From a virus, in IMG/VR virus record IMGVR_UViG_3300006802_000388, positions 1 through 28,922 of that record: 28,922 bases of DNA. One strand, given 5' to 3'. The position numbers and the translations under genes are program-made. Position 1 is the first letter of the stretch, and each line of letters starts with the position of its first letter. The notes under the pieces were generated by a model that worked only from the letters and a program-made list of their open reading frames with translations, was not told the DNA's origin and ran no database searches. Below are positions 1-28,922 of this stretch, one piece after another.

Positions 1-2
1 AT

Positions 3-278
3 AAGTATTGTAAGAGTTTGCCTGTTAAGCATTATCGTTGGAGAAACAATAACGACATCGTAACGACTGTTCCTCCCGCGTTTCTTGGTTTCAAGCATCA
101 TGGTGAAAGTTGTTACATCAATGCTTACGGGCAAGTAAGAAATCTCAGCGGATGGCAATTAGTTAAAGACAAACTGCGTGGCATCTGGATGGGATTGAAA
201 GAAGGTAAGATTGATAGTTTTGGTGATCATAGTATGGTTGAATATATCAAACACTTAGAAAACTGGAACAAGGAGTAA
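3..278 (+). CDS. Class 3 lipase-like protein, C-terminal part (5' end outside window)
   Basis: The reading frame is open to the left edge, so the start lies upstream; a TTG at 18 is unlikely to be the real start. The visible ~91 residues match the C-terminal third of class 3 (fungal-type) lipases: an N-N-N-D-I-V-x-x-V-P-P stretch, whose Asp is the family's catalytic acid, then a G-F-K-H-H-G-E segment, and finally a D-H-S-M-x-x-Y segment that carries the catalytic His. The nucleophile Ser (GxSxG) would lie in the missing part. In the family these enzymes hydrolyse acyl esters; in a phage the substrate could be a membrane or surface lipid (inference). The next gene starts 2 bp after the stop, with AGGAG in between, so the two are probably co-transcribed. 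Confidence 0.7.
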   Translation, partial: KYCKSLPVKHYRWRNNNDIVTTVPPAFLGFKHHGESCYINAYGQVRNLSGWQLVKDKLRGIWMGLKEGKIDSFGDHSMVEYIKHLENWNKE

Positions 279-280
279 CC

Positions 281-445
281 ATGAAAGATTATCTCTGGAA
301 AATCATGGGAGAAAGAACGTCAATCGACGGAGCGATGTTAATTGGTGTTTGTGGTGCTGTTATATTGTTTGGCGGTATTGCTAAGTTACTTGCATGGGCA
401 GGTCTTGCTTGGGGTATTTGGACGTTAGTAAAACCAGAAAATTAA
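281..445 (+). CDS. Small single-pass membrane protein (54 aa)
   Basis: The ATG follows an AGGAG ribosome binding site that overlaps the stop of the lipase-like gene. The protein has a charged N-terminus (MKDYLWKIMGER), then one long hydrophobic, glycine-rich segment of about 28 residues (roughly 18-47), and a short polar tail. No enzyme motif is visible. Its size and single membrane segment, close to a spanin-like pair, would allow a lysis-related (holin-like) role, but nothing in the sequence proves this. It could equally be a host-membrane modifying peptide. Real coding status is supported by the good ribosome binding site and tight spacing. Confidence 0.6.
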   Translation: MKDYLWKIMGERTSIDGAMLIGVCGAVILFGGIAKLLAWAGLAWGIWTLVKPEN

Positions 446-455
446 TAATATATAG

Positions 456-478
456 AAGTAGTTCTTTTGGAATTACTT
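456..478 (+). promoter_or_regulatory. Hairpin abutting the start codon of the next gene
   Basis: AAGTAGTTC (456-464) can pair with GAATTACTT (470-478), nine pairs including one G-T, around a five-base TTTTG loop. It ends three bases before the ATG at 482, where a ribosome binding site would normally lie, and no Shine-Dalgarno-like purine run is visible there. It may control or couple translation of the 482 gene; weak A/T-rich pairing makes this tentative. Confidence 0.35.
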
Positions 479-481
479 TGA

Positions 482-850
482 ATGAAATTATTTGAATCAT
501 TAACTGAAGATAACTTTTTACTTTTCGCAGCAAGAAATTATTATAATCCTACTTGTATTGACGCTGACGAATTTCATGAAGACTTGAAACGTTTTAAATA
601 TGTTAAGAGACTTGTTAATCGTTACATAGATAATCAAATTTTATCTGAGCGATTAATTCTCAATCACTTGATAGTTATCTTCAACGTTTTTGATGTCGGT
701 CCTGGTTTAAAAATGCTCGAACATAGGTTAGATGAAAAACATTGGCCGGTGATTAAACCGTTTCTAATTTTCCTTAAAATTATCACCAACGATAAATATA
801 CTGGAATAAGCATGGACGAACATGTAGTTGACGCTTTGAGGAAAATTTAA
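482..850 (+). CDS. Conserved phage protein of unknown function (122 aa)
   Basis: I do not assign a function. The protein is mostly helical by appearance, begins MKLFESLTEDNFLLFAA, and is rich in Leu, Ile, Lys and Arg with no Cys motif or membrane segment. Proteins of this look are common in marine T4-like phages next to the gene that follows (850-1437). Its stop TAA shares its last A with the ATG of that gene (TAATG), which implies translational coupling. The start at 482 lacks an obvious ribosome binding site and sits behind a small hairpin. Confidence 0.7.
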   Translation: MKLFESLTEDNFLLFAARNYYNPTCIDADEFHEDLKRFKYVKRLVNRYIDNQILSERLILNHLIVIFNVFDVGPGLKMLEHRLDEKHWPVIKPFLIFLKIITNDKYTGISMDEHVVDALRKI

Positions 851-1437
851 TGTCACTAATTACAAGAGCGGGAGACCTAGTATATACGTTTCGATTTTTG
901 AAACTGTTGGTCACGCCATTCACAGAAACAGACGCTTTTAAATTAGGTTTGATTGACGAAGATGGTAAGAGGATTAAATCCGAAACTATCGATGACGCCG
1001 AGAAAAAATCTGCTTATACAGCATTCCACCGTTTAGTTTTCAATGTTAAAAGATTAATGGCAAAAGCACCAGGAGGTAGTTCTAAGATTGCCTCCTATGC
1101 TGCTGCTTTATATTTAATCCGTGAACATTTTAACCTTTCCGATAAAAATTTGCAAAAACTTGTGACAGAATCTAAGATGGATGTGATGGATTTTCTAACA
1201 GAAAATTCTCAATGGTACGTTTTAGATAACAAAATGTTAAGTCCTGGGGTCTATAGAATTAGAAACGAAAAAGTTTTATCAAAGTCCCTTGAACCTCTCG
1301 CGAACGAAAAGGATAAAGTTCGTGTTGAAGATAATTCATTTCCGATTACCGATATATTTGGTATCGATATTTACGAAGCAACACATATTAACTCAAATCA
1401 GAAAATACATGTTGCAGTAGGGGAGATATATAAGTGA
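850..1437 (+). CDS. Conserved marine-phage protein of unknown function (195 aa)
   Basis: The protein begins MSLITRAGDLVYTFRFLKLL and contains a Thr-Ala-Phe-His-Arg-Leu-Val-Phe-Asn segment followed by a P-G-G-S-S-K-I-A-S-Y-A-A-A-L stretch near residues 75-90. I recognise it as a type that recurs in marine T4-like phages, without a proven role. The N-terminal half is helical and the C-terminal part has short beta-like segments (about 120-190). It is coupled to the preceding gene through TAATG and overlaps the next, GTG-started gene by 4 bp. Virion or DNA-packaging roles are possible but not shown. Confidence 0.75.
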   Translation: MSLITRAGDLVYTFRFLKLLVTPFTETDAFKLGLIDEDGKRIKSETIDDAEKKSAYTAFHRLVFNVKRLMAKAPGGSSKIASYAAALYLIREHFNLSDKNLQKLVTESKMDVMDFLTENSQWYVLDNKMLSPGVYRIRNEKVLSKSLEPLANEKDKVRVEDNSFPITDIFGIDIYEATHINSNQKIHVAVGEIYK

Positions 1438-1598
1438 AATCGTTTAAACAACACACTGAGGAAATGACGACTGCTGCTGACGCAGGTATTCCTCATGACA
1501 CAGCAAACATGGGTCCGCGTAACAAAAAGAAAAAATATAAAGTTATGACACGCGGATATATAGAAGTGAATGGTAAAAGAAAGAAGTTAGTCAAATGA
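1434..1598 (+). CDS. Small basic phage protein (54 aa), GTG start
   Basis: The start is the GTG in GTGA, overlapping the previous stop; GGGGAG at 1420-1425 is a good ribosome binding site. The protein opens with K-S-F-K-Q-H-x-E-E-M-T-T and contains G-I-P-H-D-T-A-N-M-G-P-R, then a Lys/Arg-rich stretch and a short beta-like end. This combination recurs in marine T4-like phages as a short conserved unknown. It overlaps the spanin-like gene at 1595 by 4 bp (ATGA). No enzymatic residues can be picked out. Confidence 0.65.
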   Translation: MKSFKQHTEEMTTAADAGIPHDTANMGPRNKKKKYKVMTRGYIEVNGKRKKLVK

Positions 1599-2158
1599 TT
1601 CAAATTGTTATGTTAATGGCTGCATTATCTGCTATCGGTGGTGGATATGCTTATCACGTCTCAACCGTTTCCAAATTAGAATCTAACATTGTTCAACTCG
1701 AAGCGAACAATCGCACTCTTAAAGAAAACCAAGTTCAAATGGAGGTTGCTGTTAAAACAGCACAGGAATCTCTTGCTGCAGCTGAAGCAAATGCAAAAAA
1801 GTCAGAAGCTGCTATGACTGCTTTAACTCAACGCAATAATGAATTAGCGAGAGAAAAAGCAAATTACATGAAGATCTTCAAAGATCATAACCTGACTCGA
1901 CTCGCTCGCGCCAAACCTGGCATGATTGAGAAACGAATCAATAATGGAACTGCAAAAGTTTTTAGGGATTTAGAAAATGATACGAAAGAACTTATGGCTG
2001 CTGATGATAATGATGCTGTTACTCCAGAGTTGTCAGTGGATGCCCAAGTGGAAGTGGGGAAAGGAAACGACGCCAGTAATACCGGAACCGAAAATAATAA
2101 CAGTGGAGAAGAAAGTCCCGCTGAGGATTTACCAACCGCCGCTGCCACAGGAGATTGA
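1595..2158 (+). CDS. Probable inner-membrane spanin (i-spanin-like)
   Basis: The first ~22 residues form a hydrophobic membrane anchor with almost no N-terminal charge. A long Ala/Glu/Lys/Gln-rich coiled coil follows (about residues 25-100), then a K-P-G-M-I-E-x-R-I-N-N segment and an acidic, low-complexity tail. A second gene encoding a lipoprotein starts inside it in the +1 frame (1977) and runs past its end. An anchored coiled coil overlapped by a lipoprotein gene is the hallmark of two-component spanins, which fuse the inner and outer membranes at the last step of lysis of Gram-negative hosts. The family shares architecture more than sequence, so this is an architectural call. The endolysin is 4.5 kb away. 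Confidence 0.6.
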   Translation: MIQIVMLMAALSAIGGGYAYHVSTVSKLESNIVQLEANNRTLKENQVQMEVAVKTAQESLAAAEANAKKSEAAMTALTQRNNELAREKANYMKIFKDHNLTRLARAKPGMIEKRINNGTAKVFRDLENDTKELMAADDNDAVTPELSVDAQVEVGKGNDASNTGTENNNSGEESPAEDLPTAAATGD

Positions 2159-2414
2159 TTTACTCGATGTAAACTTCTTTGTAATCACAGAGGAGAACTT
2201 AGAGGATCAGGTCAAGGTTATCGAGAAAATGCTTGACGGGCAGTTCGTTGTGTTTGCTCTTACTCCAGATGGTTATGAGAAGATGGCAGAGAACTTTCAA
2301 GAAGTTCGACGCTACGTGAGACAACAAAAAGAACTTATTATCTACTATCGTGAAGCGACTACTGAGTCTGAAGGAACAGACGCAGAAGATTGGTTGCGAA
2401 ACAATCCAAAATAA
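1977..2414 (+). CDS. Outer-membrane lipoprotein, probable o-spanin, overlapping frame
   Basis: The protein starts with a positively charged signal peptide and a lipobox L-L-Q-S-C, which places the lipidated Cys at residue 19; cleavage leaves about 126 residues. A Pro-rich stretch (E-T-T-P-V-I-P-E-P) follows, then P-L-R-I-Y-Q-P-P-L-P-Q-E-I-D-L-L-D-V, a small mixed domain, and a helical end with E-V-R-R-Y-V-R-Q-Q-K. It begins inside the anchored coiled-coil gene (182 nt overlap, different frame) with AGGGA eight bases upstream of the ATG. Lipid anchoring, Pro-rich linker and nested position suit an outer-membrane spanin partner. The globular part is larger than in lambda Rz1, so a distinct lipoprotein role remains possible. 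Confidence 0.6.
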   Translation: MIRKNLWLLMIMMLLLQSCQWMPKWKWGKETTPVIPEPKIITVEKKVPLRIYQPPLPQEIDLLDVNFFVITEENLEDQVKVIEKMLDGQFVVFALTPDGYEKMAENFQEVRRYVRQQKELIIYYREATTESEGTDAEDWLRNNPK

Positions 2415-2422
2415 TATATAAT
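2394..2422 (+). promoter_or_regulatory. Sigma70-like promoter before nrdJ
   Basis: TTGCGA (2394-2399) and TATAAT (2417-2422) are separated by exactly 17 bp. The start site would fall near 2429, giving a ~44-base leader before the nrdJ ATG at 2473, which has TGGAGG as ribosome binding site. The -35 box matches four of six consensus bases, and it lies in the tail of the lipoprotein gene. Confidence 0.4.
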
Positions 2423-2472
2423 AGACCCAAGTCTTTAGATCAACCATATTAACTTAATGGAGGCGAACTTTC

Positions 2473-4092
2473 ATGCCCAGTAATTACCTACCCACATCAT
2501 ATCAAGAATTTATCCATCTGTCTCGTTATTCGAGATGGTTGCCTGAAAAGGGAAGAAGAGAGACTTGGGAGGAAACGATCGCGAGGTATTTTGATTTTTT
2601 TACAGAACACCTTGAAGAAACCTGTAACTACAAATTGCCAAAGGCATTACGAACCGAATTAGAAGAAGCAGTATTAACCCAAAGAATTATGCCTTCAATG
2701 CGTTGTCTTATGACTGCTGGTGAAGCATTAAAACGAGAAAACATTGCGGGTTATAACTGTTCATACATTGCAGTCGACAAACCTCATGCATTTGATGAAA
2801 TCCTTTATGTACTAATGAATGGTACTGGCGTTGGATTCTCTGTTGAACGTCAATATGTTTCTCAACTCCCTGTTGTTGCTGAGGAGTTTCATGATACAGA
2901 TACTACAATTATGGTCGCAGACTCTAAGTTGGGTTGGGCGAAAGCATTAAAAGAAATGATCGGTTTGCTGTATGCTGGACAGGTTCCTAAGTGGGATCTA
3001 TCTAAAGTTCGCCCTGCTGGTGCTCCTCTTAAAACTTTTGGTGGTCGTGCATCAGGTCCAGAACCACTTAATCAATTATTCCTATTTTGTATTCAAACGT
3101 TTAAGAATGCTGCTGGTCGTAAATTAAACTCAGTAGAATGTCACGATATCGTCTGTAAGATCGCTGAGATCGTCGTGGTAGGCGGTGTGCGTCGCTCTGC
3201 ACTTATTTCTCTATCAAACCTTTCCGATGATAGGATGAGACATGCAAAAGCAGGTCAATGGTGGACTGACCATGGACAACGCGCTCTGGCGAATAACTCG
3301 GCGTGCTACACAGAGAAACCAGACATTGGTATCTTTATGGATGAGTGGAAAGCATTGTATGATTCCAAGTCGGGCGAGCGTGGTATTTTCAATCGTGAGT
3401 CTGCTAACAAAATGGCAGCAATGTCAGGTCGTAGAGAAGTAGACGGGCATGAGTTTGGAACTAATCCTTGCTCTGAGATTATCCTCCGCTCTCGCGAATT
3501 CTGCAACCTCTCCGAAGTCGTAGTTCGACCAAATGATACCTGGTTAGACCTGAGAGAAAAGGTTCGTCTTGCAACGATTCTTGGAACATTCCAAAGCAGT
3601 TTGATTAACTTTAAATATATCTCTGGCGCGTGGAAGAAGAACTGTGAAGAGGAACGATTGCTCGGCGTATCAATGACAGGGATTATGGATAATCCTTTGA
3701 CCAATGGTAAACAGTCAAGCGACCTTGTGCCTCAGTTAGAATTGCTGAAGTCTGTTGCTGTAGAAACAAACAAAGAGATGGCGAAGAAGTTGGGTATTAA
3801 TGCTTCAACTGCAATTACCTGCGTTAAACCATCTGGCACGGTTTCACAATTGGTTGACGCTGCTTCTGGTATTCATGCTCGTCATAATCCTTATTACATT
3901 AGAACAGTTCGTGGGGATAAGAAAGACCCATTGACCAAAATGATGATTGATGAAGGATTCCCTGTTGAAGATGATCAAATGAATCCATCACACACCTCAG
4001 TATTTTCGTTTCCCGTCAAGGTAGATAAAGGTGCTGTGTTTAGAACTGACATGACTGCTATCCAACAATTAGAACTTTGGTTGACTTATTAA
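2473..4092 (+). CDS. nrdJ: Class II (B12-dependent) ribonucleotide reductase, N-terminal 539 aa, cut by in-frame TAA
   Basis: This enzyme makes deoxyribonucleotides using adenosylcobalamin. The family features seen are N-C-S-Y (residues 95-98), an N-G-T-G-V-G-F-S loop near 116-123, N-P-C-S-E (331-335) carrying a catalytic-loop Cys, F-C-N-L-S-E near 343-348, and K-P-S-G-T-V-S (452-458). The start ATG has TGGAGG upstream. The frame stops at codon 540 (TAA), after Q-L-E-L-W-L-T-Y, yet the same frame continues after the stop with clear nrdJ sequence for another 100 codons. Family members usually have Gln near this position, so CAA to TAA is the simplest explanation. Alone, this part lacks the end of the barrel and the C-terminal redox Cys and is probably inactive. 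It sits between lysis-type genes and a GIY-YIG nuclease gene. Confidence 0.9.
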   Translation: MPSNYLPTSYQEFIHLSRYSRWLPEKGRRETWEETIARYFDFFTEHLEETCNYKLPKALRTELEEAVLTQRIMPSMRCLMTAGEALKRENIAGYNCSYIAVDKPHAFDEILYVLMNGTGVGFSVERQYVSQLPVVAEEFHDTDTTIMVADSKLGWAKALKEMIGLLYAGQVPKWDLSKVRPAGAPLKTFGGRASGPEPLNQLFLFCIQTFKNAAGRKLNSVECHDIVCKIAEIVVVGGVRRSALISLSNLSDDRMRHAKAGQWWTDHGQRALANNSACYTEKPDIGIFMDEWKALYDSKSGERGIFNRESANKMAAMSGRREVDGHEFGTNPCSEIILRSREFCNLSEVVVRPNDTWLDLREKVRLATILGTFQSSLINFKYISGAWKKNCEEERLLGVSMTGIMDNPLTNGKQSSDLVPQLELLKSVAVETNKEMAKKLGINASTAITCVKPSGTVSQLVDAASGIHARHNPYYIRTVRGDKKDPLTKMMIDEGFPVEDDQMNPSHTSVFSFPVKVDKGAVFRTDMTAIQQLELWLTY

Positions 4093-4395
4093 AGAAGTTG
4101 GTGTGAGCATAAACCATCAATTACTGTTTCTGTTAAAGAACACGAATGGTTGGAAGTTGGCGCGTGGGTATATAAGAATTTTGATTATATGTCTGGCGTT
4201 TCTTTCTTACCGTTCTCTGATCACACTTATGCGCAAGCACCGTATCAAGACTGTGATGAACTACAATACCAAGACCTTCTTAACAAAATGCCTAAGAATG
4301 TCGATTGGGGTAAACTCGCTCAATATGAGCAATCAGATATGACCGTAGGTGCACAAGAACTCGCGTGTGCTGCTGGTTTTTGTGAAATACAATAA
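4093..4395 (+). pseudogene. nrdJ: nrdJ C-terminal 100 codons downstream of the in-frame stop
   Basis: In the same frame as the upstream part, this continues W-C-E-H-K-P-S-I-T-V-S-V, then an F-L-P-F-S-D-H-T-Y-A-Q-A-P-Y-Q-D-C segment typical of the last barrel strands, and ends in A-C-A-A-G-F-C-E-I-Q, the region that carries the C-terminal redox cysteines in this family. No in-frame ATG or GTG with a ribosome binding site follows the TAA at 4090-4092; the first candidate is a TTG at 4150 inside conserved sequence. It would therefore be made only by readthrough of TAA, or if the stop is a sequencing or assembly error or a strain variant. No frameshift is needed. Confidence 0.8.
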
Positions 4396-4404
4396 GGAGA
4401 CTTT

Positions 4405-4545
4405 ATGGACGAAGAAGGTTTAATGTTTGAATGCGATTGCATTCTTTGTAATTGTAAGTCAGTTGTGCAAGCAGTTGACGAATCCGAAAAACCAGGGTTT
4501 TGCCCCATGTGTGGAACTGCCACGGAGTTCGAAGAGTTATTATAG
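4405..4545 (+). CDS. Tiny Cys-rich zinc-binding protein (46 aa)
   Basis: The ATG follows AAGGAGA nine bases after the nrdJ stop, so it is very likely translated. The 46 residues hold six cysteines: C-D-C-x-x-C-N-C near residues 10-17 and C-P-M-C at 33-36. The C-x-x-C pairs suggest one zinc ribbon-like site, with acidic ends (E-F-E-E-L-L). Such mini zinc ribbons in phages may bind nucleic acid or host polymerase, but no partner can be named here. It lies between nrdJ and the GIY-YIG nuclease. Confidence 0.65.
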   Translation: MDEEGLMFECDCILCNCKSVVQAVDESEKPGFCPMCGTATEFEELL

Positions 4546-4553
4546 ATAACTCT

Positions 4554-4967
4554 ATGACATGGATATTTGAAGACAAACAATTTGAACCCGATGATGATTT
4601 CTTAAAAGACCACATCGGGTTTGTTTATATGATAGAAGAGTTAGATACCAATATGAAATACATTGGTAAAAAACTTTTCTGGAAGTCTGCGTTCAGAGTT
4701 AAAAATAAAAAACGCAAACGCGTCAAACTAGAATCTGATTGGAAAACATATTTTGGTTCTAACAAGGTTCTTAAAGAAAAAGTAATTGACAATGAAATTA
4801 ATTATAAGAGGACGATCCTAAAACTCTGCAAGACGAAAGGAGAGTGTTCTTATTACGAAGCGAAGTATCAATTTGATTATGATGTTTTGTTAAGAAAAGA
4901 TTTTTACAACGAATTGATTATGTGTAGAATTAATTCAAAGCATTTAGGTATTGATAATTCTAAATAA
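4554..4967 (+). CDS. GIY-YIG family nuclease, possible free-standing homing endonuclease
   Basis: The N-terminal half shows the GIY-YIG core: G-F-V-Y at residues 22-25 and K-Y-I-G-K-K at 35-40, then a basic loop, D-W-K-T-Y-F-G-S-N (62-70) and C-S-Y-Y-E-A-K at 98-104, whose Glu (102) fits the catalytic metal-binding Glu. At 137 aa it holds little more than the catalytic domain. I start it at ATG 4554, nine bases after the zinc-protein stop, rather than at 4500, which would lie inside that gene. Homing nucleases of this class often sit beside ribonucleotide reductase genes in T4-like phages, which matches the neighbour. A repair or host-DNA-degrading role is the alternative. Confidence 0.7.
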   Translation: MTWIFEDKQFEPDDDFLKDHIGFVYMIEELDTNMKYIGKKLFWKSAFRVKNKKRKRVKLESDWKTYFGSNKVLKEKVIDNEINYKRTILKLCKTKGECSYYEAKYQFDYDVLLRKDFYNELIMCRINSKHLGIDNSK

Positions 4968-4983
4968 TTTTAGTATACTAAAA
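4951..4983 (+). promoter_or_regulatory. Sigma70-like promoter with palindromic -10 region
   Basis: TTGATA (4951-4956) and TATACT (4974-4979) are 17 bp apart. The -10 box sits in a perfect 16-bp palindrome, TTTTAGTATACTAAAA (4968-4983), which could also be an operator. Transcription would start near 4986 and serve the 5047 gene through a ~60-base leader. A related TTTTAGTATAAT lies at 6589-6600. Confidence 0.5.
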
Positions 4984-5046
4984 GAGTAATGTTGAGGAAA
5001 CCATACCATACCTGATTTTTATATATAGTATGTAAGGAAATATATT

Positions 5047-5481
5047 ATGGCATATTCGATAAAAAGACAAGTGCATGAAATTTTCGAGCAATTCGAAAAG
5101 GCAAAAAATAGGCATGACAAAATTAAAGTCCTAAAAAACCACGAAGAAGTCGCGGCATTAAAAGACGTATTACGCGGTATCTTTGATGATCGTATTCAAT
5201 GGAATCTACCAGGAGGAGCTCCTCCATATGTAGAGAACAATCCAGACACTTCACCTTCTACTCTTCTCAAACAACATATGAAATTTAAATATTTCGTTAA
5301 GGGGTTACGAGAAAGCGAGAATATGATTAAATTCAAAAGAGAGAAAATGTTTATCGACGTATTAGAGTCGATACATCCGGAAGACGCTAAAATTTTAGTG
5401 TCTATGATCAACAAGAAAAACCCAGTGAAAGGATTAACTAAAAAAATCGTACAGGAGGCATACCCAAACTTAATCCCATAA
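5047..5481 (+). CDS. DUF6433-type conserved phage protein (144 aa)
   Basis: The overall pattern matches a family widespread in T4-like phages: an N-terminal E-I-F-E-Q-F-E-K-A-K-N-R-x-D-K-I-x-V-L-K segment (about 11-29), a central W-N-L-P-G-G-A-P-P-Y (about 58-67), and a C-terminal I-H-P-E-D-A-K-I-L-V followed by K-G-L-T-K-K-I-V-Q-E-A-Y-P. The function of the family is unknown; its position near PhoH suggests DNA metabolism or head-related late functions (inference). It is the first gene behind a good sigma70-like promoter. The 145-base gap upstream of the next ATG (from 5481 to 5521 it is 39 bases) holds AAGGAGA for the following gene. Confidence 0.8.
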   Translation: MAYSIKRQVHEIFEQFEKAKNRHDKIKVLKNHEEVAALKDVLRGIFDDRIQWNLPGGAPPYVENNPDTSPSTLLKQHMKFKYFVKGLRESENMIKFKREKMFIDVLESIHPEDAKILVSMINKKNPVKGLTKKIVQEAYPNLIP

Positions 5482-5520
5482 TGATGATGATTCCAAGAAC
5501 TTAATAAGGAGATATTGCCT

Positions 5521-5691
5521 ATGGTGCAAACAAGTCAACTAGAAAGATTGAGAAAAGACTCACGCGAACTTGGACATTACATACATAAACTTAATAAAAA
5601 AGGGAGAACTGAAGCAGCGTATCGGATTGCAAAAAAACAATCTTTTCTAGATGCAGCTATTCAACAAGTTGAAAATAAAATAAGGGGGTGA
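5521..5691 (+). CDS. Small helical protein (56 aa), unknown function
   Basis: The ATG has AAGGAGA upstream with a suitable gap. The protein is charged and apparently all helical: L-E-R-L-R-K-D-S-R-E-L-G-H-Y-I-H-K-L, then G-R-T-E-A-A-Y-R-I-A-K-K-Q, with heptad-like spacing that suggests a short helical hairpin. There is no membrane segment and no Cys. The stop (TGA at 5689) is followed by a stem-loop at 5706-5727. It is not recognised from any named family. Confidence 0.6.
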   Translation: MVQTSQLERLRKDSRELGHYIHKLNKKGRTEAAYRIAKKQSFLDAAIQQVENKIRG

Positions 5692-5705
5692 TCCTGTCTA
5701 CTGGG

Positions 5706-5727
5706 TGGTCCTCTTAACTGGGGACCA
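5706..5727 (+). terminator. Stem-loop, possible attenuator or weak terminator
   Basis: TGGTCCTC (5706-5713) pairs with GGGGACCA (5720-5727), eight pairs with one T-G, around a six-base TTAACT loop. It lies in the 53-bp gap between two genes. The following TTCATTGGATTATTATT is T-rich but not a clean T run, so it may be an RNA-stability or attenuation element rather than a strong terminator. Confidence 0.45.
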
Positions 5728-5744
5728 TTCATTGGATTATTATT

Positions 5745-5981
5745 ATGCCGACATATATATTTAAACATAAAGAAACCGGAGAAGAAAAAGAATTTTTCGT
5801 TTCTATTTCAAAAATGCAAGAGATGACTAACCCTGAAACTGGAGAGTGGACTCAATTGATTCAACCACCAAACACAGTTACTCATACTGGAAGCATGATA
5901 GGAAAAACATCGAACGGTTGGAAAGACTTACTAGGAAGAATTAAGAAAAACTCCGGAAGAGACAATACGATTAATTTGTAA
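5745..5981 (+). CDS. FmdB-like N-terminal domain protein (78 aa)
   Basis: The start M-P-T-Y-I-F-K-H-K-E-T-G-E and a M-T-N-P-E-T-G-x-W segment match the short FmdB-like proteins found next to phoH in many T4-like phages. The CxxC zinc ribbon of bacterial FmdB is absent. The C-terminal part has G-W-K-D-L-L-G-R-I-K-K, seen in phage forms. The family's role is not established; regulatory names come only from the bacterial relative. Its TAA overlaps the next ATG (TAATG), so it is likely coupled to phoH. Confidence 0.7.
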   Translation: MPTYIFKHKETGEEKEFFVSISKMQEMTNPETGEWTQLIQPPNTVTHTGSMIGKTSNGWKDLLGRIKKNSGRDNTINL

Positions 5982-6682
5982 TGAGTAGAACACAAAAACA
6001 GAATGGCGAAAACATGAATATTCGCCTTGACCAGTTAATAACAATCGACCCGATTACACAACGTCAGAAAGATGCAGTAACTGCTTGGAAAGAAGGTGAC
6101 AACCTCGCTTTAACTGGTACAGCAGGAACTGGTAAAACATTCCTAGCAATTTACCTCGCACTCGAGGAGGTAATGGACAAATCAACCCCATACGAAACAC
6201 TTCATATTATTCGATCAGTTGTACCTACTCGAGAGGTTGGATATTTACCAGGATCTTTAGAAGACAAACTTAATGCATTCACTGGACCATATCGTGCCGC
6301 GACTGCAGAATTATTCGAAGATTACAAAGCATATGAGAAGTTGGTTCATAACAATTATATCTCTTTCGAATCTACTTCTTACATTCGTGGGGTAACATAT
6401 GATAGCAGTATCATCTTAGTTGATGAAATGCAGAATCTTAACTTTCATGAATTAGATTCGGTAATTACTAGGATCGGACAAGGAACAAAGATTATCTTTA
6501 GTGGTGATTACCACCAGTCAGATTTCAAACAGGATAAAGAAAAAGAAGGAATAAATACTTTTCTAAGCATACTTGAAAACATGCGAAATTTTAGTATAAT
6601 AAACTTTGGTTGGGAAGATATAGTGCGTAGTGATTTTGTTCGCGACTATATCATGACAAAAGAATGGATGGGAATTAAATGA
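5981..6682 (+). CDS. phoH: PhoH-like P-loop ATPase
   Basis: Walker A is G-T-A-G-T-G-K-T (residues 46-53), preceded by the family's P-x-T-x-x-Q-x-x-A motif as P-I-T-Q-R-Q-K-D-A (24-32). Other PhoH signatures are R-S-V-V-P-T-R-E-V-G-Y-L-P-G, Walker B I-I-L-V-D-E-M-Q-N and the F-S-G-D-Y-x-Q-S-D segment. At 233 aa it is a typical phage single-domain PhoH. Bacterial relatives are phosphate-starvation-induced and some act in RNA metabolism; the phage role is unsettled. An internal ATG at 6014 just before the conserved region is an alternative start, but TAATG coupling favours 5981. It overlaps the 6679 gene by 4 bp. Confidence 0.92.
   Translation: MSRTQKQNGENMNIRLDQLITIDPITQRQKDAVTAWKEGDNLALTGTAGTGKTFLAIYLALEEVMDKSTPYETLHIIRSVVPTREVGYLPGSLEDKLNAFTGPYRAATAELFEDYKAYEKLVHNNYISFESTSYIRGVTYDSSIILVDEMQNLNFHELDSVITRIGQGTKIIFSGDYHQSDFKQDKEKEGINTFLSILENMRNFSIINFGWEDIVRSDFVRDYIMTKEWMGIK
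6573..6600 (+). promoter_or_regulatory. Possible internal sigma70-like promoter in the 3' end of phoH
   Basis: TTGAAA (6573-6578) and TATAAT (6595-6600) are 16 bp apart, and the -10 region TTTTAGTATAAT resembles the palindromic promoter at 4968. It would allow separate transcription of the 6679 gene and the lysozyme gene. It lies in coding sequence, so the match may be chance. Confidence 0.35.
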
Positions 6683-6876
6683 CTAAAATAGAAGAAGCAA
6701 TGAAGATGTATCTTCAAGGGCAACGAGCAAAACATGTTGCTAACTGGGAAACCTTTCTTGCTAATCCTGTTGGGGTAGCAGAACACGGCGACTTTATGGA
6801 AACGTTAGAAAGAGAATTAGAGCAAATTTCAAAGTATGACGAATTAATCGCAACGTTGGAGATTTTAAATGGATAG
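6679..6876 (+). CDS. Small helical phage protein (65 aa)
   Basis: The ATG overlaps the phoH stop in ATGA. The protein is acidic and helical (K-I-E-E-A-M-K-M-Y-L-Q-G-Q-R-A-K, then a second helix rich in Glu and Leu). No known motif is seen. It overlaps the lysozyme gene by 8 bp, so it is probably translated ahead of it in one message. Its function is not known, and a lysozyme-related role is only a guess from position. Confidence 0.6.
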   Translation: MTKIEEAMKMYLQGQRAKHVANWETFLANPVGVAEHGDFMETLERELEQISKYDELIATLEILNG

Positions 6877-7315
6877 AAAAGCAATATTTGAAACGCTGAA
6901 AGTTGATGAAGGTGTAGAGTATAAAGTTTACGCAGATCATCTCGGATATCATACTTTTGGTGTCGGGCACTTAATTGTTGAGGGCGATCCTGAATGGGGA
7001 CAACCTTTTGAAACACCTGTGTCTGAAGAGAGAGTTTGGGAAGCATTCGAAAAAGATCTTGATGTTTCAATCAACGAATGCTATGTTTTATATGGGCAAA
7101 CAACTTTCGACGACTTCCCCGAAGAAGTTCAGCAGGTCGTTTGCAATATGATGTTTAACATGGGACGTCCGCGTTTATCTAAGTTTAAGAAATTTAATGC
7201 GGCATTAGAAGACGGGGATTGGGCAACAGCAGCAGTTGAGGGACGCGATTCGCTTTGGTATAAGCAAGTCCCAAATCGCGCTGAGCGTCTTATGTCTCGT
7301 CTGGAGGCGGTGTAA
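6869..7315 (+). CDS. T4-type lysozyme (endolysin, GH24)
   Basis: The protein hydrolyses the glycan strand of peptidoglycan (beta-1,4 bond between N-acetylmuramic acid and N-acetylglucosamine). The catalytic triad is in place: E14 in L-K-V-D-E-G, D23 in Y-A-D, and T29 in Y-H-T-F-G-V-G-H, with the same spacing as E11, D20 and T26 of T4 lysozyme. Further matches are M-M-F-N-M-G near the middle and W-Y-K-Q-V-P-N-R-A-E-R near the end. At 148 aa it is slightly shorter than T4 lysozyme (164). No signal peptide is seen, so release should depend on a holin not identified here. It acts with the probable spanins at 1.6-2.4 kb. Confidence 0.92.
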   Translation: MDRKAIFETLKVDEGVEYKVYADHLGYHTFGVGHLIVEGDPEWGQPFETPVSEERVWEAFEKDLDVSINECYVLYGQTTFDDFPEEVQQVVCNMMFNMGRPRLSKFKKFNAALEDGDWATAAVEGRDSLWYKQVPNRAERLMSRLEAV

Positions 7316-7473
7316 TGGCTAAACCCCGAGGAAGCGGAGGCGGTATTGGTAGCGTTCAAAGACCTGAGCGTAAACCGAAAGGAACTTCAATTGGTAATGG
7401 CAATTTTAAAATGGCGTCATTAAACAAAAAGAAGAAGATGAGTTACAAACAATACAGAGGACAGGGTAGATAA
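7315..7473 (+). CDS. Small basic Gly-rich protein (52 aa)
   Basis: It starts in the TAATG overlap with the lysozyme stop, with GGAGG a few bases upstream. The sequence is strongly basic and glycine-rich: M-A-K-P-R-G-S-G-G-G-I-G-S-V, then K-K-K-K-M-S-Y-K-Q-Y-R-G-Q-G-R at the C-terminus. I have seen this type (MAKP-x-G-S start, GQGR end) in marine T4-like phages as a short conserved unknown. It is probably disordered and could bind nucleic acid. Confidence 0.6.
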   Translation: MAKPRGSGGGIGSVQRPERKPKGTSIGNGNFKMASLNKKKKMSYKQYRGQGR

Positions 7474-7475
7474 TT

Positions 7476-7640
7476 ATGGCGAAGTATTCGCGTTTTGATC
7501 CTAAGAATAAAAAGAAAAGTCGTGATCATATTTCTTTCAAGGATAGAAAAAAAGATAAGAAACAACGGTTCGAATCAGAGGAAGTGGTCGATAAGACTTC
7601 TCTGAAATACTACGAGAATCGCTACAACACAAGTCACTAA
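7476..7640 (+). CDS. Small Lys-rich protein (54 aa)
   Basis: The gene starts two bases after the previous stop. The protein opens M-A-K-Y-S-R-F-D-P-K-N-K-K-K-S-R and stays highly charged, ending E-N-R-Y-N-T-S-H. Short proteins beginning MAKYSRFDP are frequent in marine T4-like phages; no function is known to me. The ribosome binding site (GGGTAGATA upstream) is modest. It is the last gene before the glycan island. Confidence 0.55.
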   Translation: MAKYSRFDPKNKKKSRDHISFKDRKKDKKQRFESEEVVDKTSLKYYENRYNTSH

Positions 7641-7643
7641 ATC

Positions 7644-8480
7644 ATGAGAGCGTTGCGCGTCGATCCCATCGACAATAGAACGTGGGAACTTTCCGATCAC
7701 TTAGAATGGAAAGGGACAATAGGTCATGGTGATTCTATGATGGGGTTGAACGTTGCTCACATGATGGCGAGTCTTCTTAAGACTACCGTGCAAATGGATG
7801 TGCATTGGTATCACGACAAAGATTATTTGTTTCACCCTGAAGATCCCGAAACCATAGTTGAAAGGTTTGATTACATTCATTCAATGTATCATAACAGTAA
7901 TACTGTAAAGGTTAATCACATCTATAATTCAACAGAAGAAGATGTTCGTAATATTAGATTTCGTGGATTTATTGAAGATAACAAAAAGAGAGGACAGGTA
8001 ATTAATGGTCTGAATTCTTGGATTTTTCGTCGTGATCTTTTTACGCCGCCAGAAAGAAACAAAATTGTGATTTGGAAACCTTTTGATAACGCCACTCCTG
8101 CGCCAAAATGGAAATTAAGTTTTAGTGAAAAAGATTGGAGTAAAATTGTAAAACACTATCTAATAAGAAAACATAGATATAACGTGGTTGAATTATCTTA
8201 CAGAACACCAATTCGCGAAGTATTTTACCACATAAGAACATGTAATTATGTAATTTGTTATGATGGAATGTGGCATTATATAACGAGGAATTTTATTAAA
8301 CCTTCTTTTGTTATTGGTGATCAAGGGGTAATTGAAGCACATAATCCACAGGCAATTACTATGAAAAAACCAATTGGATATGAAAAATTATTTAAGGATT
8401 ATGACAAGTTTATTATCGAGATTGAAGGTAAATGCGACATGTATCGTCAAAAAATGTTTAGGTATTTGAATGAAAATTGA
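7644..8480 (+). CDS. GT-B-like glycosyltransferase, possibly GT9-related
   Basis: The N-terminal part has G-T-I-G-H-G-D-S-M-M-G-L-N (residues 24-36), resembling the glycine-rich loop of GT-B enzymes that starts the acceptor-binding domain. The C-terminal half contains V-V-E-L-S-Y-R-T-P-I-R-E-V-F, then C-N-Y-V-I-C-Y-D-G-M-W-H-Y-I-T-R and P-S-F-V-I-G, similar to the sugar-nucleotide-binding region of heptosyltransferase-type (GT9) proteins (adl-x-g-x-D-s-G-x-x-H). The length of 278 aa is short for the family (about 320-350). It opens the island and overlaps the radical SAM gene by 11 bp. Sugar and acceptor cannot be named. Another GT-B-like fold remains possible. Confidence 0.5.
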   Translation: MRALRVDPIDNRTWELSDHLEWKGTIGHGDSMMGLNVAHMMASLLKTTVQMDVHWYHDKDYLFHPEDPETIVERFDYIHSMYHNSNTVKVNHIYNSTEEDVRNIRFRGFIEDNKKRGQVINGLNSWIFRRDLFTPPERNKIVIWKPFDNATPAPKWKLSFSEKDWSKIVKHYLIRKHRYNVVELSYRTPIREVFYHIRTCNYVICYDGMWHYITRNFIKPSFVIGDQGVIEAHNPQAITMKKPIGYEKLFKDYDKFIIEIEGKCDMYRQKMFRYLNEN

Positions 8481-9447
8481 TCGCGCGGTAATTGAAGTAA
8501 ACGGTGGTTGTAATTATTCTTGTTCTATGTGCCCACAAGATGTGAGAACTGGTGGACGCCACAAAGACTTCCTCAAAAAAATGTCCCTCAAAGAATTCGA
8601 GGATAACGTTGCCGATTGCGCGCAACATGGTCTTCGAGTTGTCAATCTAGATGGTTCTGGTGAAGCAACGCTGAACAGAAACCTACCTAAGTATATCGAG
8701 ATCGTCAAGAAATATAATGCTAAAGCATTCATCTTTTCCAACGGGTATCGTATGGAAGGGAAATTTATGAGAGACTGTGTTGACGCTGGATTAGATTTCT
8801 ATCGATTCTCTTGGATTGGTTATGATGTTGAAGCATATGATAAATGGATGTACAATAGAATAGGTGGTACATTCGGTTCAACATGGGACAAAGTGAAAGC
8901 AATGCGTGAGTACGTCAAGGAAACGGGTAGTGATTGTGTTGTTGCGACTTATCATCTAATTACTAATAATCAGAACCAAGACTTCGAATTGCAACACTAT
9001 AAGAAAATTGTAGAAGAACTTGATATAAAAACTGAAATTTGGAGAATGCATAACTGGTCAGGTGTCACTGATATTAGTGAAACTGGAGTGCGCAAAGGAG
9101 AGATAAAAACCTGTGGTCGTCCTTTTAGTCCTGACGTTGTTATTCGTGCTGGTGGTCTTAATGGTAAAAGAGGCGCTGTTCATCCGTGCTGTCAAGTCCT
9201 CGGAAGAGACGAAGAAGCAGTCCTCGGACACACTTCTGAAAACACTATTGAAGAAATTTGGGAAGGCGCTGAGTATTCTGCGCTCCGTGACGCTCATCGA
9301 AGCGGTAACTATCCTGACTATTGTAAGTCTTGTGACTTCTTGGTGGACGATCCTGAAATTCTAGTTTGGACTAATCATGAGAGAGATGTTTATAAAATGC
9401 ATGGTACAGATTTCGACTTGAAGGATTATCAAGATGTCTCTGCCTGA
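8470..9447 (+). CDS. Radical SAM enzyme with SPASM-like C-terminal domain
   Basis: C14-x3-C18-x2-C21 (C-N-Y-S-C-S-M-C) is the canonical site for the 4Fe-4S cluster that cleaves S-adenosylmethionine. The following D-G-S-G-E-A-T-L-N segment fits the family's GGE-type motif. The C-terminal third has C-G-R-P-F, H-P-C-C-Q-V-L-G and C-K-S-C-D-F-L, the Cys pattern of a SPASM/twitch auxiliary cluster. It therefore probably performs radical chemistry on a peptide, sugar or similar substrate. Related proteins in surface-polysaccharide clusters can act on sugars, which suits the context, but the substrate is unknown. It overlaps both neighbours by 11-14 bp. Confidence 0.85.
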   Translation: MKIDRAVIEVNGGCNYSCSMCPQDVRTGGRHKDFLKKMSLKEFEDNVADCAQHGLRVVNLDGSGEATLNRNLPKYIEIVKKYNAKAFIFSNGYRMEGKFMRDCVDAGLDFYRFSWIGYDVEAYDKWMYNRIGGTFGSTWDKVKAMREYVKETGSDCVVATYHLITNNQNQDFELQHYKKIVEELDIKTEIWRMHNWSGVTDISETGVRKGEIKTCGRPFSPDVVIRAGGLNGKRGAVHPCCQVLGRDEEAVLGHTSENTIEEIWEGAEYSALRDAHRSGNYPDYCKSCDFLVDDPEILVWTNHERDVYKMHGTDFDLKDYQDVSA

Positions 9448-10009
9448 TGTTTGGATGATAGTTGTTCCAAATAACAAAATCTCAAATTATTACTATCAAA
9501 GAACTAAAAAATCTTGGGAAAAACATAACTTTAAAGTAAGAAAGTTTCCAGCGGTTACGCCTGAAACTTTACATTTACAGCAAAATCAATTAGTATTTGA
9601 TACGAAAAGAGCAGGAAGAAGTAAAAGACCCTTTACTGAAACAGAAAAAGCAGTTTGGTATTCACATTATAATGCCTGGAGATTTGCTAAAGATTTAAAA
9701 GATCCAATCATAATAGCAGAACACGACGCTTGGCTTGAAAAACCTATTGCAAAAGAAATCTTTGATGAAAGAATTGTAAGTCTTTCTCATAATAGAAATA
9801 ATGGAAGAACATATTATGCTGCTGGTGTTTGTTACTATTTAAATCAAGAAATTTGTGGACAATTAATATCAGGAATTCGTGGTGTCAAAATAATTGAAAA
9901 TTCAGATAATTGGATACACAAACATGTTGATAGGTTTGGTAAATGGGAAAGAAAACACGCGTTCCAGTATAGTAATCCAAAGGTTGGGAAAACTATAAAA
10001 CATGGTTAA
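9434..10009 (+). CDS. GT25-like glycosyltransferase with EHDA motif, copy 1
   Basis: The N-terminus is a short Rossmann-like strand (V-W-M-I-V-V-P). F-T-E-T-E-K-A-V-W-Y-S-H-Y-N-A-W lies at residues 67-82, and I-I-I-A-E-H-D-A-W at 92-100. In LPS galactosyltransferases of family GT25 the equivalent places are S-H-x-x-x-W and L-E-D-D. Here the metal-binding E-D-D is replaced by E-H-D-A, as in three later genes of the island. At 191 aa it is a minimal version. The late part has Y-Y-A-A-G-V-C-Y-Y-L, equivalent to the family's G-x-x-a-Y-x-i strand. It probably transfers a sugar; donor and acceptor are unknown. Confidence 0.6.
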   Translation: MSLPDVWMIVVPNNKISNYYYQRTKKSWEKHNFKVRKFPAVTPETLHLQQNQLVFDTKRAGRSKRPFTETEKAVWYSHYNAWRFAKDLKDPIIIAEHDAWLEKPIAKEIFDERIVSLSHNRNNGRTYYAAGVCYYLNQEICGQLISGIRGVKIIENSDNWIHKHVDRFGKWERKHAFQYSNPKVGKTIKHG

Positions 10010-10862
10010 AAAGGCAGCACTTTTAGTGAACGGTCAATATGACGTTCTTCTTCGGAGAGATGGATTAAAAGAATCACTCCAAGCAATTAAAGAACATTTC
10101 TATGATTATGACATATTTTATCAGTGTTGGGACACACATTTAAATCGACATATTTTTAAAGATATCGATGAAGAAATCTTTTGGATTCCGATGCCAGAAG
10201 AAAAAGAAAAAAATCCATATGACCTTGTTTTAGAGAACGGTATTATTATTCCTGGATATCACGCGGAGCGAGCGAGGTTTGCGTCAAAACAAAAACAAAA
10301 AAAATTAAAAACCAGATGTTTCCAACAGTATAGTTTTTGTCTACTGTACAAACATGTAACAGAAAAATACAATTATGATTATATTTTCCGCACACGTTGG
10401 GACGTAGTATTTTCGAAATATTTTAGTGCAGATTATCTTCTTCATTTAGCAAAAACAAACGTTGTTGGTTGTGGGGTTTCGACATCAACCAAAATTTTTA
10501 AAGCGTATTATGGTTCTAACGTTAGAAAAGAAATGACACCTCAGGAAATGCAGAGAAAAAAAAGAACGGTTATTAGAGATTTAATTAACAGCGAAATTGG
10601 TATTATTTCTGAAACAAAAAATAAAACATTTGATGAAAACCATCATACAAACTATTTATCTGATTTTATGATGGCAATACATAAAGATGATTTCGACGTT
10701 GATAACTCTATTAAATTATTTCATGAAGATATAATGTATCCTTCTGAGTGGGGGTGGTGGCAATTGTTTTGTCAGAAAAGAAAACATATTAATGTTAATG
10801 GATTGACATCTATACGAAGAAACGTTGAACAACTTGGATATAAAAAACACTGGAAATATTAA
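10002..10862 (+). CDS. Putative glycosyltransferase of the R-x-R-x-D family, copy 1
   Basis: The protein starts with a strand A-A-L-L-V-N-G-Q-Y, has a C-F-Q-Q-Y-S-F-C segment and then Y-D-Y-I-F-R-T-R-W-D-V-V-F (residues 125-137), with R130, R132 and D134 as the conserved core. The same pattern recurs in three other proteins of the island. The later part carries S-D-F-M-M-A-I-H-K and a Trp-rich E-W-G-W-W-Q segment. Similar R-x-R-x-D proteins in surface-glycan gene sets are treated as putative glycosyltransferases, with the Asp as a possible metal or nucleotide ligand. An A8 run near 10299 is worth checking for length errors, though the frame is intact. Confidence 0.45.
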   Translation: MVKKAALLVNGQYDVLLRRDGLKESLQAIKEHFYDYDIFYQCWDTHLNRHIFKDIDEEIFWIPMPEEKEKNPYDLVLENGIIIPGYHAERARFASKQKQKKLKTRCFQQYSFCLLYKHVTEKYNYDYIFRTRWDVVFSKYFSADYLLHLAKTNVVGCGVSTSTKIFKAYYGSNVRKEMTPQEMQRKKRTVIRDLINSEIGIISETKNKTFDENHHTNYLSDFMMAIHKDDFDVDNSIKLFHEDIMYPSEWGWWQLFCQKRKHINVNGLTSIRRNVEQLGYKKHWKY

Positions 10863-11647
10863 TGAAGAGATTAATCTATCAAGTTTGTCTCGGTGGGCAA
10901 GCCAAATCTAAACTCTATGAAAAATGCATTGAATCTGTCTCGGCATATTGTGAAAAATATCACATCGAACATAGAGTTCAACGTGAACCGATCTTAAGAA
11001 TTAAACCTGATATTTTTATGACGAATCGAAGCAATGAGTCGTATGAAAAACACGGCGGATTTCTTCCTATCTACGAAAAAGAAAATGCGTTCGATCTTCT
11101 TGATGGATACGAACAGGTAGCGATCATTGACGCCGACGTTTATATTCGCGCAGAAGCAGGCAACGTTTTTGAAGAATTCGGATTTGACACCCCATTCGGC
11201 GCAGTTGTTGAAAGACAAATGCCAATCAATCAAGAATACAAACATAAGATTACCAACTATAGTCGAATGCAATATGCAGCATTACAAGACGTTGATTGGA
11301 AATGGAATAATCTCGGCGCAGAGTTCTGCAATATGGGCGTCATGTTTATTAACAGCGAGCAGTTCAAACCTTATCTTAACGGGCAAACAGCAAAACAATT
11401 TCTTGAGCGATATGAATTTAAAAGATTTATTGACGGTGAAGGTGCATGGAAATGGTCAACTGATCAAACACTTTTGAACTGGTGGGTAAAGAAAACGAAC
11501 ATGCCTGTTAAACATATGAACTGGCGCTGGAATGGATTATTCACTGCTAACACACAAATAGATAAATGTGACTTTGTTCATTTTTTCTTGAAAGATAAAT
11601 TACCAAATGGAGGAGAGGACATCAATTCCTTATTACAAATGATATGA
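10862..11647 (+). CDS. GT-A fold glycosyltransferase (GT8-like)
   Basis: D90-A-D92 in V-A-I-I-D-A-D-V-Y-I is a clear D-x-D sugar-nucleotide/metal motif of GT-A enzymes. The fold is also suggested by the N-terminal strand L-I-Y-Q-V-C-L-G-G, the F-C-N-M-G-V-M-F-I segment (GT8 families have N-x-G-v-m-x-i), W-S-T-D-Q-T-L-L-N-W-W (D-Q acceptor region) and a C-terminal F-V-H-F-F. The length of 261 aa is normal. It starts at the ATG that overlaps the previous stop by one base and overlaps the GDPD-like gene by 4 bp. Donor sugar is unknown. Confidence 0.7.
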   Translation: MKRLIYQVCLGGQAKSKLYEKCIESVSAYCEKYHIEHRVQREPILRIKPDIFMTNRSNESYEKHGGFLPIYEKENAFDLLDGYEQVAIIDADVYIRAEAGNVFEEFGFDTPFGAVVERQMPINQEYKHKITNYSRMQYAALQDVDWKWNNLGAEFCNMGVMFINSEQFKPYLNGQTAKQFLERYEFKRFIDGEGAWKWSTDQTLLNWWVKKTNMPVKHMNWRWNGLFTANTQIDKCDFVHFFLKDKLPNGGEDINSLLQMI

Positions 11648-12081
11648 TCTTAATAGCACATCGAGGAAATACTTCTGGACCAAATAAAGAACAAGAGAAT
11701 AAACCAGAATATATAGACAAAGCACTAGAAAAATATGATTGTGAAATCGATGTTTGGAAAGTAGGTGATTATTATTTTCTTGGTCATGACAAACCAGAGC
11801 ACAAAGTAGACTACAATTGGTTTCGAGAAAGACAAGAAAAACTTTGGATTCATTGTAAAGATATATCTTCATTCACTGACCTTCATACTGAATTTAATTG
11901 TTTTTATCATAACATTGATCATTACACATTAACGAGTCACAATTATATTTGGGCGTATCCTGGATTCCTGGTTTACGAAAAGGCAAAGGCGATTGCAGTT
12001 ATGCCAGAAAAAACATTACATGCTTGGAATTTAAAATTGTTTGCGGGTATCTGTTCAGATTTGGTTGAGGATTATGATTAA
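11644..12081 (+). CDS. Glycerophosphodiester phosphodiesterase-like (PLC-like barrel) protein
   Basis: I-A-H-R-G-N (residues 4-9), E-N-K-P-E-Y-I (18-24), C-E-I-D-V-W (33-38) and L-G-H-D-K-P (46-51) follow in order as in GDPD-type phosphodiesterases, where H-R, E-x-D and the second H make the metal and catalytic site. At 145 aa it is only about 60% of a normal barrel (230-260 aa), so it may be a minimal form. It could cleave a glycerophosphate or sugar-phosphate diester in the glycan pathway (inference). It overlaps the HAD gene by 8 bp. Confidence 0.65.
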   Translation: MILIAHRGNTSGPNKEQENKPEYIDKALEKYDCEIDVWKVGDYYFLGHDKPEHKVDYNWFRERQEKLWIHCKDISSFTDLHTEFNCFYHNIDHYTLTSHNYIWAYPGFLVYEKAKAIAVMPEKTLHAWNLKLFAGICSDLVEDYD

Positions 12082-13420
12082 ATTAGTATTGTTTGATCTT
12101 GATGGTGTTCTTGTTGACGCTAAAGAGATACATTATGTCGCTTTAAATGAAGCACTAGGCGAGTATGCAATCACACCCGAAGAACATAGAAACATATACG
12201 ACGGAAGAAAAACCAATGAAAAATTGGTGATGTTAACAGAAAGAAAAGGATTGCCTGTCGAATTACATAAATCTGTCTTTGATAAAAAACAACAAAGAAC
12301 TGTTGAACTTCTGCACGATTTACATTTAAATAAAAATGCGATAGAATTATTTAAGTCGCTTGAAGAACAAGGATATATGATCGGTGTTTGTTCAAATTCA
12401 ATTAGAAGAACTGTTCTTACTGCGCTTTCTAAATCCGGATTGATTGAGTATTGTTCAGTAATATTATCTAATGAGGACGTGAAAAATTCTAAACCTCATC
12501 CAGAAATATATTGGAAAGCGATGTCTATGATGAACTGTCTTCCGGAAGAAACTGTGATAATTGAAGATTCACCTCCTGGTCTATTGGCAGCTGCTCGTTC
12601 TAGGGCGAACTATATAAGAGTACAAAATACAAAAGAAGTGAATAGAGAAAACATTATGCCTAAATTACAAACCACAGAAATTTCTAATAAATGGAAAGAC
12701 GATAACCTAAATGTTTTGATTCCAATGGCAGGTGCTGGATCAAGATTTCAACAAGCAGGATATACCTTTCCTAAACCTTTAATCGATGTCAATGGTAAAC
12801 CAATGATTCAAGTTGTTGTTGAGAACATTGGTCTTGACGCAAACTTTATTTTTGTAGTGCAAAAAGAGCATCGCGAAAAATTCCACTTGGATAATATGCT
12901 TCCTCTTATCGCACCGAACTGTAAGATTGTCGACGTGGATGGTATTACTGAAGGTGCAGCATGCACTGCTCTATTAGCAAAAGAATTTATCGATAAAGAC
13001 GCTCCGTTATTTTTTGCCAACAGCGATCAGTGGGTTGATTGGGATCCAGTACAGTTTATGTATGAAATGCAAGAAACTGAAGCAGATGGTGGCATAGTCA
13101 CGTTTAAAGCGACGCATCCGAAATGGTCTTATGCAGCAATCGATGAAGAAACTGGATTAGTAAAAGAGGTTGCTGAGAAAAACCCGATCAGCGATTGTGC
13201 TACGGTTGGATTTTATTATTGGAAGCGTGGTTCAGATTTTGTCAAATATGCAGAACAAATGATAAAGAAAGATGTTCGGGTGAATAATGAATTCTATGTT
13301 TGTCCCGTATTTAATGAAGCAATACAGGATGGTAAAGAAGTCAGAGTCAGCACCGCTACATCAATGTGGGGACTGGGAACTCCAGAAGATCTAGAGTATT
13401 ATCTTAAGGAAAAGAAATGA
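12074..13420 (+). CDS. Fusion: HAD phosphatase (beta-PGM-like) + sugar nucleotidyltransferase
   Basis: The N-terminal part (about 1-185) is a HAD hydrolase: F-D-L-D-G-V-L-V-D (D8, D10 catalytic), C-S-N-S (106-109), K140-P-H-P and I-I-E-D-S-P-P-G (E164, D165). The C-terminal part (about 212-448) is a nucleotidyltransferase: I-P-M-A-G-A-G-S-R-F (216-225) and F-P-K-P-L (232-236) bind the nucleotide and phosphate, and N-S-D-Q (316-319) supplies a metal ligand. A fused phosphatase and NDP-sugar synthetase would prepare an activated sugar. I take ATG 12074 because it precedes M-I-K-L-V-L-F-D-L-D; the upstream frame to 12041 runs inside the GDPD-like gene. It is the island's likely precursor-supply step. 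Confidence 0.85.
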   Translation: MIKLVLFDLDGVLVDAKEIHYVALNEALGEYAITPEEHRNIYDGRKTNEKLVMLTERKGLPVELHKSVFDKKQQRTVELLHDLHLNKNAIELFKSLEEQGYMIGVCSNSIRRTVLTALSKSGLIEYCSVILSNEDVKNSKPHPEIYWKAMSMMNCLPEETVIIEDSPPGLLAAARSRANYIRVQNTKEVNRENIMPKLQTTEISNKWKDDNLNVLIPMAGAGSRFQQAGYTFPKPLIDVNGKPMIQVVVENIGLDANFIFVVQKEHREKFHLDNMLPLIAPNCKIVDVDGITEGAACTALLAKEFIDKDAPLFFANSDQWVDWDPVQFMYEMQETEADGGIVTFKATHPKWSYAAIDEETGLVKEVAEKNPISDCATVGFYYWKRGSDFVKYAEQMIKKDVRVNNEFYVCPVFNEAIQDGKEVRVSTATSMWGLGTPEDLEYYLKEKK

Positions 13421-14103
13421 AATCCGGATATGAATCAGGCATAGGCGCGTGGTATGATAAATTATCATTTGAGGAAGCGTGTGGTAGCGGAAGTTATCCT
13501 AAAAACAATGCAGCATATTGCAAAACATTAATACAACATCTACAATCATTAAAAGTAAATAAAGTAGTTGATCTAGGTTGCGGTAATTTACAGTCGTATA
13601 AAGGCAATCTAGATTGGACAACTACTGGTATAGAATATGTCGGTTACGAAGCGAACCAAATTGCATTAAAAGAACTAGCAAAAAAATATCCCGAACTACG
13701 TTTTGAGCAAGCAATTTTATCTGAGATACCAGAACCCGCAGATGCTATCATTATTAAAGATGTTCTGATACATTGGTATGATGAAGCAATCACTACATTT
13801 TTTGATCATGTGTTCGAGAACTTTCGCTATGTGATGTATATGCATTCAACTACCAATCGCGGATACAAAAACCGGAATAAGAGAGAAATGTATAATAAAC
13901 TCGATCCCAGCGATCGGATTGGATGGAAACCAGATTCAGGAAAACTGCCGCCTGAAGGATATACTTTTTGGCCAAAACCATATGGATGTTACGGGTATAA
14001 ATGTGTGCCCGAAAAATTACTTCCATTAAGCAAGGTTATACATCAGGAAAATATTATGGGCGACAGTATGAAGACGTTTATAGTGTTTGATAGACAAAAA
14101 TGA
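13417..14103 (+). CDS. Class I SAM-dependent methyltransferase
   Basis: V-V-D-L-G-C-G-N-L (residues 50-58) is motif I of class I methyltransferases, followed by a Y-V-G-Y-E-A strand with the acidic ribose-binding residue and I-I-I-K-D-V-L-I-H-W as the motif IV region. The N-terminus, with G-A-W-Y-D-K-L, is a small helical cap. The C-terminal part is Tyr/Pro-rich (W-P-K-P-Y-G-C-Y-G-Y). In this setting a sugar O- or N-methyltransferase is likely, as in many O-antigen clusters, but the substrate cannot be read from sequence. It overlaps both neighbours by 4 bp. Confidence 0.75.
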   Translation: MKSGYESGIGAWYDKLSFEEACGSGSYPKNNAAYCKTLIQHLQSLKVNKVVDLGCGNLQSYKGNLDWTTTGIEYVGYEANQIALKELAKKYPELRFEQAILSEIPEPADAIIIKDVLIHWYDEAITTFFDHVFENFRYVMYMHSTTNRGYKNRNKREMYNKLDPSDRIGWKPDSGKLPPEGYTFWPKPYGCYGYKCVPEKLLPLSKVIHQENIMGDSMKTFIVFDRQK

Positions 14104-14711
14104 TTTTTGTATTGGGCGGTCAGAAACGCGGTGATTCACAAACATGGAATTCTATTGCTGAATTGCAGCGTCTCTCTGGGGCGAAAATATATGTGTCTGG
14201 ATATGAACATTGGGGCAAATTACCCTTTGAATATACATGGTTTGACACACCAACAGAAATAGCGCATAATATATTTAGTGATGAAAACTCATGGTATAAA
14301 CATAAGGATAAGTATCCAAGATACTATCATCAATGGAGACACCTCTCATATTGTTACGATAACATTAAACCGGATTTTAATGAAATAATATATAAAATTC
14401 GTAATGATTATAATTACTCAGGATTTCCCTTGCAGGATATAGAACCTAACACTATACACGTACCCAGGAAAGAACATCATGCTGCAAGAGAATTTCCGAT
14501 TGACATAGTATGTAATGATCAAATATTGGGTATGGATAAACCAACAGCAGACAAGTATTTTAATCTGCCTAATTATATACCAGAAACACCAGATAAAATA
14601 CTAAAAACATTTAACAGAAACAAATTATGTGACACTGGCATAGAAGCAATTCTACGCGACTATATGTATTTCCACAACATTAATTTAAAGACATTCGTTT
14701 TTAGGTATTGA
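14100..14711 (+). CDS. Putative glycosyltransferase of the R-x-R-x-D family, divergent copy 2
   Basis: It begins M-I-F-V-L-G-G-Q-K-R-G, and the E-I-I-Y-K-I-R-N-D-Y-N-Y segment (residues 95-106; K99, R101, D103) aligns with the R-x-R-x-D core of the neighbouring proteins, preceded by the Y-H-Q-W-R-H-L-S-Y-C helix. The C-terminal part has I-D-I-V-C-N-D-Q-I-L-G, similar to the 'which other data were found' strand of its relatives. It is the most divergent of the four and only 203 aa, so the glycosyltransferase call is weak. It lacks a D-x-D motif. Confidence 0.4.
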   Translation: MIFVLGGQKRGDSQTWNSIAELQRLSGAKIYVSGYEHWGKLPFEYTWFDTPTEIAHNIFSDENSWYKHKDKYPRYYHQWRHLSYCYDNIKPDFNEIIYKIRNDYNYSGFPLQDIEPNTIHVPRKEHHAAREFPIDIVCNDQILGMDKPTADKYFNLPNYIPETPDKILKTFNRNKLCDTGIEAILRDYMYFHNINLKTFVFRY

Positions 14712-14712
14712 A

Positions 14713-15468
14713 ATGAAAACAGCAATTTGTATATCTGGTATCCCGCGAGGAGATACCAAAAAAAATGTTAACATAGCAAAATCGCATTTCGACGCTGATG
14801 TTTTTTATGCAACATATATTGATCAAGAAGACCAAGTTAAAAAATACACTGACACGTATTATCTTCACCCCGAACCTACGCTATCATATCATCCTCTTGC
14901 AGATATACCCGAAGACATTATGCCTCCCGTTGCTAAAACATGGGCATTACGTGAGAAAATCAAATCTGACTTCATGTTGTATGAACGCATGAGACATCAA
15001 TCAAAACAGATTTTTGCGCACGATATGCTACTAGGTGAAGTGCCCGATGATTATGATATGATTGTGCGCATGCGATATGACACCAGACTTTCAAAAGTTG
15101 TCAACTTGACACAATATCTTGATAGGAGTTACAACGAAAACCTAGCAATAGGATTTGGTACACGCACCTCACGGCATAAGAGTCTAGACAGTTTGGTAGA
15201 GGTTCCTAAACTGTGGGCAGATCGATGGAATCCAACACCAGGAATCAGCAACGACTGGGGAGGTTATATCATGGACCCGTTGATACTGCATCCTAGAAAA
15301 CTGTGGAGCAGAGAACGACTCAAAGAGTTACACTCGAAGCGAAGTCTTATGGCAGCAGAGAGAGGGTTTTATCAAATACTCTCGCAACCATACGGCGACA
15401 CGCACGAGTGCTACTATGGCGGAGCACAGATTGAGAAGTATTTGAGGCAGACAGACTATGCAAAATAA
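14713..15468 (+). CDS. Putative glycosyltransferase of the R-x-R-x-D family, copy 3
   Basis: It opens I-C-I-S-G-I-P-R-G (residues 5-13), has Y-D-M-I-V-R-M-R-Y-D-T-R (114-125; R119, R121, D123) and ends G-G-A-Q-I-E-K-Y-L-R. All three blocks are shared with the protein at 16692, so the two are clear paralogues. The middle part differs by about 20 residues of insertion here (R-T-S-R-H-K ... N-D-W-G-G-Y). The second half of the gene is GC-rich (60 of 120 bases at 15301-15420), unlike its paralogue, suggesting a recombined or recently acquired segment. The acceptor sugar is unknown. It overlaps the methyltransferase-like gene by 11 bp. Confidence 0.5.
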   Translation: MKTAICISGIPRGDTKKNVNIAKSHFDADVFYATYIDQEDQVKKYTDTYYLHPEPTLSYHPLADIPEDIMPPVAKTWALREKIKSDFMLYERMRHQSKQIFAHDMLLGEVPDDYDMIVRMRYDTRLSKVVNLTQYLDRSYNENLAIGFGTRTSRHKSLDSLVEVPKLWADRWNPTPGISNDWGGYIMDPLILHPRKLWSRERLKELHSKRSLMAAERGFYQILSQPYGDTHECYYGGAQIEKYLRQTDYAK

Positions 15469-16018
15469 TTGGGACTTGTGGCAGTATGATTCTTATGAGG
15501 ACTATGTAAACGCACAGATCAACGCAAATCACAGGAAAGAGTCTGTAGTTTGGGTGGAGAAACAGGCAATTGAAAAGGTGTCTTCCGTTGTTTCGCATGA
15601 TGTAAAAAACATTCTGTGTCATGGCACGAGAAACGGCAAGGAGTTACAATATTTTCAGGAGATGTTCCCTGACGCACATGTTATTGGTTCTGAGATATCA
15701 GACACGGCAACCAAATACCCAAACACTGTGCAGTGGGACTTTCATGAGGTAAATGAGGACTGGACAAACAGTTTTGACATCGTATACAGCAACTCATTTG
15801 ATCACAGTTATGATCCTAAAGCATGTCTTACCACGTGGAAAGGTCAATTGTCAAGTGTTGGCACTATCGTGATAGAGTTACAGACACAAAAACCAAAACG
15901 ATCAGATCCACTGAGTATATCGCAGGAGGCATTCGAGCACCTTGTTGACTCTCTAGATATGCAGATCAAAACTATAGAGCAAGGAAGTCACAAAGTACCG
16001 CTATATTTTATATCATGA
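15458..16018 (+). CDS. SAM-dependent methyltransferase-like protein
   Basis: I-L-C-H-G-T-R-N-G (residues 52-60) sits where motif I of class I methyltransferases lies (the usual D-x-G is replaced by H-G), V-I-G-S-E-I-S (75-81) supplies the acidic ribose ligand, and S-F-D-I-V-Y-S-N-S-F-D-H-S-Y-D (105-119) matches motif IV and the following helix. G-T-I-V-I-E-L is the next strand. At 186 aa it lacks extra domains. Presumably it methylates a sugar or another small molecule in the island. The gene lies in the GC-rich patch. It overlaps the next gene by 4 bp. Confidence 0.6.
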   Translation: MQNNWDLWQYDSYEDYVNAQINANHRKESVVWVEKQAIEKVSSVVSHDVKNILCHGTRNGKELQYFQEMFPDAHVIGSEISDTATKYPNTVQWDFHEVNEDWTNSFDIVYSNSFDHSYDPKACLTTWKGQLSSVGTIVIELQTQKPKRSDPLSISQEAFEHLVDSLDMQIKTIEQGSHKVPLYFIS

Positions 16019-16695
16019 AAGCATTTATATACTATATAAGCAATCATACCCCATCTATCCTACAGGCAGAGGATGCTCTTAGATCATTTAATATCAATTC
16101 TGGTTGGGAACCGACGCTCACGAAAGGCATAACACCAAAAACACTAGAAGAATATCCTACCATAAAAGAACAGAGCAGATTGCTCAACTTTCAGAAAGAG
16201 AACGAGAACAGATTTAAGACCAAAGTTAGTTGTGCGATGAATCACTTGACTTTTTGGGAAAAGGTAGTAGAATTAAATGAACCGTGTGCGTTCATAGAGC
16301 ACGATGCAATCTGTATAGGGTCTTGGAAAAACTATGATTTTGATGAGTATTTAATATTAAATGCTGATCATGTTTTTAGACCACCAAACAAATTAGGTAT
16401 AAAGAAATATGAGTCGTTTGAGTTTCCTAAAACAGATTCTCCGAAAGATTTACCGAAGAACTACCCATTGCAGTACTATAGAGAAAACAACTGGAAAGGT
16501 AGCAACATGGCACCAGGAACGGGAGCATATGCCATCACTCCGAAGGGAGCATTGAAGATGTTGAAAGCGGCAAAATTTGATGGATTAGATCAATCTGATT
16601 TTATGATCAACTCGCACAACGTAAAACTGCAATATATGACACTATTTAAATTTAACAAACAAAACCTAAGTACATCATACGGAATTTCTGTATGA
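16015..16695 (+). CDS. GT25-like glycosyltransferase with EHDA motif, copy 2
   Basis: The motif order fits the family: N-terminal strand F-I-Y-Y-I-S-N, S-C-A-M-N-H-L-T-F-W (residues 72-81), and C-A-F-I-E-H-D-A-I (91-99). The later part has G-T-G-A-Y-A-I-T-P-K-G-A, the equivalent of the GT25 'g-x-x-a-Y-x-i-s-x-x-g-A' strand. The canonical E-D-D is again E-H-D-A. It lies directly before a second R-x-R-x-D protein (16692), a pairing that suggests the two families act together. The sugar is unknown. Confidence 0.65.
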   Translation: MKAFIYYISNHTPSILQAEDALRSFNINSGWEPTLTKGITPKTLEEYPTIKEQSRLLNFQKENENRFKTKVSCAMNHLTFWEKVVELNEPCAFIEHDAICIGSWKNYDFDEYLILNADHVFRPPNKLGIKKYESFEFPKTDSPKDLPKNYPLQYYRENNWKGSNMAPGTGAYAITPKGALKMLKAAKFDGLDQSDFMINSHNVKLQYMTLFKFNKQNLSTSYGISV

Positions 16696-17384
16696 AAATA
16701 GCAGTTTGTTATTCTGGGATACCTAGAGGTATTTTCAAAAAGAACAACATGTCTGTTAAACATCATTTTCCTGAAGCAGATTATTTTTACTCAACATGGT
16801 TAAACCAAGAAACATCGATGCCCGCTGTGCAATATGTAACATATAAAGAACCACAAATGCATTATCATCCAATTAAAGATGTAGGTTCTGAGATGTTAAA
16901 TACAATGAAACTAAAATACCTTTATAAAAAAGTTTGTGCAGAAAATGATTATTATGAAAGAACGTCACACCACACTAAACAAATTTTAGGGCACGCGTAT
17001 CAATTAGATGAATTAGATGCATCATACGACATGATTGTTAGAGTAAGATATGACACATATTTATCTCCTAAAGTAAATTTGAGAAAATACTTAGAAATGT
17101 CATACAATAACAAAATTGCAATTGGATTTTCGCAAAGAGACAAAAATTTACATGAATTAAAAGAAGTAGCGTTTGATGATCGAGATCGAACTAAGTATAT
17201 CTTAGATCTTTTACTTTTTCATAGAAGAGATATGTTTTCTACTGATTTGGTTTATGATTTACATAGAAATAAAAAATTACTTTTGGCAGAAAATGGATGG
17301 TATCAAATATTAAGTGAACCATTCAATGATAATCATCTTTGTGTTCATGGCGGGGCACAAATAGAAAAATATATTAGAGAATGA
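16692..17384 (+). CDS. Putative glycosyltransferase of the R-x-R-x-D family, copy 4
   Basis: Paralogue of the 14713 protein: V-C-Y-S-G-I-P-R-G (residues 5-13), Y-D-M-I-V-R-V-R-Y-D-T-Y (112-123; R117, R119, D121), W-Y-Q-I-L-S-E-P and a C-terminal G-G-A-Q-I-E-K-Y-I-R. The stretch at 17161-17280 has only 32 G/C in 120 bases, about half the GC content of the matching part of its paralogue. The two copies have therefore had different histories. The 230-residue length is complete. It overlaps the GT25-like gene by 4 bp and ends one base before the cupin gene's ATG. Confidence 0.5.
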   Translation: MKIAVCYSGIPRGIFKKNNMSVKHHFPEADYFYSTWLNQETSMPAVQYVTYKEPQMHYHPIKDVGSEMLNTMKLKYLYKKVCAENDYYERTSHHTKQILGHAYQLDELDASYDMIVRVRYDTYLSPKVNLRKYLEMSYNNKIAIGFSQRDKNLHELKEVAFDDRDRTKYILDLLLFHRRDMFSTDLVYDLHRNKKLLLAENGWYQILSEPFNDNHLCVHGGAQIEKYIRE

Positions 17385-17385
17385 T

Positions 17386-17835
17386 ATGAGTTGGGAAGAA
17401 TCAACACTACAAGAAGAAATTGAGTCATCAAAAAAATCTCCGATAAATACTCAAAAAATAGTTGCACCAAAAGAAAACCTGATAACGCCTGGTCAAACTA
17501 TTACTAAAACGTGGGGAGTTGAGAAATGGATTGTTAATGAAGAAACATATAATGCTAAAATTTTAGTTATTAATCCTGGGTCATATACTTCACTTCACTT
17601 CCATAAAGAGAAAAAAGAATATCTTTATATTATGTCAGGAGAGTTTGCTTTAGTAACGATAGACCTTCTTAAGAATCCAGGCAAAAAACAAGAAATTTTA
17701 CTATCTGTTGGCGATATGTACATCGCAGAACCACTTGAATTTCATCAGATCCGAGGCGTTAGAGCAGGACAAATTCTAGAAACATCAAACAGATTAGATC
17801 GTGGTGACATTTATCGTATAGAGAGATCAAGATGA
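17386..17835 (+). CDS. Cupin-domain protein (mannose-6-phosphate isomerase type II-like)
   Basis: A single cupin is visible: H71-F-H73 in T-S-L-H-F-H-K, E78 in K-K-E-Y, G85 in M-S-G-E-F, then G-D-M-Y-I-A-E-P and H120 in E-F-H-Q-I. H71, H73, E78 and H120 form the usual metal site. The W-G-V-E-K-W-I-V (43-50) before it matches the entry to the C-terminal cupin of type II phosphomannose isomerase/mannose-1-phosphate guanylyltransferase proteins. At 149 aa the nucleotidyltransferase part is absent. It may isomerise or epimerise a sugar phosphate, working with the HAD-nucleotidyltransferase (inference). Confidence 0.75.
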   Translation: MSWEESTLQEEIESSKKSPINTQKIVAPKENLITPGQTITKTWGVEKWIVNEETYNAKILVINPGSYTSLHFHKEKKEYLYIMSGEFALVTIDLLKNPGKKQEILLSVGDMYIAEPLEFHQIRGVRAGQILETSNRLDRGDIYRIERSR

Positions 17836-18533
17836 TTAAGGCATATGTTATAAGAATTGTTGACAACGAGGTCTCAGAGAAAGCAGCAAACCGTTTAATT
17901 GAGAGTTCTAAGTTTGTTTCCAATCAATTCGAGATAGAAAAGTTTAATGCTGTTGTTCCGGAAAGAATAAATGAGATTTGTAAACGATCAAATCTGAGAT
18001 GGAATTATCCCTGGCAGGGTGTTCACGACGATTGGGCATCAGGATTAATGAAGATTGCCTATGAGACAGCGAATCCTGAAAAGCGAGTTGCCTGTTTTCT
18101 TTCGCACTATTTGCTTTGGTGCGAATCAGTTGCTTTCGGAGAACCGATTTTAATCTTTGAACATGACGCGTTGTTTCAAGAACATCTAGACGTTGACTTG
18201 CTTTTAGAATCAAGATATGGTATTATAGGTCTTAATGATCCAAGAGGCGCTACTAGGAGATCGTTACAATTTTATGAGATCATGCAAGCAAACCCTGACG
18301 CAATTCAACCTGCACCCAAAGTCGATGATATGAAAATACCACAAGGTATTGCTGGTAACTCTGCTTATCTAATTAAACCAGAAGCTGCTATGAAACTAAT
18401 CAATCTAACAGATGAGTTTGGTATGTGGCCAAATGATGCTATTATGTGTCAGCAGTTATTGCCAGGAGTGCTTGGTGTTACTAAAACATATCACACAACA
18501 ATTCAAAGGACTCAATCAACAACAACATTATGA
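17832..18533 (+). CDS. GT25-like glycosyltransferase with EHDA motif, copy 3
   Basis: This is the copy closest to bacterial GT25 enzymes: K-A-Y-V-I-R-I-V-D-N (3-12) is the N-terminal strand, V-A-C-F-L-S-H-Y-L-L-W (86-96) the acceptor helix, and I-L-I-F-E-H-D-A-L-F (106-115) the metal-binding region. G-I-A-G-N-S-A-Y-L-I-K-P-E-A-A (about 173-187) follows as the family's Y-x-i strand. The length of 233 aa is typical. It is probably a direct duplicate of, or sister to, the next gene, which begins M-K-S-Y-V-I-T-I-K-D. It overlaps that gene by 4 bp. Confidence 0.7.
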   Translation: MIKAYVIRIVDNEVSEKAANRLIESSKFVSNQFEIEKFNAVVPERINEICKRSNLRWNYPWQGVHDDWASGLMKIAYETANPEKRVACFLSHYLLWCESVAFGEPILIFEHDALFQEHLDVDLLLESRYGIIGLNDPRGATRRSLQFYEIMQANPDAIQPAPKVDDMKIPQGIAGNSAYLIKPEAAMKLINLTDEFGMWPNDAIMCQQLLPGVLGVTKTYHTTIQRTQSTTTL

Positions 18534-19177
18534 AATCATACGTAATCACAATCAAAGATCTTCCCAAATCAGTAGAAATCGCTCAACGTTGTGCTAATTC
18601 TCTAAGAGATTATAATGTTCAAATGTTTGATGCCTTTACGCCTAAGAACAAACCAGAAGCATTACTCGAAAGCGAAGGAATACCCACTAAGAATTTTAAA
18701 GAGGTATACTCAAACTATGAGAATTGTATGGCAGCATTTTTCTCTCACTATTCTCTTTGGAAACAATGCGCTGAACAAGGTATTGAGTATCAAATATTTG
18801 AGCACGACGCAGTAGCAGTAAACGATATTCCTATGGTTATACCTTATAACAAAGTAATCAGTTTAGGCAAACCAAGTTATGGAAGGTATAATGTACCAAC
18901 GAATCTTGGTGTCAATCCTCTACAATCAAAAAAATATTTCCCAGGAGCACATGCTTATCGCCTCAAACCAGAGGGAGCGAAAGAGTTAATTGAACGAGCA
19001 AAAGTAGACGCAGGACCAACAGATATATACTTACATCTCGGTAGGTTTCCTTGGTTAGAAGAATATTATCCTTGGCCAGTAGAAGCAAGAGATCATTTTA
19101 CTACAATTCAAAGACAAGAAGGATGCTTAGCAAAACATAGTTATGGAGAAGGATATGAAATCCTCAGGCATGAGTAG
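18530..19177 (+). CDS. GT25-like glycosyltransferase with EHDA motif, copy 4
   Basis: The same order of motifs: S-Y-V-I-T-I-K-D (3-10), M-A-A-F-F-S-H-Y-S-L-W (67-77), Y-Q-I-F-E-H-D-A-V (87-95), then F-P-G-A-H-A-Y-R-L-K-P-E-G-A (about 139-152). Head-to-tail placement with copy 3 and similar ends (both finish near T-x-x-x-T-T-I-Q-R) point to tandem duplication. The C-terminal tail differs. Donor and acceptor cannot be read. It overlaps the GT8-like gene's chosen start by 23 bp. Confidence 0.68.
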   Translation: MKSYVITIKDLPKSVEIAQRCANSLRDYNVQMFDAFTPKNKPEALLESEGIPTKNFKEVYSNYENCMAAFFSHYSLWKQCAEQGIEYQIFEHDAVAVNDIPMVIPYNKVISLGKPSYGRYNVPTNLGVNPLQSKKYFPGAHAYRLKPEGAKELIERAKVDAGPTDIYLHLGRFPWLEEYYPWPVEARDHFTTIQRQEGCLAKHSYGEGYEILRHE

Positions 19178-19820
19178 ATGTTTTATAACTGGTTGTGATT
19201 CTAACACCGAATGGATGCTACCGTGGTTTGCAAAAAACTACGCTAAACATAACGATACTGAAATTGGGTTTGTCGACTTTGGAGTTACTGAAGAAACACG
19301 TGCGTGGGTTTATCAACAATCGCCGTTTAAGTTTATCTTAGATGTTCCTCGTCAAAGAGTTAATGGATGGTTTCTTAAACCGAAGGCATTAATTAAAACT
19401 CCGCGCCATGAAGTTTGTTGGATTGATACTGACATACACGTTCTTGGTGATATTTCTGGTATCTTTAATTATCTTGAAGAAGGTAAACTCGCAATGGTTG
19501 AAGATAAACCATGGAGCAAGAGAAGAGGTGAAACCTGGCACAACTCAGGCGTAGTTGGTATTAGGGGCAAACCACCAATTCTAACTGACTGGGTAGATGC
19601 TTGTTACGAGAATCCGAAGGTTGGGGATCAAGAGGTTTTGCATGAAATGTTGGTTGAGTCCCCTTTAAAACGCCTCAGCAATATAGTAGACTTACCCAAT
19701 ATATACAATTGGTTAAGGATTCAACTATTAGACGGTGACGATAATCCCAATAAATTGTGTATGCATTGGACTGGACATAAGGGCAACCTAGAAATCAGGA
19801 AGTTGATTTACAATGAGTAA
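19155..19820 (+). CDS. GT8-like glycosyltransferase (GT-A)
   Basis: D91-T-D93 in C-W-I-D-T-D-I-H-V is the D-x-D motif. Upstream W-F-L-K-P-K-A-L (72-79) and downstream W-H-N-S-G-V-V-G (N-x-G region), D-Q-E-V-L-H-E-M (D-Q) and the C-terminal C-M-H-W-T-G-H-K-G follow the GT8 order, where H-x-x-G-x-x-K binds the nucleotide. I choose ATG 19155, with GGAG six bases before it; 19143 and 19170 are alternatives in the same frame. It closes the main transferase run. Confidence 0.65.
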   Translation: MKSSGMSRCFITGCDSNTEWMLPWFAKNYAKHNDTEIGFVDFGVTEETRAWVYQQSPFKFILDVPRQRVNGWFLKPKALIKTPRHEVCWIDTDIHVLGDISGIFNYLEEGKLAMVEDKPWSKRRGETWHNSGVVGIRGKPPILTDWVDACYENPKVGDQEVLHEMLVESPLKRLSNIVDLPNIYNWLRIQLLDGDDNPNKLCMHWTGHKGNLEIRKLIYNE

Positions 19821-19968
19821 GATTATTGAATTTCCCAAAAAACTTAATGTAATACAAAAACAAGCACAAGATATACTTGAAGAACTTAATGAGATTAATG
19901 AACAAGTTGACGAGATTAATCGTCAAACACAGATGATATTGGAAATGTTTGAGGATAATAATGAGTAA
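19813..19968 (+). CDS. Short coiled-coil protein (51 aa)
   Basis: It starts at ATG 19813, 8 bp inside the GT8-like gene. After M-S-K-I-I-E-F-P-K-K, the rest is a heptad-rich helix (I-L-E-E-L-N-E-I-N-E-Q-V-D-E-I-N-R-Q), typical of a two-stranded coiled coil. It has no Cys or membrane segment. Its stop overlaps the next start (ATGAGTAA). It may serve as an oligomerisation or scaffold peptide, but no function is recognised. Confidence 0.6.
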   Translation: MSKIIEFPKKLNVIQKQAQDILEELNEINEQVDEINRQTQMILEMFEDNNE

Positions 19969-20680
19969 GGTAGTTCATATTTTAGGTAATGGTGATAAAG
20001 CACATTTCTATCATAATGTGAAGAAAGGCGCAGATGATATGAAACTAATCTGTAATCTTCCACCATTCGAAATACCCATTAACGAAGTCTATGCTACATG
20101 CATGGTAGATTTTAAGATGATGGCAGCATTGACTGCTAATGCGCTGAACCTAGATGCCTATCGTTGGGTATTGGGTAATCGCCCTAAGATTTGGATGACT
20201 GCTCCTAACAACAGCATGTTTTATTTTAAATATGCTCCAAACATTCGAGAGTTTTATTTGAAAGTTCCAAAGTATGCTGGCAATGCCACTAATTTTAACT
20301 GCGGACATATGGCAGTACATTATGCTGCCAATAAACATAAAGCAGAGGAAATTCATATGTATGGATTCGATTCTATTTTTGATTTTAACATGAGGAGTTA
20401 TACTGACGTTGTTTTGTCGAGCGACAGAGGAAACGCCAACAACTATCGCCTCCTAGGTAACTGGCGACCAATCTGGACTGGAATCTTTAAAGAGTTTCCT
20501 AATACTAAATTTGTTATGCATCATGATCACACAGATGTTAAAGTTGAAATAACAAAGAACGTTGAAATTGTTGTTCATAATCCGAAACCGAAAGAGGAAC
20601 CATCGGAATGGAACAACAAGTTGGTTAAAAGAGCGAAAGACACCTCTACAGCATTGGATAGATTGAAAGCGCGTGTTTGA
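19961..20680 (+). CDS. Conserved phage protein, possibly sialyltransferase/MptE-like fold
   Basis: The protein begins V-V-H-I-L-G-N-G-D-K (4-13), a nucleotide-binding-type strand-loop, and has C-G-H-M-A-V-H-Y-A-A near the middle followed by E-I-H-M-Y-G-F-D-S. The pattern G-x-x-A-x-x-x-A ... I-x-x-x-G-x-D recalls DUF115/MptE-like and GT42 (sialyltransferase) proteins, which would fit the glycan setting, but the resemblance is short and unproven. I use ATG 19961 (M-S-K-V-V-H), with GAGG six bases upstream, rather than 19949. The C-terminal ~40 residues are charged and helical. Confidence 0.6.
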   Translation: MSKVVHILGNGDKAHFYHNVKKGADDMKLICNLPPFEIPINEVYATCMVDFKMMAALTANALNLDAYRWVLGNRPKIWMTAPNNSMFYFKYAPNIREFYLKVPKYAGNATNFNCGHMAVHYAANKHKAEEIHMYGFDSIFDFNMRSYTDVVLSSDRGNANNYRLLGNWRPIWTGIFKEFPNTKFVMHHDHTDVKVEITKNVEIVVHNPKPKEEPSEWNNKLVKRAKDTSTALDRLKARV

Positions 20681-21350
20681 ACATGTTAAAGTCGATCTTG
20701 GTTACAATGACCTTGAATCGCATACAGGTGAAACAAAAAGAACTTACGCAACTCCGGATGGCGTTAGGTATCCATCTATCACAACAGTTCTTAGCATTCT
20801 TAGCGAAAATTCTATCTCTGAGTGGCGTAAACGGGTAGGCGAAGAAGAAGCAAATAGAATTTCTACACGCGCTTCCAGAAGAGGTACAGCAGTTCACGAA
20901 GCAATCGAAAAATATATAGATAATTCTCCATGGGAGAACATCGTCAAAGAATATACCCCAGATGTTATTGAATCAATTATAAATGTTCGAGATATACTAG
21001 ATGCAAGAATCGGAAAAGTATACGGGCAGGAACTTCCTCTTTATAGTGACCATCTACGTGTTGCTGGGCGTGTCGATTGTGTTGCTGAATTTGACGGAAA
21101 GATATCAATCATTGATTTTAAAACATCCAGAAAACCAAAGCGAAGTGATTGGATCAAATCCTATTTCTGCCAAGAAGCAGCATACGCAATCATGTGGGAA
21201 GAACGCACTGGAATGCCAATTACCCAACTCGTTACCATAATAGCAGTTGATCAGTCAGAAGCACAGGTTTTTATCGAAAAACGAGACGATCATACCGCTC
21301 TTTTAACCGAAACAATAGCGACCTACGAAAAACGTTTGCAAAATCAATAA
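20673..21350 (+). CDS. PD-(D/E)XK nuclease (MGME1-like, RecB/Cas4 fold)
   Basis: R-R-G-T-A-V-H-E (69-76) gives the His of this nuclease group, Q-E (119-120) the second acidic site, G-R-V-D (132-135) the metal-binding Asp, and I-I-D-F-K-T-S (146-152) the D-x-K pair. S-Y-F-C-Q-E-A-A-Y-A is the following Gln helix. The N-terminus, with P-S-I-T-T-V-L-S, is also typical. Phage members are thought to be single-strand DNA exonucleases in replication or recombination. The start is GTG 20673, overlapping the previous stop by 8 bp. Its last codons (Q-N-Q-stop) lie in the first copy of the repeated promoter block. Confidence 0.85.
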   Translation: MFEHVKVDLGYNDLESHTGETKRTYATPDGVRYPSITTVLSILSENSISEWRKRVGEEEANRISTRASRRGTAVHEAIEKYIDNSPWENIVKEYTPDVIESIINVRDILDARIGKVYGQELPLYSDHLRVAGRVDCVAEFDGKISIIDFKTSRKPKRSDWIKSYFCQEAAYAIMWEERTGMPITQLVTIIAVDQSEAQVFIEKRDDHTALLTETIATYEKRLQNQ

Positions 21351-21387
21351 CTTACCACTTTACTTTTTCGAACGAATTGGGCATAAT
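21340..21387 (+). promoter_or_regulatory. Repeated promoter cassette, copy 1
   Basis: The block AAAATCAATAACTTACCAC is followed by TTTACT (21359-21364), a 17-bp spacer and CATAAT (21382-21387). It overlaps the nuclease gene's stop codon. The predicted start near 21394 leaves a short leader to the ATG at 21414, which has AAGGA. It is the first of three near-identical blocks. Confidence 0.7.
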
Positions 21388-21413
21388 GTGTTTTCTTAAA
21401 AAGGAAATGTAAA

Positions 21414-21593
21414 ATGATTAAAGTTAAATTAGAGTTAAGAATTAAGCGTTTTTTAAATAATTATAGCGCCGCCCGCTATATCCCGCTACACCCTGATGAT
21501 TATAACCTTTTAAAATCTGAAGGTCGCCTAAACGATTTTCCACTTCCGCTTTTTAAACTAAAACCCTCCGGTGGTGGTAAAAAACCCGTTTAA
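21414..21593 (+). CDS. Small protein of unknown function (59 aa), early-type
   Basis: The ATG follows AAAAAGGAAATGTAAA, a good ribosome binding site, about 20 bases behind promoter copy 1. The protein is basic at the N-terminus (M-I-K-V-K-L-E-L-R-I-K-R-F), with a central Y-I-P-L-H-P-D-D-Y-N-L-L and a Pro/Gly-rich end P-S-G-G-G-K-K-P-V. There is no known motif. Promoter context is the best evidence that it is real. Such small promoter-proximal proteins in phages often target host functions; here that is only a guess. Confidence 0.55.
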   Translation: MIKVKLELRIKRFLNNYSAARYIPLHPDDYNLLKSEGRLNDFPLPLFKLKPSGGGKKPV

Positions 21594-21639
21594 AATCAAT
21601 GGGTTAGCACTTTACTTTTTTCCTGAAATATTAGACAAT
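21591..21639 (+). promoter_or_regulatory. Repeated promoter cassette, copy 2
   Basis: AAAATCAATGGGTTAGCAC, then TTTACT (21611-21616), exactly 17 bp, and GACAAT (21634-21639). The block begins with the TAA of the preceding gene. The gene served starts at 21666 after AAGGAGA. The -10 is weaker than in copies 1 and 3. Confidence 0.65.
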
Positions 21640-21665
21640 ACTCTTGTAATTAAGGAGAATGAAAT

Positions 21666-21956
21666 ATGTTAAGAAACGGTGATCTGATTAAAGCGTTCGA
21701 ATTCGAACCAATTCCTGGTCGTGAAGATAAATATGTAATCGGCGCTATCGACCGTATCGAAGAATACGGATACGTAATCAAAGGTGAAACCATCATCAAA
21801 GATACCGCATACGGCACTGCTCGAATGAATGAAAATGTTACTGTTCGAGTCCCTTTCAAGACCAGATTTGAGTATGATGGTCGTATCGTTGCTCTGACTG
21901 AGGATTTTCGCTTCACTGAAGCATATTACGATGAATTTCCTGAGCAAAATCAATAA
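21666..21956 (+). CDS. Conserved phage protein of unknown function (96 aa)
   Basis: The ATG has AAGGAGA upstream. The protein reads as a small beta-rich domain: D-L-I-K-A-F-E-F-E-P-I-P-G-R-E-D-K-Y-V-I-G-A-I, Y-V-I-K-G-E-T-I-I-K, V-T-V-R-V-P-F and E-Y-D-G-R-I-V. The opening 'F-E-P-x-P-x-R-x-x-x-Y-V-x-G' pattern is found in unnamed phage proteins of other tailed phages, as far as I recall. It ends E-Q-N-Q-stop, because its last codons belong to promoter block copy 3. No function can be given. Confidence 0.65.
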   Translation: MLRNGDLIKAFEFEPIPGREDKYVIGAIDRIEEYGYVIKGETIIKDTAYGTARMNENVTVRVPFKTRFEYDGRIVALTEDFRFTEAYYDEFPEQNQ

Positions 21957-21993
21957 CTTATCGCTTTACTTTTTGGCTGGTTTAGACGATAAT
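21946..21993 (+). promoter_or_regulatory. Repeated promoter cassette, copy 3
   Basis: AAAATCAATAACTTATCGC, then TTTACT (21965-21970), 17 bp, and GATAAT (21988-21993). It overlaps the preceding stop codon as copy 1 does, giving both genes a Q-N-Q C-terminus. It serves the gene at 22018 (AAGGAAAAGTA ribosome binding site). Confidence 0.7.
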
Positions 21994-22017
21994 ATTCTTA
22001 TAAGTTAAGGAAAAGTA

Positions 22018-22176
22018 ATGAATCGTAAAAAATTAAATCATGAAGTTGGTTCGGTTTATCAGCGTCCTATTCTTGCCGAACCAGAAATCGCTGAGATGGC
22101 AATTATCGTTGCTAGTCTCGGTATGATCTTCACTTTCTTCGCCGCTCTGGCGATCTTACCTTGGAGCGTAATCTAA
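22018..22176 (+). CDS. Small single-pass membrane protein (52 aa)
   Basis: The polar N-terminal part (M-N-R-K-K-L-N-H-E-V-G-S-V-Y-Q-R-P) is followed by one hydrophobic segment of about 22 residues (M-A-I-I-V-A-S-L-G-M-I-F-T-F-F-A-A-L-A-I-L-P, roughly 27-48). It is the first gene behind promoter copy 3. Its TAA overlaps the next ATG (TAATG). A host-membrane or lysis-timing role is possible, but no family is recognised. Confidence 0.6.
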   Translation: MNRKKLNHEVGSVYQRPILAEPEIAEMAIIVASLGMIFTFFAALAILPWSVI

Positions 22177-22619
22177 TGGCAATGCAAGTCACAAGAAACA
22201 CTCACACGATGCATATCGTGAATCGTCTAAAAAGCATTTGTGAAAAACACGACTGGTACTTTACGTTAGCAGATGACTATCGTGCTTATGAAGCAGGTTT
22301 AGTCGTTGCTGATGAGATCAACTATCTCAAAAACGTGTTGGTTGCTCGTGGGTATGAGAGACAAGCAAAGTCTTTGATTGATCATTATCGTCCTGCGATG
22401 CCCACATTGGAAACAATGTTGAAACCTAAACCCACAAAGACACCTAAGTCTTATCCAATCGAGGAACGAAACATTCTTTGTGATTGGAGACTGCATGGTT
22501 ATCCTGAAAACGATGACTCATTCGTGAAACGTTTGGTGGAACAAGGTTACACGGAAGATGCAGCCGTGGAGTTGATGGTTGAGTACAAAATGGATTATGA
22601 AGAATGGAGAAATTCATAA
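22176..22619 (+). CDS. Hypothetical protein (147 aa)
   Basis: I start it at ATG 22176, coupled to the previous stop, rather than at an upstream TTG inside that gene. The protein has two apparent helical halves joined by a Pro/Lys-rich linker (L-K-P-K-P-T-K-T-P-K-S-Y-P, around 82-95). The second half includes C-D-W-R-L-H-G-Y-P-E-N and E-Q-G-Y-T-E-D-A-A-V-E-L. No catalytic pattern is evident. It is part of the early-type small-gene run, and its stop overlaps the next start (TAATG). Confidence 0.6.
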   Translation: MAMQVTRNTHTMHIVNRLKSICEKHDWYFTLADDYRAYEAGLVVADEINYLKNVLVARGYERQAKSLIDHYRPAMPTLETMLKPKPTKTPKSYPIEERNILCDWRLHGYPENDDSFVKRLVEQGYTEDAAVELMVEYKMDYEEWRNS

Positions 22620-22837
22620 TGGATACGATTATTGTAATTGAAAAAATGAAAGAAGAGACTTTGGAGATGGCCATCTCCGCGGGTATAAAAACAAAGGGAT
22701 CTTGGTTTGTTCGTGAGTACGAAGATCAAGAAAGTTTTGATGCTGATTGTGAAATCAGTGGATCTTTTCACAAAACTTTAGAAGATGCTCTTGAAGCAGT
22801 TAAAGACATCTTTGAAGAAGCGGAGTTGTGGGCATGA
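22619..22837 (+). CDS. Hypothetical acidic protein (72 aa)
   Basis: The start at 22619 overlaps the preceding TAA; GGAG at 22605-22608 is a plausible ribosome binding site. The protein is acidic: M-D-T-I-I-V-I-E-K-M, a middle S-W-F-V-R-E-Y-E-D-Q-E-S-F-D-A-D, and a helical end A-L-E-A-V-K-D-I-F-E-E-A-E. It looks like a small alpha/beta domain. Nothing links it to a named family. It overlaps the following gene by 4 bp (ATGA). Confidence 0.55.
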   Translation: MDTIIVIEKMKEETLEMAISAGIKTKGSWFVREYEDQESFDADCEISGSFHKTLEDALEAVKDIFEEAELWA

Positions 22838-23316
22838 ACGGATTTCGTAAGATGCAGGAACGTCTTGGTAAAGAAGGTTGGTTTGTTGGTTGGAATCTTC
22901 CTTGTTGTCAGACGTGTGCGTGGGAAGAGTTGAATTGGATTGATGTGGTAGAAGATACCACAAAAGTTCTTTTCAATCACTCTCAGGATTGTGAGGTCGA
23001 AAGCAGCGAGGAAGAATGCCCCATGTGTGACGGTGAAGGAGTCGTTGAAGGAGCTACTGGCGAACTCGATGAAGATTGCCTAGAATGCAGAGGAACAGGA
23101 TACATGGATTTTGGAAGTGACGTCAGCGATTACGACACATCCGTAGGTGGTTTTGTTTGTTATTCGCCTGAACAACAGAATAGTTCTTTGTTTTGTTTTG
23201 ATGGCAGTGAAGAAGGTGTAGAGAACCTAAAGACAATCGTTCCTATTATTGAAGAATGCGGATGTACCGTAAATTGGAACGAAACTGGGGACTCTCGTAT
23301 TGAAATCAGTTGGTGA
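22834..23316 (+). CDS. DUF6891-like protein with an inserted DnaJ-type zinc finger
   Basis: The N-terminus G-W-F-V-G-W-N-L-P-C-C-Q-T-C-A-W (15-30) and F-N-H-S-Q-D-C-E (47-54) resemble DUF6891 proteins; the C-terminal V-N-W-N-E-T-G-D-S-R-I-E-I-S-W completes the domain. Between them lie C62-P-M-C65-D-G-E-G and C82-L-E-C85-R-G-T-G, the C-x-x-C-x-G-x-G pair of DnaJ-type zinc fingers, enough for one zinc. The combination is unusual. The start is the ATG in ATGA, not the upstream GTG. Function is unknown; zinc binding is well supported by the motif. Confidence 0.65.
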   Translation: MNGFRKMQERLGKEGWFVGWNLPCCQTCAWEELNWIDVVEDTTKVLFNHSQDCEVESSEEECPMCDGEGVVEGATGELDEDCLECRGTGYMDFGSDVSDYDTSVGGFVCYSPEQQNSSLFCFDGSEEGVENLKTIVPIIEECGCTVNWNETGDSRIEISW

Positions 23317-23326
23317 GGTAAGATAA

Positions 23327-23482
23327 ATGAATAAAGTAAAGTCGGGACTCGAAGTCTCTTTTGATAATCTAATGGAATCTTTTGATCGTATACAAAAAAG
23401 ATGTGATCGGTTAGAAAAGATTACCATTGGATTGTATGTGTTAAGCATATTGACTTTTATCGTAATTTACACTAGAATATAG
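23327..23482 (+). CDS. Small C-tail-anchored membrane protein (51 aa)
   Basis: GAGG upstream of the ATG supports the start. The first 30 residues are a charged helix (S-F-D-N-L-M-E-S-F-D-R-I-Q-K-R-C-D-R-L-E-K-I), followed by a C-terminal hydrophobic segment (I-G-L-Y-V-L-S-I-L-T-F-I-V-I-Y, about 34-48), so it would be anchored by its tail. The -35 and -10 boxes of the tRNA promoter lie in its last codons. No family is recognised. Confidence 0.55.
   Translation: MNKVKSGLEVSFDNLMESFDRIQKRCDRLEKITIGLYVLSILTFIVIYTRI
23450..23478 (+). promoter_or_regulatory. Sigma70-like promoter upstream of the tRNA cluster
   Basis: TTGACT (23450-23455), 17-bp spacer, TAGAAT (23473-23478). The start site near 23485 lies ahead of the possible tRNA relic, the three tRNAs and the isocitrate lyase gene. 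No terminator is evident between the last tRNA and that gene, so it could drive all of them. Confidence 0.55.
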
Positions 23483-23539
23483 ATAAAGGTTTGGTAAGAT
23501 GATCAATTTCACGCTCTCCTTAACTACATGTGATCATCG

Positions 23540-23586
23540 GACATTGCGCGGGGTGGAGGCAATTCGTGCGAAGGGGCGACAATGTC
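23540..23586 (+). ncRNA. Possible tRNA-fMet relic / stem closing over a start codon
   Basis: CGCGGGGTGGAG (23547-23558) is identical to the 5' end of bacterial initiator tRNA, and GCGAAGG further on recalls its anticodon-arm exit, but the arm itself and the T-arm are missing. GACATTG (23540-23546) pairs perfectly with CAATGTC (23580-23586), which contains the ATG (23582) of the next gene. It is either a decayed tRNA or a regulatory stem. Low certainty. Confidence 0.3.
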
Positions 23587-23800
23587 ATTCTTTTTAATGC
23601 CAACCAAAGACTCGAGTGGTCAGTGGTGGCACGAGGGTAAACCAGTTGAAATGTTCGTTATGACTGATGATGAGAAACGTGCTTATGTTGAAGCACAAAT
23701 TGGGAGTGTAGGAAAATTGGTAACCCCATCGGACTGTAAATCCGACGCCGACGGCATTGATGGTTCAAGTCCATCCGCTCCCACCAGTTTTAGAATGTGA
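23582..23800 (+). CDS. Small protein running into tRNA-Tyr (72 aa as read)
   Basis: AAGGGG five bases before the ATG is a fair ribosome binding site. The first ~40 residues look protein-like: F-F-L-M-P-T-K-D, W-W-H-E-G-K-P-V-E-M-F-V-M-T-D-D-E-K-R-A-Y-V-E-A-Q-I. From about residue 41 the frame runs through the complete tRNA-Tyr gene, so the C-terminus is tRNA sequence read as codons. The tRNA may have been inserted into the gene's 3' end, leaving a truncated gene with a chance extension. Function unknown. Confidence 0.4.
   Translation: MSFFLMPTKDSSGQWWHEGKPVEMFVMTDDEKRAYVEAQIGSVGKLVTPSDCKSDADGIDGSSPSAPTSFRM
23702..23786 (+). tRNA. tRNA-Tyr (anticodon GTA)
   Basis: The acceptor GGGAGTG pairs with CGCTCCC (one G-T). 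The anticodon stem TCGGA/TCCGA encloses CTGTAAA with anticodon GTA, a long variable arm follows as expected for bacterial tRNA-Tyr (class II), and the T-arm ATGG-TTCAAGT-CCAT precedes the encoded ACCA end. First of three tandem tRNAs. Confidence 0.95.
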
Positions 23801-23802
23801 TT

Positions 23803-23878
23803 GCCGCTATAGCTCAGCAGGTAGAGCAACTGATTTGTAATCAGTAGGTCCCGAGTTCGATTCTTGGTGGCGGCACCA
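23803..23878 (+). tRNA. tRNA-Thr (anticodon TGT)
   Basis: GCCGCTA pairs with TGGCGGC at the ends (one T-G). The anticodon stem ACTGA/TCAGT encloses TTTGTAA, anticodon TGT, and the T-loop is TTCGATT. CCA is encoded. It reads ACA and related Thr codons common in this AT-rich genome. Confidence 0.95.
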
Positions 23879-23880
23879 TT

Positions 23881-23957
23881 CGGAGTGTAGCGCAGTTTGG
23901 TAGCGCATCTGCTTTGGGAGCAGAGGGTCGGGGGTTCGAATCCCTCCACTCCGACCA
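23881..23957 (+). tRNA. tRNA-Pro (anticodon TGG)
   Basis: The acceptor CGGAGTG pairs with CACTCCG. The anticodon stem TCTGC/GCAGA encloses TTTGGGA, anticodon TGG. The T-arm GGGGG-TTCGAAT-CCCTC and encoded ACCA complete it. It lies two bases after tRNA-Thr and 20 bases before the isocitrate lyase ATG. Confidence 0.95.
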
Positions 23958-23977
23958 ATTTGTAACAAGAGGAAATT

Positions 23978-25192
23978 ATGGGCAACAAAAGAACATACAC
24001 AGAAGAAGATGTAGAAAAACTAAAAGGTAGTGTCCGAATCGAGCATACGTTAGCAAAACACGGTGCTTTAGAACTTAGACGTTTGCTTAGAGAAAATGAC
24101 TATATAAACACATTTGGTGCTTATAATGGTCAGCAAGCAATTCAACACGTTAAAGCAGGTCTTGAAGCAATCTATGTCTCAGGTTGGCAAGTTGCTGCAG
24201 CCGCTAATACAGGAAACGCAGTCTATCCTGATCAGAGTTTGTATCCCGTTGATAGTGTACCCCGCGTGGTGGCTAATATCAATAATGCTTTTCGTAGGCA
24301 AGATCAAATCGAATATCTTGAATCCGAAGGATTCGGTGGATTTCCTTTTGCGCCCATCATCGCGGACGCGGAAGCAGGATTCGGTGGAGCATTAAACGCA
24401 TATGAACTCGCTCGTAATCTCATTGAAGCAGGTGCGGCAGCGGTACACTTTGAAGATCAACTCGCTAGTGAAAAGAAGTGCGGTCATCTGGGAGGAAAGG
24501 TACTTATCCCAACCAGTCAAGCTGTACGAAATCTTAATGCTGCCCGTCTTGCTGCTGATGTATGTGATGTTCCTACAGTCATCATCGCTAGAACGGATGC
24601 TGAGTCTGCTAAACTCCTTTCTTCAGACGTAGATGAAATAGATCGTAAGTTTATGACAGGCGAGCGAACGCCAGAAGGTTTCTACAAAATCAATGGCGGG
24701 TTGTTCTATGGTTGCGAGCGAGGACAAGCATATGCTGAATATGCGGATCTTGTTTGGTGTGAGACCAGCACTCCCGATCTCAAAGAAGCAAAGATGTTTT
24801 CTGATGCGGTACGTGGTGCGTTTCCTGATCAAATGCTGGCATACAATTGTTCGCCAAGTTTTAACTGGAGACAAAGCATTCCTAGTTCAGAAGAACTGAA
24901 GAACTTTCAGAAAGAACTTGCTAAACTAGGATTCAAGTTTCAGTTTATTACGCTTGCTGGGTTTCATCAAACCAACTACAGCATCTTTGAGTTTGCTCGA
25001 AGGTATAAGAAGTCGGGTATGCTTGCCTACTCAGATCTGCAAGAGCAAGAGTTTGCTGCAGAGAGAGATGGTTACACTTCAGTCAAGCATCAGCGTGAGG
25101 TTGGCGTAGGTTACTTCGACGCGATTAGTACCGCTCTTGGCGCTGGCAGTGTAGCAGCAATGGCAGACAGCACAGAGGCAGATCAGTTTTAA
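23978..25192 (+). CDS. aceA: Isocitrate lyase
   Basis: Isocitrate lyase splits isocitrate into succinate and glyoxylate, the first step of the glyoxylate shunt. The signature K166-K167-C168-G169-H170 with L-G-G-K-V-L after it is complete; C168 is the catalytic base position. Other conserved blocks are S-G-W-Q-V-A-A (68-74), Y-P-D-Q-S-L-Y-P (83-90), A-D-A-E-A-G-F-G-G (129-137, metal site), H-F-E-D-Q-L (157-162), R-T-D-A-E-S (205-210), W-C-E-T-S-T-P-D (260-267), N-C-S-P-S-F-N-W (290-297) and the C-terminal S-T-E-A-D-Q-F. At 404 aa it is about 30 shorter than the E. coli enzyme (434), mainly at the N-terminus and in one loop. AGAGG precedes the ATG. No catalytic residue seems lost. Methylisocitrate lyase (PrpB, ~290 aa) is less likely by length and by the KKCGH motif. 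Confidence 0.95.
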
Positions 25193-25202
25193 AAAAGTGG
25201 AA

Positions 25203-25277
25203 GTCCGTTGAGATGGTAATGGCCGGACAAGTGTGGTAGTAGGAATACGCCAGATGCACAGGTTGGTTCTACCACAC
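25203..25277 (+). ncRNA. Two-hairpin structured RNA candidate downstream of isocitrate lyase
   Basis: The 105-bp gap after the isocitrate lyase gene holds GTCCG (25204-25208) pairing with CGGAC (25224-25228), then GTGTGGTAG (25231-25239) pairing perfectly over nine bases with CTACCACAC (25269-25277), with a 29-base loop. No T run follows, so it is not an ordinary terminator. It may be a phage small RNA, a 3' UTR stabiliser or a decayed tRNA; no known family is recognised. Confidence 0.4.
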
Positions 25278-25297
25278 ATTTAAGTAAAGGAGAATCT

Positions 25298-25546
25298 ATG
25301 GAAATTTTATTTGAAGTTCTAGGAGCTCTATTCTTCTTGTTAATTGGTATTTGCGGATGCATTTATGGATTGACTAATGACTTAAAAAAGAGTAGTATTG
25401 AAGATAACAGTATTACATTGAAACATGGTTTCGATGGAATTTATACCTTAATACATAAAGGACAAGAGTGGCATTACTCAAGTTTTTCAGAAGCATTGAA
25501 ACATATGGATTCATTACGAAGACCCCCAACCGGAGATCCTAAATGA
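25298..25546 (+). CDS. Small membrane-anchored protein (82 aa)
   Basis: AAAGGAGA lies just before the ATG. The N-terminal ~25 residues are hydrophobic (I-L-F-E-V-L-G-A-L-F-F-L-L-I-G-I-C-G-C-I-Y-G-L) and would anchor the protein with the remainder in the cytoplasm or periplasm. The soluble part includes H-G-F-D-G-I-Y-T-L-I-H-K-G-Q-E-W-H-Y-S-S-F-S-E-A-L, a small domain that may bind a ligand. No family is recognised. It overlaps the next gene by 4 bp. Confidence 0.6.
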   Translation: MEILFEVLGALFFLLIGICGCIYGLTNDLKKSSIEDNSITLKHGFDGIYTLIHKGQEWHYSSFSEALKHMDSLRRPPTGDPK

Positions 25547-25734
25547 AACTCACAAGAGAGTCTTTTACTGGCAGCACGTTAGACGAATTGGTTCTAGATA
25601 TACTAGAAAGTCAGTTAGAAGACGTAATAGAACTGAGTAATGATCAAAAACTTATTGATGCATTTAAATACGTAATCGCATACAACAGTGTGCCCGGAAC
25701 CTATGAGGATGGAAAATATGACCTGTCAAGTTAA
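25543..25734 (+). CDS. Hypothetical protein (63 aa), duplicated gene copy A
   Basis: The protein is acidic and helical (L-D-E-L-V-L-D-I-L-E-S-Q-L-E-D-V-I-E-L) and ends F-K-Y-V-I-A-Y-N-S-V-P-G-T-Y-E-D-G-K-Y-D-L-S-S. The last ~25 residues are almost identical to those of the next gene (25744), and 40 bp are perfectly repeated (25687-25726 and 25900-25939), so the two come from a tandem duplication of ~213 bp. No function is known. The short frame ATG-ACC-TGT after the repeat mirrors the thyX start. Confidence 0.6.
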   Translation: MKLTRESFTGSTLDELVLDILESQLEDVIELSNDQKLIDAFKYVIAYNSVPGTYEDGKYDLSS

Positions 25735-25939
25735 GGATTGTACATGATAACGAGAAGTGACCTAAACGAACATGCATTTGAGCAATTGATTCGCAACGCA
25801 TTGATTGAACAACTTGAGGATTTCGAAGATAGTATGAACGATGATAGTATTCGTGATACTACTTTGGTCGAAGCATTTAAACGTGTAATTGCATACAATA
25901 GTGTGCCCGGAACCTATGAGGATGGAAAATATGACCTGT
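25687..25939 (+). repeat. 40-bp direct repeat pair, 213 bp apart
   Basis: The 40 bases at 25687-25726 recur without change at 25900-25939. They cover the ends of two small paralogous genes, the GAGGATGGA ribosome binding site and the first bases of thyX (ATGACCTGT). Similarity extends further upstream with scattered changes (GCATTTAAA-CGTAAT-GCATACAA). Confidence 0.9.
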
Positions 25940-25941
25940 GA
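25744..25941 (+). CDS. Hypothetical protein (65 aa), duplicated gene copy B
   Basis: The ATG at 25744 (M-I-T-R-S-D-L-N-E-H) is preferred over an upstream TTG. The body is acidic and helical (E-Q-L-E-D-F-E-D-S-M-N-D-D), ending V-E-A-F-K-R-V-I-A-Y-N-S-V-P-G-T-Y-E-D-G-K-Y-D-L, the same end as copy A. Its end overlaps the thyX start by 11 bp. Because copy A keeps the same end plus a remnant of thyX codons, copy B is probably the original neighbour of thyX. Confidence 0.6.
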   Translation: MITRSDLNEHAFEQLIRNALIEQLEDFEDSMNDDSIRDTTLVEAFKRVIAYNSVPGTYEDGKYDL

Positions 25942-26617
25942 AGTAAGTCTAGTTGGTATGACATCGCCCAGTGCAATTACTGGTTGTCATACTGCAAATG
26001 AATTGATTGCTTATGCTGCTAGGGTAAGTAATCCAGCGAATCAGAATAACGAGAAAACAGCATCAAAGTTGTTGCGTTATTTAATCAAAGAAGGTCATTG
26101 GTCACCATTTGAAATGGTTTCAGTCACGATGGAAATTAAGACTACGCGAGATATCTCTCGTCAAATCTTACGCCATCGTTCTTTTTCGTTTCAAGAATTT
26201 AGTCAACGCTACGCGGTCAGTGAAGGTTTCACAACTAAACGAGAAGCACGTAAACAGCACCCTACGAACCGTCAACTGTCTATGGCGGACGATGACCCAA
26301 CTCGTCAAAAGAAGGCGCAGGAGGTCTTTAACGAAATGCAGGCAGAGGTTGCTAAGGTCGCCAAAGACTATTATGAGATGGCGTTGAATAATGGTATTGC
26401 CAAAGAGCAAGCACGCGCTCTGCTTCCTGAGGGTCTCACTGAGACTACTTTGTATATGGCAGGGACGTTACGCTCTTGGGTTCATTATTGCGAACTGAGG
26501 CGAGGACACGGAACTCAAAAAGAGCACATTGAGGTTGCCGACAAGTGTTGGGAAATCCTTGGTGTGCATTTTCCCGATGTAGTTAAAGCAGTGGAGATGC
26601 TAGATGAAGATAGGTGA
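25931..26617 (+). CDS. thyX: FAD-dependent thymidylate synthase
   Basis: ThyX makes dTMP from dUMP using FAD, methylenetetrahydrofolate and NADPH. The signature R81-H-R-S-F-S-F-Q-E-F-S-Q-R-Y94 matches the R-H-R-x7-S-x-R pattern. Other family parts are S-P-F-E-M-V (58-63) and the C-terminal L-R-S-W-V-H-Y-C-E-L-R. The length of 228 aa is typical. I start at ATG 25931 (M-T-C-E-V), with GAGGATGGA upstream; two upstream in-frame ATGs lie in the preceding gene. It would supply dTMP together with ribonucleotide reductase for phage DNA synthesis. It overlaps the next gene by 14 bp. Confidence 0.92.
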   Translation: MTCEVSLVGMTSPSAITGCHTANELIAYAARVSNPANQNNEKTASKLLRYLIKEGHWSPFEMVSVTMEIKTTRDISRQILRHRSFSFQEFSQRYAVSEGFTTKREARKQHPTNRQLSMADDDPTRQKKAQEVFNEMQAEVAKVAKDYYEMALNNGIAKEQARALLPEGLTETTLYMAGTLRSWVHYCELRRGHGTQKEHIEVADKCWEILGVHFPDVVKAVEMLDEDR

Positions 26618-26753
26618 TAAACTTAATGGTGGTACAATCGTTGAGATTTTTGACGAAGGTTATGCTGTTTCTCGTAAAAACAAAAAAGAGGAAAACTATC
26701 CTCATCACAAAACCGAATATGTTACTTTCGTAAGGAAAACTGATGAACGGTAA
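26604..26753 (+). CDS. Small protein (49 aa), unknown function
   Basis: The ATG lies 14 bp inside the end of thyX, with GGAGATG ahead of it. The sequence M-K-I-G-D-K-L-N-G-G-T-I-V-E-I-F-D-E-G-Y-A-V-S reads as a small beta-barrel-like strand set, followed by K-N-K-K-E-E-N-Y-P-H-H-K-T-E-Y-V-T-F-V-R. A KOW/SH3-like fold would fit but is a guess. It overlaps the next gene by 11 bp. Confidence 0.5.
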   Translation: MKIGDKLNGGTIVEIFDEGYAVSRKNKKEENYPHHKTEYVTFVRKTDER

Positions 26754-26886
26754 GAAAGCAAAAATGCTCCGAAGAAGTGGAGTGGTTGACAAAAAGGCAA
26801 AAAGAGATTACAATAAGTTAAATCGGTTTGAAAAAGAATTTCTTTCTGCCTTCTATAAAGCAAAACAACTTAGCGAGAACAAATGA
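26743..26886 (+). CDS. Small basic protein (47 aa)
   Basis: ATG 26743 overlaps the previous gene; AAGGAAAA lies upstream. It is strongly basic: M-N-G-K-K-A-K-M-L-R-R-S-G, then K-K-A-K-R-D-Y-N-K-L-N-R-F-E-K-E-F, and looks helical. Similar phage mini-proteins are probable nucleic-acid binders (inference). A near-perfect promoter (TTGACA, TACAAT) falls in its middle. It overlaps the next gene by 4 bp (ATGA). Confidence 0.5.
   Translation: MNGKKAKMLRRSGVVDKKAKRDYNKLNRFEKEFLSAFYKAKQLSENK
26786..26814 (+). promoter_or_regulatory. Strong-looking sigma70-like promoter inside a small gene
   Basis: TTGACA (26786-26791) is a perfect -35 box; 17 bp later TACAAT (26809-26814) matches five of six -10 bases. 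It would drive the 26883 gene from a start near 26821. Its location in a coding region makes a chance match possible, but the score is the best in the window. Confidence 0.5.
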
Positions 26887-27482
26887 ATATATTTGCACTA
26901 AATCTTAATCCAGAGATCGCCGCAAGTGAGCAATGCGATCAACATGTTATTAAGATGTCTTGTGAGTACGCTCAATTACTTTCCACCTGCCATCGTATTT
27001 GCGATGGTATGGTTTGGGAAGGCACCAGTGCTAAGACTGGTCGTAAGATCAAAAGATATATTCTTGAAGATGATGAGATGAATGAGAATTTATATCTTGC
27101 TTGTCACAACAATCATCCTTCTAACATCTGGGTTCGACAATCAGTAAATAACTATCAGTGGTTGTACAAACTCTGGGTCTCAACGTGTAAAGAATATTCG
27201 CGTCGCTATGATAAAGTTCATGCTTCTTTGATTAAATTGCAGCAGTATTTAATCAACCCTCCTGTAAATATTCCTAATGCTCCCTTCACACAACCCACTC
27301 CTGCCATGAAACAGTATCCGCATTGTATTGTTCCTGGCGATTCTGTGCAGAGTTACAAGAACTTCTACTGGGAAGACAAACGTAAGTTTGCTACCTGGAC
27401 CAACAGACCTAAACCAAAATGGTGGCAAGAATTCGAAGCAAAAACCGATATACATATGAATGATAAACTGGTACTAACATGA
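26883..27482 (+). CDS. Conserved phage/bacterial protein, pyrimidine-dimer-glycosylase-annotated family
   Basis: The N-terminus M-N-I-F-A-L-N-L-N-P-E-I-A-A-S-E-Q-C-D-Q-H-V-I-K-M matches a family seen in many tailed phages and proteobacteria (typical form: D-x-D-P-x-x-A-A-x-x-x-C-D-K-H-V). Later blocks also fit: N-H-P-S-N-I-W-V-R-Q-S (113-124 region), N-Y-Q-W-L, P-F-T-Q-P-T-P and the end W-T-N-R-P-K-P-K-W-W. Such proteins are sometimes labelled pyrimidine dimer DNA glycosylase, but I see no T4 DenV-like catalytic N-terminus, so the function should be treated as unknown. A promoter-like sequence lies just upstream. Confidence 0.6.
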   Translation: MNIFALNLNPEIAASEQCDQHVIKMSCEYAQLLSTCHRICDGMVWEGTSAKTGRKIKRYILEDDEMNENLYLACHNNHPSNIWVRQSVNNYQWLYKLWVSTCKEYSRRYDKVHASLIKLQQYLINPPVNIPNAPFTQPTPAMKQYPHCIVPGDSVQSYKNFYWEDKRKFATWTNRPKPKWWQEFEAKTDIHMNDKLVLT

Positions 27483-27697
27483 GTCTCGAACACAAACGCG
27501 GAATGATAACTGAAGAAATTTCGAAACATATGTCTGAAAACGGCAAACTTATTGCAATTGTTGTTAAAACCGAAAAAGGATATATGGTTGAACTTTACGA
27601 AAAAAGTAGGTATATTAGAACTGTTGATGTTACAACTCGCAGTCTTCAATATGCTGAAGACGCAGCAGAGAATTACGTATTAGGGTTTCCTGTATAA
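27479..27697 (+). CDS. Hypothetical protein (72 aa)
   Basis: The gene overlaps the previous one by 4 bp. The protein has a short N-terminal helix (M-I-T-E-E-I-S-K-H-M), then beta-like segments: I-A-I-V-V-K-T-E-K-G-Y-M-V-E-L-Y-E and R-Y-I-R-T-V-D-V-T-T, and an acidic end. The G-K-L-I-A-I-V and Y-M-V-E-L spacing suggests a small beta sheet with a helix. Its 3' end overlaps the leftward gene's 3' end by 25 bp. No family is recognised. Confidence 0.55.
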   Translation: MSLEHKRGMITEEISKHMSENGKLIAIVVKTEKGYMVELYEKSRYIRTVDVTTRSLQYAEDAAENYVLGFPV

Positions 27698-27936
27698 ATT
27701 CTCTGAAGCATAGTTTCGAATTGTTCTACTTTATTGAGTCTATCTGGCCAATAGATGTAGTCTTTCTCAGGATTCATTTTTAAGTTTGTGAGCAATGGTT
27801 GTATGGCATTAAATAGTTTCTCAAGTCTTTCGTTTGTAGAAACTGCTTCTTCAACCTTAATTGATGCTTGTTGTACTGCTTCGAGTTCTTCCTCATTTAC
27901 TGCGGTAAACCCGAAATCGAAGAAATCGTCAGACAT
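27673..27936 (-). CDS. Conserved marine-phage protein (87 aa) on the opposite strand
   Basis: The only convincing leftward gene. It starts M-S-D-D-F-F-D-F-G-F-T-A-V-N-E-E-E-L-E-A-V and includes M-N-P-E-K-D-Y-I-Y-W-P-D-R. This start and the NPEKDYIYWP block are strongly conserved in marine T4-like phages, which argues that the frame is real. The middle is helical, with heptad-like Glu/Leu spacing. It is preceded by AAGGATTAGAA (ribosome binding site) and a CATAAATA late-promoter-like element. The role is unknown; late expression suggests a virion or assembly protein (inference). Confidence 0.75.
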   Translation of the reverse strand: MSDDFFDFGFTAVNEEELEAVQQASIKVEEAVSTNERLEKLFNAIQPLLTNLKMNPEKDYIYWPDRLNKVEQFETMLQRIYTGNPNT

Positions 27937-27962
27937 TTCTAATCCTTGTTATTGAGTAGGTA

Positions 27963-27970
27963 TATTTATG
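27963..27970 (-). promoter_or_regulatory. T4-like late promoter element
   Basis: On the minus strand CATAAATA (27970 to 27963) lies 26 bases before the leftward gene's start, close to T4's late consensus TATAAATA. The leader would be about 20 bases and includes AAGGATT as ribosome binding site. It overlaps the ATG of the rightward dehydrogenase gene. Confidence 0.4.
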
Positions 27971-28735
27971 AAGATAGTGATTGCTGGTTATGGTGCTGTT
28001 GGTAAGGCGATTTATGAATGCCTTTACGAATCAGACGCAGAACTTTTTATTGATGATCCTGCGCTTGGGCATCATGTCGACACAGATGTTATGAAACCAG
28101 ACGCGGTTGTTGTTTGCGTTGCAACACCAATGAGAGAAGATGGTTCTTGTAATACTGACCACGTCGAAGAAGTGTTCATGAAATACAATGGTGTCAAGTA
28201 TTTAATTAAATCTGCTGTTAATCCTGTTTGGTTGAGTAAAGCAGTAAAATCATATAGAGGAAGTTACACTTATTCTCCTGAGTTTCTTCGAGGTAGTCAT
28301 GTACATGCTAATCCAACTCAAGAATTTCTTGACTCAGAGTTCGCTATCTATGGAGGAGATGACTGTCGTTGGTGGGACGAGTTGTTTAGACCACACCTAC
28401 CTAAACTCAAAGAAGTAAAATACTGCTCTCTCGACCAAGCAGCGTTCGCTAAATATGTTGAAAATTGTTTTCTCGCAACCAAAGTAACATTCTTCAACGA
28501 GATGTATAGAATTTATAATCAATGCGGGTTCGAAGGTTTTGATCAAATGGTTGATGCAATAACTGTCGATCCTCGCATCGGTCGTTCACACACTCAGGTT
28601 CCAGGACCAGACGGTAAGTTTGGATATGGTGGGCATTGTTTTCCAAAAGACATAGCAGCACTTCGGCACATTGCGAAAGAAAGTCCATTACTGGACGCAG
28701 TAACAGATATTAACGAAGAACATAGAAATGCCTAG
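27968..28735 (+). CDS. Short UDP-glucose/GDP-mannose dehydrogenase-family protein
   Basis: G7-Y-G-A-V-G12 is the NAD-binding loop. The core then follows the family: V-A-T-P-M-R-E-D-G-S (51-60), Y-S-P-E-F-L-R (102-108), A-K-Y-V-E-N (161-166; Lys and Asn catalytic), and G-Y-G-G-H-C224-F-P-K-D (219-228), with the catalytic Cys. This family oxidises NDP-sugars twice to NDP-uronic acids. At 255 aa it lacks the C-terminal UDP-binding domain of full-length enzymes (390-450 aa), so it may be a minimal phage form or bind a different sugar donor. It could supply an acidic sugar to the 7.6-20 kb glycan island (inference). It overlaps the next gene by 8 bp. Confidence 0.85.
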   Translation: MKIVIAGYGAVGKAIYECLYESDAELFIDDPALGHHVDTDVMKPDAVVVCVATPMREDGSCNTDHVEEVFMKYNGVKYLIKSAVNPVWLSKAVKSYRGSYTYSPEFLRGSHVHANPTQEFLDSEFAIYGGDDCRWWDELFRPHLPKLKEVKYCSLDQAAFAKYVENCFLATKVTFFNEMYRIYNQCGFEGFDQMVDAITVDPRIGRSHTQVPGPDGKFGYGGHCFPKDIAALRHIAKESPLLDAVTDINEEHRNA

Positions 28736-28922
28736 GAAAAAGAAAGCAACATTCGTTCCCAAGAAAAAGAAAACACTTATTCCCGAACCTAATTGGGACA
28801 AGTTAAGAAAGGCAAAGACAGAAGAAGAGAAACTTGCTGCTTTCAAAGCAGCAGAAGATTTCGCTCAATATGAAGCAGATCCTAAACTCGCTCTACATTG
28901 GTTAAAGAAGTGGATTCGTGAA
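28728..28922 (+). CDS. Conserved phage protein, 3' end beyond window
   Basis: The frame is open to the window end, with 65 codons visible. It begins M-P-R-K-K-K-A-T-F-V-P-K-K-K-K-T-L-I-P-E-P-N-W-D-K-L and continues K-T-E-E-E-K-L-A-A-F-K-A-A-E-D-F-A. The start resembles marine T4-like phage proteins (opening M-A-R-K-K-K-x-T-F-V-P-K-K) of unknown function. It is coupled to the dehydrogenase by an overlapping start (ATGCCTAG). The last visible residues are basic and Trp-rich. The product length is unknown. Confidence 0.65.
   Translation, partial: MPRKKKATFVPKKKKTLIPEPNWDKLRKAKTEEEKLAAFKAAEDFAQYEADPKLALHWLKKWIRE

Follow-up and report, generated by a model that had tools for sequence, protein, structure and literature searches.

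A phage-borne isocitrate lyase from a separate viral clade, with close relatives behind malate synthase in small-genome Gammaproteobacteria

Isocitrate lyase (ICL) cleaves isocitrate to glyoxylate and succinate, drawing on the same substrate as isocitrate dehydrogenase. Phage-borne ICL as such is already known (PMC4053976, PMC5332604, PMC10721903, PMC12783922). According to the accessible part of the Pacific Ocean Virome study, aceA and aceB are among the viral gene families of that data set (PMC4053976). ICL is likewise viewed there as a viral auxiliary metabolic gene, but the evidence consists of virome gene families, whereas the gene described here is complete, stands in its genome context and is an aceA without aceB. 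An aceBA operon occurs in TARA_ERS478052_N000008, an environmental viral genome of 179 kb whose structural genes are T4-like, as described in the accessible text of PMC5332604. That genome resembles ours in combining T4-like genes with ICL, but its aceB adjoins aceA, whereas none of the 44 ICL-bearing records that we searched encodes malate synthase. In a proglacial lake, viral AceA was said to come from phyla other than that of the host (PMC12783922). That work also combines phylogeny with suggested gene transfer; its accessible portion contains neither the replacement of a bacterial aceA nor a link to alternative oxidase (AOX). In the open-access literature, we found no earlier report of a separate viral ICL clade lacking malate synthase, of its exchange between distant phages, of an AOX gene paired with a phage ICL as its partner, or of bacterial replacement by a phage-type ICL.

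The window, a 28,922-nt stretch of viral DNA, encodes an ICL behind a cluster of tRNA genes (Table 1). With a probability of about 0.66, we consider this gene to encode a working ICL of a large T4-like phage, belonging to a lineage kept and exchanged among phages, that would feed the glyoxylate shunt together with host malate synthase. An earlier note on this DNA had described a 404-residue ICL that starts 20 bp past a tRNA-Pro, with ThyX in the same region. The open reading frame and full-length profile matches bear out the ICL, ARAGORN and Rfam place the tRNA as described, and profile matches locate ThyX downstream. A promoter scan returned 3 sites versus 5.1 expected by chance, and a promoter-like site at 23450-23478 was no better than chance.

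Table 1. Features of the ICL locus and its surroundings, in window coordinates
Feature	Coordinates	Strand	Basis
tRNA-Tyr (gta)	23702..23786	+	ARAGORN, Rfam
tRNA-Thr (tgt)	23803..23878	+	ARAGORN, Rfam
tRNA-Pro (tgg), 20 bp upstream of ICL start	23881..23957	+	ARAGORN, Rfam
AGAGG, Shine-Dalgarno-like, 5 nt before ATG of ICL; putative function	23968..23972	+	read from sequence
Isocitrate lyase (ICL) gene, 404 aa	23978..25192	+	ORF, domain profiles, structure alignment, active-site alignment
ThyX, flavin-dependent thymidylate synthase; TTG 25889 is the first start, ATG at 25916; context only	25889..26617	+	ORF, domain profiles

The protein matched the NCBIfam isocitrate lyase equivalog NF011645 over residues 3-404 with 649.7 bits (cut-off 562), TIGR01346 with 516.9 bits (cut-off 275.9) and the Pfam ICL family (PF00463) with an E-value of 1.2e-94. 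The solved ICLs 7cmx and 6lrp matched at about 1e-160. Residues 23-434 of a further solved ICL, 1igw (434 aa), which we take to be the E. coli enzyme, align with residues 3-404 of the window protein. The phage enzyme is therefore 30 residues shorter with all blocks present, in agreement with the earlier claim of a protein about 30 residues shorter than E. coli AceA with its catalytic blocks intact. The motifs named in that claim, KKCGHLGG and NCSPSFNW, were found in the translation at residues 166-173 and 290-297, respectively. Overall, the phage ICL shares with bacterial AceA (NF011645, PF00463) its whole-length homology, active site and C-terminal tail, and differs in its shorter N-terminus, its separate viral clade, the lack of a malate synthase gene in the records searched and the phage tRNA array upstream. 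An AlphaFold model built from 16 sequences had a mean pLDDT of 65.8, and no reading was based on it.

To relate the sequence to catalysis, residues were mapped via structure alignment, with roles drawn partly from general knowledge and partly from the accessible text on the M. tuberculosis enzyme (PMC8099091). Across 60 aligned ICLs, of which 37 are viral, 8 are bacterial but of the viral type and 15 are ordinary, nineteen active-site and neighbouring positions are conserved, except that one row (L263) has an X at three of them. At the C-terminus, S398, T399, E400, Q403 and F404 are invariant across 16 viral sequences; in the M. tuberculosis ICL, this tail closes the active site of the partner, according to the same part of that source (PMC8099091). 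The ICL lineage is under purifying selection: dN/dS (Nei-Gojobori) was 0.025-0.112 in 10 of 12 viral ICL pairs, the other two being saturated. The saturated pairs are both those that include the window ICL (pS 0.76 and 0.86, pN 0.10 and 0.16). Several hallmarks of an auxiliary metabolic gene were found, namely a viral genome, viral neighbours, recurrence in related viruses and selection.

The window is the opening part of the 155,131-bp IMG/VR contig G001, whose first 28,922 bases it matches at 99.99% identity, with 3 mismatches and no gap. A second contig, L001, spans window positions 17427-28922 with 1 base difference in 11,496. The tRNA-ICL junction is identical base for base in the two contigs, whose IMG/VR sample numbers differ, although the samples may not be independent. 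An assembly accident at the ICL is unlikely, given the 155-kb T4-like contig, the second contig with the same junction and the 80 viral loci kept from our scan. A host-phage chimera or host contamination was likewise ruled out by the repeated junction and the viral relatives.

G001 was compared with phage C48C1, a complete 156-kb record filed under Kyanoviridae. TerL is 74% identical between the two, the portal 70%, the major head protein 67% and the DNA polymerase 55%. C48C1 also encodes an ICL (44175-45416), annotated only as a hypothetical protein, that is 72.9% identical to that of the window. Gene order is largely common to the two phages, yet the position of the ICL differs. The idea of the ICL as an inherited locus fails for this pair, as the gene is placed elsewhere despite the shared order.

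Several other features of this phage genome were recorded. A class II (B12-type) ribonucleotide reductase gene at window 2473-4092 stops early, whereas G001 reads on to 4395 (640 aa); the early stop is either a polymorphism or a base error. A Radical SAM/SPASM-like protein is encoded at 8470-9447 (69% identical to its C48C1 counterpart). At 9434-19820, 15 genes on the same strand, mostly without C48C1 counterparts, look like a phage glycan cluster: four of them match glycosyltransferase family 25, and the run also holds a HAD/nucleotidyltransferase fusion, a cupin and a gene with a weak methyltransferase match. A direct repeat of 75 bp (91%) surrounds the ThyX start (25657-25731 and 25870-25944), and a 289-bp stretch at 21333-21621 recurs at G001 137377-137663 (89%). 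Elsewhere in G001, IMP dehydrogenase-like and NifU-like genes are found at 136131-137186 (L092 16131-17183) and 135109-135528 (L092 15109-15525), respectively. L089 and L090 cover a run between 75.0 and 94.9 kb whose 16 genes, encoding 279-456 aa and interspersed with a few small ones, are without C48C1 counterparts and are perhaps related to tail fibres or adhesins.

We then looked for partner genes in 44 ICL-bearing records, chosen from 81 ICL loci mainly by record length and including L001 and L002, both of which are the window's own phage. Malate synthase (PF01274) was detected in none of the 44, seven of which exceed 130 kb; 6 of 14 control genomes gave a match. The earlier statement that the window lacks malate synthase thus holds even for the 155,131-bp parent contig. 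Nor was an aceBA operon, which would place the whole shunt on the phage, encountered, as malate synthase stood next to the ICL in 0 of 44 records. A scan of viral contigs for malate synthase itself yielded 50 loci, 46 of them also with an ICL, 51-63% identical to that of the window, and none with AOX. We would guess that many of these 50 loci may be host DNA.

AOX (PF01786) scored above cut-off in 12 of the 44 ICL records, C48C1 included, and in 0 of the 14 control genomes. A profile search found no AOX in G001, the 155-kb contig of the window's phage. Within the fetched stretches, AOX lies near the ICL in 10 of 81 ICL loci. Among the best 80 AOX loci kept, 13 have an ICL nearby; of the 21 flanked on each side by 5 kb or more, 5 do. 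An ICL is thus missing from the neighbourhood of most of these AOX loci. In three loci the ICL stop and the predicted AOX start overlap, by 4 bases in L053, 1 base in L004 and 4 bases in L034. All seven AOX proteins inspected contain the AOX motifs NExxH, EEE and DExxH. PTOX is related to AOX and belongs to the same superfamily. Cyanophage PTOX, as presented in the accessible part of PMC7472177, is a phage-borne quinol oxidase too, but the AOX of the phages studied here matches only one of 50,697 phage records, C48C1 (26279-26830, L081 2099-2650; annotated as a hypothetical protein), and no cyanophage. A cyanophage origin of the ICL-bearing phages is also disfavoured by psbA (PF00124), which was found in 0 of the 44 ICL records while the control, Synechococcus elongatus, gave a match. 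This gene is missing from some cyanophages according to the same part of that source (PMC7472177), and its absence weighs against such an origin, short of excluding it.

Relatives of the ICL are encoded in 123 stretches of viral contigs, the best 80 of which are 67-100% identical to the window's enzyme, its own phage included. In the phage collection, 9 of 50,697 records match and C48C1 alone exceeds 60%. Based on record names and identities, the Salmonella, Escherichia and Acinetobacter records among those nine look like host DNA. Reading frames are intact across the lineage, contig ends excepted. A search for the tRNA-aceA junction in other viruses, suggested in the earlier note together with a phylogeny, revealed that viral ICLs are often placed directly behind a tRNA: one lies at most 30 bp upstream in 30 of the 79 viral loci with enough upstream sequence, although these counts are not independent, many loci being near-copies. 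Six kinds of tRNA (Pro, Tyr, Ser, Ala, Glu and Gly) occur just upstream of viral ICLs. Within 250 bp, a tRNA is present in 37 of the 79 loci and a tmRNA in 1.

To gauge inheritance of the ICL, its identities were compared with those of terminases, which matched in 11 of 45 searched records; two partial matches were excluded, leaving nine. Terminases of phages that share the ICL are as low as 31-46% identical. The terminase of G001 is 34% identical to that of G002, with ICLs 82% identical, and 74% identical to that of C48C1, with ICLs 76% identical. In G023 and G031, by contrast, the terminases are 91% identical and the ICLs 79%. Over 36 pairs, which are not independent, the rank correlation between terminase and ICL identity was 0.60. 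These comparisons suggest that the ICL has been partly inherited and partly exchanged across deep phage groups.

In the first phylogeny, comprising 41 viral ICLs and 80 bacterial ones (the best 80 kept among the matches listed, from genome contigs), all viral rows fell in one clade together with a single bacterial row, L094, from MAG MED656. These viral ICLs thus form one clade apart from ordinary bacterial ICLs. SAR11 was rejected as the source of the gene: among the best 80 genome loci kept, SAR11 ICLs are 57-59% identical and lie outside the clade. For a second tree of 109 rows, 25 were added to the 121, while L094, which comes from the same genome as L263, was taken out along with 21 SAR11 rows and 15 further bacterial ones. 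In this tree, the seven bacterial ICLs group together (SH-aLRT 95) and unite with the viral L055 and L061 (95) inside a set of 48 rows (100) that, G109 aside, is otherwise viral. Removal of four viral near-copies and most ordinary bacterial rows left 60 rows, in which the bacterial clade was supported at 100/97, its union with L055/L061 at 100/97 and a 44-row set at 100/99; the deeper branching inside the latter was not resolved in this careful tree. An AU test rejected a single clade of all viral rows (plus G109) with p-AU 0.00041. When the test was repeated under a simpler model, with one long row and three partial bacterial rows taken out, p-AU was 0.00043. The AU tests were run after the tree was seen, and the bootstrap of the repeat tree was not settled.

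The branch that is sister to the bacterial clade is a phage branch. The ICL of L063 is 99.3% identical to that of L061, and L063 carries genes related to the phage clamp, clamp-loader and translation-repressor genes, as named in the C48C1 annotation. Near the ICL, L055 (11851-12396) and L061 (4144-4701), the phages closest to the bacterial clade, also have a gene 63-64% identical to the C48C1 peroxiredoxin.

L094 is a piece of bacterial chromosome in which malate synthase directly precedes the ICL; its gene content ruled out a phage contig in the MAG. An order-level search found an ICL 73-77% identical to the window's in 8 of 147 genomes. At the phylum level (398 genomes), MED656 itself was the only one above 64%. 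Within the MED656 family, 7 of 11 genomes (1.1-1.5 Mb) carry the phage-type ICL, broken as assembled in two of the seven copies (G116 and G140). Of the remainder, two have an ordinary ICL (54 and 57%), one a weak 39% match and one none. Four genomes, G044 (MED656), G098, G108 and G123, share the order signal peptidase II, Fur-family, Bax-inhibitor-like, Mrp-like, HTH/DUF3612 regulator, malate synthase and phage-type ICL, the families having been confirmed by Pfam on G098. G140 retains a partial regulator, malate synthase and the ICL, while only a 44-residue end of malate synthase precedes the ICL in G116 and the ICL of G060 is at a contig end. In G074, of the same family, Bax-inhibitor-like, Mrp-like, regulator and malate synthase genes are followed by an ordinary 426-aa ICL.

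The neighbours of G123 are closer to those of G074 (regulator 79.8%, Mrp 76.4%, malate synthase 74.3%) than to those of G044 (62.0%, 62.1% and 69.0%, respectively). By contrast, the ICLs of G123 and G044 are 86% identical, while those of G044 and G074 are 53% identical. The ICL therefore did not follow its neighbours and was exchanged at the locus. By the tree, the exchange would have come from a phage, perhaps more than once or with later transfer between bacteria. Five of these ICLs follow malate synthase, at the position that an ordinary ICL occupies in a sister genome, which suggests phage-to-host replacement in small-genome Gammaproteobacteria. We see an even chance that two things hold together: that in one family of marine Gammaproteobacteria with small genomes a phage-evolved ICL took over the position of the native aceA behind aceB, perhaps repeatedly, which would give these free-living bacteria a central carbon enzyme of viral origin; and that ICL and AOX work as a unit in several related phages, coupling the shunt to non-pumping respiration.

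G109 is a weaker second case. Its ICL, 86% identical to that of viral L053, lies on a contig of 6 kb (G109:C37) and is followed there by an AOX gene and genes for cytochrome c oxidase. Among the 40 genomes of its family, this ICL type occurs in G109 only and AOX matches in two. Given its length and the single family genome with this ICL, yet also its cytochrome c oxidase genes, the contig may be a real acquisition or a misbinned piece. In G086 (L332 4-555), the ICL adjoins the regulator with no malate synthase A between them, and a piece of malate synthase G domain lies nearby. The MED656 MAG also contains a 15.9-kb contig (G044:C19) with a partial T4-like terminase (6-809, L254), 48% identical to that of the window's phage; this contig is perhaps a co-binned phage.

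Judging from the bacterial copies, some of these phages, if not more, would infect marine Gammaproteobacteria. A permuted tmRNA (Rfam RF04321, 102-111 bits) lies upstream of the ICL in L052 (4066-4279), L057 (1916-2132), L059 (7426-7639) and L064 (7340-7610), all four contigs having been picked because ARAGORN had already called a tmRNA there. The permuted form occurs in Alphaproteobacteria and cyanobacteria, and a phage-borne tmRNA is a possible hint to the host. These four contigs speak against a single host group, as do the assignments of ICL-bearing viruses to Pelagibacter and Woesiales in the accessible part of PMC10721903.

In the proposed mechanism, the ICL would be expressed during infection and would split isocitrate into glyoxylate and succinate. 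Since malate synthase is absent from the parent contig, the shunt would need that of the host to turn glyoxylate into malate. Such a shunt would be free of host transcriptional control and would spare the carbon of two TCA decarboxylations, and the succinate would enter the host respiratory chain. In the AOX-bearing relatives, ubiquinol could be reoxidised without proton pumping, so that high NADH or ATP would not have to halt the flow of carbon; this step would not apply to the window's own phage as sequenced. The earlier note had proposed a bypass of this kind. Its description of a phage-borne, complete ICL with an intact active site stands, as does the missing malate synthase, now extended to the 155-kb contig; the shunt role itself remains a proposal drawn from the identity of the enzyme, the missing partner gene and established biochemistry.

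An active ICL might serve other ends. Instead of becoming malate, its glyoxylate could be converted by a host aminotransferase to glycine, which would then supply one-carbon units and purines for phage DNA. The absence of malate synthase from all 44 ICL-bearing records would fit such a route, as would the investment in nucleotide synthesis represented by the window's ThyX and by the IMP dehydrogenase of the parent contig, but the latter two genes are common enough in phages to say little, and we consider this fate of glyoxylate unlikely. The lack of a malate synthase partner is equally compatible with an enzyme that acts mainly by lowering isocitrate and 2-oxoglutarate, or by making succinate, and so alters host nitrogen signalling or hinders 2-oxoglutarate-dependent enzymes. 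Competition of ICL with isocitrate dehydrogenase is established biochemistry, but 12 of 44 related records have AOX as a partner, which suggests a part in the flow of carbon and electrons and makes this role quite improbable. Finally, the gene could be passenger DNA, a chance host-gene capture or assembly join with no role in infection. tRNA arrays are sites of gene gain and loss, and capture at such an array is one known route. Against this, the junction recurs in two contigs and relatives are found in the 80 kept viral loci, the frames are intact with dN/dS of 0.025-0.112, and the ICL is present across phages with terminases 31-46% identical. We regard passenger DNA as very improbable, and favour the working ICL that would supply a shunt completed by the host.

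As to ancestry, bacteria could be the source rather than the recipients: phages may have acquired the ICL on several occasions from bacteria of an unsampled lineage that survives in the G044 family. Few bacterial genomes were sampled (147 from the order, 398 from the phylum and 11 from the family, with genome ICLs taken only among the matches listed), and the unresolved deeper branching of the 60-row tree leaves room for this reading. The bacterial rows are nonetheless shallow, a single clade nested with a viral sister pair in an otherwise viral clade (100/97 at both nodes), a viruses-only clade was rejected in both AU tests, and a sister genome keeps the ordinary ICL at the same locus. We hold a bacterial source to be a real possibility, although below even odds, and continue to prefer transfer from phage to host.

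If true, these readings would mean that phages keep their own lineage of a central enzyme, which goes beyond a mere borrowing of glyoxylate-shunt genes. They would also provide a testable system, in which one enzyme, without a phage partner gene found, would depend on host malate synthase and has a terminal oxidase partner in some relatives. The ICL would be common to distantly related phages and would have been handed to bacteria that carry the gene behind aceB, so that a core metabolic gene of wild bacteria would clearly descend from viruses.
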